A DNA stretch of 64,000 bases from Bradyrhizobium sp. WSM1417 (lineage in GTDB: Bacteria; Pseudomonadota; Alphaproteobacteria; Rhizobiales; Xanthobacteraceae): NCBI RefSeq assembly GCF_000515415.1, contig NZ_KI911783.1:2904392-2968391 (forward strand). The letters are read 5' to 3'. The notes under the pieces are model-generated. The model was not told the origin of the DNA. It saw only the letters and a list, made by a program, of their open reading frames with translations, and did no database searches. How positions within the stretch are numbered: the first letter of the stretch is position 1; each line of letters begins with the position of its first letter. This document shows, in pieces, positions 1 through 64,000 of this stretch. The translations under genes and the position numbers were made by a program.

Positions 1-555
1 ACAGGACGCTGACGACGCTCTCCAGCGCATCAGGCCGTAGGTCCGTGACGTCTTCGGGAACGATATCATCGACCAAGGCTCCAAAAGCCGCTCCGTCCGC
101 CGCTGAAGACGCGGGAAAGATGAATTCTGACGTGAACAGCAGGATATCCGCCTCCAGTTTTTGACCAAGGACGAACTGCTGAACTTGACCCGGGCGAGCA
201 TGGACAAGCGTACCTGCCTTGCACCTCACGCGGCGAAAATCGAGGAAGTGATCTCCGCTGCCAGCGGTAAATAGTATCAACAGATGGAAACCGGGCCGCT
301 GTGGCGAGGCAAAGTGACGGGGCGATACGCGTCCCAAAAGATCCGAGAAGCGCAATGCTTCAATGCCAAGCCTCGGAAACTTGGGATTGTTATACTCGAC
401 TCCGAATATCGACTGTTGCGACAAACCTTTCACGGCGCACGCATGTCCGTTTTTGACCATCGATTGGTACCAGCTTGACCTGTCGAGGCACAACGGGGCA
501 GGCATAGTAGATCGCAGAAATCCGGGCCTTACTGCATCTTTTTCAGGAGAAAGCG
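1..555. other. No confident gene; possible coding remnant
   Basis: I see no gene I can support before 556. An open frame on the plus strand at 131-274 has protein-like composition (helical, ending in ...AASGK and a stop) but no start codon after the preceding in-frame stop. It could be the 3' end of a decayed gene. Other open frames here overlap one another and lack ribosome binding sites. Confidence 0.3.
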
Positions 556-1065
556 ATGATCTGGAGCTTTTCCTTACGGCAATTAGCGATCGCCACCGCT
601 TTCATTTTCATTTTCGGAACGGTCAATCTCCACGCAGAGCAAAAGTCCGACATCGAAGCTGTCACTGCGGCAAATCTAGCTTTCGATACCGCCCTTTCGG
701 CTCGCGACATTAATGCGATGGAAAGGGTTTGGGCGGCTGAGACCTACGTCATCGCCGTGCATCCATCTGCCATGGCTGCAGCTTTTACCGACGACGCCAT
801 TAGGGTGACGCCAAGCGGTATGTTCGTAGGCCGAGAAGCGATTCGGCGTAATCTGCAGGATGTCGTCGACTTGGACCTGCACGACTACTCTGTAGAGCGC
901 AACGTGTCGCGGTCTTTCGGCAACTTCGTGTTCAATGCTGGCGAGTGGCAGGCCAAGATCGGCGACCAACCGCTACACGGCTACTATACCGCAATCGTGG
1001 TCCGAGACGGCAGCGTGGCGAAGATCATGGAAGAGACCGCGACCGTGGCTGCTCCTGGGCAGTGA
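556..1065 (+). CDS. Secreted NTF2-like/SnoaL-fold protein (DUF4440 type)
   Basis: A 169-residue protein with an N-terminal signal peptide (hydrophobic residues about 9-24, cleavage near LHA). An NTF2-like fold follows: an early helix with AxxxFDTALSARD, then FTDDAIRVTPSG and a C-terminal strand ending GSVAKIMEETA. Families of this fold are small steroid-isomerase-like or polyketide-cyclase-like proteins, and many have no assigned reaction, so no substrate is proposed. The start is well supported by AGGAGAAAGCG directly before ATG. A second, broken member of the same fold lies on the opposite strand at 1355-1760. Confidence 0.75.
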   Translation: MIWSFSLRQLAIATAFIFIFGTVNLHAEQKSDIEAVTAANLAFDTALSARDINAMERVWAAETYVIAVHPSAMAAAFTDDAIRVTPSGMFVGREAIRRNLQDVVDLDLHDYSVERNVSRSFGNFVFNAGEWQAKIGDQPLHGYYTAIVVRDGSVAKIMEETATVAAPGQ

Positions 1066-1354
1066 TGAAGCTTTATCATGAGGCGGCCATGGGCGTGCTG
1101 CGCTGCCGAGCAGAGCTATGATCTCGCCGCGATGGCGCTGGCAGACTACCTGACGCGCGAGCGTGACGCGGCCAGGGGACTTTGGGCTAAGGTCTGCAAA
1201 TGAGTGGTCAAAGGCGGCTCGCAACGCAAGCTCAGCTCGGCGTCCGGTTTAGCACCGATAGCGGGCATTACGGCGCTTGAACCGCTCTTCGGCTTAGGGC
1301 CATGAGCTGAAGTGCGCGGTCTGACAGGTCCGCCGCTGCGGACGTGTTGTTGCG

Positions 1355-1760
1355 CTATTGCGGAATCCGTGACGTGGTGTGCAACACCATGAACCAACGT
1401 CCATCCCGTTTTTCGTACATGTTGGTTGTGAAGGCCGTGAAGCTCACGGCATCCCCATTCTTGAACTTCCCTTCAGCACTCTCAATTCCGACAACCCATG
1501 CCACGTTGTGGGCGACATGAATTTGCGGCCCTTTCATCGATACTGAAATCTCGGCGAAGCGAGCAAAAGTCCCCTCCCAGCTCTTGCGAACCGCATCCCA
1601 TCCGACAATCAAGACTTTGCTGGTCGACGTCTTTGCGATTGTATGCCTCGGCAAAATTCTTCTGCAGGTCGGCATACTGGTCGGCGGTAGTCTGCTGAGC
1701 GGCAGCAACATAGCAAGCCGACATCAATAAGAATGCGGCAAGTACGATGGTACGCAGCAT
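1355..1760 (-). pseudogene. Frameshifted secreted NTF2-like protein
   Basis: Two overlapping minus-strand frames make one protein. The first (from 1760) gives a lipoprotein-like or signal peptide (MLRTIVLAAFLLMSAC) and a helix ending near NRKDVD. A second frame, entered around 1610-1625, then carries WEGTFARF, a strand region and KRDGRWFMVLHTTSR, which is the usual end of DUF4440/SnoaL-like domains. Neither frame alone makes a complete fold. A single-base indel near 1620 is the simplest explanation; a sequencing error would look the same. It lies head to tail with small membrane genes and may be a diverged relative of the gene at 556-1065. Confidence 0.65.
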
Positions 1761-1789
1761 CGGGCTCCGCCTTCGTCAGGACGATGAGG

Positions 1790-1948
1790 TCAGAACCACT
1801 CGCCCGGCATGTACTTGTCGGCAACAATAATGCTGACCGACATGAGCAAGCCGGCAAAGCAGAATAGCGATACCGACACGAACGTCTCGAAGTCGGCAAT
1901 CGCCTCGACCGACGCCTTGGGAAAAATACGGGTAGCCAATGCCGCCAT
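1790..1948 (-). CDS. Small one-helix membrane protein (52 aa)
   Basis: Starts at an ATG preceded by GGAGGGTAAC, an excellent ribosome binding site. It encodes 52 residues: a short basic amphipathic N-terminus (MAALATRIFPK), then one hydrophobic segment at about residues 23-42 (FVSVSLFCFAGLLMSVSIIV) and a polar tail DKYMPGEWF. No family recognised. It lies between the NTF2-like pseudogene and another tiny gene on the same strand, so the three could share a transcript. Confidence 0.6.
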   Translation of the reverse strand: MAALATRIFPKASVEAIADFETFVSVSLFCFAGLLMSVSIIVADKYMPGEWF

Positions 1949-1966
1949 GTTACCCTCCAAATTGCT

Positions 1967-2107
1967 CTATCGCGGCTGAGCCAAACTCGCGCTCAGCCCA
2001 TCCCGGCGCGGAAGTTCAGCGCCTGTTTTTACAGCATCGATCCGCAGCATCTCGTCAAGGCGAGCCTGGCAGTACTCTTCATAGACTGCGTTGATGATCG
2101 TCCACAT
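1967..2107 (-). CDS. Small hypothetical protein (46 aa)
   Basis: The short form starting MWTIINAVYEEYCQARLDEM is preferred. Its ATG at 2107 follows AGGGGAC at good spacing, whereas the upstream extension of the same frame has no such site and reads like non-coding sequence. The product is a helical N-terminus followed by a basic, low-complexity tail. I recall similar tiny proteins in bradyrhizobia but know no function. Confidence 0.55.
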   Translation of the reverse strand: MWTIINAVYEEYCQARLDEMLRIDAVKTGAELPRRDGLSASLAQPR

Positions 2108-2348
2108 GACATGATGTCCCCTATCGACCTGATGCAGGCTAGGGCTGGTCTGTTTCAGGATCGCTTCGTGGGACCTGCCATATGGTTTCCTCGCGCTAGA
2201 AGCCTTCGGCTCCTGCCTCGTTGAGCCCCCTTTCCCCTGGAGCGCAACCGCCATTTGTACGCCTTGGACCCTGGGAAATTTCCCAAGTGTCCGGCCGGTA
2301 GGTCGCCGCTAAACAGCTCTTGGAACGTGGGGAAATAGAAGAGCGAGA

Positions 2349-2540
2349 ATGGAAGAACTTATTGCTCAACTTGAGAAGTTTCGAGCGGACGCAGGCTATT
2401 GTGCTCGCTTGGCGAGAACTGCGCCCGATAGGCAGACGCGAGCGCTGTTTGAACGGCTCGCAGAACGGGTGCGAGAGATGGTTCAGGAAATCGAGACGAC
2501 GATCGCGGCGCGAACGAAACCGAGTGGTCGCTGGCAATGA
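2349..2540 (+). CDS. Small helical hypothetical protein (63 aa)
   Basis: 63 residues, almost entirely predicted helix with heptad-like spacing (EELIAQLEKF..., ALFERLAERVREMVQEIETTI), so probably a small coiled coil. GGGGAAATAGAAGAGCGAGA precedes the ATG and includes GAG-rich Shine-Dalgarno candidates. No catalytic motif. Overlapping longer frames here lack this protein-like pattern. Confidence 0.5.
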   Translation: MEELIAQLEKFRADAGYCARLARTAPDRQTRALFERLAERVREMVQEIETTIAARTKPSGRWQ

Positions 2541-3365
2541 TCGTCCGGTGACGAACTCCACAGGCTGTGGAAGCATGTGCAGCGTCCACATGAGATTTTT
2601 GCGGGTGGCTTCGCTCTGTTAGGTCGCTGCCCGGGGGCGGGTGCTTTCAGACGAAACGGTGATGGCCGTGTACGAGCTGCGCCGGTCAATAGTTGAAAGC
2701 GCTGGCGCGCGAGAGGGCCCAGCGCGAGGACCGATCCGTGGGAATGGCAGAAGTGCGGGAATCTATCGACCATCAACGTTCGCTGCTGCGGGGCTCTCCA
2801 CGGGTGCGCCCACTGAACGAATGACGCGGCGTTGGACCGAAAACGTAGCTGGACACGCCAGATTCCAAGCTGCACTCCTCAGCCCCGAGTTTTGGAGCAA
2901 AACCGCAAGTCAAGCTTTGGAAACAAAATCCCTTTCCGGCGAAAGCAGGTTTGTGCCGAGGGACTCGCAACAGTCGGGGCGGTTCTTGGGGTTCGACTCA
3001 AGCCGAAGGCTTAGGCTTACTGCTCCTTCCGCCGCAACCGCCGGGCAGGAGGGCGCCCGGGGCCCTCGTGCACAGGGGGCCGACAAGGGGGTAAAAAGCC
3101 CGGAGGGATAAGCCGTGTCCCAGGCGAGGGAACCGCGCCCACACGGCGCCGTGTCGCGGTCACGGCCGAAGGCGCGTGGCCAAAGGGACCAATGGTGACC
3201 TCGTGCCCACGCTCCATCAGTGTCGCGCTATATCAACCAGCAACGTCTGCGGCAGACAGAGTTGCGATCTTCATTTTTCTGATGCCCGCCTCCAATCATT
3301 TGAGCTGACTGTATTTGCCGCGCTCTCTATATAGATTGAACCTTAGGGTCATCCCGGCGCCGCGA
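2541..3365. other. 825-bp stretch without a confident gene
   Basis: Contains a short charged open frame (2693-2824, TTG start, 43 residues, RERAQRED... helix) that I cannot confirm, and the dispersed repeat copy at about 3160-3250. The plus-strand frame 3012-3303 through that repeat stays open but has no usable start codon. Nothing else is recognisable. Confidence 0.4.
3160..3250 (+). repeat. Dispersed repeat, copy A
   Basis: About 90 bp resembling 55905-55995 on the same strand, by eye about three quarters identical with one single-base gap. In both copies one reading gives the peptide pattern VTAEGAxPKGPxVTS, then PRSxSVAxYQPAxSAA. Differences therefore fall in a way that suggests a once-coding sequence. 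No terminal repeats or mobile-element signature seen. Confidence 0.5.
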
Positions 3366-3818
3366 CTACGCCGTCTGATGAGCTTTCATGTACGGCCCGA
3401 AAAGGCGCGGGGCTTCTTCGTAAAATTTGGCTATAGCCATGAATACGTCTCCGCGTTTTTTGACCCATGTCGGGCGCTCCGGACCCGCAATATCTTGCAT
3501 CATCGTGATGGCAAGGTTCAGGTTGATCAGATGCCCGCGGATTTTCTCGACGTATCTCTGAACGTCTTCACCGAAGAAATAGGGGACGCGATCGATCGCT
3601 CGTCCGTATCGAAAAAACAAATCGTCAGGCGCGGTGCCGTTACGGCAAGCCTCGCCCACAATGCTTCTAATCTCTTCGAAAATGGCAAGCCGTTTGTCGA
3701 AGAGATCCAGTACGATTTTTTCATTGGAAGTTTTCCAGTTGCGCTCGGCAATGTCTGCCTGGACTTTCGCTACGGCGATCTGGCTTTGGCCCAGACGGTA
3801 GGCGATCCAGCCCGCCAT
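3366..3818 (-). CDS. Hypothetical membrane-anchored protein, N-terminus probably lost
   Basis: 150 residues from MAGWIAYRLG. The first residues look like the end of a transmembrane helix (upstream codons continue GPAATAFAAI in frame until a stop). A long helical soluble domain follows: IVLDLFDKRLAIFEEIR, YGRAIDRVPYFFGEDVQRYVEKIR, KFYEEAPRLFGPY. I recall this family in bradyrhizobia as an uncharacterised protein with an N-terminal membrane helix. An adjacent frame (3721-3954) supplies another hydrophobic stretch (ALGALAATAFWTVVA), so the gene probably suffered a frameshift and the downstream ATG is only the first in-frame start. Function unknown. Confidence 0.55.
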   Translation of the reverse strand: MAGWIAYRLGQSQIAVAKVQADIAERNWKTSNEKIVLDLFDKRLAIFEEIRSIVGEACRNGTAPDDLFFRYGRAIDRVPYFFGEDVQRYVEKIRGHLINLNLAITMMQDIAGPERPTWVKKRGDVFMAIAKFYEEAPRLFGPYMKAHQTA

Positions 3819-4009
3819 GATCGCCGCAAATGCGGTCGCCGCTGGGCCGGCGAAATCTTTGAACCGGGTGAGGTCTCGGCCGAACCGCGACTACCGTCCA
3901 GAAGGCGGTTGCCGCTAGTGCCCCGAGGGCAGTCTCAGATGCTCCACGCCGCATTGCTCTTGTCAGCTCCGAGCCAAACAGAGCGACACGTGGAAAATCG
4001 CCCGCATCG

Positions 4010-4228
4010 CTACTTTTTGCAGAGATTGGAGAAGGTGCGACCGCTGGGCATGTGCAGATTGCCGCTTTTCATGCAGCTCTTCATATCCGCAAAGCAGGCC
4101 TCTTTCGTTGCCCCCATGCTGACGCACTTTTGCGCGACCTCCGTACAGCTTCGTTCGCAGGCGGCGTGCGAAGGAGACGCGACCACAACTGCAGCAAACG
4201 TCGCAATACATAGCGATGAAAATCTCAC
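4010..4228 (-). CDS. Small secreted cysteine-rich protein (72 aa)
   Basis: GTG start chosen because TTGGAGGATACA places a strong GGAGG just upstream; a TTG four codons earlier overlaps that site. Signal peptide MRFSSLCIATFAAVVVASPSHA is followed by a short mature domain with six cysteines (CERSC, KC, AC, KSC, LC) arranged in CxxxC-like pairs. This suggests a disulfide-stabilised periplasmic or secreted peptide. No family assigned. Confidence 0.6.
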   Translation of the reverse strand: MRFSSLCIATFAAVVVASPSHAACERSCTEVAQKCVSMGATKEACFADMKSCMKSGNLHMPSGRTFSNLCKK

Positions 4229-4423
4229 TGTATCCTCCAAATTTGTAGAGAAACAATAGACAGTCTAAGCTCCAAGAAATTAGCTGACAATCATGTTTGT
4301 GGCGCGATGTGAATCGGTCGCTCAGAGCCACATCACCAGCGATCCCCGATTCAAGCAGCGATCTCTTAACGCCGCGACGCAGGAAGCATCTCACTTCATA
4401 GGCTGGCACACGCGCTGCACCTA

Positions 4424-5169
4424 TCAAACCAGCGGCCTAACCGCCTTCATGAATTCGTGCCCAAACGCAGTAAGTTGATACCGCGCAAATGTTCTAGAGC
4501 CGGTTTGCGCGACAGCTGAGACGATAGGCTCGGCGTTCTGATATTGCAAAACTGCAGCAAGACCCAGCTTGTCAAGATGTTCGAGGTAAATTGCGACATT
4601 CGCCGGCGTAACCAGACCTTCTCTTGGAAGTTCATCGACTTCAACTATTCGATTGAAAAAGCGATTCGTGTGGCGGTCGTAGTCATCGGTGAATCGAAAC
4701 TTGTAATGGTCGTTCTGAAGCAGTTTCTCGTATATCACCTTCAATATGACCGCTTCTCAAACAAAAGTTGCTTGATCAGAGGTGCAAACGCCGGGTGCTG
4801 GTAACGCAGCGAGTCTCGATCAAAGGCTTTAGAAAGTAGCTCGTTATACATGTCGGAGATGAGACTGTCGTCTTGCTCATACTTTATCGCCTCCAAAATC
4901 GGCCCAGCAATCTGAGAAGGAGGAAGGACCCGTCGTTCTTCGGGCACCTTCCTAACGAACCGATCTAAGAAATCTACGTAACGATCTTGCAGCGCGGCTG
5001 TGAATTGCAGAGGTGCGAGAGCAAGATGAAGCGCCTTAACAAAATTGACCAGTGCCGATCTCGTCTTCCGCATCGCCGGGGAAACGCCGTCCTGATAAAC
5101 TTCCTTGATTGGGACTTGCTTAACAAGCTCCGTGGCTACGGCGGTGGCTAAGTCTATCTCGTTGGGCAA
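4424..5169 (-). pseudogene. Frameshifted Abi-alpha-like protein (DUF4393)
   Basis: Two minus-strand frames (5169 to 4741 and about 4756 to 4424) form one protein. The first carries PILEAIKYEQDD, MYNELLSKAFDRD and HPAFAPLIKQLL. The second resumes with EAVILKVIYEKLLQ and ends LTAFGHEFMKAV. DUF4393 (Abi-alpha) proteins normally run through HPxFxxxIxQLSPDEAxIL without a break, so the frame is lost right at that conserved motif, near 4755-4765. The start is taken at TTG 5169, preceded by AGGAGGGGCAT. Some members are linked to abortive infection; that is a family statement, not shown here. Indel mutation and sequencing error are both possible. Confidence 0.7.
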
Positions 5170-5495
5170 ATGCCCCTCCTGGACGTGACCCTCACAATAA
5201 ATCAAAGCGCAACCAAGGCGCGAACGCAAGCAATGGTGCAGCGAGTCTGCGAGACTTTGGACCTAGGGAAATTTACGGATATCGCGTTGCGGGTCTACAG
5301 CTGCAATCCAATGATAAATCGGATGGCAAAAAGGCTCCGGTCACAACGGCGGCGGTCGCGCTGATCGCAAACAGGATCCTCAGGCTCTCGTCCACAGTGC
5401 CTCGCACGCAAGACGACCCCCGGCTTGGGCAATGGTCGCAGCCAACGAATACCAGTCGGAGCCGGTGCTTTCTCGAGAGTTTAAATGATCGACAA

Positions 5496-5520
5496 ACAAA
5501 AAGACCGCCCTGAGGCGGCC
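5496..5520 (-). terminator. Rho-independent terminator of the PEP-CTERM gene
   Basis: On the minus strand GGCCGCC-TCAG-GGCGGTC forms a 7-bp stem (one G-T pair) with a 4-base loop, followed at once by TTTTTG. It lies 28 bp past the stop codon of the PEP-CTERM gene at 5548-6198. Confidence 0.8.
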
Positions 5521-5547
5521 TTCCTGCTGCGCTGATGGGGCTGGCTA

Positions 5548-6198
5548 TCAGGCCGCGGTGATTACTGTCACCTGGTTGCTGCGCCGGTAGGTCATGAAGC
5601 CGATGCCTGCGAAGCCTAGCATCAGCATTGCCCAGGTCGAGGGTTCTGGTACCGCACCGACGTTCACCTGGATGTCCACCGAGGCGAGGGTAGCGCCTCC
5701 GCTATCTTTCGTCGTCAGGTCGATTGAATAGATCGCCGCAAGGGTAGGATCGAACAAGCTGAGAGAGAAGGGGAAGAAGCCGATATTCTCGCTATTCTGT
5801 GCAGCTGTGCCGGCAAACGTGTTGTCGAAAACGAAAAGCGCAAAGTCGGAGAAGGCGTGTCCGTGATTGTCGCTGATAGAAATGTAGGTCGTGGTCCCAG
5901 AATTCGTACCGGGGTCGTAGGAATATTCAAAGTTCCAAAGAGCAAGCGTTGATCCGGGGCTGCTGACAGGCGCAACGTAAACGTTGCCGGATGGCGTTAT
6001 CGGACCGACGAAGCGAATTGCTGCACGCAATCCTAACTCGGCACCGTTCTCCTGGTCGACGGTGAAGTGTCCATCGACCGTTCCAGTGCCGTTATGCCAT
6101 CCGGCCGTGAGTGTGGTGTTATTTACAATAGTCGCCGAAGCGTTGTTGATTCCCGCGAACGCCAAGACGGTCGCGACAGCCCATGCCCTGCAGATCAT
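5548..6198 (-). CDS. PEP-CTERM sorting-domain protein
   Basis: About 216 residues from [16 protein letters not shown], giving a classic signal peptide ending NASA. The body is beta-rich and Ser/Thr/Gly-rich. The C-terminus has the full tripartite PEP-CTERM signal: VPEPSTWAM, a hydrophobic helix ([13 protein letters not shown]) and the basic RRS tail. Known family role: export, then recognition by an exosortase/archaeosortase-type membrane peptidase, in bacteria that make exopolysaccharide. No exosortase is in this window. A longer start at 6279 would put a non-signal extension in front and has no ribosome binding site. Confidence 0.85.
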
Positions 6199-6562
6199 TT
6201 CCAATGCCCCAAATCTTGTTTCAAGCGCGAGACAATTCGCGCGCGGAGGCAACTTACGCGTGCAGCATCTTTGCGGCAATAGGCTGAGGGTTCAGGAGTG
6301 GGCTTTGGACTGGGCGGGGGCAGGCACCTGACAATAGGCTGCCGTGGCGAAAAAGACGCCTAGCGTCGCACCCCCAAATTTGCCCATCACGGCTCCCCAG
6401 CCGTTGCTCGTGGCATAGAACCGCAACCGGAACGAGAGCGCAAGCCGTAGTGAACGGGGGTCGCAACATCTTTAGTGGGGATACTTAACACCGATCCTCT
6501 TTAACGCCCCGACGCAGGAGCTGCGTTCCGCAGCGCAATTCGCAGGCCTCAGTTGCTGCATC

Positions 6563-6712
6563 CTACCTCCAGCCGGTTTCCCGATATGGAATGGTGGCAG
6601 TGATATCCGCATCTTTACCCGAGGACTGGCGCCAGGCTGCGATACCGAAACACAACGTCAGCGTCAACGCGGTCGCCAACAGCAGCACGGACAAAAACTG
6701 GCTCACGCGCAC
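6563..6712 (-). CDS. Small one-helix membrane protein
   Basis: From a GTG near 6712 it encodes about 49 residues: VRVSQFLSVLLLATALTLTLCFGIAAW, a single transmembrane or signal segment, then a polar tail with KDADITATIPYRETGWR. The start is uncertain: GTG codons at 6718, 6712 and 6706 are all in frame, and a longer form from 6823 begins with unlikely sequence. No family known. Confidence 0.4.
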   Translation of the reverse strand: MRVSQFLSVLLLATALTLTLCFGIAAWRQSSGKDADITATIPYRETGWR

Positions 6713-6912
6713 CCCCACAGCGACAACATGGTGAGGCAGCGAGCACGCAGGGTCGATTCGAAAAAAGCAGGCCGGCTGACCTAGAGACAGTTTTCCCCAG
6801 GTTGTAAAATGGTGGATTAGCACTTTGGATCTTGGACCCGCCCGACTCGGGAAGTGATGCGATCGGAGAACGAGTGCGAGGGATGAGGGATGAGGTTAGG
6901 AGGTTGGCTGAT

Positions 6913-7074
6913 TTATCTTTTAAGAATGGGGCCCATTGCGCGCGCCATTCGCCTCACTGATCCGGTGTGCCGACCGAGCGCAGCCGCGATCTCCGACACA
7001 ACACGCCGACGCGCCAGCCACGCAAGCCGCTTTCGCTCAGCCTGCGTCCATTCCTTTGGCTTGGACGATTTCAT
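6913..7074 (-). CDS. Small helix-turn-helix-like protein (53 aa)
   Basis: A 53-residue frame starting MKSSKPKEWTQAERKRLAWL, then ARRRVVSEIAAALGRHTGSVRRMARAMG. Residues about 9-47 fit a SANT/Myb or GcrA-like tri-helical DNA-binding pattern: W-x-x-x-E-R, then a turn S-E-I-A-A-A-L-G and a recognition helix G-S-V-R-R-M-A. High net positive charge supports nucleic-acid binding. No strong Shine-Dalgarno precedes the ATG. Such minimal HTH proteins occur in bradyrhizobia as far as I recall; the target is unknown. Confidence 0.55.
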   Translation of the reverse strand: MKSSKPKEWTQAERKRLAWLARRRVVSEIAAALGRHTGSVRRMARAMGPILKR

Positions 7075-7375
7075 TTCGAGATGGTCGAATTATCGCGACG
7101 CGAGCGATATTGGGAAATTTACGGGTGGCGGCGAGCGATCAAGGTACGCTGAGGCGCTCCGAACGAAGATATTGAATTCACGGCAGTCGGCACTGTGGCG
7201 GCGCACCCGACACGAGTGCCGGCAGGCTGGCCGGGCACCCGAGCCCGCTAGTGCCGTTGATTTATCGCAAGACAGCGCGGGTCGAGCGGCGGCAAACTTA
7301 GCTTGTAGCCGAACAGCTTGCCGACCATGTTGCTCAGGCTATACACCGGCCCTTCGTTTTTGCGCCAATTAATTC

Positions 7376-7465
7376 CTAGCTCACGATCAGCCACGTCAGC
7401 CCCGCGATCGTGCCGTAAAAGCCCGTGAGTGCAATAAGCACGAAAGCTCGCTCGATCTTGTCCAT
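7376..7465 (-). CDS. Putative 29-residue membrane peptide
   Basis: ATG preceded by GCGGGGGAAATTCA. The product MDKIERAFVLIALTGFYGTI... is one hydrophobic helix with a charged N-terminus, ending AGLTWLIVS. Size and composition match one-helix small proteins. Support is the ribosome binding site and the helix only. Confidence 0.4.
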   Translation of the reverse strand: MDKIERAFVLIALTGFYGTIAGLTWLIVS

Positions 7466-8060
7466 TGAATTTCCCCCGCAAGAAAGCCAAACGGAAAAGA
7501 CGAAGGTTACTCCCGCTCGGAGTCAATTCAAGCGCTGTCAGGTTGCGGCAGCCTCGGGACTGTGGATAACGGGAAATCCCAAGCGGCCGTTGGTAGCATC
7601 TGGGCCGGCGCCGACTAAGGCCCGCGCCGATTTGTCACTGCATCAAAGTTTCGCTGGCGGCGCGTTCACGGCGAAGCTCGGTTCAGCTTTTGTAGTCCGA
7701 TGAGTGACGATAGCGGCATGACTGGGTTTATACGAAGACGGATGCGGACCGCCTTTGGGCGTAGGCGCTGGGGCCGCAGGACACGCCTTCCGGCGCATGC
7801 ATTCGCACGATCGGCGCGCCCGCTCACGCCGGGCGGCTTCCCTTGGAATTTGATGTTGCATTTCTTCTGAATGCTCGCCTGCTCGAGCGCGACCATTTGG
7901 CCTTTCATGTTGGCGAGCTCGATATGAGTGTCCCGGCGGCGCTTGCCACTGGGTGACTATTCCCAGCGCGGGCGATCTAAGCCATTTGTGAGAGATTTGA
8001 ATCATCCAATTTACCGGATCGAAAATTGGGTTCCGTATATCTCCGGTATTACCAACCTAA
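7466..8060. other. 595-bp stretch, nothing certain
   Basis: A minus-strand reading around 7660-7910 begins MKGQMVALEQASIQKK and a second frame continues with CMRRKACPAAPAPTPKGG. Together they could be a frameshifted small gene, but start, end and family are unclear. No other feature seen. Confidence 0.25.
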
Positions 8061-8075
8061 ATGCAGGGGCAGAAG

Positions 8076-8237
8076 ATGGTCTTGATTAAGCGCTTTGTTT
8101 CAGATGAGAGTGGTGCGACCGCAATCGAGTACGGGCTTATCGCTGCAGGGATTGCGCTGGCGATCATCACCGTGGTCAACAATCTCGGCAGCACGATGAA
8201 CGACAAGTTCACATCGATTAGCAGCTCCTTGAAGTAA
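8076..8237 (+). CDS. Flp-type pilin subunit (type IVb, tad pilus)
   Basis: 53 residues: a short leader MVLIKRFVSDESG, then ATAIEYGLIAAGIALAII and a polar C-terminus. This is the Flp/Fap pilin signature: processing glycine G13, glutamate at mature position +5 and tyrosine at +6, then a hydrophobic helix that packs the pilus core. An AGGGG site precedes the ATG; an in-frame ATG at 8061 would add five residues. Prepilin peptidase (CpaA-type) and the tad assembly genes are not in the window, so this is an orphan subunit copy. Confidence 0.85.
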   Translation: MVLIKRFVSDESGATAIEYGLIAAGIALAIITVVNNLGSTMNDKFTSISSSLK

Positions 8238-8363
8238 TTTCCGCCGCTAGCCAGGAGCGCCGAGGAAGTCGTTACGGTTGCTGAGTTGGACGAGCGCAGA
8301 CTCTTGGTGCAGTCCGCCTCAGCAATGGGGGCGGGCTTTCACCCGAAGCCTAATGCCTGCTCG

Positions 8364-8480
8364 TTAGGAGAGGCAAGCGACGATCGCGAGAACCACGTCG
8401 GCGCCAAAATCGCCCGAAAATACCGAAAAGAGAATGCCTCCGCCAACTACCACTGCAATCAACAATTGAAGCGCGACCAT
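8364..8480 (-). CDS. Small one-helix membrane protein (38 aa)
   Basis: ATG preceded by GAGGGG at 8-nt spacing. MVALQLLIAVVVGGGILFSV... is one long hydrophobic helix with a glycine-rich middle, then GDFGADVVLAIVACLS. It converges on the Flp pilin gene. No family recognised; a pilus-accessory role would be guesswork. Confidence 0.45.
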   Translation of the reverse strand: MVALQLLIAVVVGGGILFSVFSGDFGADVVLAIVACLS

Positions 8481-8586
8481 TTGAAATCCCCTCGTAAGTG
8501 AGAGGAAGCTAGACCCGGACCATTTCCGGAGTGCTTCGCGCGAGCCGGCAAACGGTTTCATTCACTGAGGCGTGTCCGAAAGCTGC

Positions 8587-9627
8587 TAGAGCATGTTGTT
8601 TTTACCGGAATCGGGATTCCCAGGGAGCCGATTTCTGATTCAAACTTCGTGCTGGAGAACGGAGGCCAGCATGGATGACGCGACCCTATTCGGAAGACCT
8701 TCGTGAACGGGCTCTGGCGCGGGCTGACGCAGGGGAGACGGTTCGCTCGATTGCAGAGGCGCTTGAGATCAGTCCGTCCTGTGTAACCAAGTGGAAGAAC
8801 CTGAGGCGGGAGACTGGAGGCGTTTCGCCAGGCAAGATTGGTGGTCACAAGAGGCCGGTTCTATCAGGTGCCAATGCCGACTGGCTGCGCAAGCGCGTTC
8901 TCTCTGGGCCATTCACCTTGCGGAAGCTGACACAGGAGTTGGCGGCGCGCGGGATCAAGACAGATGTGCGGGCCGTCTGGACGTTTGTGCATGCCGAAGG
9001 ACTGAGTTTCAAAAAAAAGATCCTGCCGGCCAAACAAGATCGCCCGATATCGCTCGTAAACGGACGCGCTGGAAGGCCCATCAAGGCAAGATTGACGCTT
9101 CACGCCTGATTTTCGACGAGATCTGGATCAAGACCAACATGGCGCCACTGCGCGGCTGGGGTCCGAGTGGACAGCGGCTCCAGGCATCCGCGCCTTTCGG
9201 TCATTGGAAGACCATGACTTTCATTGCAGCGCTGCGGCACGACCAGATTAGCGCACCTTGGGTCATCGACGGCCCCATCAATGGGGAACTCTTCACCCTC
9301 TATGTCGAGAAGGTTCTGGTGCCAACGCTGACAAAAGGCGAGATCGTCATCCTCGACAATCTCAGCAGTCACAAAGGCAAGTCCGCCCGCAATGCCATCC
9401 GCGCCGCCGGAGCGCATCTGCTCTTCCTGCCGCCCTACAGTCCCGACCTCAATCCGATCGAACAGGCCTTCGCCAAGCTCAAACATCTGATGCGAGCTGC
9501 AGAGCCGCGTGACGTCGAGGCAACTTGGCGCAAGGTCGGTCAACTGCTCGACCTCTTCTCCGCCCAGGAGTGCGCCAACTATCTCAAAAATTCAGGCTAT
9601 GTTTCCGTATAAAAACAGCATGCTCTA
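8587..9627 (+). mobile_element. IS630-family insertion sequence
   Basis: About 1.04 kb between two TA dinucleotides (8587-8588 and 9626-9627), the duplicated target typical of IS630/Tc1-mariner elements. The ends match as inverted repeats: left GAGCATGTTGTTTTTACCGG, right (reversed) GAGCATGCTGTTTTTATACGG. The transposase gene fills the interior. Ends and catalytic residues look intact, but the coding frame is broken, so autonomous movement is doubtful. Confidence 0.85.
8675..9612 (+). pseudogene. IS630 transposase, one frame break
   Basis: Frame 1 (8675-9109) gives the N-terminal paired HTH domain (YSEDLRERALARADAGET, a second HTH about residues 60-110, SFKKKILPAKQDRP). The C-terminal DDE domain continues in the other frame (to 9612): DIARKRTRWKAHQ, FDEIW (first Asp), ILDNLSSHKG (second Asp), PYSPDLNPIEQAFAKLK (Glu). 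Conserved residues flank the switch directly (QDRP then DIARKR), which puts the break near 9041-9046, a missing base in a CCC run, rather than at the A8 tract at 9011-9018. The motif around the first Asp is one residue shorter than the FIDETW form I expect. Confidence 0.85.
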
Positions 9628-9768
9628 GCGGATGAGCGGCCTCGCTCGATTTCCTGCCGGATGAAAGTGGCCCCAGATCTGGGGAAACGGGTGTTGCGAG
9701 CTGGGTCCGGACGCGCCCTGAGAGGGGCGCTGGGAAACCTGGCGACAGCAGCAAGGTGCGAAGCGCGA

Positions 9769-9800
9769 AGGGCCGCTGTGGTGAGACAGCGGCCCTCTTT
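9769..9800 (+). terminator. Strong hairpin, probable terminator
   Basis: GGGCCGCTGT-GGTGAG-ACAGCGGCCC is a perfect 10-bp stem with a 6-base loop, followed by TCTTT. It suits rho-independent termination on the plus strand, although no clear gene ends just upstream except the IS630 transposase. Confidence 0.55.
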
Positions 9801-10258
9801 CCGGGTTTCAAAATGCTCGAAATGAAATCGCTGCGCCTCCCCGGTTTGCCGAGTTTTCCCGGTCCCTTATGTTCCAGCTATAACATTTGTTAGGCGGTTG
9901 TCTTAACTTCGAAATCGGTGCATCCCACCGGTCACAGCCGCAAAGCCGGGCAGGCTTTCCGCACGTGCCCCTAACAAGAAGATCTCCAGCATCTGACAGC
10001 AAAAGGCCGGCCGGTTCAGGCCGGTGGGCCTCTGTGCTAGCACCACGGGTGTCGCGCCGATCGTGCGGAACGTCGCGGCGTCGGTCGCAGGAGCAGCCTT
10101 TAGCCGTTCCTGCGACCTTCACTTTCGCGGCTCCGGCGCTCTAATCCGCAATGGATCGGCAGCCGGGAGCATTGGGGGCTGGAAAGCCAGCCGTGCCATG
10201 TTCGCTCCAAAGTGACAAGGCACCTCCGGTAGTTGTACGGAGTCCATTTTCGGAACGG

Positions 10259-10280
10259 GGTGTTCTACTGTAAGAACACC
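10259..10280. promoter_or_regulatory. Perfect palindrome, possible operator
   Basis: GGTGTTCT-ACTGTA-AGAACACC: two 8-bp arms around a 6-bp centre, in otherwise unstructured DNA. The geometry suits a dimeric regulator. No neighbouring gene start clearly belongs to it. Confidence 0.35.
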
Positions 10281-10603
10281 GGCGCGATTTAAGAACCAAC
10301 CAATTTCAAGTTGTCCGGGAATGCCGCAGTGGGGCTGGAACCACGCTGCGGCTTTTCCCATGAGCGAACCCAATTCTTTGTTGAGCCGTATCTGGCCGGA
10401 GCAATGTTTTCCGAGGGGACGGATTGTGAGCATCCAAGGCATAGTGGCGACTATATTGGAGCAAGAGCTGACCGCGCGGGCGTGCGGTCATTGCGGCATT
10501 CCGATTGCATGCAGATCGTGGAAAACCTACTCGTTCGCTTGAAGGAGCTGGACCAGGAATTAGCCGCTCGAACGATCAAGCAAAGCTGAGCTCGTATGAG
10601 AGA

Positions 10604-10644
10604 CGGCCCCGGCTTCAGGGGGCTTTGAGGTTAGGCCGGGGCCG
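10604..10644 (-). terminator. Stem-loop downstream of a minus-strand gene pair
   Basis: CGGCCCCGGC and GCCGGGGCCG form a perfect 10-bp stem with a 21-base loop about 60-100 bp past the stop of the gene at 10706. The U-tract is weak, so termination is only likely, not certain. Confidence 0.35.
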
Positions 10645-10705
10645 CTCCGCCAGCTCGGGCGGCGAGCCAGCGCGGATTCAAGCGGAAACGCCCCCGGCAG
10701 GTTCC

Positions 10706-10972
10706 TTAAGGCGCCAACAAATCCTCGCCCGGCGTCAGCAGCCGCACGTAGGTGCCGCTCTCATGCAGCTCCAGCCAGCCCTTCTCGACAGCGCACCTGA
10801 TGCCAGCGCCGAACTCTGCCCCGCTTGCTTTAAGCGTGTAGAGGAAGGGATAGTTGATCTTATCGATATGGATTCTGCCGTCCTGTACCGCCTCGATGCC
10901 TGAAGCTAGCTGAACTAGCTTGCGGGCTGCGGCTTGTGGATCGGCAAAAGGGCGTTCGGTGACGTGCTTCAT
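10706..10972 (-). CDS. Hypothetical protein (88 aa)
   Basis: From ATG 10972 it encodes 88 residues: MKHVTERPFADPQAAARKL, a helix, then IDKINYPFLYTLKASGAEF and WLELHESGTYVRLLTPGE, which read as a small mixed helix/strand domain with a winged-helix-like ending. A TTG at 10984 would overlap the stop of the upstream gene. The two genes are adjacent on the same strand and probably co-transcribed. I recall homologues in bradyrhizobia but no function. Confidence 0.6.
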   Translation of the reverse strand: MKHVTERPFADPQAAARKLVQLASGIEAVQDGRIHIDKINYPFLYTLKASGAEFGAGIRCAVEKGWLELHESGTYVRLLTPGEDLLAP

Positions 10973-10980
10973 CGGCGGAG

Positions 10981-11265
10981 TCAAAACCTCAAGCCCATGC
11001 TTGGCCTGACTTGCCCGCGGCTGTCATGCCAGTTCGGGACGATATGCACAGATCCTGCGGCGCCGCACGCTGAGCAGACCCGGCGCAAGCCGACACGCGA
11101 CCACGGCTGATCCTGCGGGAGTGCGTCGGGCCGCACGTTGACCCGGCGATCACAACGGCCATTTTGGCACTGGATGCTGCAGGTCACATGGCCGTCGGCC
11201 AGCCATTCAGCGGGGCTGCGAGGCGGATAATGGCCGGCCCATTTCGTGTATCGGCGAGTGCGCAT
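10981..11265 (-). CDS. Small zinc-ribbon-like protein (94 aa)
   Basis: 94 residues starting MRTRRYTKWAGHYPPRS. Two cysteine pairs or singles (CSIQCQNGRC near residues 29-38 and VCSACG near 63-68) are spaced as in a small treble-clef or zinc ribbon. The C-terminus is SVHIVPNWHD. Nucleic-acid or metal binding is plausible from the cysteines but unproven. It runs directly into the gene at 10706-10972. Confidence 0.6.
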   Translation of the reverse strand: MRTRRYTKWAGHYPPRSPAEWLADGHVTCSIQCQNGRCDRRVNVRPDALPQDQPWSRVGLRRVCSACGAAGSVHIVPNWHDSRGQVRPSMGLRF

Positions 11266-11413
11266 GCCGCCATCAAGGCATCGCGAGTAGCGCGCAAATT
11301 TTCGGTCGGTAGTAGCTCCAACGGTGCCGGAGCTACTGCCTATTGCGGCTCTGGAATTGACGGAGCGGCTTCCACGCCAGGCTGGGGCAGGTGCGCCGGC
11401 CTAGTAACGAAGT

Positions 11414-11431
11414 GTTACAAATCGGTTACAA
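11414..11431. repeat. Two GTTACAA direct repeats 11 bp apart
   Basis: GTTACAA at 11414-11420 and again at 11425-11431, one helical turn apart, upstream of the excisionase-like gene. Candidate arm-type or operator sites. A TATAAT-like -10 element at 11469-11474 lies just before that gene's ATG. Confidence 0.35.
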
Positions 11432-11477
11432 TGGCCGTTTGTGCCGCATTCGTTCCAGAGCGACCGTATATAATGTC

Positions 11478-11801
11478 ATGAGTGCGTCGGATTCGGCCGG
11501 CGAGGTTCGCAGAGCAATATTTCTCAGGGGCAGCACGCTCTTGCCCATTCCTTCCAATGACAACCACCGGCTGCAACCACGCGGCCTACGCCGTGCCGAT
11601 GCGGCACGGTACCTCGGGATCTCTCCCAGCTATTTCGATACCCCGCGTAAGGCCGGTAACATTCCAGCGCCGAGGCAGATGCTCGGCCTGGTGCTATGGG
11701 ACCGCAACGACTTGGATCCCTTGTTCGATGGTGTTTCGGTCGGGAACGAAAACGACGACTATTGGGATAAGCAATGCGGCAGCGGAAGCCAAAATACGTA
11801 A
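11478..11801 (+). CDS. Excisionase-like helix-turn-helix protein
   Basis: 107 residues from ATG 11478. Residues about 37-85 form a MerR/excisionase-type winged helix: RGLRRADAARYLGISPSYFD, then RKAGNIPAPRQM and VLWDRNDLDPLFD. This is the pattern of small DNA-binding proteins encoded just before phage-type integrases. The expected leucine after YFDT is a proline here, which may harm the recognition helix. The gene overlaps the next frame by 28 bp, the usual arrangement with an integrase. No clear ribosome binding site; TATAAT nine bases upstream hints at a leaderless transcript. Confidence 0.65.
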   Translation: MSASDSAGEVRRAIFLRGSTLLPIPSNDNHRLQPRGLRRADAARYLGISPSYFDTPRKAGNIPAPRQMLGLVLWDRNDLDPLFDGVSVGNENDDYWDKQCGSGSQNT

Positions 11802-12070
11802 ACGAATATCTCGATAGGCACGGGCGACCCCGCGTCTATCTGCGCAGGCCAGGCAGGCCGCAACTTGCTTTGCCCGCGCCTCTCTACACACCGGAATTCT
11901 GGACGGCCTATCGCGCTGCTATGAGCGCGGACCAGCCAACGCCGGAGGTGCGCCGTATCAAGCCCGGCACGATTGCTGCTGCTGTGCGCGGCTATTACGG
12001 CAGCGCCGAATTCAAGGGGCTGGCTGAGAGCACGCAAACCATTTATCGCAACGCGACCTGTATCGTATAG
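11774..12070 (+). pseudogene. Truncated tyrosine recombinase (integrase N-terminus)
   Basis: 98 residues: MRQRKPKYVNEYLDRHGRPRVYLRRPG, then IKPGTIAAAVRGYYGSAEFKGLAESTQTIYRNA. These are the N-terminal arm-binding region and the start of the core-binding (SAM-like) domain of integrases of prophages and islands. It stops right after TIYRNATCIV; the catalytic domain with its Arg-His-Arg-Tyr residues is absent. With the excisionase-like gene this is the stump of an integrative element. The next gene begins 48 bp on and is unrelated, so the rest was deleted. Confidence 0.75.
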
Positions 12071-12117
12071 CCTCGTGCGCAACTGACATGCATGATTACC
12101 CTCATAAGTTGGCCCCA

Positions 12118-12702
12118 ATGCCGAGCTATTCGACTGCCGCAGCACTTGTCTTCCTGTTTTCCTTCGCGCCAAGTTTTGCTCAATCCCGTCAGGAGGAGGG
12201 GATTTTGAGCTCCTCATCCGACGACGGACCGATGCCTTTTATCGACCTGCTGGCGTCGATGTCAGGGCATTGCAAGACGTTGACGGTCGCTGGCCGCAGC
12301 TTCAACTGCAAGACCATTGCTTACGCTCATGGGGACAAGGGCCGGGTGAATTTTGCAGTCGCCGTCGACGATCCCGAGGATGAGAATCACGTGGTGTCGT
12401 TCTCCGGCGAGAACGGGAAGCGGGCCGACGACAATTCCTATGAGCTGCCGATCGACCGCATGCTGCTCAATTCCAGGGACCGCCCCAAGGTCGATGGCCT
12501 GCCGGTACCCAGTAAACAGGCCTCAACGGGCGTCTGCCGCCAAACCGGCAATTTCGCGGCAAGGAAGGTGAACGACGTCACCTGCTTTGCCATCGACAGC
12601 GAGGGCCGCCGCTACGAACTGCTGTTCGTTTCTGACGGCACGCCCGTAAGCGTGCGTCGTATCAGGCAGTCGGCGCCGTCAATCCAGGATCCGTTCAAGT
12701 GA
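12118..12702 (+). CDS. Secreted hypothetical protein
   Basis: 194 residues from MPSYSTAAALVFLFSFAPSFAQ, a good signal peptide. A longer start at 12088 would put ten residues before the hydrophobic core. The mature part has four cysteines (GHCKTL, FNCKTI, GVCRQT, VTCFAI) likely forming two disulfides, and alternating strands (RVNFAVAVDD, HVVSFSGENG, YELLFVSDGTPV). Probably a periplasmic beta-rich domain. Family unknown. Confidence 0.65.
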   Translation: MPSYSTAAALVFLFSFAPSFAQSRQEEGILSSSSDDGPMPFIDLLASMSGHCKTLTVAGRSFNCKTIAYAHGDKGRVNFAVAVDDPEDENHVVSFSGENGKRADDNSYELPIDRMLLNSRDRPKVDGLPVPSKQASTGVCRQTGNFAARKVNDVTCFAIDSEGRRYELLFVSDGTPVSVRRIRQSAPSIQDPFK

Positions 12703-13211
12703 GAGCTGCGAATGTGGACACAGGAATCACAACGCAGATAAAAAGATCGCCTGTTCAGCCTTGCGGTGTAAGGTCCTCAAACCACGCCTGGCGCGCCCAG
12801 ATGGTCGCCGGGCGGGAGAAAGCCTGGGTAACCTAGCGCGTCGCAGCGGCTGGACTTTCCTGAACAGCCGTCTCCCGGCATCGCTCTCGTTGATCAGAAC
12901 GGGTCGGTTCGGCCTGGGGGTAATGCTGATCACGCAATTCCGGCTCTCGGCTGCACGGCTTGCCGTCCGAAAATCTCTTCATCCGCCATCGAGCGGGGCG
13001 ACAGCCTCGACACTATCTGTCCAGGCCAAGGTGCTTCCGTTCTTCCTTTTGATCCCGGCTTCGCCGTTCAGGGCTCTTGAGAGTGGGCGGCACCGCTCCG
13101 GCAGCTCGGCGGCAGCCTTAACCTTCGACCAAGTTCCATATTCCTTTCCCGGAGTAACGGCCGCATAGCTTACTGGTTTTCAGCTCGAGATTTTCCGATG
13201 AGGTCTCTGCC
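12703..13211. other. 509-bp stretch, nothing supported
   Basis: A minus-strand frame at about 12985-13165 has protein-like composition but no start codon; the other frames look random. No repeats or RNA gene seen. Confidence 0.3.
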
Positions 13212-13373
13212 ATGTCCCAAGGCGTCGAAGATCTGCAGATGTTGCGTCTCATCAGGGCTTTTCAAAAGATCACTGATCAGGACTCTCGGCGCATGGTTGT
13301 GATGTTCGTCGAGGAGCAGCTTGACAAGCAAGTGGCGCGAACCCGACAAAAGCTTGGGCGGACCGAGCACTAG
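13212..13373 (+). CDS. Small helical hypothetical protein (53 aa)
   Basis: MSQGVEDLQMLRLIRAFQKI then TDQDSRRMVVMFVEEQLDKQ and a basic tail. I recall many bradyrhizobial small proteins with the pattern L-I-R-A-F-x-K-I-T-D-x-x-x-R-R, which supports this frame over the overlapping opposite-strand one. Function unknown. Confidence 0.55.
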   Translation: MSQGVEDLQMLRLIRAFQKITDQDSRRMVVMFVEEQLDKQVARTRQKLGRTEH

Positions 13374-14081
13374 CGCGAGATCAAACCATTTTCCTCGTGC
13401 GGCGTGATGGCGCTACGGGCTGAAGATCGCCGGTCGGACGCAGTCCGATCAGATCGGGCCGGCGCACCTGCCGAGAGGGCGCTCGCCGAGACTGCCGCGC
13501 AAGATGTTTCACATCAGCAACCCGCCGCTCACGAGGCTGCACGACCAGTCCGGGCTCGATTATCTCGGCGTGTTTACTACAGTGCTCCAGCTCAACGACC
13601 GCAGGCCTGTCTTGCAAGGGCGCAGTCGAGGACGAGCGTTGGCGCGGCGTCCGAGGGGGGCTCCATGAATCAGGAGACCACCAGACCGCAATCGCGGGGA
13701 TGCGGGACCGACGCCAAAGGAAACTGTAAGGCAGTGATTCGCGGCGAGCCGCATGGAAGTACTGCGGGCAACGTTCTCCAATACGCGCATCTGCCGTGGC
13801 TTGACGATCAGTGAGCGTCCGGTTGCGCGAAGCGCGGGGCTTGGAAGGCTCGCTCGCCCGTCATCAGTTGGGCGGGAGACTCGCGGATGGCGAGTGAAAG
13901 GACCGACACACCAACCTTCAGAGAATTCCGTCGCTCAGAACAATCGCGTCCCAATGACAGCTGGCCGGAAGTTGCTCACCAGAGGGAGACCATCACGGCC
14001 CCGGCAACTGGATATCGCACGCAGGCCATCGCCGGAATGAAACTGCATCATCGAGGTGTTAGATAGAAGGCATTTTGATGC
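13374..14081. other. 708-bp stretch, nothing supported
   Basis: Frames on both strands are open because of high GC but none has a ribosome binding site, a domain or a consistent pattern. A plus-strand reading near 13490-13570 (PRKMFHISNPPLTRL) might be a fragment of a gene I cannot identify. Confidence 0.25.
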
Positions 14082-14816
14082 TTATACCGCGAGCAAGCGG
14101 GTGCCTTGGATGCTCATGAGCGTGAGATTTCCAGTTGCATACGCCCCTGTATCGATGTTGGCCCGGTTGGCACGTAACTCGGCGCTGCGCACCGGAGTAT
14201 GACCGTGCACGATATACTTGCTGAAGTGTTCGTCGCTCTTCAAGAACTCGTCGCGAATCGACAGCAAGTCGTCTTCGTGCTGTTCGGACAGGGGCAGACC
14301 GGGTCGAATGCCGGCGTGTACGAAGAAGAAGTCTCCGCAGGTAAAGGACAGTCTCAAATTGCGCAAGAACTCGACGTGACTACGCGGAATAGCTCGGGCA
14401 AGCTCCCGCAGCAGGTTGGTCGGGTCTCCCCTCAAATCCGCCGATGAAACTCCATAAGAGGCGAGCGTCTGTGCTCCGCCAATCCGAAGCCAGTCGTTCA
14501 GAAGATGGGGCTCACGCAGGACCCTGACCAGGAATGACTCGTGGTTCCCCTTCAAAAAAACGGTGTTATTTCGCCGGCTGCGTTCAATTAAGATATCCAG
14601 GGTCGATCGTGTGTCGGGGCCACGATCGATATAGTCGCCCATGAACACCTCAATCGCGTGTGAAGGCCGACTATGAGCCAGATCGGCATCGATCACGCGC
14701 AGCATCGGCATCAACAAATGCGCACAGCCGTGGATATCGGACATTGCATAAACCCGAACCCCCTCCGGCAGCTGGGGTTTCGGCTTCGAAAGGCGTGATC
14801 GGAAGAAAGGAAGCAT
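14082..14816 (-). CDS. Calcineurin-like metallophosphoesterase (Ser/Thr phosphatase type)
   Basis: About 244 residues from MLPFFRSRLS; a frame extension to 14966 exists but looks non-coding. All metal motifs are present: SDIHG (residues about 26-30), GDYIDRG (about 61-67), GNHE (about 92-95), a mid-domain VHAG and late HGHTP. This is the arrangement of bacterial PPP-like phosphatases. It hydrolyses phosphomonoesters with two bound metals; the substrate is not evident. It lies 570 bp from the sugar-phosphate transferase on the other strand, at the left edge of the polysaccharide locus. Confidence 0.85.
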   Translation of the reverse strand: MLPFFRSRLSKPKPQLPEGVRVYAMSDIHGCAHLLMPMLRVIDADLAHSRPSHAIEVFMGDYIDRGPDTRSTLDILIERSRRNNTVFLKGNHESFLVRVLREPHLLNDWLRIGGAQTLASYGVSSADLRGDPTNLLRELARAIPRSHVEFLRNLRLSFTCGDFFFVHAGIRPGLPLSEQHEDDLLSIRDEFLKSDEHFSKYIVHGHTPVRSAELRANRANIDTGAYATGNLTLMSIQGTRLLAV

Positions 14817-15389
14817 TCTGAAGCTGGCGCTTGAAACCTGTTGGTCGAGCAAGGTAGTTCGTGAGACATCGTTGGAAGTTACCAGGTACAAAGTCAAACG
14901 GGGCTTTCGTGCTGAAGAACCGAGCTGACGAATACGACAGCTTTGTGTGCGGAATTGACGAGACATCAGAACGCGTCGATCTGGTCATGACCATATTTAT
15001 TCGTACGTTTAACGAGCGCAGCGGGGTATCTGCGGCTGATAGAGAAATCCGGACCTGGAAGGCCGGACTCAACGCGCCTCATTCCAAAACAGAGCAACCC
15101 TGCTGGTTGAGCGATTTCGTTCTTCTCGTGCTGATTTGAAAAGGGATGAGGACTCTGCCTTGGCTCATATAACCAGGGTGTGACGCCGTCATGTTGTCAA
15201 TGCCACGAGCAGATTAAAATACACGCATCGCGGGAACACTATCCAAATTCAGAGCCCAGCTCTGCGATGCAAGAAAAACGCGTGCGGTGCCACATTGTCG
15301 CTGCGATCTGTCAACACCCTGTGTCGCGAACACCGCAAATCATCTGCGTTGCGATGAGTGCACGAGCGCTCGGCACTTAGGGGTATCGA
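14817..15389. other. Divergent intergenic region, 573 bp
   Basis: Upstream region of both the phosphatase (minus) and the polysaccharide-initiating transferase (plus). An AT-richer stretch near 14990-15010 could hold promoters, but I cannot point to convincing -35/-10 pairs. A plus-strand open frame at 14861-15139 has no ribosome binding site. Confidence 0.3.
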
Positions 15390-16817
15390 ATGGTTGTTGC
15401 AACTTACGGCTCTGATGACGGTCATTCGCTTTCTGCCGCGCGCGGGACCGCACTTCAAAGACCATTCCAGGTTTTCGTCATCGCCGCTGATCTCTTGCTG
15501 ATCTTGATCTGCTACGCAGCGGCATCCCGGTTTTACAGCGCAGCGACGGCCTCAGTCCCGGAAGGCACCTCGGTTGGCGCGGGCCTTATTGTGGGCGTGC
15601 TGTTTATTTCAATCGCCTACTTTCAGGGCGTGTACGACACACATCGCTTGCTGAAGCTCGCCTGGCAGTTGCGCAAAGCCATCGTCATCTGGGCGGCATC
15701 CTTGATGATACTGGCCGTTTCGGCGTTCCTGCTGAAGTCGACGGACAATCTGTCGCGAGGCACGGTCATCATTTTCGCCGGTGCCGGCGGCGTCGGACTG
15801 ATGAGCCTTCGGTTCGTCTGGCAAGTGGCCCTGGGATCGAGCTTTGCAAAAGGACGTCTGGTCGATCGCAAGGTCGTTCTGCTCAGTCTGAAGCCGCTCG
15901 ACTTCACTTCGAACCGCTTCAAGGATTTGAGGAAGAACGGATTTGATGTCGTTCGTCATTTTGTCATCGGTGCGGATGGCGAAGAGGGGTGGGAAAGACT
16001 GATCCGCGACGTCATTCGCCAGTCGCGGGCGGCGGACGTTGATGAGTATCTGCTGGCGATTGACTGGAACGAACTGCCGCTGTTGCAAAAGATTGGACAG
16101 CATCTGCGGGCGGTCTCGCAGCCAGTTCGGCTGTTACCGGACAACTCGATTGCTGATCTGGTCTCGCGTCCGTTCCTTCCGGTCAGCGGGACCGTGGCAA
16201 TCGAGCTCCAGCGCCCTCCACTGACCATATTCGAGCGGTTGCAAAAACGCAGCCTCGATGTGGGCCTGGCGTCGTTCGGCCTGATTGCATTGGCGCCGTT
16301 GTTGATGACGATCTCGGTTCTGATCAAGCTCGACTCGAGCGGAAACGTGCTCTTCCGGCAAATGCGCCGCGGATGTAACGGCAAGCCGTTCCAGATTTTG
16401 AAGTTCCGGACCATGACGGTTGCCGAGAACGGCGATACGGTTGCGCAGGCGACGAAGGGCGATACGCGCGTAACCAGGTTGGGGCGGTTCCTTCGTATGA
16501 CAAGTATGGACGAGTTGCCCCAGCTCTGGAATGTGCTGCGGGGTGACATGTCGCTCGTCGGCCCACGCCCGCACGCGTTGGCGCACGACAACTACTATGA
16601 CGAGCTGATCCGCAACTACATCTATCGCCATCACATGAAACCTGGCTTGACGGGCTGGGCCCAGGTCAATGGCTTCCGTGGCGAGACGCCGACGATCGAC
16701 CTGATGGAGAAGCGGGTGGATTACGACGTCTGGTACGTCAGCAATTGGAGTATCTGGCTCGATCTAAAGATCATGGCGCGCACCGCCGCCGCCGTCATGT
16801 TCCAGGAAGCCTATTGA
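15390..16817 (+). CDS. Undecaprenyl-phosphate sugar-1-phosphate transferase (polyprenyl glycosylphosphotransferase)
   Basis: 475 residues. Four N-terminal membrane helices (about 25-130) lead to a CoA-binding-like cytoplasmic domain, a fifth helix (about 285-315) and a C-terminal catalytic domain. That domain has KFRTM, RLGRFLRMTSMDELPQLWNVLRGDMSLVGPRP and KPGLTGWAQVNGFRG. This is the WcaJ/PssA/ExoY family, which moves a hexose-1-phosphate (usually glucose or galactose) from its UDP form to undecaprenyl phosphate at the inner membrane. It is the priming step for the repeat unit built by the glycosyltransferases in this locus. Confidence 0.93.
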   Translation: MVVATYGSDDGHSLSAARGTALQRPFQVFVIAADLLLILICYAAASRFYSAATASVPEGTSVGAGLIVGVLFISIAYFQGVYDTHRLLKLAWQLRKAIVIWAASLMILAVSAFLLKSTDNLSRGTVIIFAGAGGVGLMSLRFVWQVALGSSFAKGRLVDRKVVLLSLKPLDFTSNRFKDLRKNGFDVVRHFVIGADGEEGWERLIRDVIRQSRAADVDEYLLAIDWNELPLLQKIGQHLRAVSQPVRLLPDNSIADLVSRPFLPVSGTVAIELQRPPLTIFERLQKRSLDVGLASFGLIALAPLLMTISVLIKLDSSGNVLFRQMRRGCNGKPFQILKFRTMTVAENGDTVAQATKGDTRVTRLGRFLRMTSMDELPQLWNVLRGDMSLVGPRPHALAHDNYYDELIRNYIYRHHMKPGLTGWAQVNGFRGETPTIDLMEKRVDYDVWYVSNWSIWLDLKIMARTAAAVMFQEAY

Positions 16818-16864
16818 GGGGGAGCGCATGTCCGGACCAACGCGCAGCTGCTCCGGCTCTGGAC

Positions 16865-17152
16865 TCAGCGGCCCCGCCATCGTCCGAGGACCCGCACGAG
16901 CTCGTTGCGGAGGGCTATGAGCGGGGGGACCAGCATGAAAAATGCGCCCATCGCGATCGAGATCACTACGTGACGGAGTGAGAGCGGCTCGTCATGATCA
17001 AGTTGGGCAGTGCTCTTCTCGATCTGGGCGGGCAACAAGGCTGTCCCGGAGGGGGGCCCCAGTTTGCGCGGCGGAACCATGATCAACACAAAGAGAATAT
17101 TGATCAGTAACCACATGCTCAAAAGAACGAGGGCGGTCAACATCGAAGTCAC
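16865..17152 (-). CDS. Small two-helix membrane protein (95 aa)
   Basis: Hydrophobic segments at residues about 5-27 (ALVLLSMWLLINILFVLIMV) and about 64-84 (VVISIAMGAFFMLVPPLIAL) flank a polar loop of about 35 residues. It ends 48 bp from the stop of the convergent transferase gene. No family known; its place in the locus hints at a polysaccharide-related role but no more. Confidence 0.55.
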   Translation of the reverse strand: MTSMLTALVLLSMWLLINILFVLIMVPPRKLGPPSGTALLPAQIEKSTAQLDHDEPLSLRHVVISIAMGAFFMLVPPLIALRNELVRVLGRWRGR

Positions 17153-17543
17153 CGAAAAAACAGCCTATACAACGCCACGCAAGCTCCAGGCAACCCCGAA
17201 GAAAAGAGTGCCTGAAATTTGTGCGACCAGGTTGAGCAGATCAGTTTGGCCTAAACTCAGCGTTTCCTGTCAGAGAGGCCGCTACAACAGAAATTTGCCA
17301 ACGCTGCGAGCGCGTACCGCCAACAGCTAGGTACGGCAATCAAGGTCGTTTGTGGATTCCGGACGAATACGGAAGATCCACCCGGCCGCTATGGTAAATG
17401 CGCTTTGGTAAAGAGAGAGCGTGCAATGGACACGCTGGGCCCGGTTCCCATTCCCGATTGAGGCGAAATCGTTCTTTCCCGACGCTGATGATCGGTTCCG
17501 CTGCGCACCCGGTTGTGGAGGCTCGTGCAAAGGCTTCGGACCC
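17153..17543. other. 391-bp gap, nothing certain
   Basis: A short minus-strand hydrophobic reading (QISGTLFFGVAWSLRGVV, about 17170-17240) has no start codon with a ribosome binding site. Otherwise empty downstream region of the chain-length kinase gene. Confidence 0.3.
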
Positions 17544-19766
17544 TCAAGCAGGCTCGACGTAGTAACTGTCGCGGTGCTTGCCTTTGTACGCTTCGATGCG
17601 CTTGAGCATCTTGGGGTCTGCCCGATTGAGCACGGTTCCCAGGAGTTTCTTTTGCAGGACTTCCGAACCGGAAATCGACTCCTGAAGTGCGCTCCGCGTC
17701 GTCTTTCCCCACTCGATCACATAGACCATGGCATCCATGAGGAAGCTGACCGCCTTGGAGTCCGCGACCGGCATGACCGGTGCGAGATCGATAACGATAT
17801 ATTCGTAATGGTTGCGCAACGCCGCGAGGAGATCCGCCATCGCTTTAGACGCAACGATGTCGGCGGAGTTGACCATGCGTGATGCAAAAATAGCAGGCAG
17901 AAAATCGAGACCCGTTTCCTTGCTCCGCTGCACCTGGTACTCGAATGAACCTGGATCGCTAAGCGCCTCTACCAGCCCCGACCTGGCATCGGGAGCGAGC
18001 TCACGCGTCAAGGAGCGCGTGTGAAGGTCTCCGTCGATCAGCAGCGTGCGGTGCCCTGTTAGCGCGATCAGATGAGCAAAATTCGCCGCAACCGTCGTCT
18101 TCCCTTCCTTTGGCAATGACGAGACGATACCGATGACCTTAACGTCTCGGGTCAATCGCGCGACATCCACCGATACCTTGATGTTGCGTAAAGTTTCTGC
18201 GAAGCGCGAGAATGGATGATCGAGGACGTATCGGGAAACCGGAGGCGGCCCGATCGCCCCGGTCGATGCGGGGACCTTCCGTGCAGCGCGGATTTCCGGA
18301 AGAATACCGAGGCACTTTACGCCAAGCTCGTCTTCAACTTCGCCTGGAGTCCGGAGAACGTCGTTGAGAAGTTCGCGCGCAAATGCCGCGCCAAAACCAA
18401 GGCAAAGTCCTCCGACCAGGCCTCCAACAAGCGCCAGAACCGTTTTCGGAGAGCTCTTCTTGTTGGGCTTTGCGGCAGTACTGATCAGGCGTGCCTCGCT
18501 AATCGGAAAGCTTTGATTTTGCGTGGCGCTCTGAAGCTTCTCGAGGAAGTTGTTATAGAGATTACGGTAGGTGTCGGCAGCACTCTCCAGGTCGCGCAGC
18601 TTCACCCCTGCCTGGCCAGTATGGCCGGCCTGTGCGACGAGGTCCTTCATGTTGCGCTCAAGCGACGCTTCCCGGCTCTTGGCAATCTCGTAATCACTGC
18701 GATAGGCGTCGCCGATACGACGAACTTCGTCTGAAATGGCCTTGCGCACCTCGTCCATCTTGTTCCCGAGGTTGACCGTAGCCTGATGGGTTTTCCCGTA
18801 GCGCCGCGACCAATCTGCATATTGACTCTGCAGATCAAGATATTGTGCTCGAAGGCGTGTGATGACGGTGTTGTTGAGCGCATCGCTCACTGTAGATTGC
18901 GCGAGGTCCTGGTCTGAGATCGTGTCTATTCGATCGAGGCGAGCCTTGGCCTCCGCAGTTGCTGCTCGGGCCTGGACAAGTTGCGTATTCAGATCCGAGA
19001 GCTGCTGCTCGGACATCAAGCCGCGGCTCGTTCCGACGATGTTGTTTTCCGCCTTGAACGACTGAACCGCCCGGTCGCTGGCGGAGGCTTGCTGGCTCAG
19101 CTCGGCGCTGCGCTGTTGCAACCACTCGGTCGCGCGCTTGGTCGATTGATATTTCGCCTCCAGAGCCCCCACGATGTAGGTGTCCGCGATTGCATTGGCG
19201 ATTCTGACGGCCTGGTCCGGGCTTTCCGACCGGTAGCTGAGCGAAAGGACATAAGTCGTCAGCACTCGCTCGACCCGGAGATTTTTTTGGATCAGCTCGA
19301 CTGCGGCGTGTTCGATGCGTTCCTGCGACGGAGGCTCGCTGGAGTCAAACATCGACATAATTTTGCCGACAGCGGTGCCGAGGAGGCCTGGCTTGGAGCC
19401 CCTGAACTCAGGATCATCTGTCAGATGAAGACGGCGAACCACGGACAGGATGAGGTCGTCCGAGTTGATTACCTCGACCTGGCTGTCAACGTAGCCCGTG
19501 TCAATCAGAGCGGTGCTGTTTCCGCTGTCCTTGTCGAGCACCTGGGTCTGGCGGGTGTCCATCAGGATCCGCGCATTCGCCGTGTACATCGGCTTTGCCA
19601 TCACCAGATATATCAGCACGAGCAGGAGGGAAAGTCCGACGGCTCCGGCGATCAACGGCCACTGCCGGCGCAGGACATCGGCCACGCGGTCGAAGCTGAG
19701 GACGGCCCCGCCAAATTCGATTCCGAACCGGTGCCCGGAATGGAATTGCTCTCTCGGTTGATACAT
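17544..19766 (-). CDS. Polysaccharide co-polymerase/bacterial tyrosine kinase (Wzc/ExoP type)
   Basis: 740 residues from MYQPREQ; a GTG at 19847 preceded by GGAGGGAGA would add 27. A Wzz domain with a first membrane helix at about 45-65 is followed by a long periplasmic coiled coil (about 190-420), a second helix (about 450-475, LALVGGLVGGLCLGFGAAF) and a cytoplasmic BY-kinase domain. Walker A is SSLPKEGKTTVA, Walker A' LLIDGDLH and Walker B YIVIDLAPV. The tail has only three tyrosines near the end (EAY and SYY), a short cluster. It controls chain length and export through cyclic autophosphorylation, with the polymerase at 22084. Confidence 0.92.
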   Translation of the reverse strand: MYQPREQFHSGHRFGIEFGGAVLSFDRVADVLRRQWPLIAGAVGLSLLLVLIYLVMAKPMYTANARILMDTRQTQVLDKDSGNSTALIDTGYVDSQVEVINSDDLILSVVRRLHLTDDPEFRGSKPGLLGTAVGKIMSMFDSSEPPSQERIEHAAVELIQKNLRVERVLTTYVLSLSYRSESPDQAVRIANAIADTYIVGALEAKYQSTKRATEWLQQRSAELSQQASASDRAVQSFKAENNIVGTSRGLMSEQQLSDLNTQLVQARAATAEAKARLDRIDTISDQDLAQSTVSDALNNTVITRLRAQYLDLQSQYADWSRRYGKTHQATVNLGNKMDEVRKAISDEVRRIGDAYRSDYEIAKSREASLERNMKDLVAQAGHTGQAGVKLRDLESAADTYRNLYNNFLEKLQSATQNQSFPISEARLISTAAKPNKKSSPKTVLALVGGLVGGLCLGFGAAFARELLNDVLRTPGEVEDELGVKCLGILPEIRAARKVPASTGAIGPPPVSRYVLDHPFSRFAETLRNIKVSVDVARLTRDVKVIGIVSSLPKEGKTTVAANFAHLIALTGHRTLLIDGDLHTRSLTRELAPDARSGLVEALSDPGSFEYQVQRSKETGLDFLPAIFASRMVNSADIVASKAMADLLAALRNHYEYIVIDLAPVMPVADSKAVSFLMDAMVYVIEWGKTTRSALQESISGSEVLQKKLLGTVLNRADPKMLKRIEAYKGKHRDSYYVEPA

Positions 19767-19795
19767 AGGTAAATTCACTGCCTTGCTGCTGACGA

Positions 19796-20374
19796 TTATC
19801 GCGGTATCGGAAGGGGCTTGAATGGATCGGCTAATTTCGTCTTCCACTCTCCCTCCAGCAGGCCAGCGCCACGGCTGGGCTGCTTGCCGTCCCGACGTTG
19901 TGCGGGAGACTGCACCGCAGCTTCGTCCTCTCCGGCGGCCGAGTATCCGGCGATCACGGTGAGGTCTGCGACCCGCTGCACAAATTCCCTGATCTTGCGC
20001 GCGGCATCACGTTTGGTCGACGTGCATCTCGCTTCGGCCAGGCGAAGCGCCGCGCCTATCGCCGTCCGATCGGACGAGGTCGCCTCCGTAATCAGCGTCT
20101 CCACGGAGGGCAGAACGGCCGGATCCGTAGCAACGTAGGACGCGAGCAGAAACTTCAGCTTTTCCTTGTTGTTGCGAAGCCGCTCGAGCAGGGAGGAGGG
20201 GGCTTTGGTGAATGCATCGAGGTCAGCGCGAGGCGCGCGGTCGGAGGATTCGACGCATTGGGCATGGACTGGGCAGACCGTGGTTCCAGTCAGCGCCACG
20301 CCTGTCAAGATCACTGCTAATGCTTTCCAATCCGCGCCGGAGCTGGTGCGGAGCTTCCCAGAGTTCACGCTCAT
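19796..20374 (-). CDS. Secreted hypothetical protein upstream of the chain-length kinase
   Basis: 192 residues if started at MSVNSGKLRTSSG, giving a signal peptide (residues about 15-38, ALAVILTGVALTGTTV..VHAQ). Alternative starts lie at 20428 and 20488. The mature part is helical with two cysteines (QCVESS, ARCTSTK), a central FLLASYVATDPAVLPSVETLI, and a Gln/Gly/Arg-rich tail ending PLPIPR. Its stop lies 30 bp before the kinase start, so the two are likely one operon. No family recognised; a periplasmic accessory of export is possible. Confidence 0.6.
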   Translation of the reverse strand: MSVNSGKLRTSSGADWKALAVILTGVALTGTTVCPVHAQCVESSDRAPRADLDAFTKAPSSLLERLRNNKEKLKFLLASYVATDPAVLPSVETLITEATSSDRTAIGAALRLAEARCTSTKRDAARKIREFVQRVADLTVIAGYSAAGEDEAAVQSPAQRRDGKQPSRGAGLLEGEWKTKLADPFKPLPIPR

Positions 20375-20857
20375 CCACGTCTTTCGTCTGCTGGCCAGAA
20401 CGACGAACTTCGCAGACAACTGTGTCATTTTTTGTGCGCTGCAAGATTCACACGTATGTGCAGTAATGTTCCCGCGCAGATTGTTCAACCAGAAGAATGT
20501 GGGCGGCGTGCCTTCGGGATGTGCAAGCTCGCGCTCCGATGTTCATGAACCGGTCACACGTTGCCTGCTGCCTTTGCAAATGGCGCTGAGGGTCTGCGCA
20601 ACGTGTCGCGTATCATCGGGCACCGTTCCAAACTCAGTGTGGCCATACAAGCGACAAAATATCTCCACGCCGGCTCCGTATCGCAACGACGCCGCCATTT
20701 CGCAAAGCTTCGCCAGGTATCGCGAACGTTTGCTGATGTGGGTCACCACAAGAGTTGTGAGCGATGACATTACTGCAAGCGGTCATGCATCGGCGAGCAA
20801 CTGGCTTCGCTGCGATTGAACGCGTGCGCGAAGTGGTTCAAGCTGCTGCAGTACAGG
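20375..20857. other. Divergent intergenic region, 483 bp
   Basis: Lies between the minus-strand kinase operon and the plus-strand acyltransferase/polymerase operon, so it should hold both promoters. Overlapping open frames at 20543-20770 on the two strands show no family resemblance. Confidence 0.3.
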
Positions 20858-22087
20858 ATGAATGGGAATGTCGACGTGATGCAGTCAGGTCATCGAGAGA
20901 AGCCGCATGTCCTGCCACTCGACAGTATCCGGGGTATCGCCGCCACCTCCGTCGTGATCCATCATCTTCTTTTGATGCCGACCTTTCTCGCGGCGTTCCC
21001 GCATAATGCATGGATAAACTGGTCGTTCTTCAGAAGCGCCTGGCTGCTGGTCGATCTGTTTTTCGTTCTGAGCGGAATCGTGATGTCGCTAAGCTATGTC
21101 GACGGAGACTTCGGCCGTTTCTCACTTCGGGATTTCTTGGTGAGGCGTCTCGCGCGCGTGTACCCGCTTCATATCGTCATGTTGCTGGCGAATCTTCTCT
21201 TCCGGCTGCTGCGCATCGGGCTGGTCACGGCAGGTGTCGTTGCGGCAACGCCGGCGGCATTTGAGGTGAACAACACCTATTCGTTCATTCTGAATCTCTT
21301 TCTCCTTCACTCCATGGGATTCATCGACTACCTCAGCTGGAATGCGCCAAGCTGGAGCATCAGCGTTGAATTTTATACCTACGTGATTTTTGGACTGGTG
21401 CTGCTGCTCGCGCAGCGTTTCGGTTCGTCAATCTCTTTTTATGTGACATCGGCGCTGATCGCCGCCAGCAGCTTGGGTTTCATCATTTTTGTGCTCGACA
21501 AGCCAAGTCTTGGGCTTCAGACCGACTTCGGCATTCTGCGCTGCTTTACAAGCTTCTTTCTTGGAGCTCTTGCCGTAAGAATCGTCAAGGACGTGCCGCG
21601 CACGGTGTCTCCGTTTCTTCAGGGGGCATTCCAGCTCGCCGCCATGACCGCAAGCATCGTGCTGGTGTCGATGGTGGAAGCGTATCCCGCAGCGAGCTTC
21701 CTGGCACCGATCGTGTTTGCATTCTTCCTTGGTAGCCTGCTGGCGTTTCCGAATGCGAAGCTGATTCCTCGAATGCTGGTGGCCGGGCCGCTGGTATGGA
21801 TGGGGCGTCGGTCCTATTCGATTTACATGGTGCATGCGCTGATCGTACTTCTCGCAGAATATTTCGTACGGGCGCTCGGGCATCGCAATATTGCTGCGCT
21901 TGATTCGATCCTGCCTGGGCTGCCCGCCACGGCGAATCTCATCGTGTCTCTGGCCGCGGTGCTGGTTGTGTCGCACTTTACGTATCTCTACGTCGAGATC
22001 GGTGGCGGAAAGCTATTGCGGAGCGTGTTTGGAGGCCAGGGGCGGTTCACAACATCACCAGAGCCCTCGGCTCGTCCATCAAATTGA
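20858..22087 (+). CDS. Acyltransferase 3 family membrane protein (OafA/ExoZ-like)
   Basis: About 409 residues from MNGNVDVMQ; an in-frame TTG at 20816 is less likely. The family start is clear: LDSIRGIAATSVVIHH with the conserved His, then LFFVLSGIVMSLSY and FLVRRLARVYPLHI. About ten membrane helices follow. Such proteins move acetyl or other acyl groups across the inner membrane onto sugars of surface polymers. First gene of a four-gene plus-strand operon (20858-25656), overlapping the next by 4 bp (TTGA). Confidence 0.88.
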   Translation: MNGNVDVMQSGHREKPHVLPLDSIRGIAATSVVIHHLLLMPTFLAAFPHNAWINWSFFRSAWLLVDLFFVLSGIVMSLSYVDGDFGRFSLRDFLVRRLARVYPLHIVMLLANLLFRLLRIGLVTAGVVAATPAAFEVNNTYSFILNLFLLHSMGFIDYLSWNAPSWSISVEFYTYVIFGLVLLLAQRFGSSISFYVTSALIAASSLGFIIFVLDKPSLGLQTDFGILRCFTSFFLGALAVRIVKDVPRTVSPFLQGAFQLAAMTASIVLVSMVEAYPAASFLAPIVFAFFLGSLLAFPNAKLIPRMLVAGPLVWMGRRSYSIYMVHALIVLLAEYFVRALGHRNIAALDSILPGLPATANLIVSLAAVLVVSHFTYLYVEIGGGKLLRSVFGGQGRFTTSPEPSARPSN

Positions 22088-23427
22088 GCGCAAACATGCT
22101 TGCCATGGTGCGCCCTCGACTGACGATCATCAGCCTGAATATCGAAGCGCTCGCGCTCGGCGTTTATCTTGTTCGTGACGCGTTTGGCGGCGTGATGCGC
22201 TACTACACCAGCATTCTCCATCTGGATGCGCTCTGGTATGTCCCGGACGCGATTGCGATGCTGTGCCTGGTACAGTTCATCGCCTATTGCATCATCCGCA
22301 ATCGCAGCATCATGGCGACGCTGGTGCTGGTGCAGATCATGCTGTCCCTGGTGCTAGGCTATATCATGCTCGGCACGGCCAACGCCGCCCTGTCTGCGTT
22401 CAAGATGATGTTGCCGGTTTTCGTCGGATTTTGCTTTTGTGATACGAATCTTGGCTCTTACCGGAAACTGCTGTCGGTCATCGCCGCGACCTTCTACCTC
22501 TCGATCGTTGGCGTTTTGCTAACGAAGTTTTACGTGATGCCGTGGGTCGGGTTCAAATATGAATCGTTCGGCGCGGTCCGGGAGGCGGGACGGCTATGGT
22601 GGGCTTACGGCGGGGATGATCAGCGGCTGATGGGTTTTGCCGCCGACAACACAATGGCGGCATTCTTTATTCTGGCATCATTCGCGATTACGTCGATCCG
22701 TAAGAGTACGCGCTGGTGCCTCGCTTTTGGCGCGCTTGCCATCTATGTCACCCGGCTGACCACGAGCAAGACGACACTGATCGTTCTTGTGCTCTATCTC
22801 CTGCTGCTCTTGATCGTGCGAATGCTGCCGGAAAAGTCGCGTTTCGTGGCCATTCGCAGCATCGCGCTGTGGTCGTTCGCTGCTATTCCGCTGCCGTTCT
22901 TCATGATCTGGGCTGCGTCGGGGACCGTGCCTATCCCGCATTCGACGATGTTCAGCATTCTCGACCGGATTAACAACAGTTGGCAACTTCCGTTCGTCTA
23001 TCTCGGCCAGCTGATGCCAATCGGCGTGATCACCGGGTGTGGCGCCGGCTGCTTCAATTATCCACAGAAGCTGTTTTCGCCGCTCGCCGCGTATTGGGTG
23101 CCGGTCGATAATTTCTACATCGGGACGTACCTGATGTTTGGCCTTCCCTTCGCTGTGTTCATGGTCATGGTGTTCCGTGCAACCTTCGCGGTGACCGATA
23201 TCTACAAGCTGACGCTCCTCTTTGTCGTCAACATGTTCACCATCACAGTTCTGAACTACGGCCCTGCATCCGGCCTACTTCTGATCTCACTGAGTTTCAG
23301 CGGAGTTTTCACCCGAAAAGCGGCGGTACAACCGCTGATCGTTCCAACGAGCCCGCCAGAGGAGGTTCTCGGACTGGGATCGGGTGGATTGGGTGGTTAT
23401 CGCGGGACCAGTCCGAAACCGGCTTAG
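22084..23427 (+). CDS. Wzy-like polysaccharide polymerase / O-antigen ligase-like membrane protein
   Basis: 447 residues with about ten to eleven hydrophobic segments and one long periplasmic loop (about 145-190, containing WVGFKYESFGAVREAGRLWW). A later motif is GAGCFNYPQKLF. This topology and the gene context are those of Wzy polymerases, which link lipid-bound repeat units on the periplasmic face; sequence in this class is poorly conserved, so ligase-like alternatives remain. The TTG at 22084 overlaps the previous stop; ATG 22096 is an alternative. It would work with the kinase at 17544 for length control. Confidence 0.75.
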   Translation: MSANMLAMVRPRLTIISLNIEALALGVYLVRDAFGGVMRYYTSILHLDALWYVPDAIAMLCLVQFIAYCIIRNRSIMATLVLVQIMLSLVLGYIMLGTANAALSAFKMMLPVFVGFCFCDTNLGSYRKLLSVIAATFYLSIVGVLLTKFYVMPWVGFKYESFGAVREAGRLWWAYGGDDQRLMGFAADNTMAAFFILASFAITSIRKSTRWCLAFGALAIYVTRLTTSKTTLIVLVLYLLLLLIVRMLPEKSRFVAIRSIALWSFAAIPLPFFMIWAASGTVPIPHSTMFSILDRINNSWQLPFVYLGQLMPIGVITGCGAGCFNYPQKLFSPLAAYWVPVDNFYIGTYLMFGLPFAVFMVMVFRATFAVTDIYKLTLLFVVNMFTITVLNYGPASGLLLISLSFSGVFTRKAAVQPLIVPTSPPEEVLGLGSGGLGGYRGTSPKPA

Positions 23428-23452
23428 CGTGGCCGACGGGTGAGACAACGAG

Positions 23453-24559
23453 ATGCATAAACGACTTGCGTTCATCGATACGTTGCGTGGCATAGCCGTA
23501 CTCGCTGTGCTGCTGCAGCATGCGCTCGAGGTGATCGTCCAGCATCACCCGACCGGCGACTACTACTGGGCGTTTCACAACGTTCTCGGTTACTACATGA
23601 ACTTCGGCCGGTTTGGCGTCGTGCTGTTCTTCCTTGTCAGCGGCTTCGTCATCCCCTTCAGCTTCCCGAACAGTGCAGCGCCAGTGCGGGATTTTGCGGT
23701 AAGCCGGGTTTTCCGTCTCTATCCCGCCTATTGGACCTCGATCCTGATCGGGCTGGTGACACTTCTGGCACTGGATGGAAAAACCTATGCGCTGGCGCAG
23801 TTTCTGGCCAATCTCACGATGCTGCAGACATTCGTGAACGTGCCGAATCTCTGGATCTTCTACTGGACGCTCGCCATAGAACTGTTGTTCTACATCGGGT
23901 GTACCATCCTCTTTGCGATGGGGTTGCTGAACCGGAGCTATACGGCCGTTTCGATCGTTATTGGCGCGGCGCTGGTCGGCACCATCGTGCCGATGTTGAT
24001 CGACAGCCGGACGGTCTCATCGTTGTTGGAGGTCGCCCTGAACCTGTCGGCGATGTTTCTTGGCAAGATCATCCGCGACACGGTGATCGAAGAACGACTG
24101 CGATGGCGGCATGTTGCCGCATGCACGCTGCTTTACGCGATCTTTGCGGTGACGCTGGCGGAGAGGAGGTTCGGCGGCGTGTACCACGAGAATTTCTTCT
24201 ACAGCTATTCGATCGGCTCGGCTTACGTGCTTGCCGCTCTCGTCTTCATCGTGTTTGCCACGTTCGGCGAGCGGATGGCATTGCGGTCCCTGGCGTTCGT
24301 CGGCGTCATCAGTTACTCGTTGTACCTGATGTCGCCCTTCGTGATCGTCTGGATTCATCGTCTTGTCGGCGTCGGTGACGGACCGCTTGGGTGGTCGCTT
24401 TTCGTTACCGCGATCGTCGCATTGTCGCTCGTCGTGAGCTGGCTGACTTACACGTTTACGGAAAAGCCATCGATCGCATTCGGGCACAGGTTCCGGTCGG
24501 ACAGGCGGAAGCGAGTCGTTCTCGAGCCTGCTCTCAGCAGCCAGGGAGCCGCCGAGTGA
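23453..24559 (+). CDS. Acyltransferase 3 family membrane protein
   Basis: 368 residues. The N-terminal family signature is intact: LAFIDTLRGIAVLAVLLQHA with the catalytic-site His, FGVVLFFLVSGFVIPFSF and FAVSRVFRLYPAYW. About ten membrane helices, ending in a basic cytoplasmic tail (RFRSDRRKR). Probable O-acyl decoration of the polysaccharide. Starts 26 bp after the polymerase and overlaps the next acyltransferase by 4 bp (GTGA), so it is translationally coupled. Confidence 0.88.
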   Translation: MHKRLAFIDTLRGIAVLAVLLQHALEVIVQHHPTGDYYWAFHNVLGYYMNFGRFGVVLFFLVSGFVIPFSFPNSAAPVRDFAVSRVFRLYPAYWTSILIGLVTLLALDGKTYALAQFLANLTMLQTFVNVPNLWIFYWTLAIELLFYIGCTILFAMGLLNRSYTAVSIVIGAALVGTIVPMLIDSRTVSSLLEVALNLSAMFLGKIIRDTVIEERLRWRHVAACTLLYAIFAVTLAERRFGGVYHENFFYSYSIGSAYVLAALVFIVFATFGERMALRSLAFVGVISYSLYLMSPFVIVWIHRLVGVGDGPLGWSLFVTAIVALSLVVSWLTYTFTEKPSIAFGHRFRSDRRKRVVLEPALSSQGAAE

Positions 24560-25656
24560 GGGGCGGAGCACGCGATGCATCGGCCGGCTACGATGGATCG
24601 TTTGTGCCGTCTGTGCAGGGACTTCGTGGCATTGCCGCTCTCAGCGTGCTGATGGACCACTTTTACGACATGCCGAAGGGGGGCATGTACGACATTCTCG
24701 ATCCCGGGTTCCTCCCGCCGCTGTGGCCGTGGTTGCAGTCGGTCATCAATGTCGGCGGACACGGGGTCGAACTGTTCTTCATGATCAGCGGATTCCTGAT
24801 CCCGGCAAGCCTGGTCCGGCACGGGTCGTTGGCGAAATTCTTCTTTGACCGCATCTTGCGCATCATGCCAGTCTTTATCATCCTGCATCTTGTGCTGTTT
24901 TCGGTCGGCCCTTTGGTCGGTTACAAGTTCTTCCGTGGCATCGACGCTGGCAGCTATACAGGTATATTCGTTGCCAACCTTTTCTTTCTCCAGGATGCGC
25001 TAGGGCTTCCGATAGCGCAGCAAAATGCCTGGACGCTGACCTATGAGTGGGCATTCTATATCTGGTTTGCGCTGACGTTCAGCGCGCTGCGGATCGGCGG
25101 CCGGCTGCTGGCGGCTCCACTCGTTCTGCTTGGGCTCGCTTGCCTGATGCACTGGCCGATCACTGCGTTCTTCTGTATTGGAATGCTCTTTAGCGCCATC
25201 GGCATTCGCTTTTCCGTGCCGGGACGTCTCGGCGTTGCCGCTGGCCTGATCTGCGCGGTCGCGATGTATGCGAGCCTGGTGCTGTTCCATCCCTTCATCG
25301 GTCTCGTGCCCGGTGCTCTGTTGTTCGGGATGGTGCTGGCGCGCGGCTCGGGGATCGGCAATCTGCTCAACACGCCGGCGCTGCAATATGTGGGGAAGAT
25401 CAGCTACAGTCTCTATCTGGTGCACCCTTTCGTTCTGTTTCCTTTGCAAGTGGCCGGTCTCAAGCTCGTCGCGACCGGCATCGACCGATGGATATTGTGG
25501 GTGGCCTTCATTGGACTGGGACTGGTGCTGTCATTGATCGCCAGCGCGATCAGCTACGAGCTGATCGAGGTGAGGCTCAGGCGCCTGATCGACGGTAGCC
25601 TGCGGGGCCTGTTCTTCCGTCCGATCGCAGGCACCGAGCATCCGGTTTCGCCATAA
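24556..25656 (+). CDS. Acyltransferase 3 family membrane protein
   Basis: 366 residues from GTG 24556, which overlaps the previous stop; in-frame sequence upstream of it belongs to the preceding gene. Signature: VPSVQGLRGIAALSVLMDHF, GVELFFMISGFLIPASL and FFFDRILRIMPVF. In the first motif the usual His is preceded by Asp (MDHF), which fits the family. About nine to ten helices. Last gene of the operon; converges with the glycosyltransferase at 25675. Confidence 0.88.
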   Translation: MRGGARDASAGYDGSFVPSVQGLRGIAALSVLMDHFYDMPKGGMYDILDPGFLPPLWPWLQSVINVGGHGVELFFMISGFLIPASLVRHGSLAKFFFDRILRIMPVFIILHLVLFSVGPLVGYKFFRGIDAGSYTGIFVANLFFLQDALGLPIAQQNAWTLTYEWAFYIWFALTFSALRIGGRLLAAPLVLLGLACLMHWPITAFFCIGMLFSAIGIRFSVPGRLGVAAGLICAVAMYASLVLFHPFIGLVPGALLFGMVLARGSGIGNLLNTPALQYVGKISYSLYLVHPFVLFPLQVAGLKLVATGIDRWILWVAFIGLGLVLSLIASAISYELIEVRLRRLIDGSLRGLFFRPIAGTEHPVSP

Positions 25657-25674
25657 CGGAATTGCCGCGCCCAC

Positions 25675-26778
25675 CTAAGCGGCAACGCGGCGATAGCTTG
25701 TAAACAGATTGTCGGCGATGTGATCCCAGTTCAGCGATCCTTGCGCTGTTTCCCTTGCGCCGTCGGTCAGGCTTGCCGCCAGTGATCTCGAGGTGAGGAC
25801 GCGCTCCAGCGCGTCGGCCAGCGCAGTCGCGTCTCCTGGCGGAACCAGCAAGCCATTGATTCCGTCGGTGACAACATCAGGAATGCCTCCTGTTGCGCTG
25901 GCGACAACGGGGCGGTGATTGCCAAACGCGGATGCCAGCACGCCGCTCTGCGTCGCATCCTTGTAGGGAAGCGCGACGACCTCTGCAGACTGGAAGAGGG
26001 TACTGGTGTCGGCGGCCGAGATATAGGCGTCGATGGTCTCGATGGTCGGCATAGCGGCCATGCGTGTGGTCAGTCTCACCATTTCAGGCCCGCGACCGGC
26101 AACAACTGCGTGGTGGCGAACGCGCCGTTTTGCGAGCAAGTCGATGGCGTCGAGAAAAACGTCAAGCCCCTTGTAGGCCCACATTCTGCCGAAGAAGAGA
26201 ATTCGCCCCTTGATCGATTGCACGGCTGCAGTATCGGTTCGCGGCACCGTCAGCACGCCGTGCATGGACGAGGTGATTTCGCCCACATAGCCTGGTGAAG
26301 CTTTGCGGAAGTCGGAGATGCAGCTTTGACCATGCACCGTGATGTGCGTTGCCGCTGCACGCATGCGGTTGCGCAATCTTTCTTCGGTCGAGTTGGTACC
26401 CGATCCCCCCTCGGAATGGGGAATTGCATCATGCACTGTCAAAACGCGTGGCAGGCTGGTCAGTCGCAGCAACTCCATCAGGCCCGCCGTGAAATATTCC
26501 GGACATTCGTGGCAATGGACGATGTCGGGGCGAAATGCGAGTACGTCGAGGAAAGAGCTCGGAAGCCCGATTGCTCCGAAGCGACGAATGCTGAGGTCGC
26601 GCACACGGGTATCGAACGGTTCGGAAGACGGAATCCAGGAAAGGTCCCACTGCTGGTTGGCGTCCTTGCGATTGAGCACGAGACGGACTTCGCAGCGCCG
26701 TGCCAGCCCCGCGGCAAGCCTGTAGGAATATTCGGCGAAATGCGGCGCGTAGATTGCGACGCGGAGGCGCTTAGCCAT
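25675..26778 (-). CDS. Family 4 glycosyltransferase (GT-B)
   Basis: 367 residues from MAKRLRVAIYAPHFAEYSY; GGAGAG lies 8 nt before this ATG, and the longer frame to 26817 overlaps the upstream gene. N-terminal Rossmann domain (HCHECPEYF, RVLTVHDAI) and C-terminal GT4 domain (ILFFGRMWAYKGLDVFLDAI, VVAGRGPE, EVVALPYKDATQSGVLASAF with the E-x7-E-like nucleotide-binding region). It transfers a sugar from a nucleotide donor at the cytoplasmic membrane face; donor and acceptor unknown. It follows the pyruvyl transferase by 1 bp. Confidence 0.88.
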   Translation of the reverse strand: MAKRLRVAIYAPHFAEYSYRLAAGLARRCEVRLVLNRKDANQQWDLSWIPSSEPFDTRVRDLSIRRFGAIGLPSSFLDVLAFRPDIVHCHECPEYFTAGLMELLRLTSLPRVLTVHDAIPHSEGGSGTNSTEERLRNRMRAAATHITVHGQSCISDFRKASPGYVGEITSSMHGVLTVPRTDTAAVQSIKGRILFFGRMWAYKGLDVFLDAIDLLAKRRVRHHAVVAGRGPEMVRLTTRMAAMPTIETIDAYISAADTSTLFQSAEVVALPYKDATQSGVLASAFGNHRPVVASATGGIPDVVTDGINGLLVPPGDATALADALERVLTSRSLAASLTDGARETAQGSLNWDHIADNLFTSYRRVAA

Positions 26779-26779
26779 C

Positions 26780-27613
26780 TCAGTTCTCTCCGCTCCAAAG
26801 GTCGATCGGGAATGCACCCATCAGGGCACGATGATCAAAGTTGAGGCGCGCAGCTCCACCCATCTCGCGCCCTTCGTCGATGCTTGAGGCAAACTCGACG
26901 CCAAACCGGCCGGTGCCTTCGTAATAGTCACGGTACTTGAACTCAGATTCCCCGCTGCTTAGCCGCACGTAGCGCGCCGGTATTCCGAATGCCTCGGCGA
27001 CGATGATGCCATGGAGCGAGCTGGCCAGAACCAGCTCGGCTTCCAGAATGGCGTCAATACGTCGATTCCAGGATCCAAGGGGTGAGACCACTGTATTGGC
27101 AGTATGGTCGATCAGATTCAAATCGTGCAGGTTCGGCACGAACACCCATTGCTTCGTGGCAGTTGGATGAAAGCGATTGGGAAACAGCCGGGGAATTAGC
27201 AGCGCAGGGTCACCAAACACCTCGGGCACAGTAATGCCCCGGCGTCGCAGGATCTCCAGTGTGCGCGGGCCGCGCACCGCGCGTACATCCAGGGTCTGCA
27301 CGCGTCGATTGAGGTCGCCCTGGCCCGGGCGTCCATTCACCCCGCTGCCCCAGACGACGTCACCATTTCGCGCATAGTGGAGCACCGAGCCGATCGCGAA
27401 TATGCGCTTTTGCAATGGCACCTCGTCCGCGAGCGTGTAGCCGAAATGTCGCAGGAGATGGTCGACCACGACCACCGACAGATAGTCACCGAAATTGATG
27501 GTTCCGTCGTCTGGTCGCCAGAAGAACAACTCCACGTGCGGATATGGCAGCGGATGAATGAAGTCGCAGCCGACTTCGTTGATCAGTCGTCGCAGATTGC
27601 CCCGGAAATTCAT
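26780..27613 (-). CDS. Polysaccharide pyruvyl transferase family protein
   Basis: 277 residues with NFGDYLSVVVVDHLLRHFGY near the start, a middle VWGSGVNGR and VRGPRTLEILRRRGI, VFGDPALLIPRLF, and late VLASSLHGIIVAEAFGIPARYV. These are the landmarks of PF04230 (CsaB/ExoV/WcaK-like), a GT-B-like fold that adds a phosphoenolpyruvate-derived ketal to a sugar, giving the polymer negative charge. Cytoplasmic. Co-transcribed with the glycosyltransferase at 25675. The intergenic region to the flippase at 27696 (82 bp) is divergent and should carry both promoters. Confidence 0.88.
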   Translation of the reverse strand: MNFRGNLRRLINEVGCDFIHPLPYPHVELFFWRPDDGTINFGDYLSVVVVDHLLRHFGYTLADEVPLQKRIFAIGSVLHYARNGDVVWGSGVNGRPGQGDLNRRVQTLDVRAVRGPRTLEILRRRGITVPEVFGDPALLIPRLFPNRFHPTATKQWVFVPNLHDLNLIDHTANTVVSPLGSWNRRIDAILEAELVLASSLHGIIVAEAFGIPARYVRLSSGESEFKYRDYYEGTGRFGVEFASSIDEGREMGGAARLNFDHRALMGAFPIDLWSGEN

Positions 27614-27695
27614 ACTGCCTCGAATTGTAGCTGCTTTCTCGCCGTAGTGTCCTCCTAAACAAGGCGACTATTGGACCATTGCAACTGATGGCTCA

Positions 27696-29204
27696 ATGAC
27701 GAGCGTTCGGCTAACCCGAGATGTGACAGGCTTCCATTTGCGCCTCGAAATTATCAAGTCGCGCTCGATCATTTCGGGCGTCATCTGGTCAGCGCTCGAT
27801 TCGGCGGTCGGCCAGTCGCTCACGCTTGTCATCTACATGATGATGGCGAGGTTGCTATCACCGCAGATCCTTGGCGTCGTGGCAACCGGCGCCCTGGCGC
27901 TCGATTTCTGCCGATCCGTTCTGATCGAGAGTGTTGCGATCGCCGTCCAGGCGCGTGCCGAGCCGAAGGACGAGGATTACACTGCCTCTTTTTGGCTCAT
28001 CGCCGGTCTCTCTTTGCTTGCGGCGCTCGCGCTTTTCGTTTCTAGCGATGCGATCGAACGTTTTTCCGGCCTTTCGGACATGGCTCTCGTTCTCAAGGGG
28101 TTTTGCATCGTGGTTGCGGTGCAGGGCTTGTCGCGGACGCACGAGGCCTGGTTGACCCGCAATCAGCTGTTTCGATCCCTTGCAATCCGCTCGCTGCTGT
28201 CCATTTCGGCGGGCGGGGCTGTTGGCATTGCGCTGGCAAGCCAGGGCTACGGAGTCCTTGCGCTGGTCGGGCAGCTCGTCACAACGTCGCTGATTTCGCT
28301 GATCAGCCTGTGGACCCTCACGCCCTGGACACCCGGTTTCCGCTTCAGCCGAAGGGCCGCCACTGAGCTTCTGAGGTACGCGCGCTACGTGGCGTTGACG
28401 GGAATCACGAACTTCGCCAACGCCAATTCCGATCTGATCTTCGTCACATGGTATACCGGCGCCGCCGGCGCGGGCTTCTACAGCCTGGCCAAGCGGCTGG
28501 TCAATGCCGTAAGCATCGTGATCGGAAATGCGTTGAACCGCGTCTTCTTTGCGACGATCGCCGGCCTCCAGCATGATCAAGGGGCTTCGCGGGCGACGCT
28601 TGTCGATTTCGTCATGTACACGTCGCTGCTGACGGCCCCGATTTTCGCTGGAATTGCGGCGCTGGCGCCGGATCTGATCGTCGACTTCTTCGGGTTGAAG
28701 TGGATTGAAGCGGCCCCGCTCCTCTCCATCATGTCGGTCACGGGATTCCTGACGACGATTGGCCTCTACAATCACTCTGTTATTCTGGCCTTCGGAAAGC
28801 CCCATTGGCAGACCTGGCTGACGCTGATCTATGCAGTTTCGAACATCACGATCTTCGTTGTTGCCGCGCCGTTCGGCCTGATTGCGATTGCGTCCGGCTA
28901 TGTCGTGCGAGCCCTGGCGCTGTATCCGCTATCTGCGGGAGCCTCGATGCGCATCCTGTCGCTGGGGATCAGGCCTTATATCCTGGCGCTGATGCCCGCA
29001 TCTGTAGGCTCCGCGGTGATGACAGGCGCGGTCGTGGGTGCATCCGTCGCCCTGCCGGCGATGTCATCGTGGCTGCGTCTTGCTGCGCTCGTGCTGTTCG
29101 GCTCCGCCGTCTATCTGGTCGTCGTGTTCGCGATGGCCCGTCCCGCCGCGATGCGGATATGCCAGGCAGCACTGAGACACGTCAGGCGATCGTCCAGCAC
29201 CTAG
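27696..29204 (+). CDS. Wzx-like polysaccharide flippase (MOP superfamily)
   Basis: 502 residues with about 13-14 membrane helices. N-terminal IISGVIWSALDSAVGQSLTLVIYMMMARLLSP is the usual opening of lipopolysaccharide-biosynthesis Wzx/RfbX-type proteins (Polysacc_synt), with YARYVALTGITNFANANSDLI in the second half. It should flip the undecaprenyl-linked repeat unit to the periplasm for the polymerase. A second, different flippase is at 35062. Confidence 0.88.
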   Translation: MTSVRLTRDVTGFHLRLEIIKSRSIISGVIWSALDSAVGQSLTLVIYMMMARLLSPQILGVVATGALALDFCRSVLIESVAIAVQARAEPKDEDYTASFWLIAGLSLLAALALFVSSDAIERFSGLSDMALVLKGFCIVVAVQGLSRTHEAWLTRNQLFRSLAIRSLLSISAGGAVGIALASQGYGVLALVGQLVTTSLISLISLWTLTPWTPGFRFSRRAATELLRYARYVALTGITNFANANSDLIFVTWYTGAAGAGFYSLAKRLVNAVSIVIGNALNRVFFATIAGLQHDQGASRATLVDFVMYTSLLTAPIFAGIAALAPDLIVDFFGLKWIEAAPLLSIMSVTGFLTTIGLYNHSVILAFGKPHWQTWLTLIYAVSNITIFVVAAPFGLIAIASGYVVRALALYPLSAGASMRILSLGIRPYILALMPASVGSAVMTGAVVGASVALPAMSSWLRLAALVLFGSAVYLVVVFAMARPAAMRICQAALRHVRRSSST

Positions 29205-29214
29205 CCTTCAAGAC

Positions 29215-30339
29215 CTAGCTTGCGTTCGCGGCCTGTCTGGTTTCGGTGAGATCGAGTGGGGCGGCGGTCGAAGCGCGGGTCAATTTCGGGTCCCCCGGCG
29301 CAAGCCGGTTGAGCAATTTTCGTGCGGGGTTTTCAACGTAGTTATATGTGACGTCGGCAACGACCGTCAGGATGATGCAACAGACCAGGGCGAAAACCGG
29401 AAAGAAGCCCGGTTGCAGTCCGAAATAATGCCAGGCCGGCTTGAACAGCAGGATAAGCACCAGCTCGTGCACCATGTAGATCGCGTATGAGGTGTTGCCG
29501 AGCCGGCCGAGCCAGTTCGAGCCTGGAAATCGGTCAAAGGCGCTTTCGCCGAGGGCGGTGCAAAGGATTGCCAGAGAGAACAGGATAATCGCGAGATCCG
29601 GCTTGGCATATACGTTCAGGACCAGGACCGAAACCCCGAACAGTGCGATGCCGGCGATCGCAACCGGCTTCCTTCGGTAGTCCTGGGACAGCTTGAAGAG
29701 GACCGTCAGCAGGATCCCGTTCAAGAAGCTCGGCAGCGCGCGCAGCATGCCAAAATCGAAATTCGCTCCGTACATCTGGGATGGCTCTTGCCAAATCGGC
29801 AGATGGCCATGAGCCAGGATCGCGTAGGAGATCGCCACGATAAGCGCCAGCACGAGAGGCGGCACGCTGGCCGCGGCGAGTATGAGAACCGGAAAAAGCA
29901 GGTAACAGAACAATTCCGCGCTGATCGACCACGAGGGCGAGTTGAAGCTTAGATGATCGGTAATGCCCCAGGCCTGCACCAGAAAGAGGTTGTAGACGAA
30001 ATCCAGCGGCCCCGTATGCGAGGTGGGACCCGCTATTCCGATCCAGGCGAGGGTCACGAATGCGAACAGCGTCAGTAAGTGTAACGGGTAAATTCGCGCG
30101 ACGCGCCGGACCAGGAAGCGACCGTAGGAGCGGATCCCCGTCGATTTCGCGGGGTAGGAATAGGAAATCACGAAACCGGAAAGGATGAAGAACATATCCA
30201 CAAACAGGCCATAGGAACCGTTCCAGGCCGGGGAGATGCCCTTGTCTATGTTCTTGAGATGGAAGATGAAGACGCCGAGTGCGGCGACGAAACGGTAGAA
30301 ATCGAGAACGACGAAGCGTCCTGGTCCACGAGAGTCCAT
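29215..30339 (-). CDS. Acyltransferase 3 family membrane protein
   Basis: 374 residues. Signature: FVVLDFYRFVAALGVFIFHL, GLFVDMFFILSGFVISYSY and FLVRRVARIYPLHLLTL, then LSFNSPSWSISAELFCYLL. About ten helices and a soluble C-terminal tail of about 30 residues. It is closest in pattern to the acyltransferase at 20858. The fourth such enzyme in the locus; it converges with the flippase gene with 10 bp between stops. Confidence 0.88.
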   Translation of the reverse strand: MDSRGPGRFVVLDFYRFVAALGVFIFHLKNIDKGISPAWNGSYGLFVDMFFILSGFVISYSYPAKSTGIRSYGRFLVRRVARIYPLHLLTLFAFVTLAWIGIAGPTSHTGPLDFVYNLFLVQAWGITDHLSFNSPSWSISAELFCYLLFPVLILAAASVPPLVLALIVAISYAILAHGHLPIWQEPSQMYGANFDFGMLRALPSFLNGILLTVLFKLSQDYRRKPVAIAGIALFGVSVLVLNVYAKPDLAIILFSLAILCTALGESAFDRFPGSNWLGRLGNTSYAIYMVHELVLILLFKPAWHYFGLQPGFFPVFALVCCIILTVVADVTYNYVENPARKLLNRLAPGDPKLTRASTAAPLDLTETRQAANAS

Positions 30340-30593
30340 GTCGGCGCAGAATTCCTTCGAGAACGTTGCCTCCTTCTAGGGATCAATTGTGACGCAACTT
30401 CGCAGAATGCCGGGCGGCGCTCCGCAAATCGCGACGGTCCGCTCTGCGTTCCCGGCGGGCTCTTGCAACGTCAGCGAAATTGCAAAGTCAGGTGCCCAAG
30501 GGGGCGGCAGGCGCCCCAATGATTGCTCGGGCGATTGGATCGGCGTCCAACCCCCGCGCGATGCTGATGCACGTTTGCGACAAGCTCCCGCCT

Positions 30594-33500
30594 TCAAACG
30601 AAGAGGAAATTGTGGCTTGTCAGACTGGCGACGCTGACGTTCTTGATAAGGATCGAATCGCTCTCCGCGAGGGAAACCACGGCGTCCGCGCCCGATTGCG
30701 TGATTTGCAGGTGGCCGTAGTCAGCCGCCAGCAGTTTCGAGATCTCGATAACGTCGTGGTTGCCGGCATTGCCGGCATGGAAGTTGGCGATCTGATCGAG
30801 CCCATGGTCGTAAGCGATGGTCGTCGAGCCGGGCGCCGTCGAAAACACGTCGTTGCCGTTTCCGCCCGCGATCGTTACACCAGCAGCGACCGCTGTGACG
30901 TTGTGCGCACCCGCCGCATTTGTGGTATCAAAGTATTGAAGCGCATTGGCGGCATTGTAGTGCTCATGCTGCACCGTGCCCTGCTGCCCCTTGAAGTTGA
31001 ACAGGAGAACGTCCCGGGATCCGTCTACATTGTTTGCGACCTCCTGGGTCTTGGAGCCCGCGCTGTCATAGATGTCGGTCAGCTTGCTGCCATCATCGTG
31101 GACGACTTGAGTATAGTCCAGGGTGCCGTCCGCGTGCGTCCTCGTGATCGAATCTATGTTGCCGGAAGCGTCGAGGTGCTGATGCTGAGTGGTGTAGCTC
31201 TGGCCGCCCACGTTGTAGCTCCAATTGTCCGAGCTGTGATCGGCGTTCGTAATGTAGGCGGCGGTCTTGATGCCGTTGTTATAGACTGTGGTAGAGCTGT
31301 AGCCATCGCTCTTTGTCGTTACCTCGCTCGTTAGAATACCCTTGGCGTCATACCAGTCCGACGTCTTGGTGCCGTCGGTGCTCTGCTTCAGCGTGAAGGC
31401 CAGGCTGTTGTCGGCGTGCGTCCGCACGATGTCGCTGAGGAAGCCCGTCTTGTCATAGACGTCGTGCTCGGTGGTGTAATTCTGACCGACGACGTTCAGC
31501 AGAAAGACGTCTCGCGAGCCATCAGCGTGGAAATCGGTCTCCGTCATTTTGACGCCGGAAGCGTTGTAGTTGCTGACGACGCTGCTTCCGTCTCCATGGA
31601 CCAGCTGGCTGTAGTCAAGCGTGCCGTCTGCGTGGGTCCGCGTCATCTCCGTTAGCTTGCCGGAAGCATCGAGATGCTGGTGCTGGGTCGTGTAGCTCTG
31701 TCCCTTGATGTTATAGCTGTAATTGTCGTGGCTGAGGTCCGCATTGGTGATGTAAGCTGCGGTCTTCACGCCGTTGCTGTACACCGTCGTGGAATCGTAG
31801 CCGTCGGTCTTTTGCACAACCTCGCTGGTGAGACCGCCCGTGGTGTCGTACCATTCAGTAGTCTTCGTGCCGTCGCTGCTCTGCGCCAGCTTGAAAGCCA
31901 GGCTGCCATCGGCATGCCGGCGCACCAGCGTTGTCAAGAATCCTGTCGCGTCGTAGATGTCGTGCTCGGTCGTATAATTCTGGCCGGTAACATTATAGAG
32001 CCAGACATCCTTGCTGCCATTGGCGTGATAATCCGTCTCCTTGGTCCTGCTGCCAGCTGCATCGTAGTTGGTCACGACGCTGCTGCCGTCGCTGTTGATG
32101 ATCTGGGTATAGTCCAGGGTTCCATCGGCGTGCTTGCGGGTTACGCTCGTCACTTTGCCGGAAGGATCGACATGCTGGATCAGCGTGACGTAGCTCTGGC
32201 CGGTGACGCCGTAGCTGTAATTGTCCTGGCTGCCGTCGGCATTGTGCACGTAGGCCTTGGTCTTCAGACCATTGCTGTAGAGCGTAGTCGAGTTGAAGCC
32301 GCCGGCCTTCTGCACGACCTCGCTGGTCAGGTTGCCTGCGGCATCGTACCAGTCGGTGGTCTTGGTCCCGTCCTTGCTCTGGACCAACTTGAAGGCGAGG
32401 CTGCTGTCGGCGTGCCGGCGGACCAGCGTGGTGAGGAACCCGGTCGAGTCGTAGATGTCGTGCTCAGTCGTGTAGGTCTGGCCGGTGATGTTGTACGTCC
32501 ATACGTCCTTGCTGTGATCGGCGTGATAGTCGGTCTCAACCAGCTTGAGGCCCGAGGCGCTATAATTGGTGATGACGCTGCCGCCGTCGCTGGTGAAGAC
32601 CTGGGTCGAGTCCAGCGTGCCGTCGGCATGGGTGCGAGTCACGGAGGTGAGCTTGCCGGTCGTATCGAGGTGCTGGACCTGAGTAGTATAGGTAAGTCCC
32701 TTGATGTTGTAGGTGTAGTTGTCCTGGCTGTGATCGGCGTTCAGGACGTACGAGGCAGTCTTCAAGCCATTGGTATAGATCGCTGTCGAATAGTAGCCAG
32801 TGGGCTTCTGCACGACCTCGGTGAGAAGAGTTCCGGCCGTGTTGTACGTGTCGGTGGTTCTGGTTCCATCAGTCGCTAGATGGATGAAGGAAGACTTTAT
32901 GCCTGCGGTATAGCCGATCGCATCCTTGGAGCCGTCCGAATTGACAATTGTGGTGGAGACTGGAAGTCCGCTGCTGTTGAGCCCGGTATCCGCCGTTGAG
33001 ACGAGCTTTCCAGTGGCGTCATAGGTCTTCGTGTTGATCCAGCTCGCTGCCGAGTTCGTCACTGAGAACGAATATCCACCCTGTATTTTGGACAGGGCGC
33101 TGCCGTAGTGGGCGATGATGTAGTCCATCGTCGCCTTCGACGCGACCGGCAGGATGTGCGTGTCGGTTAGCGAGATAGTTTTCAGCGCAGCCGATGAGCT
33201 CAAGTCGGACAACTGCGGCACAATCTCCGCCGCCGTACCGCTCACACTTGCTTGCGTGCTCGGAGGCGTCGACGTGGTCGCAGGCGCGTCGATCTCGATA
33301 ATGAGCGGGTGATCGCTAACAGGGATGGTGATCGTGCTGACATCGGTGTAGCTGGCGATCGCCGACGTTCCCGTCAATGTGTCGTAGACCTTTACGGAAT
33401 GATGCACGCCGCCCAGATTAAGGGTGACGGTCTGGCTCGGGTTGGATATCTCGGCGTCGGCCGCATCGTTCCAGAGCTTCGGCTCCGCCCACACAACAAG

Positions 33501-34505
33501 CTCGTAGGCCCCATTGCTCTTGCCCAGCACCATGCTGTTGCCCGAGGCCGGCATGTTGCTCAGCGTATAGTTCAGTGGATCAGTCGGCTCGTGGCCGCCC
33601 TTGCCGTCATCTGCGAGAATGCTCGTCAGATTGTGAATCGCCGTCGCGGCGAGCTTGGGTGTCCCGTCCGAGTGGAACAGACCGAACTTGGCTTCCGGGT
33701 TGGTATTGCCTGTCGAAGAGTCCCGGTCGAACATCTCGTAGAGATAGGTCGCGCTTACACCCCCCTTGTAGGCATCGACCAGGGTGTTGAGGATGGACTT
33801 GGCCTGCACGGTCTCGTCCACGCCGAGATATTGGGTGTTGGCCTGAGTCGTGTAACCCGTCTCGGTGATAACGACGGGCTTTCCTGGTGCCGCGGCCGCC
33901 ACGGCGCTTAGTGTTGCAGCCAGTGAGCTGTTCGGCGTGGCGCCGGTGCTGACATAGGCGTGGGCGTTGACGAAGTCGACCGAGCCCGACATGTTGCCGA
34001 GCTGGCTGTAGCCCTGCGGGTCATTATAGGCGAGCGACAAGTTGTAGACGGGAATGCCGGCCAGCGCCGCGTCGCCCTTCACCGCATGATACAGCACGCT
34101 CTGATACTGAGCTGCGGCCCCAAGCGTCGAGCTGCCATTGTAGCTGAACGGCTGGTGATTGGCTTCGTTCAGCCCCTCGATTGCGCTGATGCTGCCGGGG
34201 TGGCTCATCGCGAATTTTTCGAGCGATACGATGTAGTTGGCCAGTCCCGCGCTACCCTGGCCAGGCAGAGCGGACGATACGATGAAGTCGAACTTGTAAC
34301 CGGCAGCCGCCAGCCCTTCAACGACCGGCTGTGCCGCCGGGTTGGTCGCCATCGCGTCGCGGAGATGGGTGACGCCGAGATACTTCAGGTCATCGACCAT
34401 CAATGCGAGATTATTGTAGTCGGTCCACCCGAAGCCGGCATGCGTGTTGACGCCGATGGAGTTGATGAAGCCGCTTGCGGAGAGGACGGTTTGATCTGAC
34501 GACAT
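30594..34505 (-). CDS. Large type I-secreted GH-A glycanase with YD-like tandem repeats
   Basis: 1303 residues, no signal peptide. Residues about 10-320 form a glycoside hydrolase TIM barrel of clan GH-A type: acid/base E114 in GLNEANH and nucleophile E215 in VITETGY. A beta-domain follows to about 420, then a linker. From about 563 come tandem 166-residue units (three full, one partial to about 1190) with YD-repeat features such as WYDAAGNLTSEVV, HADGTLDYTQ and DVWLYNVTGQNYTTEHD. The C-terminus (about 1213-1303) has GGNGNDVF and a type I secretion target region ending HNFLFV. It probably cuts or trims the locus's own polysaccharide outside the cell, like ExsH/PlyA glycanases. The transporter is not in the window. 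Confidence 0.85.
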   Translation of the reverse strand: MSSDQTVLSASGFINSIGVNTHAGFGWTDYNNLALMVDDLKYLGVTHLRDAMATNPAAQPVVEGLAAAGYKFDFIVSSALPGQGSAGLANYIVSLEKFAMSHPGSISAIEGLNEANHQPFSYNGSSTLGAAAQYQSVLYHAVKGDAALAGIPVYNLSLAYNDPQGYSQLGNMSGSVDFVNAHAYVSTGATPNSSLAATLSAVAAAAPGKPVVITETGYTTQANTQYLGVDETVQAKSILNTLVDAYKGGVSATYLYEMFDRDSSTGNTNPEAKFGLFHSDGTPKLAATAIHNLTSILADDGKGGHEPTDPLNYTLSNMPASGNSMVLGKSNGAYELVVWAEPKLWNDAADAEISNPSQTVTLNLGGVHHSVKVYDTLTGTSAIASYTDVSTITIPVSDHPLIIEIDAPATTSTPPSTQASVSGTAAEIVPQLSDLSSSAALKTISLTDTHILPVASKATMDYIIAHYGSALSKIQGGYSFSVTNSAASWINTKTYDATGKLVSTADTGLNSSGLPVSTTIVNSDGSKDAIGYTAGIKSSFIHLATDGTRTTDTYNTAGTLLTEVVQKPTGYYSTAIYTNGLKTASYVLNADHSQDNYTYNIKGLTYTTQVQHLDTTGKLTSVTRTHADGTLDSTQVFTSDGGSVITNYSASGLKLVETDYHADHSKDVWTYNITGQTYTTEHDIYDSTGFLTTLVRRHADSSLAFKLVQSKDGTKTTDWYDAAGNLTSEVVQKAGGFNSTTLYSNGLKTKAYVHNADGSQDNYSYGVTGQSYVTLIQHVDPSGKVTSVTRKHADGTLDYTQIINSDGSSVVTNYDAAGSRTKETDYHANGSKDVWLYNVTGQNYTTEHDIYDATGFLTTLVRRHADGSLAFKLAQSSDGTKTTEWYDTTGGLTSEVVQKTDGYDSTTVYSNGVKTAAYITNADLSHDNYSYNIKGQSYTTQHQHLDASGKLTEMTRTHADGTLDYSQLVHGDGSSVVSNYNASGVKMTETDFHADGSRDVFLLNVVGQNYTTEHDVYDKTGFLSDIVRTHADNSLAFTLKQSTDGTKTSDWYDAKGILTSEVTTKSDGYSSTTVYNNGIKTAAYITNADHSSDNWSYNVGGQSYTTQHQHLDASGNIDSITRTHADGTLDYTQVVHDDGSKLTDIYDSAGSKTQEVANNVDGSRDVLLFNFKGQQGTVQHEHYNAANALQYFDTTNAAGAHNVTAVAAGVTIAGGNGNDVFSTAPGSTTIAYDHGLDQIANFHAGNAGNHDVIEISKLLAADYGHLQITQSGADAVVSLAESDSILIKNVSVASLTSHNFLFV
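31321..32820 (-). repeat. 498-bp tandem coding repeats
   Basis: The same landmark (the EV codons of SEVVQK-type motifs, plus strand acctcg) recurs at 31321, 31819, 32317 and 32815, exactly 498 bp apart each time. Each unit encodes 166 residues and itself contains two related parts: ADGSxD...HADGTLDY...SDGSS, matched 72 residues later by ANGSKD...HADGSLAF...SDGTK. There is no drift in length between units. Confidence 0.92.
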
Positions 34506-34578
34506 TTCACACTCGAATTTCTACGCGAACGAAATTGCTCGCAGGGATTTGCGTTCAACCTTCTCGATCGAGTGTGAA
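34506..34578 (-). promoter_or_regulatory. Long-range inverted repeat in the glycanase leader
   Basis: TTCACACTCGA at 34506-34516 and its exact complement TCGAGTGTGAA at 34568-34578, 51 bp apart. On the glycanase mRNA the second arm ends directly before the AUG and includes the GAG that must serve as ribosome binding site, so pairing would hide the start. A DNA operator is the alternative reading. Confidence 0.45.
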
Positions 34579-35061
34579 TTTCAGATAAAAATCGGAGCTA
34601 CAAATCGAGAGCGATCAGCAGTTCCTCGCAGGAACAGGTCGACTCTGATTCAAGAGAATAACGATGTCGTGCCGACGCAGCATGACCTGAAGATGGCGCT
34701 TCCAAGAATTCGCAAGATTTCACTGCTGAATATATGCGCATGTGGCGCTTCGATGATGCATGTGAGTTGGGCGCGGATGCGGTTTGGGCTTGTCAGGCTG
34801 ACGAGACATGCTGGTACAACTTGACGGTCAGCCCAAATCTTTTGGTCCTGCTCAGAAGGAGATCGACTGATCACCGATAGCTTGGGCCGACGTCATGTTT
34901 TGGCGCGAGTAAATCACTCGGTATTCTCGTAGGGGTTGCCAGTCACTTTGCCGCGTCTTGGAGCGAAGCAGAGAGTTCCATCGCGGGAACTTCGCGACCG
35001 TGAGCGGAATGTCAGTGGCCCTCAGTTCCAGAGAGGAATCGCGAGGGGATCCGTCGACAGA
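34579..35061. other. 483-bp upstream region of the glycanase
   Basis: No gene supported. It must contain the glycanase promoter on the minus strand and the downstream end of the flippase transcript. Plus-strand open frames here have no ribosome binding site. Confidence 0.3.
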
Positions 35062-36453
35062 TCAGCTCGGGCGGGCCAGGAGGAGAAAGTTTCCGCGCCA
35101 GCCGACCGCAGCCGTGGCGATTGCGGCGATGACGATTTTTCCAGCAAGCCACGCCGCCTGCTCGCTCGGCGCATGACTGAGGGATCCGATCAGGATAGCG
35201 GCTGCGAGCGCCTGAAGGACCAGAGGCCAGCGCGGGACCGCCTCGAATCTGAGGGTAGGGCCAAGCCCGGCCACGATCGCTGCGAGCGTGGCGATCGAGG
35301 CGCAGGTGACGGCTGCTTGTGGCGAGAGGCCGGCCCAGACGGCAACCAGGGAGAACGCCGCAACCATTGCAAGCTGCCCGGCAGCAATGACGACGAGCCT
35401 GGTCGCGAGCTTTTCCAGGTGGGGAACGACCGCGATCGTCGCCTGCAAATGGGTATGGAGGAAGTAGAAAGCAGCGACCGCCGGCCCTGTCGCCAGGAAG
35501 CCCTGGACGCTCTCCCGCGGAACCAGGATGCGGGCCGCGTCCGGAATGAAGGCGACAAGCCCACCCAGCAGGACCAGGGTCGTGCAGATCATGAACTCGA
35601 ACATGTGCCGCGTCGATTGTCTCGATGTCGTGGCGCTCCCGTGCTCGAAATCATTGACCACGTCAGGATAACTCACGGTGTGGATCGCCGCGTTGAGGAC
35701 CCAGAAGGGACGTTGCAGCAGGTCGAGCGCAATGGAAAATCCTGCACCGGCTCCCGTGGCGCCCAGTCGCCCGACGACAATGATACGGAGCAGAACCGGC
35801 ACGGACAAATGGATCACGGATGCGCCGGCCGCAAGCATGCCGTAACGCGAGAAGTCTTTCCAGTCAGCCAGCATTGTTCGCAGCGACACGCGATCCAGCG
35901 GCGTGCGATATGCGATGAGACCGGCAAGGAGCCCAAGCAGGTGACCCAATGCGATGCCGAGCAGCGTCGCTTCGGCTGTGCCTGAGATCATTCCGCCCGA
36001 GACAGCCCCGCCCAAAAGAGCCGTCGCACGCAAGGCAAGGAGACAAGAGGCGGTTCCCAGCCGGTTCGACAGTCGTACCGACAAGAAATACAAGTCGGTC
36101 GAGCCCTGAAGAACGGCCACGCTCAGGCCGAGGGCGATCAGCCGTGGCGTGAGGCCGCTGATCAGGGAGGCGCTGCTCCCGACCGCAACGAGCGCAGCGG
36201 CGCTCATGAGTGCCGCTGCAAAGAGCGACGATCTCAGTCGGGCAGCCTCGCTCTCCTTGGCGGCCGCGAGAAAGCGCAGCCCCGCGAGCTGCAGCCACTC
36301 GAACATGAGGACGCAGAGCAACTGGCTCGAGGCCATCGCGAGAGAATAATTGGTGTAGTCGGCGGCCGGCAACAGGTGACTGATCACAAAGATCAGGATG
36401 ATCGCTGCTGCGCTTTGGTAAACGTAGCCGGCGATCGCGAAGAGACGTGTCAT
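35062..36453 (-). CDS. Second flippase-like membrane protein
   Basis: 463 residues, about 12-14 membrane helices: LFAIAGYVYQSAAAIILIFVISHLLPAADY at the start, SRYGMLAAGASVIHLSVPVLLRIIVVGRLG in the middle, LLQRPFWVLNAAIHTVSYPDVV. This is the layout of Wzx-like MOP-superfamily proteins, although sequence landmarks are weaker than in the flippase at 27696. ATG overlaps the stop of the upstream glycosyltransferase (ATGA), so it is coupled to the minus-strand operon 35062-40275. It may move a different repeat unit. Confidence 0.8.
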   Translation of the reverse strand: MTRLFAIAGYVYQSAAAIILIFVISHLLPAADYTNYSLAMASSQLLCVLMFEWLQLAGLRFLAAAKESEAARLRSSLFAAALMSAAALVAVGSSASLISGLTPRLIALGLSVAVLQGSTDLYFLSVRLSNRLGTASCLLALRATALLGGAVSGGMISGTAEATLLGIALGHLLGLLAGLIAYRTPLDRVSLRTMLADWKDFSRYGMLAAGASVIHLSVPVLLRIIVVGRLGATGAGAGFSIALDLLQRPFWVLNAAIHTVSYPDVVNDFEHGSATTSRQSTRHMFEFMICTTLVLLGGLVAFIPDAARILVPRESVQGFLATGPAVAAFYFLHTHLQATIAVVPHLEKLATRLVVIAAGQLAMVAAFSLVAVWAGLSPQAAVTCASIATLAAIVAGLGPTLRFEAVPRWPLVLQALAAAILIGSLSHAPSEQAAWLAGKIVIAAIATAAVGWRGNFLLLARPS

Positions 36454-37724
36454 CTCGGAATGAAGCTACTCTTTGCCACCGCATGCGCTTGTGGCACCCC
36501 GGCTATTGCCGGGCGCACGGACGACATCCGTCGCTCACGCAGTTGTTCATACAGGTTCTTGTACGACGACAATACGTCGGAAAAGATCCACTTGTTCGTG
36601 TCCGCGATAAGCCGACGGCTGATCTCGTCGATCTTGTGCGGATCCGCAGCGATTTCGCGCATGCTCCTGGCCAGAGATTGTGGATCCGCTTCGGTCAACC
36701 ACCCGGTTACGTCATGTTCGATCGCCTCCGGCATGCCGCCAAAGTGCGTACCGAGCAGCGGTCTGCCCGCCGCCTTGGCGTCCGCGACGACGAGCGGGCC
36801 AGGATCGTGCCAGATGGATGGCGCGACCACGACGTCGACTTGCCTGTAGAATTCATCGGGAGATACGAATCCCATGAACTCGACCCGTGCATGCGGCGCC
36901 AGTGCCCTCAGGCGCTGTTGTTCCTGATCGCCCAAGCGGCCGGCAATCATCATCCGGATCCGATCAGGTGGCAGCATGGCAAGCGCCCGCATGAGATTGT
37001 CGATGCCCTTCTCCTCGGTGATCCGGCCGATGAAGCCGAATGTCACTTCCGTCGTGCAGACAGGCCGCGGGTAGGGCGAGCGCGGCGGCTCGGTCGAGGC
37101 ATTGCGGATGACGGTGCGGATTGGCGTCTCGGCAAACATGCCCATATCGGTGTGAATCGAAAGGACCCGCTCGCTGACGCCGACCACGGCATCGAGCCAA
37201 TGCGTAGCGCGCTTGCGGTGGTACGTCAGGATCCCACAGCTCGTACAGGTGCGGTCGCAGGAGTGGCCCTTGTCGAAGCGGGAGCAGCGTGGACACGTCA
37301 AATAATAGTCATGAAGCGTATGCAGGACCGGAACTCCGAGCTTGGCAGCTACCCGCCAGATCGCCGTGGTCAGGCCCGATAAATTATTGGAATGCAGAAC
37401 GTCCGGCTTGAAGGAGCGAATGCGCTCCGCGATCAGCGGAGCCTCGATCTGCCAATCGTCAATCGCATGCCAGATGCTTCGTTTCACGACGTTCTTTTGC
37501 TCCGTGAACGGCGCATACACGTTTTGCACCGGTGCGGAATAGACGTTGATACCGTTGCATAGTTCGCGCCCCTGCTCGGGTGCGGATGCGGCGCGTACCA
37601 CCTCGACCTCGTCGCCGCGCTGAGCCAGGCCCTCGGCAAATCTCCGCGCGAAGATCTCTGCTCCGCCGACGATCTTTGGTGCCTGTGGGGTCGGGTAAAG
37701 TGTGGATGTCAAAAGGATCTTCAT
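36450..37724 (-). CDS. Family 4 glycosyltransferase
   Basis: 424 residues, GT-B fold. N-terminal GGAEIFARRFAEGLAQRGDEVEVV; middle TLHDYYLTCPRCSRFDKGHSC with several cysteines (CPRCSRF, CDRTCTSCG) that may bind zinc, an insertion I know from some GT4 members. C-terminal FGFIGRITEEKGIDNLMRAL, AGRLGDQ, VVVAPSIWHDPGPLVVADAKAAGRP. It adds one sugar to the lipid-linked unit on the cytoplasmic side. It follows the glycanase at 37752 by 27 bp. Confidence 0.88.
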   Translation of the reverse strand: MKILLTSTLYPTPQAPKIVGGAEIFARRFAEGLAQRGDEVEVVRAASAPEQGRELCNGINVYSAPVQNVYAPFTEQKNVVKRSIWHAIDDWQIEAPLIAERIRSFKPDVLHSNNLSGLTTAIWRVAAKLGVPVLHTLHDYYLTCPRCSRFDKGHSCDRTCTSCGILTYHRKRATHWLDAVVGVSERVLSIHTDMGMFAETPIRTVIRNASTEPPRSPYPRPVCTTEVTFGFIGRITEEKGIDNLMRALAMLPPDRIRMMIAGRLGDQEQQRLRALAPHARVEFMGFVSPDEFYRQVDVVVAPSIWHDPGPLVVADAKAAGRPLLGTHFGGMPEAIEHDVTGWLTEADPQSLARSMREIAADPHKIDEISRRLIADTNKWIFSDVLSSYKNLYEQLRERRMSSVRPAIAGVPQAHAVAKSSFIPR

Positions 37725-37751
37725 CGCGTCAACCTCTTTGTGCCGATCCGA

Positions 37752-39110
37752 TTACCGTGCCGGCCGTATATCCAGTGCGGGAATGGCGTCATTATTGGCC
37801 GCGATCAGGACCGGCGTGCTCGAAACCGGCAGCCAGATCCCGGAGGCTGGCCTTGCGGTTGCATCGCAGGGGGCCGCGAAAGTCGCGCCCGGCAGATCGC
37901 CTCTGATCCGGACCTCGTAGCGTCGATCCGGGTCCTCGGACCAGACCGCGACTTTGCCGCCGGTGCTCGAGGTTGCTCCGATCGACATCACCCCGGTGGC
38001 AAGGCTTCTACGTTCCGCGGTCAGGGTGGACCGGATGAATGCCCAGGCGCCACGCGCCGCGCAAGCTACGGGTTTGGGCGAGTTGTCGAAGCCGTAGAGG
38101 CCGAAATTGTCCTCCAGCTCGGCCGGATTGTGGCCGCTGTTTTTGAGCTCATAGATCCACATTCCCTTGAGCCAGCGCGCCGCTGTCGAGGCCCACAGGA
38201 TGAGCTGTGCCGTGTTATCGGCCTGGGCCTGCTCGCTGACACCGCATTTGTTTGCAGCCGTGGTCCAGCCAGTTTCGGTCACGTACACCGGGAAGTCGGG
38301 ATTGCCGCTCGCCTGGCCGACCAGCCGATGGAAGGTCGTGAGGCGGTCGATAATCTCGGTCGAAGTGCGCTTCGCCGGCGCCATGCAGAAATTATAAAGA
38401 TGAACTGAGGCGCCATCGGCGTATTGAAGGATGCCGGTTTGCAGCATCTTCTCCGTCCACGTCCAACCGGGATCGTCGCCGATCGCGCCGACGACGAAAG
38501 GCGCATTCGGCACCGCCTGCTTGACCGCAGGGCGTGCTGCCTTGGCGAGGGCCAGGTAATTCTCGGCTGAGAACGAAGCGTCCTTCTTGGCTGCCAGATT
38601 CCACTCGTTCCAGAGTTCGAAGATCGGGCGCTGCGGCGCTACTGATCGCGCGGCCGCTCCCGCATAGTCCGCGAACCGCTGCCGGGCTTCGTCCGTCGTC
38701 GGGGGCGACGAGTTCGGCACGAGGTGATGGCCGAATGCAAGGATGAGGAGCGGCCGGGCGATGCCGGACTGAACCTGCGCGTCGAGCCTGCCCAACCGCG
38801 GCGTGAATCCCATCCGATGGCCAGGCGATTCGAAATCAGACCAGGGAAAATCGTCGCGGAACGCGTTAAAGCCCAGTTGCTTGATCTGACCGACGTTCAC
38901 GGAGGGCACGTAGCCTCGCGAACTGACCGGCCCTCCCAGTCCCTGATGGGTGCCGATACCCAACAGAAATCTGCTTTCAAGCGTCTGAGCCTGTTGAGCG
39001 CATGCCGGGACCGACAGAGAAACAGACGCGATGAGGCTCGCGATCCAGAGAAGCCCGTTGCGACCCAAGGTACGGTGGCCTGCCATCGCCTGGATCATAC
39101 TCGTCATCAT
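37752..39110 (-). CDS. Secreted GH-A clan glycoside hydrolase (GH39/PslG-like)
   Basis: 452 residues from a doubled ATG preceded by GGCGAG. Signal peptide about 1-39 (LLWIASLIASVSLSVPACAQ). TIM-barrel landmarks: FNAFRDDFPWSDFE, acid/base E169 in LWNEWN, SVHLYNF, nucleophile E279 in VTETGW, and a C-terminal beta-domain. The order of motifs matches glycosidases placed inside exopolysaccharide operons, such as PslG, which act in the periplasm or at the surface on the polymer being made. It sits between two glycosyltransferases in one operon. It shares fold and both catalytic motifs with the N-terminus of the 1303-residue protein. Confidence 0.85.
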   Translation of the reverse strand: MMTSMIQAMAGHRTLGRNGLLWIASLIASVSLSVPACAQQAQTLESRFLLGIGTHQGLGGPVSSRGYVPSVNVGQIKQLGFNAFRDDFPWSDFESPGHRMGFTPRLGRLDAQVQSGIARPLLILAFGHHLVPNSSPPTTDEARQRFADYAGAAARSVAPQRPIFELWNEWNLAAKKDASFSAENYLALAKAARPAVKQAVPNAPFVVGAIGDDPGWTWTEKMLQTGILQYADGASVHLYNFCMAPAKRTSTEIIDRLTTFHRLVGQASGNPDFPVYVTETGWTTAANKCGVSEQAQADNTAQLILWASTAARWLKGMWIYELKNSGHNPAELEDNFGLYGFDNSPKPVACAARGAWAFIRSTLTAERRSLATGVMSIGATSSTGGKVAVWSEDPDRRYEVRIRGDLPGATFAAPCDATARPASGIWLPVSSTPVLIAANNDAIPALDIRPAR

Positions 39111-39132
39111 TACTCGCCTGCCGCAACTCACC

Positions 39133-40275
39133 TCAAGAAGGATTCGAGAGGTCCGATTGCAGTGCCACGTTCTGCTCGACCCCGCTTTTGTTGTCGTCGA
39201 GGAGCTCGACATAGACCTGATGCAGCTGGCGGTGTGTCTTCTGGACGTCATAAAACTGCTTGAAGCGATCGTAGCCGCGTTGCCCCAGGACCTCGAGATC
39301 CAGATTGATTATCCGTCGGAAGCCGTCGATGAGAGGTTGAACCGCGACAGGCTCGCAAAGCACGCCGGTAACTCCGTCAACGACGATTTCAGGGAGCGCT
39401 CCGCTGTGGAAGGCCAGGATGGGCTTGGCCGCACGCATCGCTTCCAGAGCGACGAGGCCGAAGGCCTCCCATCGTGACGGGATGACGACGAGATCGGCCG
39501 CCTCCAGGTGAGTCTCGATTTGCTGACGATCCAGCCAGCCCAGCAGCGAGACGTTGGCGGGAACCGCAGCTCCGTCGAACTTGTTGACGACGGAGGCGCC
39601 GACAATGCGAACATCCAGAACATCTTCGAGGGATCGTGCGGCCTCGATCAGGAGGTCGAAGCCCTTTTGTCGATCAAGGCGGCCGATGAAAAGGACCTTG
39701 GCCTTCTTTGAAGTCCATTCTGTCGCAACGCCGTGCGGCAGTGGGCGGCTCTTGGAGATGCCATTGTGTACCAGGGTCAGACGGTCGGTCGGAATTCCTG
39801 CCCGGACCGCTTCATTGAATTCATCGCCGGAAATGCAGATGATTCGATCCGACGTGCGGGCCAGAAGAGTCTCTGCAGCCTTTGCCGCCAGATGGCTCAG
39901 GCGGCCGGTCTCGCGCGAGAATGCCCAGCCATGCGGGCAATAGACGACGCGCGGACCTTCAGAACGAGCGGCCAACGCGGGCCTGAGAACGAGTCCGGCA
40001 AACGACGAATGGAGATGCATCACGTCGGGCTTGAAGGCGTCGAGCGCGTGCATGCTCGCCCGCAACATCTGAAATAGTCCGGCGATGCTGCGGCCCGATC
40101 TGTCGAAGGTCGTGATCTGGCTGTCATCGATTCCAACGAGGTCGTGGCGATGATCCGACGGCACAACATAGTGCACGTTCTCCGCGCCGAAGCTCGCTTG
40201 CTGCTGCGGATGCAATTCGTTCAGGTAGCTCGCTATCCCACCCCGGATGGTTTCCGCGACATGCAGCACCTTCAT
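39133..40275 (-). CDS. Family 4 glycosyltransferase
   Basis: 380 residues from MKVLHVAETIRGGIASYL, preceded by AAGGCAGGCG; an ATG 39 bp earlier (40314) is possible. GT-B landmarks: LHSSFAGLVLRPAL, PHGWAFSRETG, ICISGDEFNEAV, then VLFIGRLDRQKGFDLLIEA, VVIPSRWEAFGLVALEAMRAAKPI (the E-x7-E nucleotide-sugar region). First gene of the minus-strand operon 35062-40275, 22 bp before the PslG-like glycanase. Confidence 0.9.
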   Translation of the reverse strand: MKVLHVAETIRGGIASYLNELHPQQQASFGAENVHYVVPSDHRHDLVGIDDSQITTFDRSGRSIAGLFQMLRASMHALDAFKPDVMHLHSSFAGLVLRPALAARSEGPRVVYCPHGWAFSRETGRLSHLAAKAAETLLARTSDRIICISGDEFNEAVRAGIPTDRLTLVHNGISKSRPLPHGVATEWTSKKAKVLFIGRLDRQKGFDLLIEAARSLEDVLDVRIVGASVVNKFDGAAVPANVSLLGWLDRQQIETHLEAADLVVIPSRWEAFGLVALEAMRAAKPILAFHSGALPEIVVDGVTGVLCEPVAVQPLIDGFRRIINLDLEVLGQRGYDRFKQFYDVQKTHRQLHQVYVELLDDNKSGVEQNVALQSDLSNPS

Positions 40276-40477
40276 CGCCTGCCTTGCGGAAGATTGAGTT
40301 GGGACGATCGACATGGCGCATCCTTAATTGAGCATCAACGGATGCGATCACAATCCATCCAATCCATAGCGAGATTTAGGCAGCGGTGTGGTGTTGTTGC
40401 GCCGCGATGTCGAAGCTCGCTGCTTCGAAGTCGGACGTGCGCATGGAACTCGTTGGATGCTGAGCCGCTGTTGGTCG

Positions 40478-41563
40478 CTATGCGCGCGACGCGAGAAAAT
40501 CCAACAGTGCTCGCGCCGAGTCTTGCCACGAGTATAATGCAAGACGATCCTGTTGCTTTCTGCGCTCCTGATCAGAGATTGCGCCGACTGCCAACCTTTC
40601 GAGCATAAGCTGTTGCAGCGCTTGAGCGTCGTTGGCGCAAAAATAAGCAGCTGCTTCGCCGCACGTTTCCATCACCGCATCAGCCGTCGAGGCTATGACC
40701 GGACAGCCGAAGATCATGGCCTCAAGTGGCGGTACACCAAAGCCCTCGTAAAGAGAGGGAAAGACAAACGCCAGAGCGTTCGCGTACAGAGCTGCAATCT
40801 CCCCGTCCGCCAGGCGTCCCGCCAGAAGCAGGCCCGATTCGCTCTCGCCCAGATTTTCTTGAAATACCTTGCTGTTGTCTCCGCCGACAATGACGAGTGG
40901 GACGTCCTTTCGTTCGAGCAGCCGCGCCGCCTCGATTGCAACGGCGAGATTCTTGTTCTTGGTTCTGGAGCCGACAAAGAGAAAATATTTTCCCGTCTGA
41001 AGCCCCAGTCGGTCGAGAATACCGGGATCAGGCGTTGTGGACGCGAAATGCTCCGCGCTGTTGGGGAATATCGGAATGTCCGTTTTCGAAAGGCCAAGCA
41101 TTGCAGCCAGTTCATTGCGAGAAAAGGCCGATACGGTCGCGATCGTGGCCCGGCGTGCAAGCAGGCGCCCCATCGTGCGGTGGACGGCCAGATAGCGCCA
41201 ATTGAAGAAATCGGGCCGGCGGAAGACCTGTGCGTCGTGGATGACGACGATATGATCGCGATGAAACACAGGTCCGGCATTGGCCAGACTGATCAGGCGA
41301 CCTCCAGCGGCAGCGCGCGCAAGTTCGATCTGATCCCATGCATGTCCGCTCAGCCGTCCTATCTTGCGCACCTTGATGCGCGTGAGATTGATCGCTTCGC
41401 TGGTCTCGCTCGGCACGAGCAGTTGCCACTCGGCTCCTCTGAGGGCAGCGGGCAACTGGTCGGATGCAAGCAGGGTATCCATCGATTTGACCAGTTCGGC
41501 GGCATAGCGCTGAACGCCGGTCAGCTTTTGCGAGAGAAAGCGGCCGTTGATGAAGAGTTTCAA
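40478..41563 (-). CDS. Family 4 glycosyltransferase
   Basis: 361 residues: KLFINGRFLSQKLTGVQRYAAEL at the start (the loop LTGVQRYA is typical of mannosyltransferase-like GT4 enzymes), TVSAFSRNELAAMLGL, then YFLFVGSRTKNKNLAVAIEAA, LLLAGRLADGEIAALYANALAFVFPSLYEGFGVPPLEAMIFGCPVIAS. Cytoplasmic, membrane-associated. Mannose, or fucose from GDP-fucose, would fit the supply genes at 45-49 kb but is inference. It is separated by 160-200 bp from the next operon on the same strand. Confidence 0.9.
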   Translation of the reverse strand: MKLFINGRFLSQKLTGVQRYAAELVKSMDTLLASDQLPAALRGAEWQLLVPSETSEAINLTRIKVRKIGRLSGHAWDQIELARAAAGGRLISLANAGPVFHRDHIVVIHDAQVFRRPDFFNWRYLAVHRTMGRLLARRATIATVSAFSRNELAAMLGLSKTDIPIFPNSAEHFASTTPDPGILDRLGLQTGKYFLFVGSRTKNKNLAVAIEAARLLERKDVPLVIVGGDNSKVFQENLGESESGLLLAGRLADGEIAALYANALAFVFPSLYEGFGVPPLEAMIFGCPVIASTADAVMETCGEAAAYFCANDAQALQQLMLERLAVGAISDQERRKQQDRLALYSWQDSARALLDFLASRA

Positions 41564-41977
41564 GTCGTTACCGTGGTTGATCGAGTCCGTTTACGTTCTT
41601 GTGCTGCATGGATCAGGCCAGCAGTCGAATCCATAGAACCAATTGTTGGGAACGAAAATATGACGGGCAAGAACGTCGTCGCACCCATCGATTTCTGAAC
41701 GGCGTGGCGTACGGGCGTGATGAACGTTGCGCCGTATGTCTCGGAGGAGAAGACGCGGGTTGCTGGGCCAGCTTCAGTCGATTCATTCGCGGAAAGGCGA
41801 GCGAGCGGATCGATCGGAACGCCGTCTCTCCTGATGGCTTCCAGTTTGCCTACACGGTTGCTCCACGTGTCCTCTCAGCTCGCGGGTCGAGACACATCGC
41901 GTCAAACGGCAATGGCGTCGCGGAACAAATGGCTTGTACGTAGGTTTCTGCATCGGGGGCGCGTAAAGGAGTGCGAC
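41564..41977. other. 414-bp gap, nothing supported
   Basis: Upstream region of the glycosyltransferase at 40478. A plus-strand frame from 41717 (MMNVAPYVSEEKTRVAG...) runs into the small membrane gene at 41978 but shows no domain. Confidence 0.3.
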
Positions 41978-42145
41978 GTGGTCTGGTTACTCTTTTCCCT
42001 CGCGATCGTGTCGCTGGTCGTCCTCGCAGGCCGGGCCCACAGTCACCATCTGGACCGGCTGCAAGCTGATCCCGTGCGCCAGCTCATGCTGGGCCTGAGC
42101 TTTGAGAGGTCCGTCCCCGCTAGGGTCTGTCGTCATCGCGCATAG
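41978..42145 (+). CDS. Small one-helix membrane protein (55 aa)
   Basis: GTG start preceded by AAAGGAGTGCGAC, an unusually good ribosome binding site. MVWLLFSLAIVSLVVLAG is one membrane helix, followed by RAHSHHLDRLQADPVRQLML and a basic tail. The same frame is open further upstream, but only this start has the site. No family known. Confidence 0.4.
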   Translation: MVWLLFSLAIVSLVVLAGRAHSHHLDRLQADPVRQLMLGLSFERSVPARVCRHRA

Positions 42146-43043
42146 CTTCAGCAGGCGACGCTGGACCTCAGCTGAACCGTGGCGGGACAGTCATGCGGCT
42201 ACTAGGCCGTCGAAGGGCCACCACCGTTACTGAACACGATTTTTCAGATGATCGGCGCGCTCTCCTGAAAGCTCATGAATGTCGCCGGGCCCGCAACATT
42301 GCTTATCCCGTCGGAGAATAGGCTGCTACCAAGATGCCGTCCCACGCATCATACGCGGTCATCGAAACGTCGTGCTGGCGGGGGGGCTGGAAACAGCACC
42401 CCAACGACCCGGCTGAGCAACGCGGCATCGACAAGCTGAAAGTCATCGAGTTATCGAATTGGGGTGCCGATGCCGGGATCGACATCCCAATCGACACATT
42501 GGGTCAATATCCCGAGCTCAACCCGAAGACCGCGAGCGGGCTCGACGGGCTCCAGCTTGTATTTGGGCCGAACACGATCGCCCTTCGGTAATTCAGCGCA
42601 GGCCTCGCCACGGATGTCCCGCTCGGGAAAAAGCTGCGGCCGGACGTGGTATTGCGTCGAACGTGCCGAGCACCAATGCACCTGGTGCAATGAACCGCAG
42701 CTGGGCTGGGTCGGGAGAGCGCCGGTTCGTGAAGGAGCCTTATCGCAAGCGTAGAAATAACGGCAGCGACAAGACGCTCGCTCCCCGAGCAGAGCCGTTG
42801 ACCTGCGTCCGCTACCTCCGGTGGGAGCTTCACCACGCGGAGATCGATCCAGTGAACCTTTATTCGCTTCGATTGCGATAGGTTAAATCGATGCCTGCAT
42901 CTTGCGGCGTTCCAGTTGCATGATCTTGATCTTGATCGTGTGGCCTTTTGACGTCGGAGACAGGAAAATCCACAAGGCGATGGGGCATGCGGCGAAATAC
43001 CTCGTCAGCGGGCGCTCTGTTCGTCAAAAAATGTTGAGAACCG
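42146..43043. other. 898-bp stretch without a confident gene
   Basis: Frames on both strands between 42300 and 42880 are open but contradict each other and have neither ribosome binding sites nor domains. Probably decayed DNA between the glycosyltransferase genes and the PEP-CTERM gene. Confidence 0.35.
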
Positions 43044-43649
43044 CTATGCGGCCGTCGGCGCCAAATTGCGGCGGCGATAAGCGAGGAAGCCGACACCGAC
43101 AAAGCCTAGGACCATCATCGCCCAGGTGGAAGATTCAGGCACCGCAGCGACCGTGAAGACAAATTGCTCGTCGGTGTAATTATTGTCAGTCCAGTGCGTA
43201 TCGCGCTGACTGAGGTCCTCGAAGCCAACATAAGTCCCGGCCGGAATCTTTCCATGGCCGGTGAATGCCGTGGAGTAGACGTGATTCACGTGATCATCGT
43301 TCCTGGAAATGTCGGAATAGTATTTGAACCCTGTCGTCTTGACGTCGACGTAGAAGACCAGCGTGTCGCCGGCACTCACATTGCCGAAGTTGTACATCGT
43401 GCCGAAAGGACTGCTGTGGTTATCAAGGGCCGTGCCCCTGTCCTGGCCGTTGACGAGCAGCCCAAGGCTCTCGCTGAACAATGCTCCCGATCCATAGAAA
43501 TATGCGTTCAGCGAACCGGTTGAACTCGCGGCAAAAGTGTACTTGGTCGGATTTTCCGTCCCTTGGTGTTGGTAGGGAATCGTAGCTGCTTGTGCTGATG
43601 TGGCCGCAACGAGGCCCAAGAGGGCGGTGGCAAAACACGTCTTCATCAT
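43044..43649 (-). CDS. PEP-CTERM sorting-domain protein
   Basis: 201 residues from a doubled ATG. Signal peptide [20 protein letters not shown], a beta-rich body of about 145 residues ([48 protein letters not shown]), then [10 protein letters not shown], a hydrophobic segment ([12 protein letters not shown]) and RRRN. The second residue of the PEP motif region is VPES rather than VPEP, a tolerated variant. Predicted exosortase substrate, as is the protein at 5548. The locus makes polysaccharide, which is where this system is usually found, but no exosortase gene is present. Confidence 0.85.
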
Positions 43650-43712
43650 TACAGGTCTCACACGTTAACCATTTAATATTTGATTTATTATTCAATAAAT
43701 TTTAACGGGGGT
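43650..43712 (-). promoter_or_regulatory. AT-rich promoter region of the PEP-CTERM gene
   Basis: From about 43665 to 43707 the DNA is almost pure A/T (runs such as TTTAATATTTGATTTATTATT), in sharp contrast to its GC-rich surroundings and directly upstream of a start codon. It probably contains the promoter or binds an AT-preferring nucleoid protein; no single -10/-35 pair can be fixed. Confidence 0.45.
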
Positions 43713-43856
43713 CAATCGGTTTAATTGTGAAATTGTCCCTTTGGGGGGAGCTGGGGCTGCGGGGAGCGACGGGCCAGCCGGTGAGACTGACCGCCAACTG
43801 TCCCAAACTGCCGCCGCGACTCGCGGGGTGCCTTTCGAGCTTGGTCGCCTGATGCG

Positions 43857-44036
43857 CTATCGCTTTTGCACCTGTCTCGTTGTGGACGAGTTGTCCGACG
43901 GGTGCAAGGAGGTCTGCTTCAGATGATGCGCCCGCAGCTCGGCCTGTGCCACCCGCTCTCGCAGAGAAATGATGTCGGACATCAGACGGAGGAGGTCGGC
44001 ATCGGAAATTGGCTCCTTCCACACCATTCTTTTCAT
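43857..44036 (-). CDS. Small coiled-coil hypothetical protein
   Basis: About 59 residues from MKRMVWKEPISDADLLRLMS; the helix IISLRERVAQAELRAHHLKQ has heptad leucines and is followed by a polar tail. Ribosome binding site weak. Family unknown. Composition is more protein-like than in the overlapping frames. Confidence 0.4.
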   Translation of the reverse strand: MKRMVWKEPISDADLLRLMSDIISLRERVAQAELRAHHLKQTSLHPSDNSSTTRQVQKR

Positions 44037-44490
44037 CGGAAGTTTAAACCGGGGCATTTATGAACCGAAGAAATGGCTTTGAAACTGGAATAGATTGCAT
44101 CGGGAGAACCTCCCGAATGTTGAGACGTTCCAATTATGCGCCTGGACCAGGAGCAATCGGACGAGCAAATTATTTCTGCATGTTGCGGGAAGCAATTGCC
44201 GGATGGCTTCAGTTCATGAGCACCTATGCCGCCTGGAAGCTGTCCGAGGGGGTGCCGTAACGGAAGGACCATTTGTAGTCAGGTTGATCAATCTAGTTTC
44301 ATCGCGTCGTCATCGACCGGCGCACTGCCATCGAAATTTGCTTGATATCTCCCGATTTCGCCAGCCGGTCGTAGTGGAGACGCTCCTGGCAACACTGCCA
44401 GCCAACCAATCTCTCTGATAGTGTTTGTTGTGACTGCCCAATCCTTGCCCCAGGTCTGGACACTACTTCGCGGAACGAAGGAATGAAGGA

Positions 44491-45510
44491 ATGACAAATT
44501 CTCGCGCCGTGATCGTTACCGGCGCTGCCGGCTTCATCGGAATGCACGTTTGTGAACGGCTGTTGGCGCGCGGCGAACGTGTCGTTGGCATCGATTCATT
44601 TACACCTTTTTACGACCCGGCGCTGAAGCGCGCGCGCCTCGAAACCCTGAAGCACCATCCAGGCTTTCGCTCCTATGAGCTCGACCTCGTCGATTTTGCT
44701 GCGCTAACGTGCGTATTCGACGAGGTTACTCCTGATCGCGTCGTTCACCTTGCGGCGCAGCCCGGCGTGCGCGCCTCGATCGACGATCCCATCACCAGCA
44801 TCCGCGCCAATTGTGATGGCTTCGTCACCGTGCTCGAAGCCGGCCGGCGCCACGCTCTGGCGCATCTCGTCTACGCCTCGTCGAGCTCCGTGTATGGCGC
44901 CAATCGCACCTTGCCGTATTCGACCGAGCATTCGGTCAATCATCCGGTCAGCCTCTATGCCGCTAGCAAGAAGGCCAACGAACTGATGGCGCACACGTTT
45001 GCGCATGTTCACAAGCTGCCGGTGACCGGTCTTCGCTTCTTCACTGTGTATGGTCCATGGGGCCGGCCCGACATGGCCGCCTGGCTCTTCACGCGCGCGA
45101 TCCTCGCGGGTGAGCCGATCAAGCTTTTCAATAATGGAAAGATGTGGCGGGATTTCACCTATGTCGACGACATCGTCGAGGGGGTGATCCGCACCCTCGA
45201 TCGTCCCGCGACACCGAATCCCGCGTGGAGCGCCGAGCAGCCGGAAAACTCGTCGAGCTATGCGCCGTATCGCGTCTACAACATCGGCAACAACCGCTCG
45301 GTCAATTTGATCGAGTTCGTCGAGACACTGGAGAAGATCATCGGCAAGCCCGCGATCCGCGAGCTTCTGCCGATGCAGGCCGGTGACGTCCTCGAGACGC
45401 GCGCCGACATTTCGCCCCTGCAACGCGACGTCGGCTTCACGCCCTCGACGCCGCTGGCGGATGGCTTGGGCCACTTTGTCGAATGGTATAGAAATTATCA
45501 CCGCATATAA
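44491..45510 (+). CDS. UDP-glucuronate 4-epimerase-like NAD-dependent epimerase (LpsL type)
   Basis: 339 residues with GAAGFIGMHV (NAD-binding glycine loop), ASSSSVYG, catalytic YAASK (Tyr-x3-Lys), RFFTVYGPWGRPDMA and MWRDFTYVDDIV. The RFFTVYGPWGRPDMA motif and length match the LpsL/Cap1J group that turns UDP-glucuronate into UDP-galacturonate. Ribosome binding site AAGGAATGAAGGA just before ATG. The enzyme that makes UDP-glucuronate (Ugd) is a pseudogene at 49-57 kb, so its substrate must come from another copy. It leads the plus-strand block to 49081. Confidence 0.88.
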   Translation: MTNSRAVIVTGAAGFIGMHVCERLLARGERVVGIDSFTPFYDPALKRARLETLKHHPGFRSYELDLVDFAALTCVFDEVTPDRVVHLAAQPGVRASIDDPITSIRANCDGFVTVLEAGRRHALAHLVYASSSSVYGANRTLPYSTEHSVNHPVSLYAASKKANELMAHTFAHVHKLPVTGLRFFTVYGPWGRPDMAAWLFTRAILAGEPIKLFNNGKMWRDFTYVDDIVEGVIRTLDRPATPNPAWSAEQPENSSSYAPYRVYNIGNNRSVNLIEFVETLEKIIGKPAIRELLPMQAGDVLETRADISPLQRDVGFTPSTPLADGLGHFVEWYRNYHRI

Positions 45511-45535
45511 ACCCCTCTGATCGAGTAGCTCACAC

Positions 45536-46948
45536 GTGTCCCAAAAAATTATTCCCCTGATCATGTGCGGCGGTGCCGGAACGCGGCTGTGGCCGGCTTC
45601 GCGCGAGGTGCGCCCCAAGCAATTCCTGCCGCTGTTCGGCACCCGCTCGACGTTCCAGGACACGCTGTTGCGCGTCTCGGAGGCCTCGCTGTTCGATCGC
45701 CCGATTGTCATCACCAATGCCTCCTACCGCTTCATGGTGCTGGAGCAGCTCGCGGAAATCGGCATCGAGGCTGACGTGATCCTCGAGCCGATGCGGCGCG
45801 ATTCCGGGCCGGCGATCGCCGCCGGCGCGGTGTTCGCGCAGAACCGCGCCAGTGAGGCGATCGTGCTCGCGCTCGCCGCCGACCACGTGGTGCAGGACAA
45901 CGCCGCCTTCGTCGCGGCGTGCCGCCAAGGCCTCACTGCCGCAAGCGCCGGACGCATCGTCACCTTCGGCGTCAAGCCGGAGCGGCCGGCGACCGAATAC
46001 GGCTATATCAGCCCGGGCGAGGTCATCTCCGGCGAGGTGCACGCGGTCGCGCGCTTCGTCGAGAAGCCGGACGCCGTGAAGGCGGCCGACTATGTCAATT
46101 CCGGCTATCTCTGGAACAGCGGCAATTTCATGTTCCCGGCCAGCGTCTTGCTCGACGAATACCGCAAGGTCGATGCGGCGAGCGTGGAGGCGATCTCCAA
46201 TGCCGTCAGTAACGCCGGCCGCGATCTCGGCTTCGTGACGCTGGAGCCCGAGGCGTTCGGCGCGGCCAAGGCGATCTCGATCGACTATGCGGTGATGGAG
46301 AAGACCGCGCGCGCCGCGGTCGTGCCGGTGTCGTGCGGCTGGTCCGACGTCGGCTCCTGGCACGCAGTGTGGGAATTGTCGGACAAGGACGCGCAAGGCA
46401 ATGCTTCGCACGGCACCGCCGTGTTCGAGGATAGCCGCAACTGCAACGTCACCACCGACTCTGCGCTGGTCGCACTCGAAGGCGTCGACGATCTCATCGT
46501 GGTTGCGACTGCCGATGCGGTGCTGGTCTCGCGCCAGAAGGATGCCAACGGGCTGAAGCGGCTGGTCACAAAACTCAAGGCGGTCGCGCCGAAAGTCACC
46601 GAGGAGCATCTCAAGGTGCATCGGCCCTGGGGCAGCTACCAGTCGGTCGACAATGGCGAGCGCCACCAGGTCAAGCGCATCGTGGTGAAGCCGGGCGGGC
46701 GGCTGTCGCTGCAGAAGCACCATCATCGTGCCGAGCACTGGATCGTGGTCCGCGGCACCGCCCGCGTCACCGTCAACGAGACCGTCAAAAGCGTGCACGA
46801 GAACGAGTCCATCTACATCCCGATGGGCGCGGTGCACCGGATGGAGAACCCCGGTAAAATCATGCTGGAGCTGATCGAGGTCCAGACGGGAAGCTATCTC
46901 GGGGAAGACGACATCATCCGGATTGAAGACGACTATCAGCGTTCCTGA
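45536..46948 (+). CDS. manC: Mannose-1-phosphate guanylyltransferase / mannose-6-phosphate isomerase
   Basis: 470 residues from GTG. N-terminal nucleotidyltransferase: MCGGAGTRLWPASREVRPKQFLPLFG, ALAADHVVQD, FVEKPD, YLWNSGNFMFPASVLLDEY. C-terminal cupin isomerase domain: HRPWGSYQSVDNGERHQVKRI, PGGRLSLQKHHHRAEHWIVVRGTA, YIPMGAVHRMENPG. It makes GDP-mannose, and the cupin domain can interconvert fructose-6-P and mannose-6-P. It feeds Gmd/Fcl downstream. GC is higher here than in the glycosyltransferase genes. Confidence 0.95.
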   Translation: MSQKIIPLIMCGGAGTRLWPASREVRPKQFLPLFGTRSTFQDTLLRVSEASLFDRPIVITNASYRFMVLEQLAEIGIEADVILEPMRRDSGPAIAAGAVFAQNRASEAIVLALAADHVVQDNAAFVAACRQGLTAASAGRIVTFGVKPERPATEYGYISPGEVISGEVHAVARFVEKPDAVKAADYVNSGYLWNSGNFMFPASVLLDEYRKVDAASVEAISNAVSNAGRDLGFVTLEPEAFGAAKAISIDYAVMEKTARAAVVPVSCGWSDVGSWHAVWELSDKDAQGNASHGTAVFEDSRNCNVTTDSALVALEGVDDLIVVATADAVLVSRQKDANGLKRLVTKLKAVAPKVTEEHLKVHRPWGSYQSVDNGERHQVKRIVVKPGGRLSLQKHHHRAEHWIVVRGTARVTVNETVKSVHENESIYIPMGAVHRMENPGKIMLELIEVQTGSYLGEDDIIRIEDDYQRS

Positions 46949-47088
46949 ACTCGAGCGTGCCTGCCCGGGTTGACCCGGAGGGCCGATTTGTCCAAGAAGG
47001 ACCGGCTGTGCGTCGGCTGCGCAGGAGTGGCTGCGCCGCCGGTGACATGTGCGACGGAACATCTTGACCGGACTTGAGGCTTCAGACC

Positions 47089-48159
47089 ATGCGCGAGCGG
47101 ATCGCTCTCATCACCGGTGTGACCGGTCAGGACGGCGCCTATCTCGCCGAATATCTGCTGTCGCTCGGCTATGTTGTGCACGGGATCAAGCGGCGTTCGT
47201 CCTCGTTCAACACCGCGCGGGTCGATCATCTCTATCAGGACCCGCATCTGGGGAACGTGCCGTTCCTGATGCACTACGGCGACATGACCGACTCGACCAA
47301 TCTGATTCGCCTGGTGCAGCAGATCCGGCCGACCGAGATCTACAATCTCGCCGCCCAGAGCCACGTCGCCGTCAGCTTCGAGAGCCCGGAATACACCGCT
47401 AACGCCGACGGCATCGGCGTGCTGCGCCTGCTGGAAGCGATCCGCATCCTCGGCATGGAAAAGAGGACGCGGTTCTACCAAGCCTCGACCTCCGAACTCT
47501 ATGGCCTCGTCCAGGAGATCCCGCAGAAGGAGACCACGCCGTTCTATCCGCGCTCGCCCTACGGCGTCGCAAAACTCTACGGCTACTGGATCACGGTGAA
47601 CTATCGCGAGGCCTATGGCATGTTCGCGAGTAACGGCATCCTGTTCAATCACGAGAGCCCGCTCCGCGGCGAGACCTTCGTCACCCGGAAGATCACGCGC
47701 GGCGTCGCCCGCATCGAGGTCGGCCTCGAACAGACGCTCTATCTCGGCAATCTCTCGGCCAAGCGCGACTGGGGCCATGCCCGCGACTATGTCGAGGGCA
47801 TGCACAAAATCCTACAGGCCGACAAACCCGACGATTTCGTGCTCGCCACCGGCGAGATGCACTCGGTGCGTGAGATGGTCGAGCTGTCGTTCTTGCAGGT
47901 CGGCCGCCGCATAGAATGGCGCGGCGAGGGCGTCGACGAGACCGGCGTCGACACCAAGACCGGCAAGACGGTGGTGAAGATCGATCCGAGCTATTTCCGC
48001 CCTACCGAGGTCGATCTCCTCGTCGGCGATGCCAGCAAGGCACGCGAGGTGCTCGGCTGGAAGCCGAAGCGGAGCTTTACAGAACTCGTCGCGGAGATGA
48101 TGGCGAGCGATCTGGCGAACGCAAAGCGGGATGCGGCGAGTGGCAAACGTACCGTTTGA
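47089..48159 (+). CDS. gmd: GDP-mannose 4,6-dehydratase
   Basis: 356 residues from ATG 47089 (TTGAGG upstream). [19 protein letters not shown] (NADP loop), [25 protein letters not shown], catalytic [12 protein letters not shown] (Tyr-x3-Lys), [36 protein letters not shown]. This fully matches Gmd, which converts GDP-mannose to GDP-4-keto-6-deoxymannose. It overlaps fcl by about 29 bp, so the two are translationally linked. Confidence 0.96.
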
Positions 48160-49081
48160 GCTGACAGGCAAGAGCGTCTACGTCGCCGGCCATCGCGGCA
48201 TGGTCGGCAGCGCGCTTGCGCGCCGGCTCGAGCGGGAGAACGTCAAACTCATCACCGTGGACCGGCGCGAGGTCGATTTGCGCAACCAGGCCGCGGTGTT
48301 CGACTGGTTCGCGAAGACGCGGCCGCAAGTGATCTTCCTCGCCGCGGCAAAGGTAGGCGGCATCGCCGCCAACAACACGCTGCGCGCCGAATTCATTTAC
48401 GACAACATCGCGATCGCGGCCAACGTGATCCAGGCCGCGCATCAGAACGGCGCCGGCAAGCTGATGTTTTTGGGCTCGTCCTGCATCTACCCGAAATTGG
48501 CGGCGCAGCCTTTGCGCGAGGATTCCGTGCTCACCGGTCCGCTGGAACCCACCAACGAGCCCTATGCGATCGCCAAGATCGCCGGGATCAAGATGGCCGA
48601 GGCCTATCGCAGCCAGTATGGCAGCGACTTCATCAGCGTGATGCCGACCAATCTTTACGGCCCCGGCGACAATTATCACCCCGAAATGAGCCACGTGGTC
48701 GCGGCGCTGATCCAGCGCTTTCACGAGGCCAAGGTTACGGGCGCGAAGAGCGTCGTGGTCTGGGGCACGGGCACGCCGCGGCGCGAGTTCCTCTATGTCG
48801 ACGACATGGCGGATGCCTGCGTGCACCTGATGAAGACCTATTCGAGCGCCGAGCTGGTCAATATCGGCACAGGCGAGGACATCACCATCGCCGAGTTTGC
48901 GCGGGTCGTCGCCGAAATTGTCGGTTACAGCGGCGAGATCAGTTTCGACAGCTCGCGGCCAGACGGCACGCCGCGCAAGCTGCTGGACGTCAGCCGCCTC
49001 GCAAAACTGGGCTGGCGTGCCACGACATCGCTTCACGATGGCATGAAGCGCGCATACGCGGCGTACCTGTCGCATACGTAG
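48131..49081 (+). CDS. fcl: GDP-L-fucose synthase
   Basis: 316 residues; ATG 48131 or GTG 48140. [15 protein letters not shown] (NADP loop), [25 protein letters not shown], catalytic [39 protein letters not shown], and [19 protein letters not shown]: all hallmarks of Fcl/WcaG. It epimerises and reduces the Gmd product to GDP-L-fucose. It completes the fucose pathway with the two genes before it. Confidence 0.96.
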
Positions 49082-49274
49082 AATGTAACAAATGCATGTT
49101 GAGTGATTCGTGGTGTTGTCCGCTGGTGTTGTTCGCGACGCCTGTCACGCCGGGCGTCCAAGGTTTATTCGGTTCGCGAAGCAACCTGGCCCAATGTTGG
49201 GCGTGCGGACGGATGGAGGGAAAGTCTAGGGAGTTCAATGAAACATCCGTCTTCAGCGGTAGAGGTTTTCCTAG
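49082..49274. other. Intergenic, downstream of fcl
   Basis: 193 bp with no gene or clear terminator seen. It leads directly into the start-less ugd remnant. Confidence 0.3.
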
Positions 49275-49722
49275 ATTGCTATAACCGGCACGAGCTATGT
49301 GGGACTGGTGTCGGAGGCCTGCTTTGTGGATTTCGGTCGCGACGTCATCTGCGTCGACAAGGGCGACAATAAAGTCGCGGCTCTTCATCCCGGCAAGATT
49401 GCTATCTACGAGCCTGGGGTCGACGAGCTCGTGGCGACCACGCCAAGGCCGAGCGCTGAAGTTCATCACCGATCTGTCCAAGCCGGTCGGCGATGCCGAT
49501 GCCGTGTTGATCGTAGTCGGCACGCACTCGCGCCGCGGCGATGGCCACGCCGATTTGTGCTATGTCTATGCGGCCGCGGAAGACATCGCGCAGTCGCTGT
49601 CCGGTTCAACGTCGTGGTGACCAATTCGACCGTACCGGTCGGCATCGGCAACGACGTCGAACGCATCATCCGCGAGGCCAACAAGGCCGATATCGTCGTC
49701 GCATCCAACCCTCAATGCCAGC
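49275..49722 (+). pseudogene. ugd: UDP-glucose 6-dehydrogenase, 5' part
   Basis: Matches the N-terminal NAD domain of Ugd in pieces: GTSYVGLVSEACFVDFGRD, CVDKGDNKVAALHPGKIAIYEPG, then after a frameshift near 49440 LKFITDL..GDADAVLIVVGT..RRGDGHADL, and after another near 49605 VVTNSTVPVGIGNDVERIIREAN and VVASNP. The initiator is lost (TAG directly precedes the first matching codons). Similarity ends exactly at SNP; the next part of the protein is found at 56226. A dead gene. Confidence 0.85.
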
Positions 49723-49780
49723 ACTTAGTTAAGCGGAGAGGTTCAGGTGGAACTGCGTTCCCTCTCTCACGTTTGCGGGA

Positions 49781-49960
49781 ATGGCAAAGAAGCAGGTCGG
49801 AATAGAAGTCATTGAAGAGGGGAGAGAGCGTTTTCTCGTGAAGACGTTCGACGATGGTTCCAAGGAGCGTCAGCCGATCATGGCGAGGCCGCGCAAGAAG
49901 CGACCGCGACGCATCGACTGGAGTCGGAAGCTGAAGTCGGGCCTGAAGAAAGGATTCTAG
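49781..49960 (+). CDS. Small basic hypothetical protein (59 aa)
   Basis: MAKKQVGIEVIEEGRERFLV then KTFDDGSKERQPI, an antiparallel strand pair, and a very basic tail (RPRKKRPRRIDWSRKLKSGLKKGF). GCGGGA precedes the ATG. The tail would suit nucleic-acid binding. I recall similar small proteins in bradyrhizobia. It lies just inside the left edge of the DNA that splits ugd. Confidence 0.6.
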   Translation: MAKKQVGIEVIEEGRERFLVKTFDDGSKERQPIMARPRKKRPRRIDWSRKLKSGLKKGF

Positions 49961-50434
49961 AAAGAGATAGCACCGCGCTCGTGCTTCAAGAGAGCGTACT
50001 CAACTGCTGTGGCCGCATTTTATTCCAGGCACTCCAGTTTGCAATTGCCTCACCGATCGAAGCGATAATGGACATTTACCAATCACCCTCGTGACAGCAG
50101 ATGTGGGCTTGCCGACCTGTTGCACGAGGCGCCGTCAAGCGGCGGATGAGGGCCGCGTCTTAGGCCACTTAGATGGCGACTCCGACAACGATGCGACAAT
50201 GGAGCAACAGTCCACATCGCCCCTCGCGCGAGCACGCTAGTGTTTATCTGCACGAGGGGGCCCGATCAGGCCAGCTGTCCGAAACAAACTAGAAGCTGCC
50301 GCGGGTAACAATGAAGGTCACACGTGGAATCGGCGCTGCAGCCATTTTCCTAATCATAATTAGCTCGGAAGCGCCGCGGGCCATCACAGACCGGGCGAGC
50401 GAATTTCCTGCTCGGAAGTCAGGTACTACATTGC

Positions 50435-50822
50435 TCAGCCCGAGTTGGCGGATCGGGATCGCTGGCCTTCACCGACTAATGGCGGTGCGGGGCTGGTGCC
50501 GGCGCTCGGCTCGGCACTTTGACCGCGGCGCGGCCGGAGAGGTCGACGCGGATTTTGGCCGGCAGTTGCGATAGCTGGCTGTAGACCGACACCGGCGCGA
50601 TGATCTGCAGCGAGCCGAGAACGCCCGTTGTCACCAGCTCTGCGGCCCAACCGGATTGCGTCGTGATTGCCGGCCCGCTTGCCGCCTTGAAAATTGAGCC
50701 CGGGCGCGCCAGGCCTTTTGTAACGTCGGCGTCGTACGGAAAATGCTTCGCAGCAATAGCGCAGCGGGTGTGCCGTCGCCTTGGCTGAGGACCATGGCGG
50801 TCGCCACCCGCGAACGTAGCAC
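50435..50822 (-). pseudogene. Frameshifted phage-coat-like protein fragment
   Basis: Three minus-strand frames join into one sequence: RVATAMVLSQGDGTPAALLL, then AASGPAITTQSGWAAELVTT and IIAPVSVYSQLSQLPAKIRV, then PLVGEG. The GWxAELV...VSVYSQL...VGEG order is what I recall from HK97-type major capsid proteins in bradyrhizobial prophage regions. At least two frameshifts and missing ends make it non-functional. The identification is from memory of pattern only. Confidence 0.4.
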
Positions 50823-51225
50823 CCCGCGCCGGCGCGCCGCGCTCTCGGCGCAGGTGATTGCCGTTGATCAGACGGCGGCAATCGGCGCGAGTCTGGACCG
50901 CGACGCAGCGGTGCGCAAGTTAGATTGTGCTATGTTGCCAACATGCCGCTCACGCAGCACAAGCGCCGCGATCCGGTCCGGGTCGATCAGAGCTATGATG
51001 TCGTAGCAATGGCTACTACGATTGGGACCGTAATCCGCGAGAACTCGGACCCACGCTGCTCGAGGTCACGTTGCGCGTGACGCGGTCGCCTTAACCTTGA
51101 GAAGTGAGGTTAATCCGAACGTCGGCTTGCGACCGGACGCGCTTGCCGCTAACGCTTATTGCGCCGGACAGGGCTGATCTTACCCCAAGCCGATCCCAAA
51201 GACCACGATTTCAATTGTCCGGCGC

Positions 51226-51258
51226 GGGCCGCCAGCGACGCCCCACCGCTGGCGGCCC
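51226..51258 (+). terminator. 12-bp perfect hairpin with downstream T-run
   Basis: GGGCCGCCAGCG and CGCTGGCGGCCC pair perfectly around a 9-base loop; ACCCG then TTTTT follows. The gap between stem and T-run is longer than usual, and the hairpin stands about 29 bp before the small gene at 51287, so attenuation or an RNA element in its leader is also possible. Confidence 0.5.
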
Positions 51259-51286
51259 ACCCGTTTTTGCGAGGATGTTGGCGCAG

Positions 51287-51481
51287 ATGACGTTCGCGAA
51301 TCTTTCAGACGAATACATCATGCACATGTACGAAAGCATCCGCGATCAAGTGCGCGCCGATGCGAGGTCTGGCATTCGTTTGATGGGTGAGCCGGCGAAA
51401 GTACGTGCAGAGGAACTGCGCCGCGAGATTGACCGCCGCGGATTGGAGTGCCCCCCGATTGAATGGCCCGAAGGCACCTGA
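51287..51481 (+). CDS. Small helical hypothetical protein (64 aa)
   Basis: Starts MTFANLSDEYIMHMYESIRDQ (GAGG lies 12 nt upstream; ATG 51275 is an alternative). It continues VRADARSGIRLMGEPAKVRAEELRREIDRRGLECPPIEWP: amphipathic helices with a short Pro-rich end. Family unknown, but the pattern recurs, as far as I recall, in bradyrhizobia. Confidence 0.55.
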   Translation: MTFANLSDEYIMHMYESIRDQVRADARSGIRLMGEPAKVRAEELRREIDRRGLECPPIEWPEGT

Positions 51482-51947
51482 ACGATGTAGCAGTGATTAC
51501 CTGCCGGGTGACGCTCCGCCGACTGTCGCGGATCGCCTTGCATCGCGGCGCGGGGTGCGCCTCAATTTCGCCGCCCGACTCAGGCTGAGGTTGTATTGGT
51601 TGCCGGCGTCTCGTTTACGACGGTTCTCGATCCCGAACCGGCGCACAACGAAGCGGAGCCGAAGGCCCGGCGAGAACCCCATCGAACCGGGCCTTTGCGC
51701 TCATTCATTTGCGCGAAGCGCACGCGACAACGTCATCGCATAATCGTGCCGATTCGCTTTGCGCAGCCAACGTTGCTTTGCGGGGTCCAGGTGAAAGAGC
51801 CAACTTCGCTGGCTGCTTCGATCGAGTCGGCTTTGGGCCGATTTTGTTGCAAAAGTCGGCTGCAATGGATTTGGCCGCTGGGCCTTTCGTTGAGCCGCGC
51901 TTTGAAGCGCTGGCCCTGACGCATTTTTACGCAACTTGGACGCTACG
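51482..51947. other. 466-bp gap with a stem-loop
   Basis: AAGGCCCGG (51662-51670) pairs with CCGGGCCTT (51687-51695), a 9-bp stem that could act as a terminator. No gene supported. Confidence 0.35.
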
Positions 51948-52178
51948 CTACGCGATGCGCAGAACCTGAGCCGGCGGCGGTCGTGCGACCAGCGATGCAA
52001 CCGCCTCCTGGCGGCTAGAACTGCGTCCGCGGATCTGGGCTTCGATGAAGTAGAGCCCGGCGATACGTTCGAGCGCCTCGCTGGCGATCGGTGCGGGACC
52101 GGCCGCGGCGAGTTCGTAGAAGCGCCGGCGCACATGTGACCAGCAGAACGCCAGTTCTACGTCACCGCGCTCGGCCAT
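51948..52178 (-). pseudogene. IS66 transposase (TnpC) fragment
   Basis: MAERGDVELAFCWSHVRRRFYELA, then GPAPIASEALERIAGLYFIEAQIRGRS is a short, well-matched internal piece of IS66-family TnpC (the CWxHxRRxFxE region and following helix). Flanking DNA does not continue the match and no ends are visible, so it is a remnant. Confidence 0.8.
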
Positions 52179-52752
52179 GACCCCAGTTCACCCTCGCAGC
52201 CACCGCCCAGAACCTCCGCAAAATGGCCAAGCTGATCCCAATGCCAACCCCAAGGCTCGCATAAGAACTGGTGAGCCCTTCGTCCGCATCGCAACTCGTA
52301 CCATTACAGCGGACTACTTCGGGCCTTTTTCAACAGAATCGGTCACAAGCGGAATTGGCAATGCCGTGCGAGGAACCACCAAACTAGCGGCCCTCAGGGG
52401 CCCTTCCCTTTGCAAGACCTAATTGCCGAATTGAGCACGTAGCGTGATGGATCATTTGATACTTCGCTTGCCGAACGGCTTGCGGCGTATGTCAATTAAA
52501 CTGACATATATTTGGGATTGCCGGATTATCCCGGCAGTCGCCAGATTCTTGTTGGCAGAAGCGAGTCATCTTGGCATGCTCCTGTCACCGGAGCTGCACG
52601 TTCATCTCGCATCTATTTACACCCGGGGCCTGAAGCTACGGCAACGCTGCGGCAGGCGTTTCAGTACGTGTTGTTTACATCAACTAATGAACTTCTGAGG
52701 CCGCCTTTAGGTGGCCTCTTCGTTGAGAATTCAATTCTGCGGGGACATTGCA
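52179..52752. other. 574-bp gap
   Basis: Two overlapping plus-strand frames (52444-52698, 52512-52778) without recognisable domains. A hairpin GAGGCCGCC-TTTA-GGTGGCCTC at 52697-52718 with TTCGTT after it is a possible terminator or leader element of the next gene. Confidence 0.35.
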
Positions 52753-53055
52753 ATGGCAAAACCAGCCGTTTCCCGTGATGCTTTTCGTGGACTACTCGCT
52801 TTCTACGCGACGAAGGCTCATCACGATCACAAAGCCGAAGCCGAGGAGTGCCTTTTGAGGGTGTTCGGATCTGCAGAATACATTCCTGATCGCCTCCTGC
52901 AGCAATGGTCCGAAAAAGCTGATCTACTCGGTCCAGAAACCTTCGGTAGTGTAGTGGAGCCGCGGGCCCTTGAAATCGCGAGCGGCGGCGCGCGGTACGA
53001 CCATGCGAGTGATTTTCTCCACTCGCTCCTGAGAGACCTCGGGCGAAAAGTGTAG
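52753..53055 (+). CDS. Hypothetical protein (100 aa)
   Basis: From ATG 52753 (GGGGACATTGCA before it; an upstream extension in the frame is unlikely). MAKPAVSRDAFRGLLAFYAT, HDHKAEAEECLLRVFGSAEYIPDRLLQQWSEKADLLGPETF, then HASDFLHSLLRDL: an all-helical small protein. Histidine and acidic residues in KAHHDHKAEAEEC could bind metal but this is speculation. Family unknown. Confidence 0.55.
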   Translation: MAKPAVSRDAFRGLLAFYATKAHHDHKAEAEECLLRVFGSAEYIPDRLLQQWSEKADLLGPETFGSVVEPRALEIASGGARYDHASDFLHSLLRDLGRKV

Positions 53056-53386
53056 TGATCAGATGCGCCGTTTCCGCTGCTCTTGCCGGACCGGTCAATG
53101 ACAGACCATCGCCAGGCACGACCGCGCTTATGTATCGACAGATCAAAAAGAGCAAAATCGCCAGCGTTCATCGCGGGAAACTTTCAAATACGCACTTGGA
53201 AATGGACAGGATACATTACAAATCTGACGGGAAAACTTTGGGGCAACGGATATTAGTTGAAGCTTAAAACGTTTGAGGCTATCCGACGATCTCCGGTAAC
53301 TATCCATATAGAATGCGACCGAAATTTGCGTCGTGAAGTTCCGAGATGCTTTTAACCCGGACTGCCTCACCGAAAGCCTCCAGATG

Positions 53387-53992
53387 TCCTGCTCATCTAC
53401 CGATAAGGTCGCGCTCTTCATCGATGGAGCTAATCTCTACGCGACGGCAAAAACTCTGGGCTTCGACATCGATTACAAGCGCCTGCTGAAGGAGTTTCAG
53501 AGCCGCGGGACGCTGCTGAGGGCGTTCTACTACACCGCGATCATCGGGGATCAGGAATACTCCTCGATCCGGCCGCTGATCGACTGGCTCGACTACAACG
53601 GCTACACCGTCGTCACCAAGGCGACCAAGGAGTTCATCGACGCCTCCGGCCGCCGCAAGGTCAAGGGCAACATGGACATCGAGCTCGCCGTGAACGCGAT
53701 GGAACTCGCCGAGCACATCGATCAGATGGTGCTGTTCTCGGGTGACGGCGACTTCCGCTCCCTGGTCGAGGCCGTTCAGCGCCGCGGCGTGCGGGTCACA
53801 GTGGTCTCCACAATCGCCAGCCAGCCACCGATGATCGCCGACGAGCTGCGCCGCCAGGCCGATGTCTTCACCGATCTCATCGAGCTTCAATCCAAGGTCG
53901 GCCGCGACCCATCCGAACGCCCCGCCCCGCGCGACCGCGGACACATGCCTAGATTCTTGCAAGAGCCCAAGGGAAACGACTCCCTCGCCTAA
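53387..53992 (+). CDS. NYN-domain (LabA/DUF88) protein
   Basis: 201 residues from MSCSSTDKVALFIDGANLYA. PIN-like NYN fold with its acidic residues in place: FIDGAN, KGNMDIELAVNAME and LFSGDGDFRSLVEAVQRRGVRVTVVS, then SQPPMIADELRRQADVFTDL. NYN domains are predicted metal-dependent RNases. The sequence looks intact and chromosome-like, although it sits between IS fragments inside the split ugd gene. The frame from 53333 would add 18 residues with no better start. Confidence 0.88.
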   Translation, partial: SCSSTDKVALFIDGANLYATAKTLGFDIDYKRLLKEFQSRGTLLRAFYYTAIIGDQEYSSIRPLIDWLDYNGYTVVTKATKEFIDASGRRKVKGNMDIELAVNAMELAEHIDQMVLFSGDGDFRSLVEAVQRRGVRVTVVSTIASQPPMIADELRRQADVFTDLIELQSKVGRDPSERPAPRDRGHMPRFLQEPKGNDSLA

Positions 53993-54434
53993 ACGATCGG
54001 CGAATGCGACTGGACAGGTCGGTAAGGAACGCTTTTGAGCTACCCGTGGCACCTACCTGTTCCTTCCGGGCGTGCCACACATCGGCAGTAACGTCAGACA
54101 AGATCGCGACGCGTTCCTGTGACAGTGTCGCCACCCGCCAAGATGGCTCTTTCGAAGAGCTTGGGGAGATGGTGGTCCGTGGGGGCGCGGCCGATCCAGC
54201 AACCGTTGCTAAGTGCGAGCTCGCTAAGCCACCGATCAGATGTCAAAGCTAAAGAATAAGGGCCTTTTCGCCGTCACCTGGTGCGATGTTTCTTTGGGTC
54301 TTGGGTGTGTGCAAACGAATAGGTCGGCAAGCGGCCGTGGTCGCCAATCGGATGCATCGCGTCGGAGCGTCCAATGACCGGTCAAAGTGGTTATCGCGAC
54401 GCGATATTGCGCTTTTGGAGGCACTTTCTGGCCT
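53993..54434. other. 442-bp gap, nothing supported
   Basis: Only random open frames seen between the NYN gene and the IS1182 remnant. No terminal repeat of the IS could be recognised. Confidence 0.3.
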
Positions 54435-55073
54435 TCAAGCGGCGCAAATGGCTGCAATCAGGCGCGGTTTGCCGACGATGTTCATTGCCCGGGTGAGGTT
54501 ATAGGCGAGAACATGCAGGGCCATCTCAGCGGCAACATTCCGTAGGCGCTTCATCAGGAAGTGGGTCGCACCCATACGGGCTCTGATCGTGCCGAAGGGA
54601 TGCTCGACCGTCTCGCGCCGCGTCCGCATGGCGTCGGGATTGGAATCGAGCCGTCTCTGGAATGTTGGTGTGGTGATAGGGCAGCAGCTGGCCGGACGGG
54701 CAGCGGTAGACGTCCTCATCAGGCGGGTAGGCGAAGTCCTGTTTGCCGAACCGACCTTCCGCCTTGGCGTTCGAAGTGATGGGCTTGGGCAGCGTGACTG
54801 CAAAGCCAGCCTCTTCGCAGGCCAATATCTCCTCTCCGTCGAAGTAGCCACGGTCGGCGACCGCCTCGAGTTTGTCCACTTCGAGCACTTCTTTGGATTT
54901 CTTCGACATCCGAGCAAGCTGCCCACAGTCGTTGCCGACGTTTATGACCTCATGCGTAACAATCAGATGGTGTTCGGTGTCCACCGCGACCTGGACATTG
55001 TAGCCGACGACACGCGTCCGCTGGTGGCCATCGAACGGGCATCCGGATCGGTCAGCGATATCTGTTGATCCGG
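54435..55073 (-). pseudogene. IS1182-family transposase, C-terminal remnant
   Basis: Pieces in three frames: PDQQISLTDPDARSMATSGR, then VDTEHHLIVTHEVINVGND, VDKLEAVADRGYFDGEEILACEEAG and PDEDVYRCPSGQLLPY, then RRETVEHPFGTIRARMGATHFLMKRLRNVAAEMALHVLAYNLTRAMNI. This is the DDE half of IS1182 transposases; the N-terminal half is gone and at least two frameshifts are present. The frame upstream (55187-55074) instead encodes a signal-peptide-like MVKRTPWIALGALPSSALA, so the remnant is fused to another broken gene. Confidence 0.8.
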
Positions 55074-55253
55074 CGTGTTGCGCATCTGCGCATCAAGCGC
55101 CGAAGCTGCGTTCGCAATGTCAGCTTGCGTGGCCAGAGCCGAACTAGGTAATGCACCTAGGGCGATCCATGGCGTACGCTTAACCATCTGTAAGGTATCA
55201 TGCATTTAAGATGGAGGCTTCCTAGCCTCACCATTTGTATATATGAGATTGCC

Positions 55254-55499
55254 GTGGCCTCAGATAATGATGACGAGCTGGCTGTTTTGACGCGAGAGAT
55301 CGCAGACATGGCGATCTATGTTCGGGATCAAACAGTTCTGATCGAGGTTCTTGAAGAGGATGGACATGACGTGTCCGAGTGCCAAAGAGAGCTAGCCAGG
55401 GAGCGATCGCATTTGGCGACACGGATCGCGAGGCAATTCAGGCTGCTCGAAATAACGTCGGCTCATGAAGGAAACGAGCCGGTCTCGCCGACCCAATGA
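55254..55499 (+). CDS. Small coiled-coil protein preceding a PilZ gene
   Basis: 81 residues from a GTG: ASDNDDELAVLTREIADMAIYV, DQTVLIEVLEEDGHDVSECQRELARERSHLATRIARQFRLLEI. Strongly helical with heptads, one Cys, acidic N-terminal half. An upstream start at 55200 is less likely. Its stop overlaps the PilZ ATG (ATGA), so the pair is coupled. Confidence 0.55.
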   Translation: MASDNDDELAVLTREIADMAIYVRDQTVLIEVLEEDGHDVSECQRELARERSHLATRIARQFRLLEITSAHEGNEPVSPTQ

Positions 55500-55750
55500 T
55501 AACCATGTCGGATCGCCGGAAGATCGACCGTGCGGAGGTCGACTTAGCCGCCTACATTTTTGGAGATGGCGGCAGCCAACGTTGCCGCGTGTTCAACATC
55601 TCGGAGGACGGGGCGGGGATCGAGTTGCAGACGAAATTGCATATGCGTGCCACATTCAAGATGATGTTGGAAAGAGACCGTATCATCAGAGATTGTCGTC
55701 TGGTTTGGTGCAGCGAAACTCGCATCGGCGTTGTGTTCAAAACGGATTAA
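55496..55750 (+). CDS. PilZ-domain c-di-GMP-binding protein (84 aa)
   Basis: 84 residues and all PilZ: the RxxxR motif (R8-K-I-D-R12), a strand, then NISEDGAGIEL (the [D/N]xSxxG motif), a barrel and CRLVWCSETRIGVVF. Stand-alone PilZ proteins act as c-di-GMP receptors that alter motility or polysaccharide export through a partner. The preceding coiled-coil protein is a candidate partner because of the 4-bp overlap. Confidence 0.85.
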   Translation: MITMSDRRKIDRAEVDLAAYIFGDGGSQRCRVFNISEDGAGIELQTKLHMRATFKMMLERDRIIRDCRLVWCSETRIGVVFKTD

Positions 55751-55904
55751 GTCGGCTAGGCCCATCCGCCATCACCGCGGGATTTCGGTGCTATCGCGCC
55801 ATATCGGCCGGCCTGTCGCCCTGGTGAAGCGCGCGCAGAGATCTCCTCCAGGTTATCATCGTCTTCGGTCAAGACAAGAACGCTCTCAATTCGGATCTCG
55901 ATCA

Positions 55905-55995
55905 TGCCGGTTACCGCCGAGGGCGCGTGTCCGAAGGGGCCAATCGTAACCTCTGTCCGCGCTCCACTAGCGTTGCGGTGTACCAACCAGCGCCA
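55905..55995 (+). repeat. Dispersed repeat, copy B
   Basis: Partner of 3160-3250 (see that entry). Relative to copy A it lacks one base near 55967, which moves the shared peptide pattern into the frame of the gene that follows. Confidence 0.5.
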
Positions 55996-56223
55996 TCTGC
56001 GGCGCAACTGCAAGCCGCAATCGTTTCGACCGTAGGCTCAGTCTCCACTGCAAGTGCTGGACCATATGACTGGATGAGCAATAAACCATATGTTGCTTGC
56101 GCACAGCAGGCTTACAGCCACAGCCAGTTAGTTACCCAGTTCTGCGGTCATACGGCCGGTGTGATCGCCTACAACCGCGATCGTCGCGCTTGCTACAGGC
56201 AGAATGGCTACCCGGATGCCTAA
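55927..56223 (+). CDS. Hypothetical protein ending at the right ugd junction
   Basis: 98 residues; the first 30 derive from repeat copy B (CPRSTSVAVYQPAPSAA). The rest (GPYDWMSNKPYVACAQQAYSHSQLVTQFCGHTAGVIAYNRDRRACYRQNGYPDA) is rich in Tyr, Cys and Gln with three cysteines, like a small secreted or surface peptide, although no signal peptide remains in frame. Its stop codon lies 3 bp before ugd similarity resumes. Probably a truncated or fused frame; family unknown. Confidence 0.35.
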   Translation: MSEGANRNLCPRSTSVAVYQPAPSAAQLQAAIVSTVGSVSTASAGPYDWMSNKPYVACAQQAYSHSQLVTQFCGHTAGVIAYNRDRRACYRQNGYPDA

Positions 56224-56225
56224 CG

Positions 56226-56760
56226 TTGTTCACGCGGTGATCCGCGACTTCAAGTTCCCCGACCGCATCGTCCTCGGCACCGCCGACGAGTGCGGCCGCA
56301 AGGTGATGAGCGACAACTATGGGCCGCTCTCGCTGAACCAGGCGCCGCTGATGTTTACGGAACGCCGCACCGCCGAGATAATCAAATACGCCGCCAACGC
56401 ATTCGTCGCGACTATCACCTTCATCAACGAACTCCGCAGACGTCTCCGAAAAGTCCGCGCCAACGTGCAGGAGGTCGCGCGCGGCATCGGCCTGGAAAAC
56501 CGCGTCGGCGCCAAATTCGCATGCAGGTCCCGGGTTCGGCGGTCGTGCTCTCCGAAGGACACGAAGGCGCTGATCAAGATCGCGAAAAATCACGACGTGT
56601 CCTTGCATTGTCCTCGCGGTCAACGAGAACCGCAAGCGCGCGATGGCGCGAAAAGTGAGCCAGGCCCTCGGCGGCTCACTGGCGCGGCAAGACCACCGCC
56701 GTGCTCGGCTCACCTTCAAGCCGAATACCGACGACATGCGACGGCTTCGTCTATGAGAGC
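56226..56760 (+). pseudogene. ugd: UDP-glucose 6-dehydrogenase, middle and 3' part
   Basis: Begins VIRDFKFPDRIVLGTADECGRKVM, the segment that follows SNPEFLREGA in intact Ugd, and continues LNQAPLMFTERRTAEIIKYAANAFVAT, ITFINEL, NVQEVARGIGLENRVGAKF. It then breaks into other frames: PKDTKALIKIAKNHDVS, NRKRAMARKVSQALGG, and LTFKPNTDDMR. Similarity fades near 56760. The catalytic-cysteine region (normally FGGSCFPKD) is garbled to RRSCSPKD. With 49275-49722 it represents one gene opened by about 6.5 kb. Confidence 0.85.
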
Positions 56761-56918
56761 GTCTGACGGTCGTCCCAAGCTAAACTTAAGCTCGGCCGGA
56801 CAATGCGGAGTTGAGCGTCGCTTCCCCAATGAGGAGCGGACGGAATAGTCTTCAGTGTGGTATGCTGCTCGCCGGCGAGCATTTCGTTCATCAGCCTTGG
56901 CTTCCGATGAGGACGGTC

Positions 56919-57809
56919 ATGACCGAAGACACGCACACGATCCGCAGCGGTCGGCTCACCGCGACCATCAAGGCGCAAGGCGCGGAGATGTGTTCGCTGG
57001 CGAGCGATGCCGGCATCGAGTTCGTCTGGCAGGCGGAGCCGGCCTGGCCGCGTCATGCGCCGCTGCTGTTTCCGATCGTCGGGCGTCTCGCCAAAGACGA
57101 ATTGCGGCACCGGGGCAGGACCTACCGGCTGACCCAGCACGGCTTCGCGCGTGACAGCCGCTTTGCGTGGGCGGAACGTGGCGAAAGTCGCTGTGTCCTG
57201 GTGCTCGAAGACAGCGATACGACGCGCGCGCTCTACCCCTTCGCGTTCCGCCTGACGGCAACCTATGCGCTCGACGAATCCGGTCTCGATGTTTCACTCG
57301 TGGTCGCGAACACCGGCAAGGAGATGTTGCCGGCCTCGCTCGGCGGCCATCCCGCTTTCAACTGGCCGCTACAACCGGGACTGGCGAAGGAGAGTTACGC
57401 GCTGAGCTTCGCGAACGCAGAGCCATCTCCCGTCCGCCGTCTCGACGGCGGCTTGCTGCGTCCGGTAACAGAGCCGAGCCCGATCAAAGGCTCCGTGTTG
57501 CCTTTGTCCGAATCCCTGTTCGTCGACGACGCAATCATCTTCGATCGGATCGCGAGCAATTCAGTCCGCTATGCCGCGGAGCAGGGCGCCTTCACCGGGC
57601 CGTGGTTGAAAATGTCATGGCACGGCTTTCGCGAGCTTGGCGTCTGGTCGAAACCATCGGGCGCGCCGTTCCTCTGCATCGAGCCCTGGCGCGGCTATGC
57701 CAGTCCCGCCGGCTTCGACGGCGAGTTCAGCGACAAGCCGGGCCTGATGCACATCGCGCCCGGGACGGAAGAGCAATTGTCATTTCGGATTGAGGTTGGA
57801 TCGTCCTGA
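56919..57809 (+). CDS. Aldose 1-epimerase family protein (galactose mutarotase-like)
   Basis: 296 residues from MTEDTHTIRSG with GAGGAC just upstream. Landmarks: FVWQAEPAWPRHAPLLFPIVGRL, QHGFARDSRFAW, SLGGHPAFNWPL, CIEPWRGYASP and a late GLMHIAPG. This is the LacX/YeaD-like branch of the mutarotase fold. It would interconvert alpha and beta anomers of a hexose; the true sugar is unknown. It is the first clearly intact housekeeping-type gene right of the ugd remnant. Confidence 0.88.
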   Translation: MTEDTHTIRSGRLTATIKAQGAEMCSLASDAGIEFVWQAEPAWPRHAPLLFPIVGRLAKDELRHRGRTYRLTQHGFARDSRFAWAERGESRCVLVLEDSDTTRALYPFAFRLTATYALDESGLDVSLVVANTGKEMLPASLGGHPAFNWPLQPGLAKESYALSFANAEPSPVRRLDGGLLRPVTEPSPIKGSVLPLSESLFVDDAIIFDRIASNSVRYAAEQGAFTGPWLKMSWHGFRELGVWSKPSGAPFLCIEPWRGYASPAGFDGEFSDKPGLMHIAPGTEEQLSFRIEVGSS

Positions 57810-57839
57810 GGCCGGACGGCCTTCGCGCATCTCGAGTTC

Positions 57840-58688
57840 TCAGACCTCGATCCGCGTGAGGTCCTCGCCGAGCACGACAGGACCCGAATAGTCCCGCCTG
57901 ACATCCGCAAGCAGCGCGTTCAGCATGGAATCGTCAGTGCGAGGCCGGTGATGGGTCAGCGCGAGCTTCCTGACGCCGGCCTTGGCCGCGACCTTGCCGA
58001 CTGTATCGCCGCAGGCCATCGTGAATTTCGCAAGCCGGCGCAGGTGCTCGTTGTCGATCTCCGGCGTGGCGAGGAAGCAGCACTGGACCAGCAGGTCAGC
58101 CCCCTCAGCCAGTCGCTCGAGACCGGGGCAGGGCACCGTGTCGCCGGAAATTGCGATGACCTTGCCCTCGGCCTCGAAGCGATAGCCGAGACACATCCAG
58201 CGTGCGAGGAAGGCCGGGGACATGTCGAGGCCGTCGCCATGCGAGACGAGTTCGGCGCTGATCTTCCAGCGCCCGGTGTCGAGAACGGGGCCGGGTATGA
58301 TGTCGGTCGCGACGACCGGTTTCCAACCGCCGAAGCTCGGCTCGCCCTGATCGCGCCAGGCGATGTCCTTGTCGTAGACCTGCGTGACCAGCGTATTGAC
58401 GAGCCGTTCGGTATCCGGCGGACCATAGATGCGCAGATCGTCCTTGCGCCCGTGCAACCATGAATTGAGCATCACGTCGTAGAGGTCGCCGATGTGGTCG
58501 AAATGGTGATGGGTGAGAAAGACCGTATTGATGGAGCCGAGCGGCACGCCAGCCTTGCTGAGCTGCACCATGACGCCGCGGCCTGCGTCGATCAGGATGT
58601 TTTCCTCGCCGAGCCTGATCAGCGTGGTCGTCGCCATGCGGCGCGGGTCCGGGCGCGGGCCGCCGGTGCCGAGCAGGATGACTTCCAT
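57840..58688 (-). CDS. MBL-fold metallohydrolase (RNase Z-like)
   Basis: 282 residues: LLGTGGPRPDPRRM at the start, LIDAGRG, TH60-H-H62-F-D64-H65 (the HxHxDH metal motif), late SGDTVP and LTHHRP. The order matches RNase Z/arylsulfatase-like members of the metallo-beta-lactamase fold. Glycine- and metal-site residues are intact. tRNA 3'-processing cannot be claimed, since no exosite arm is visible. It converges with the epimerase gene. Confidence 0.88.
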   Translation of the reverse strand: MEVILLGTGGPRPDPRRMATTTLIRLGEENILIDAGRGVMVQLSKAGVPLGSINTVFLTHHHFDHIGDLYDVMLNSWLHGRKDDLRIYGPPDTERLVNTLVTQVYDKDIAWRDQGEPSFGGWKPVVATDIIPGPVLDTGRWKISAELVSHGDGLDMSPAFLARWMCLGYRFEAEGKVIAISGDTVPCPGLERLAEGADLLVQCCFLATPEIDNEHLRRLAKFTMACGDTVGKVAAKAGVRKLALTHHRPRTDDSMLNALLADVRRDYSGPVVLGEDLTRIEV

Positions 58689-58935
58689 GGCGCCACCTCC
58701 TGGGGGCAGACTTTTCGGGCGTTACAGTAGATTTGAAGCTCTTGGCATGGCAAGCGGCCGCGGGATGGGCTTCAGCCCGCACAACAGCCGCTCGTACGGG
58801 GCTCCCGAACATGCTGCGCGAGATGAGAAGTGTGGGCCAATTCATACTTAATCCAGCTGGATCGTGACCAATGTTGTTTGGGCGCGCTAACGCGCCTAGT
58901 ATTGCAGCAGGCAATTCGAGGGGGCTCGAACAGTC
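58689..58935. promoter_or_regulatory. Divergent promoter region with a short palindrome
   Basis: 247 bp between the MBL hydrolase and the response regulator. GGCGCG-CTAA-CGCGCC at 58881-58896 is a perfect 6-bp inverted repeat about 40 bp before the regulator start. It could be the regulator's own operator. Confidence 0.35.
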
Positions 58936-59748
58936 GTGAATGTACGTTCACAGGGCGGCGCGCTCGGCGACCTGAGCTTCCAGGTCGGCCCACAAGCACA
59001 CAGGACATCCAACATCGTGGCTGATTCCTCAGGTCAGGAATTGCGTGTCGCTGGCCGGGAGCGACTGATCGTCGTCGAGGACGATCCGGTGACGCGGACG
59101 ATGCTGGTCGGTTATTTCAGCGAGAACAATTTCGACGTGGTCGGCGCCGGCTCCTGCGCCGAATGCCGCCAGGCGCTGCGGACGCGGACCGATCTCGTCT
59201 TCCTCGACGTGCAACTGCCCGACGGCGACGGCTTCGATCTCGCCAAGGAGATCCAGGCGACGAGCAATGCGGGCATCATCTTCGTGACCCGCCGCGACAC
59301 CGACGTCGATCGCATCCTCGGCCTTGAGGTTGCGGGCGACCACTACGTCACCAAGCCGATCAATTTGCGCGACCTGCTCGCGCGCGCGCGAAGCGTGCTG
59401 CGACGGCGCTCGATCGACCGCAAGGCGGCGCGCACCCACAATTCGATCGCCTTTGGCGACTGGATCATCGACCTGACGCGGCGCGAGCTGCTCGGCAGCG
59501 ACGGCAAGCCGGTGGCGCTGACGCGCGCCGAATTCGACCTGCTCGCGGCGCTTGTCGGTGCCGACGGCAGGCCGCTCAGCCGCGACTATCTGATCGAGGT
59601 CGTCAGCAACCGCCAGGCCGAGGTCGACATCCGCACTGTCGATGCCCTGGTGGCGAGGCTGCGCCGCAAGCTCGTCGGCAGCGGCACGCCCGTCATCACC
59701 ACGGTCACCGGCGTCGGCTACAAGCTCGCGCTGAGCGAGCGGCTCTAG
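58936..59748 (+). CDS. OmpR-family response regulator (TorR-like)
   Basis: 270 residues from GTG (GAGGGGG upstream; a GTG at 59017 would drop 27). Receiver domain: acidic pair D49-D50, phosphoacceptor D91 in VFLDVQLPDGDG, T118, K140 in YVTKP. C-terminal winged helix: LTRAEFDLLAALVGADGRPLSRDYLIEVV, IRTVDALVARLRRKL, ITTVTGVGYKLA. The usual GADDYVTKP reads AGDHYVTKP. No histidine kinase is adjacent, so it is an orphan in this window. A dimeric DNA-binding activator or repressor; targets unknown. Confidence 0.92.
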   Translation: MNVRSQGGALGDLSFQVGPQAHRTSNIVADSSGQELRVAGRERLIVVEDDPVTRTMLVGYFSENNFDVVGAGSCAECRQALRTRTDLVFLDVQLPDGDGFDLAKEIQATSNAGIIFVTRRDTDVDRILGLEVAGDHYVTKPINLRDLLARARSVLRRRSIDRKAARTHNSIAFGDWIIDLTRRELLGSDGKPVALTRAEFDLLAALVGADGRPLSRDYLIEVVSNRQAEVDIRTVDALVARLRRKLVGSGTPVITTVTGVGYKLALSERL

Positions 59749-59790
59749 ACTCGGGCGCAGCACAAAATGGTGCCGGCGGCGCCAACGGGT

Positions 59791-59892
59791 TCAGCCACTG
59801 AAACCGACGAGGAACCGAATCGCGAGAAAGGCCGACAAGGCCACGGCGCCGGTCGCGACGATTGCAAACAAAACTCTCAAACTATTGTGCAT
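59791..59892 (-). CDS. Putative 33-residue membrane peptide
   Basis: MHNSLRVLFAIVATGAVALS... continues as one hydrophobic helix and ends VGFSG. Only a weak AGAG site precedes it. It follows the lytic transglycosylase gene on the same strand by 21 bp, which adds some support. Confidence 0.4.
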   Translation of the reverse strand: MHNSLRVLFAIVATGAVALSAFLAIRFLVGFSG

Positions 59893-59913
59893 GATCTCTA
59901 TTCAGGTTCGGTT

Positions 59914-60780
59914 TCAAAGTTCGGTTTCAAAAATGTCGTTCGTCCAACCGCTGCTCGTCTCACGGCAGGCACTTCTATTGGCGTGATGCCACCCGTTTCC
60001 ACTTGGCTTCGACGCGGCCTTGATGAGGCGGACCCGGGCTTCCTGTGCTGCCCAATATGCCCTGCTCGCGACCGCCGTGCCTTGACGGTAACGCGCGTAA
60101 ACGTCCTTCGGCCGTGCCGGTCCCTTTTGATTGTGCGCTGACCTCTGATGGTCCGCTGACTTCGAGACGGTGGGCGGCGTAGTTGGCGCCGGTGCTACAT
60201 CTGGGACGGCCGCAGCCTGGCTTCCCACGCTCGTCGAGTTCATGGAGACAGGACGATTGCGGGCGCGATGACAATAGACCTGGGAGCGCGGAGTCATGGA
60301 CTCCTCGTCATGACCTGCTCGATATTTCATCAGGGCACGGCAAAGGTCCCCGCCTGCCAGGCGCCATGCGCGGCTCAGATAGAGAAAGCCGTAGTGGATG
60401 TTGATATCGGGCTCTGCGAGCTCTGCGTTATTTCCCCGGAATCCGAGCATTGCTGCCGTTTCGGGCCGAACCTGCATGAGGCCGATCTCGCCGACGGCGC
60501 CAATGGTGGCCGGATTGTATCCGCTTTCAACGAAGACGACGGCCTCCGCGATGTCCGCGGGCAGATCGGTCTTGGCCGTTTCTCTTTCGACGATTTTTCG
60601 GATTGCCGCCCGCGATGCCGGCGTCTCTCCAGCGCCGAGATCTGCATTGTGGCCGCCAGCCGCCAACGCCGGTTCCGCGTCGTTCTGAGCGTGCACGGAG
60701 GGGGATGCCAACCAAAGCACAGCGATCGCAACGTGTGTCCACGTCGCGCGGGCATTGATGTGTGCTCGATCCCGCAGCAT
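59914..60780 (-). CDS. Secreted lytic transglycosylase (SLT domain)
   Basis: 288 residues. Signal peptide about 14-31 (VAIAVLWLASPSVHA). SLT core: IVERETAKTDLPADIAEAVVFVE85SGYNP with the catalytic Glu, then GAVGEIGLMQVRPETAAMLGF, INIHYGFLYLSRAW and RALMKYRAGH. A long low-complexity tail (about 185-288) rich in Pro, Ala and basic residues follows, possibly cell-wall associated. It cleaves peptidoglycan glycan strands to 1,6-anhydro ends in the periplasm. Confidence 0.9.
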   Translation of the reverse strand: MLRDRAHINARATWTHVAIAVLWLASPSVHAQNDAEPALAAGGHNADLGAGETPASRAAIRKIVERETAKTDLPADIAEAVVFVESGYNPATIGAVGEIGLMQVRPETAAMLGFRGNNAELAEPDINIHYGFLYLSRAWRLAGGDLCRALMKYRAGHDEESMTPRSQVYCHRARNRPVSMNSTSVGSQAAAVPDVAPAPTTPPTVSKSADHQRSAHNQKGPARPKDVYARYRQGTAVASRAYWAAQEARVRLIKAASKPSGNGWHHANRSACRETSSGWTNDIFETEL

Positions 60781-60876
60781 GGAGCAGGTATTATCTCTTT
60801 CGAGTTAACAACCGATTTTCTAACGGCCCGGGGCGCGGCCCGGCTCGGACGGCGAGCGGCCAGAGGCGCCATGAGG

Positions 60877-62019
60877 CTATCGCGACCGCGAGCTCTGGTC
60901 GGTTGATGTGCCTGGCGCAGCCCCGGCCAATTTGTCGTCGACCGCATAGAGCGTGCAGGTGGGCGACCATTTTGTGCAGGCGCCAAGTGAATCGCGCTGG
61001 GCGTCGTCGGCCGTCGCCCGCCCCGAACGCCAGCCGTAACCGCCGTTCGGCGACACCGCAAAAGCCTTGTGCGGCATCGTGCTGGCGAGATAGCGCGCGA
61101 ACTCGGCCCGCGCGGCCTCGCTGAGCTGGCCTGGCGGCGGGAGCGGATCGGGCGGGCTCAGGACGTCGTGGCCGAGACCTCGCTCGCGCAGGAAGGCGTC
61201 GAGATACGGCGTCCATTGCGGACGGCTCACCACCGAATAGACATAGTGGCCATCGTCGCCGTAAGGCGTCGCTGCGACGAATTTCGCGTTGCCGCCGCTG
61301 GCGCGAAATCCGTCATGGAGGCGGCGCGCGAGGTCGGGACCGAAGTAGGAATCGTTGCTGGCATAGACCCACAGCATCGGCGCGCGCGAGGTCTTGCCGA
61401 ACGTGGCGAAGGCCTGCACCAGCCCGTTCGGATTGCAGACGTCGTCGTCGTCGCGCGAGCCGCGCCCGCCGGCAAAGCTGATCGCGGCGGCGAGACCCGC
61501 TGGCGCCTGCGCGGTCAACGCGACAGTGGCGAACCCGCCGGCGGAATGGCCGGCTGCGATCATGCCCGAGGTGGTGACGTCGGCCCTGCGCGCCATCGCC
61601 TCGATCGCCGCGCGCAAATCCGCCACCGCGACCGCCGCGGCCGGCAGATAAGCGGCATTGGCGCAGCCGCCGACGCTGTCGACGCGCCCGCCGGCCGAGG
61701 TGCCGTAGCCGCGCCGCATCACGATCAGCGCGGCAAAGCCGCGTCGGGCATATTCGAGAGCGATGCCGTAATATTTGTGCGCGGACATCGTCGCGCGATC
61801 GTCAAAACTGCGCGGCGAGCCGTGGCTGAGCAGCGCCAGCGGATAGCGCCTGGTCCCGGCCGGCCGCACCAGGAACGCCTCCAGCCCCTGCGGTCCGGCC
61901 TCGGCCATCGGGATGCGCAAATCCTCGGTGTAGAACTCCGCGGCGATCGCATCGGGCGCGATGCCCGCCGTCGCAAGCCAGGCCACCAGAACAACCAGAA
62001 GCCTCTGAAACAGCGTCAT
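60877..62019 (-). CDS. Secreted alpha/beta hydrolase
   Basis: 380 residues from MTLFQRLLVVLVAWLATAGIA, a signal peptide ending AIA; the longer frame to 62058 would precede it with non-signal sequence. Dienelactone-hydrolase/prolyl-oligopeptidase-like core: LALLSHGSPRS (oxyanion loop), RRGYGTSAG, nucleophile Ser in AAGHSAGGFAT, acid in YASNDSYF, His in YGDDGHYVYS. Cysteines (GGCANAA, DDVCNPN, GACTKWSPTC) suggest disulfides in the periplasm. Ester or peptide substrate unknown. Confidence 0.88.
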   Translation of the reverse strand: MTLFQRLLVVLVAWLATAGIAPDAIAAEFYTEDLRIPMAEAGPQGLEAFLVRPAGTRRYPLALLSHGSPRSFDDRATMSAHKYYGIALEYARRGFAALIVMRRGYGTSAGGRVDSVGGCANAAYLPAAAVAVADLRAAIEAMARRADVTTSGMIAAGHSAGGFATVALTAQAPAGLAAAISFAGGRGSRDDDDVCNPNGLVQAFATFGKTSRAPMLWVYASNDSYFGPDLARRLHDGFRASGGNAKFVAATPYGDDGHYVYSVVSRPQWTPYLDAFLRERGLGHDVLSPPDPLPPPGQLSEAARAEFARYLASTMPHKAFAVSPNGGYGWRSGRATADDAQRDSLGACTKWSPTCTLYAVDDKLAGAAPGTSTDQSSRSR

Positions 62020-62162
62020 GCCCCGACTCGAAAAGCCCCGATCGAAAGACCATAGCATGATCTCAGGAACGGCCGCCCCATCGCGCGTGTTGTGCTCTTG
62101 GCGGGGCCTTGGCCGATGCTATGGTATTGCGCAAATCTCTACGACAGGACGAGGTATATCCA

Positions 62163-63809
62163 GTGGCTGATGTTCATCCCGCGGCGGGCAAGCAGGCCTC
62201 GCCGGACGCGCTCACCAACGTTCCGCGGCTGGTGACGGCCTATTTCGCCGGGAAGCCGGATGTCGCGGATCCCGCGCAGCGGGTGGCGTTCGGCACCTCC
62301 GGCCATCGCGGCACCTCGTTCAAGACCAGCTTCAACGAGGGCCATATCCTCGCGACGACGCAGGCAATCTGTGATTACCGACGTGAAAAGGGGCTGACCG
62401 GTCCGCTCTTCATCGGCATCGACACCCATGCGCTGGCCGAGCCGGCGCTGGTCAGCGCCGTCGAGGTGTTCGCGGCCAACGGCGTCGATATCATGATCGA
62501 CAAGGACGGCGGCTACACGCCGACGCCAGTGATCTCGCACGCGATCCTGACCTACAACAGGGGCCGCAGCTCGGGCCTCGCCGACGGCGTCGTCGTCACG
62601 CCCTCGCACAATCCGCCCGAGGACGGCGGCTACAAATACAATCCGCCGCATGGTGGACCGGCCGACACCGACGCGACCTCCGTGATCGAGAAGCGGGCCA
62701 ATGCCTATCTCGCCGACGGCTTGAAGGGCGTGAACCGCATCGACTATGCCAGGGCACGCAAAGCTGCGAACGTCCACGCCTATGACTACGTCACACCCTA
62801 TGTCGCCGATCTCGGCAACGTGGTCGATCTCGACCTGGTCAAATCCGCCGGCGTCAATATCGGCATCGATCCGCTCGGCGGCGCCGCCGTGCATTACTGG
62901 CATCCGATCATCGAGCGCTACGGCCTGAAGGCGACCGTGGTGAACGAGGCAATCGACCCGACGTTCCGCTTCATGACGGTGGACTGGGACGGCAAGATCC
63001 GCATGGACTGCTCCTCGCCTTACGCGATGGCGAGCCTGATCGCGATGCGCGACCGCTTCGACGTCGCTTTTGCCAACGACACCGACGCGGACCGCCACGG
63101 CATCGTGACGCGCACCGGCGGCTTAATGAATCCGAACCATTATCTCGCGACCGCGATCTCCTACCTGTTCGCGCACCGCCCGAACTGGGGCAAGGACGCC
63201 GCGATCGGCAAGACCGTGGTGTCGAGCTCGATCATCGACCGCGTCGCGAAAAAACTCGGCCGCAAGCTGGTCGAGACGCCGGTCGGCTTCAAATGGTTCG
63301 TCGATGGCCTGCTCACGGGCGGCTTCGGCTTCGGCGGCGAGGAGAGTGCAGGCGCCTCGTTCCTGCGCCGCGACGGCACGGTGTGGACCACCGACAAGGA
63401 CGGCATCATCCTCGGCCTGCTCGCGGCCGAGATCATGGCGAAGACCGGCCGCGATCCGAGCCAGCTCTTCAACGACCTCACCGCCGAGTTCGGCGTGCCC
63501 CATTACGCGCGCATCGACGTCGCCGCCACCACGCCGCAGAAAAACATCCTGAAGTCCGTCACGCCCGAGCAGCTCGGCCTGAAGGATCTCGCCGGCGATC
63601 CCGTCCGCGCCACCCTGAGCAAGGCCCCCGGCAACGGGCAGCCGTTCGGCGGCATCAAGGTCGAAACCGATTTCGGCTGGTTCGCCGCGAGGCCCTCGGG
63701 CACCGAAGACGTCTACAAGATCTACGCGGAGAGTTTTCGCAGCCCCGAGCACCTAATGCGAATTCAGCAGGAGGCTCAGGCGGGATTGGCGAAGGTGTTC
63801 GGGGCCTAG
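62163..63809 (+). CDS. pgm: Phosphoglucomutase (alpha-D-glucose phosphate-specific)
   Basis: 548 residues from GTG (GAGG 10 nt before; the frame to 62109 is longer but unsupported). [11 protein letters not shown] near the start, phosphoserine loop VVTPS148HNPPEDGG, metal loop [11 protein letters not shown], sugar-binding [14 protein letters not shown] and phosphate-binding [12 protein letters not shown]. It converts glucose-6-P to glucose-1-P, the precursor of UDP-glucose for the polysaccharide locus. Full-length and intact. Confidence 0.95.
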
Positions 63810-64000
63810 TCGTCGAGCCAAAGCGACGCTGCCACTGCTCCTCCAGGGGGAGACCCGCCGCATCAACAGCTGTCATCACCCGCGAAATGTTTAGACCGGA
63901 GACATAGCTGACGCTTGTTCGGACACATCACTGACAGGTTGGCCACTGGTCAAGTCGATTGATGCGACCTGCCAACTGGCGAAGAAGATTCCGTAATGGC
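63810..64000. other. Downstream of pgm; possible IS end
   Basis: No gene complete here. Phrases such as TGTTCGGACACATCACTGACAG resemble the outer end of rhizobial insertion sequences, and an ATG sits at 63996, so an IS may start at the window edge. Not testable within the window. Confidence 0.25.

What the first reader, a model, noticed from the sequence alone, without database searches (positions are those of the whole stretch)
30594..34505. Glycanase fused to exact-register YD-like tandem repeats and a type I secretion tail
One protein joins a GH-A catalytic barrel (E114 and E215), at least three 166-residue repeats spaced exactly 498 bp and a T1SS-type C-terminus. Each repeat is itself an internal duplication (72-residue offset). 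YD-like repeats are known from RHS proteins but I do not know them between a glycanase and a T1SS tail in an exopolysaccharide locus. They may bind the polymer or set enzyme reach. Constant unit length suggests recent amplification or ongoing gene conversion, and copy number may vary between strains.
Basis: partly seen in the sequence, partly recalled or inferred. Interest (0 to 1): 0.75.

Follow-up and report, generated by a model that had tools for sequence, protein, structure and literature searches.

The report
Slime-cutting enzyme on long repeat ribbon
A soil bacterium that lives with legumes makes a probably exported enzyme, likely to trim its own sugar slime, whose long repeat ribbon, more than its cutting part, varies with the type of slime genes next door, hinting that the ribbon is what recognises the slime.

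Summary
A 1303-residue Bradyrhizobium protein in an exopolysaccharide (EPS) locus joins a PslG-like GH-A barrel (E114, E215), four 166-residue units (last incomplete) spaced exactly 498 bp, and a type I secretion-like C-terminus. The repeats are predicted as about 61 antiparallel strands, locally like Rhs/YD hairpins and engineered OspA, but outside the curated YD model. Ribbon and tail also occur behind other catalytic domains, once beside type I exporter genes. Unexpectedly, in 48 loci with two flippase/acyl-/pyruvyl-transferase versions, trees of two neighbour genes and the catalytic domain need 6-10 type changes, the repeat tree 2, the tail tree 5; all 13 near-fixed differences between types (close clade) fall in the repeats. 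The tail lies between repeats and type block, so simple hitchhiking explains this poorly; old linked alleles remain possible. Best reading: an exported PslG-like glycanase whose ribbon binds, and is matched to, the cell's own EPS. Activity, export and binding are untested.

The parts
30594..34505 (-). Whole CDS, 1303 aa (P0001)
   Evidence: orthologues in 33 named loci, 32 titled Bradyrhizobium and one 'Frankia sp. RB7'; matches at E 1e-200 or better in 91 of 265 genus genomes, own included
33615..34505 (-). Catalytic barrel region, residues 1-297
   Evidence: AlphaFold2 model of residues 1-740, mean pLDDT 87.5; Foldseek PslG E 1e-16
34164..34166 (-). E114, predicted acid/base (aligns with the NE Glu of the neighbour GH)
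   Evidence: Invariant in 28 of 28; hhalign to neighbour GH profile
33861..33863 (-). E215, predicted nucleophile (TETG motif)
   Evidence: Invariant in 28 of 28; hhalign
33291..33575 (-). Beta domain behind the barrel, residues 311-405
   Evidence: Strands in model
33072..33254 (-). Cap, residues 418-478 (TAAEIV...LTDTH.L motif), also in the R. leguminosarum heparin-lyase-type protein
30921..33071 (-). Repeat ribbon, residues 479-1195, 61 predicted strands, one per 11.75 residues
   Evidence: Model of residues 405-1303, mean pLDDT 88.9, pTM 0.46; strand count
32325..32822 (-). Unit 1, residues 562-727 (166 aa)
31827..32324 (-). Unit 2, residues 728-893; in the stretch with the strongest link to EPS type
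31329..31826 (-). Unit 3, residues 894-1059
30921..31328 (-). Unit 4, incomplete, residues 1060-1195
30597..30905 (-). Type I secretion-like tail, residues 1201-1303, one RTX-like GGNGND motif at residue 1214
   Evidence: the similar tail in L101 is encoded beside T1SS ABC and HlyD genes
37752..39251 (-). Second, PslG-like glycanase of the locus with a hydrophobic N-terminal segment (probably Sec-exported)
   Evidence: PslG phmmer E 2.9e-4; Cellulase PF00150; found near the gene in 33 of 33 named loci
26780..30339 (.). EPS-type block: pyruvyl transferase (-), flippase Wzx (+), acyltransferase (-), exchanged between loci

Best explanation
It is an EPS-trimming glycanase, released outside the cell by type I secretion. 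The N-terminal PslG-like (GH39-type, retaining) barrel is the cutter. The repeats fold outside as a long antiparallel single-layer ribbon, about 29 nm if extended, that holds on to the cell's own EPS, so the cutter works on polymer at or near the cell surface. The tail is the export signal. Ribbon alleles are kept matched to the version of EPS that the neighbouring flippase/pyruvyl-/acyl-transferase block makes, while cutter and tail recombine more freely across versions. The neighbouring GH probably edits the polymer in the periplasm, as proposed for PslG. Shown by computation: architecture, predicted local fold, invariant catalytic residues, conserved locus, purifying selection, co-segregation of repeats with type. 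Inferred: activity, substrate, export route, polymer binding, selection as the cause of co-segregation.
For: PslG entries are the top structural hits (5bx9 E 9.8e-17, TMt 0.62). E114 and E215 are invariant in 28 of 28 and align with the NE and TETG Glu of the neighbour GH (hhalign 99.1%, E 8.4e-19), which itself matches PslG. The gene and the second GH lie together in 33 of 33 named loci. No N-terminal hydrophobic segment; the genome has four adjacent T1SS ABC + HlyD pairs, all four HlyD and one ABC (PrtD) over the curated cut-offs; a protein with similar cap, ribbon and tail in R. leguminosarum lies beside T1SS genes and near an EPS autokinase. Median dN/dS to 32 orthologues is 0.11 (GH) and 0.16 (repeats). 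Type changes on trees of 48 loci: two neighbours 9 and 10, GH 6, cap 7, repeats 2, tail 5, acyltransferase 1; shuffles mean 15, minimum 9-11. Equal 309-nt windows: those starting at residues 4-404 need 5-9 changes, 504-1004 need 1-4, 1054-1201 need 4-5. In the close clade 13 of 13 near-fixed type differences are in repeats. Of 12 type-A loci the best match in the repeats is type A in 11, in the GH in 5. In 15 new close loci alone repeats again differ most: 0.059 against GH 0.013, cap 0.030, tail 0.022. PlyA/PlyB are published type I-secreted EPS glycanases active only in contact with the cell surface (PMC9298526, passages).
Against: No enzyme, binding or secretion data exist here. Far-clade type-A loci do not lean towards the close clade's type-A repeats and carry mixed states at the diagnostic sites, so there is no residue signature of type across clades; the link may trace to few events. 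Fourfold-degenerate sites in the repeats are differentiated too, as expected of old linked alleles. GH, cap and tail are weakly linked as well: in all 38 close loci label shuffles rarely reach them either (GH 0, cap 1, tail 5 of 2000), and mean identity is higher to the own type in 34 of 38 loci for GH and 30 of 38 for tail, against 37 of 38 for repeats. The last, incomplete unit is no more linked than the tail (4-5 changes). L062 has mixed repeats. A strand-face analysis gave no aromatic binding face. pTM of the ribbon model is 0.46, so its global shape is uncertain. A tail-like segment also occurs inside a longer ORF of the same genome.
Confidence: 0.5

Rival explanations
1. The ribbon is only a spacer or folding scaffold (an RTX substitute) that separates cutter from export signal; its link to EPS type is old linkage preserved because diverged repeat alleles recombine poorly.
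For: Only one RTX-like motif in the protein, so the ribbon stands where RTX rolls usually are (recalled); synonymous sites in repeats are differentiated; no trans-clade type signature; unit spacing differs in divergent relatives: about 161, 117, 95.
Against: Linkage to the type block should be strongest in the tail, which lies next to it, but windows in the tail and last unit need 4-5 changes and those in the middle of the repeats 1-3. Neighbour gene 35062 is at least as variable as the repeats (within-type identity 0.88; repeats within type B 0.91) yet needs 9 type changes.
Confidence: 0.35
2. The substrate is not the cell's own EPS but plant cell wall or another microbe's polysaccharide, and the EPS locus is only its address.
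For: Related ribbons are attached to other enzymes: GH113 (L074) and a protein annotated heparin lyase I family; weak sequence-profile hits of the barrel to GH17 enzymes, plant glucanases among them.
Against: Fixed place in the EPS locus near a PslG-like GH in 33 of 33 named loci; top fold match PslG, itself an EPS-locus enzyme (PMC9075953, passages).
Confidence: 0.13
3. The repeats form a closed Rhs/YD shell that encloses cargo.
For: Rhs and teneurin shells are the top ribbon hits by Foldseek E-value (2e-20).
Against: TM-scores to them are at most 0.12. No YD model match. No obvious cargo domain: barrel and tail are otherwise accounted for.
Confidence: 0.02

Closest known systems
PslG, GH39 endo-beta-glucanase of the Psl locus (Pseudomonas aeruginosa)
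   Same: Barrel plus beta domain, two catalytic Glu, gene in an EPS locus (PMC11912335 and PMC9075953, passages)
   Different: PslG sits mainly at the inner membrane, some in the periplasm (PMC9075953, passages); here there is no N-terminal hydrophobic segment, and a ribbon and export tail are added
PlyA/PlyB, type I-secreted EPS glycanases of Rhizobium leguminosarum
   Same: PrsDE-exported glycanases that cut own EPS at the cell surface (PMC9298526, PMC2275737, passages)
   Different: They carry a C-terminal Ra/cadherin-like domain (PMC9298526, passages); here a PslG-like barrel and a repeat ribbon. Sequences not compared here
Rhs/YD repeats and teneurin shells
   Same: Local strand-turn pattern
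   Different: No YD model match, TM at most 0.12
Engineered OspA with extra beta-hairpins (single-layer beta-sheet)
   Same: Hairpin pattern in fold (2fkj) and in profile (3eex, E 1e-5)
   Different: About 61 strands here, 14-19% identity in the alignments, different biology; native OspA matches only weakly (E 0.3-2.5)
Protein annotated heparin lyase I family, WP_283187641.1, R. leguminosarum pRlBT01b (L101)
   Same: Similar cap, ribbon and tail; beside T1SS genes and near an EPS autokinase
   Different: Different catalytic domain; about 25% identity in the shared part

Membership tests
GH39 / PslG-type glycoside hydrolase | Fold of barrel plus beta domain | tested here: met
   Foldseek 5bx9 E 9.8e-17, TMt 0.62 on a predicted model
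GH39 / PslG-type glycoside hydrolase | Acid/base Glu and nucleophile Glu (Glu165, Glu276 in PslG) | tested here: met
   E114 and E215 invariant in 28 of 28, aligned with the NE and TETG Glu of the PslG-like neighbour; not superposed on PslG itself
GH39 / PslG-type glycoside hydrolase | Curated GH family model match | tested here: not met
   0 Pfam families at E 1 for this protein; of 28 aligned members one hits Glyco_hydro_cc (3.7e-4) and one GH17 (1.1e-3)
GH39 / PslG-type glycoside hydrolase | Activity on EPS | not testable with these tools
   Needs an enzyme assay
YD / Rhs repeats | YD repeat model TIGR01643 | tested here: not met
   No ring at this gene at E 10; 3 of 23 aligned members at best E 0.029
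YD / Rhs repeats | Local hairpin fold | tested here: met
   Rhs structures top the ribbon search, E 2e-20
YD / Rhs repeats | Closed shell | tested here: inconclusive
   TM at most 0.12 to shells; own pTM only 0.46
OspA-type single-layer beta-sheet | Consecutive 22-24-residue hairpins in one layer | tested here: inconclusive
Type I secretion substrate | No Sec signal; C-terminal export region | tested here: inconclusive
   No hydrophobic N-terminus and a tail like one encoded beside T1SS genes, but export itself not shown and a similar segment lies inside another ORF
Type I secretion substrate | RTX nonapeptide array | tested here: not met
   One GGNGND motif only; HemolysinCabind not hit
T1SS-secreted EPS glycanase (PlyA/PlyB kind) | Cuts own EPS outside the cell | not testable with these tools
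   Locus and predicted fold only

The most novel reading that the evidence does not exclude
The repeat ribbon is a modular, EPS-type-matched reader. Its alleles are held together with the flippase/pyruvyl-/acyl-transferase block that sets the polymer's chemistry, while catalytic domain and export tail recombine more freely across types. Ribbon and tail are reused behind unrelated polysaccharide-degrading domains (PslG-like GH, GH113, and, with the same cap, a heparin-lyase-like domain) as a way to export an enzyme and aim it at one's own coat.
Probability: 0.3. Interest if true: 0.75.

Novelty: new variant of a known kind. Interest (0 to 1): 0.6.

Why it matters
Secreted EPS glycanases decide polymer length and biofilm texture, and rhizobial EPS matters for nodulation. 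If the ribbon reads EPS type, natural alleles give a ready test set for how a repeat protein recognises a surface polymer, and a way to predict EPS type from protein sequence. It would also be a natural, roughly 60-strand single-layer-like sheet, a form I recall mainly from engineered OspA.

Tried and rejected
Recent amplification or gene conversion: rejected. Closed Rhs shell: unlikely. Curated repeat family: scattered, inconsistent hits only, among them MORN_2 in 6 of 23 and ChuX_HutX in 18 of 23 aligned members, not used. Strand-face composition to find an aromatic binding face: no difference between faces under a simple pairing rule, so no conclusion. Phage origin of the repeats: tblastn of residues 562-1303 against 50,697 phage records, no match at E 1e-3. 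tRNA in the window: none. Half-unit profile: 7 of 398 genomes of the phylum (6 same genus) and 7 of 297 of the order (5 same genus), own included, at E 1e-5, so the module is sparse outside Bradyrhizobium at this sensitivity. Novelty was judged from literature searches (listings and abstract starts) and passages of PMC2275737, PMC11912335, PMC9075953, PMC9298526, PMC8707904 (for the last also one section); nothing I saw there described this architecture, but most subscription papers are not in the library. The single-layer-sheet property of OspA and 4.8 A per strand are recalled.

Rows dropped: L056 (extra unit) from the statistics; L008; L049 and L052 (neither type); searches compare 24 of the 33 named loci (6 A, 18 B) and look at 7 far type-A proteins, window included, and L049 and L052 only at the diagnostic sites. 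L125 (internal indel, misnumbered) is left out but appears with meaningless values. Type-O loci (7 of 59), three 1468-residue proteins and the window itself are not in the 48 loci. The close clade was set at GH identity 0.90 to L036 and 0.88 (11 A, 29 B). One search used other cut-offs on 24 loci and found 16 near-fixed differences, 15 in repeats and one in GH (residue 191). Label shuffles do not correct for kinship.
Full report
What is there. The window lies in a single 8.05 Mb contig whose close relatives are Bradyrhizobium. ORF 30594-34505 on the minus strand encodes 1303 residues without an internal stop. E114 and E215 sit in NE and TETG motifs and are invariant in 28 of 28 aligned sequences, window included. 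Four copies of a 300-nt reference are spaced exactly 498 bp. Self-identity over residues 561-1195 is 65% at offset 166 and 25% at offset 72, against at most 14.5% in 1000 shuffles. Each unit is a 72-residue half, repeated, plus one extra 22-residue hairpin. The fourth unit is cut short by the tail.

Surroundings. The locus carries a sugar transferase, a Wzz/kinase-like protein, flippase, pyruvyl transferase, several acyltransferases and glycosyltransferases, and GDP-mannose pathway genes. A second glycanase (37752-39251) with a hydrophobic N-terminal segment matches Cellulase PF00150 and, weakly, PslG. In 33 of 33 named orthologous loci this GH, four glycosyltransferases, gene 35062 and an acyltransferase are found in the 8-kb flanks. 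B. diazoefficiens USDA110 has a comparable EPS cluster, blr2358-bll2384, in which a transposon insertion in blr2358 left little EPS (PMC8707904, one section and passages); I did not show that the two clusters are the same.

Catalytic domain. No Pfam model matches at E 1 and no PDB sequence by phmmer at E 1. AlphaFold2 on residues 1-740 gave mean pLDDT 87.5. The three best PDB matches are PslG entries (E 1e-16 to 5e-16, TM to target 0.62-0.64, 16% identity). Profile comparison with the neighbour GH gives probability 99.1% over 399 columns and aligns both Glu. [quoted passage not shown]

Ribbon. AlphaFold2 on residues 405-1303 gave mean pLDDT 88.9 but pTM 0.46: local structure is trusted, global shape is not. 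It shows 61 strands over residues 479-1195, one per 11.75 residues, about 29 nm if extended at 4.8 A per strand (spacing recalled). Foldseek puts Rhs and teneurin shells first by E-value (from 2e-20) with TM at most 0.12, and engineered OspA next (2fkj, 1.7e-12) with TM to target about 0.3. A 17-row profile of half-units matches engineered OspA (3eex, E 1e-5) and native OspA only at E 0.3 or worse. The YD model TIGR01643 does not ring at this gene at E 10. So 'YD-like' is fair for the local hairpin, not for family membership.

Export. The protein has no N-terminal hydrophobic segment. Its last 100 residues carry one GGNGND motif and align with the C-termini of ribbon proteins that have other catalytic domains. 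One of these, on R. leguminosarum plasmid pRlBT01b, is annotated heparin lyase I family, has a similar cap and ribbon (about 25% identity, E 6e-33), and lies next to a type I permease/ATPase and an HlyD-type adaptor, with a polysaccharide tyrosine autokinase about 2 kb away. The window genome has four adjacent T1SS ABC + HlyD pairs, none in the window; all four HlyD but only one ABC (PrtD) pass the curated cut-offs. Against this: no curated RTX model matches, and a similar segment sits inside a 3423-residue ORF rich in GGxGxD runs, so it is not exclusively terminal.

Modularity. The barrel occurs without ribbon: L077 has barrel and tail, L078 a barrel only. The ribbon occurs without this barrel: behind GH113 (PF22612, E 2e-43) in L074 and its near relative L075 (not scanned), in the heparin-lyase-type protein, and in L073, which starts with repeats. 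Unit spacing is 166, about 161, 117 or 95 residues in different relatives. A match at E 1e-200 or better is found in 91 of 265 genus genomes, own included; the half-unit profile rings in 7 of 297 order and 7 of 398 phylum genomes.

Age of the repeats. Within the window protein units 1-3 are 66-69% identical in protein and 70-72% in DNA, with dS 1.14-1.30, above the median dS of the repeats to 32 orthologues (0.91). Across 34 proteins the nearest relative of a unit is a same-position unit of another protein in 135 of 136 cases. Of 59 distinct proteins from 89 fetched loci, 54 are 1298-1304 residues, 3 are 1468 (one unit more) and 2, more distant, are 1284 and 1287. So amplification is old; single gains occur. 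In L056 the closest units are 85% identical in DNA. Median dN/dS is 0.11 for the GH domain, 0.16 for the repeats and 0.20 for the tail, so all are under purifying selection.

Link with EPS type. Named loci carry either a flippase 75-85% identical to the window's together with its pyruvyl transferase (type A, 13 of 33), or a flippase only 24-26% identical (type B, 18 of 33), or neither (2 of 33). One locus of each kind, scanned with Pfam, shows that both have an acyltransferase, a flippase and a pyruvyl transferase, in different order, the flippase and pyruvyl transferase of different kinds. For 12 type-A loci the best match in the repeats is another type-A locus in 11, in the GH in 5. In 24 close-clade loci (6 A, 18 B), differentiation between types is 0.002-0.009 in six flanking genes on both sides, 0.23 in the acyltransferase and 0.70 in the flippase; within the gene it is 0.004 in GH (125 of 5000 label shuffles reach it), 0.003 in the cap (1078), 0.046 in the repeats (0) and 0.007 in the tail (100). 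I then fetched 56 more loci; 26 gave new proteins. In the 15 new close loci alone (4 A, 11 B) repeats are again highest (0.059), with GH 0.013, cap 0.030 and tail 0.022; shuffles rarely reach any of these (0-6 of 2000). In all 38 close loci the values are GH 0.007, cap 0.012, repeats 0.051, tail 0.007, and mean identity is higher to the own type in 34 (GH), 37 (repeats) and 30 (tail) of 38 loci. On trees of 48 loci (19 A, 29 B) the type label changes 9 and 10 times on two neighbour genes, 6 on GH, 7 on cap, 2 on repeats, 5 on tail and 1 on the acyltransferase, against a mean of 15 in shuffles. In equal 309-nt windows the counts are 5-9 for windows starting at residues 4-404, 5 at 454, 1-4 from 504 to 1004 with the minimum at 704-806, and 4-5 from 1054 to the end. 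In the close clade (11 A, 29 B) all 13 near-fixed differences (at least 75% in each type) lie in repeats, none in GH (residues 4-410), cap or tail; with other cut-offs on 24 loci it was 15 of 16.

What that means. The tail lies between the repeats and the exchanged block. A block dragged in by one crossover would carry the tail along, so linkage should peak in the tail; it peaks in the middle of the repeats, and the last unit is as weakly linked as the tail. Low resolution is not the likely cause: gene 35062 is at least as variable and needs 9 changes, and the tail has higher dN than the repeats. I read this as repeats kept matched to EPS type, hence in contact with the polymer. Limits: fourfold sites differ too, so these are old alleles, not single selected residues; far-clade type-A loci do not lean towards close-clade type-A repeats; GH, cap and tail are weakly linked as well; the number of independent events may be small; shuffles ignore kinship; and diverged repeats may simply recombine less.

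Mechanism and verdict. The best reading is a T1SS-exported PslG-like glycanase that trims own EPS and is aimed by the ribbon; PlyA and PlyB of R. leguminosarum are the functional precedent, type I-exported and active only in contact with the cell surface (PMC9298526, passages; PMC2275737, passages). It is a new variant of a known kind. The finding's architecture is confirmed, its evolutionary interpretation is not, and its guess of polymer binding gains unexpected indirect support.

Noticed in passing
26780-30339 and L033-L065: The acyltransferase-flippase-pyruvyl transferase block is exchanged between two main versions across Bradyrhizobium EPS loci, with flanks otherwise conserved; two named loci (L049, L052) fit neither.
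   Followed up: partly
L073 (G002), 7037-11356 -: A 1440-aa ORF with ribbon half-units at about 95-residue spacing followed by roughly 300 C-terminal residues without a clear Pfam family.
   Followed up: no
L102, S. meliloti psymA, 2-6403 +: A 2134-aa ORF, in a stretch without listed genes in the plasmid table, with many DG-rich repeats weakly like the half-unit.
   Followed up: no
L076 (G058), 7826-10107: A relative of the barrel appears split over two overlapping frames (281 and 614 aa), perhaps a frameshift in the draft; only described.
   Followed up: no
G014 contig 445, L067 and L068: Two very similar (by eye) copies of the ribbon glycanase, both 1555-aa frames, on opposite strands about 56 kb apart.
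   Followed up: no
L104 (G145) and L105 (G252): Ribbon half-units combined with RTX-type C-termini in other families of the order (Pfam-scanned only for L104).
   Followed up: partly
L040, JAUEPE010000005.1: An orthologous EPS locus lies in a record titled Frankia sp. RB7, although the locus is Bradyrhizobium-like; perhaps a misnamed record.
   Followed up: no
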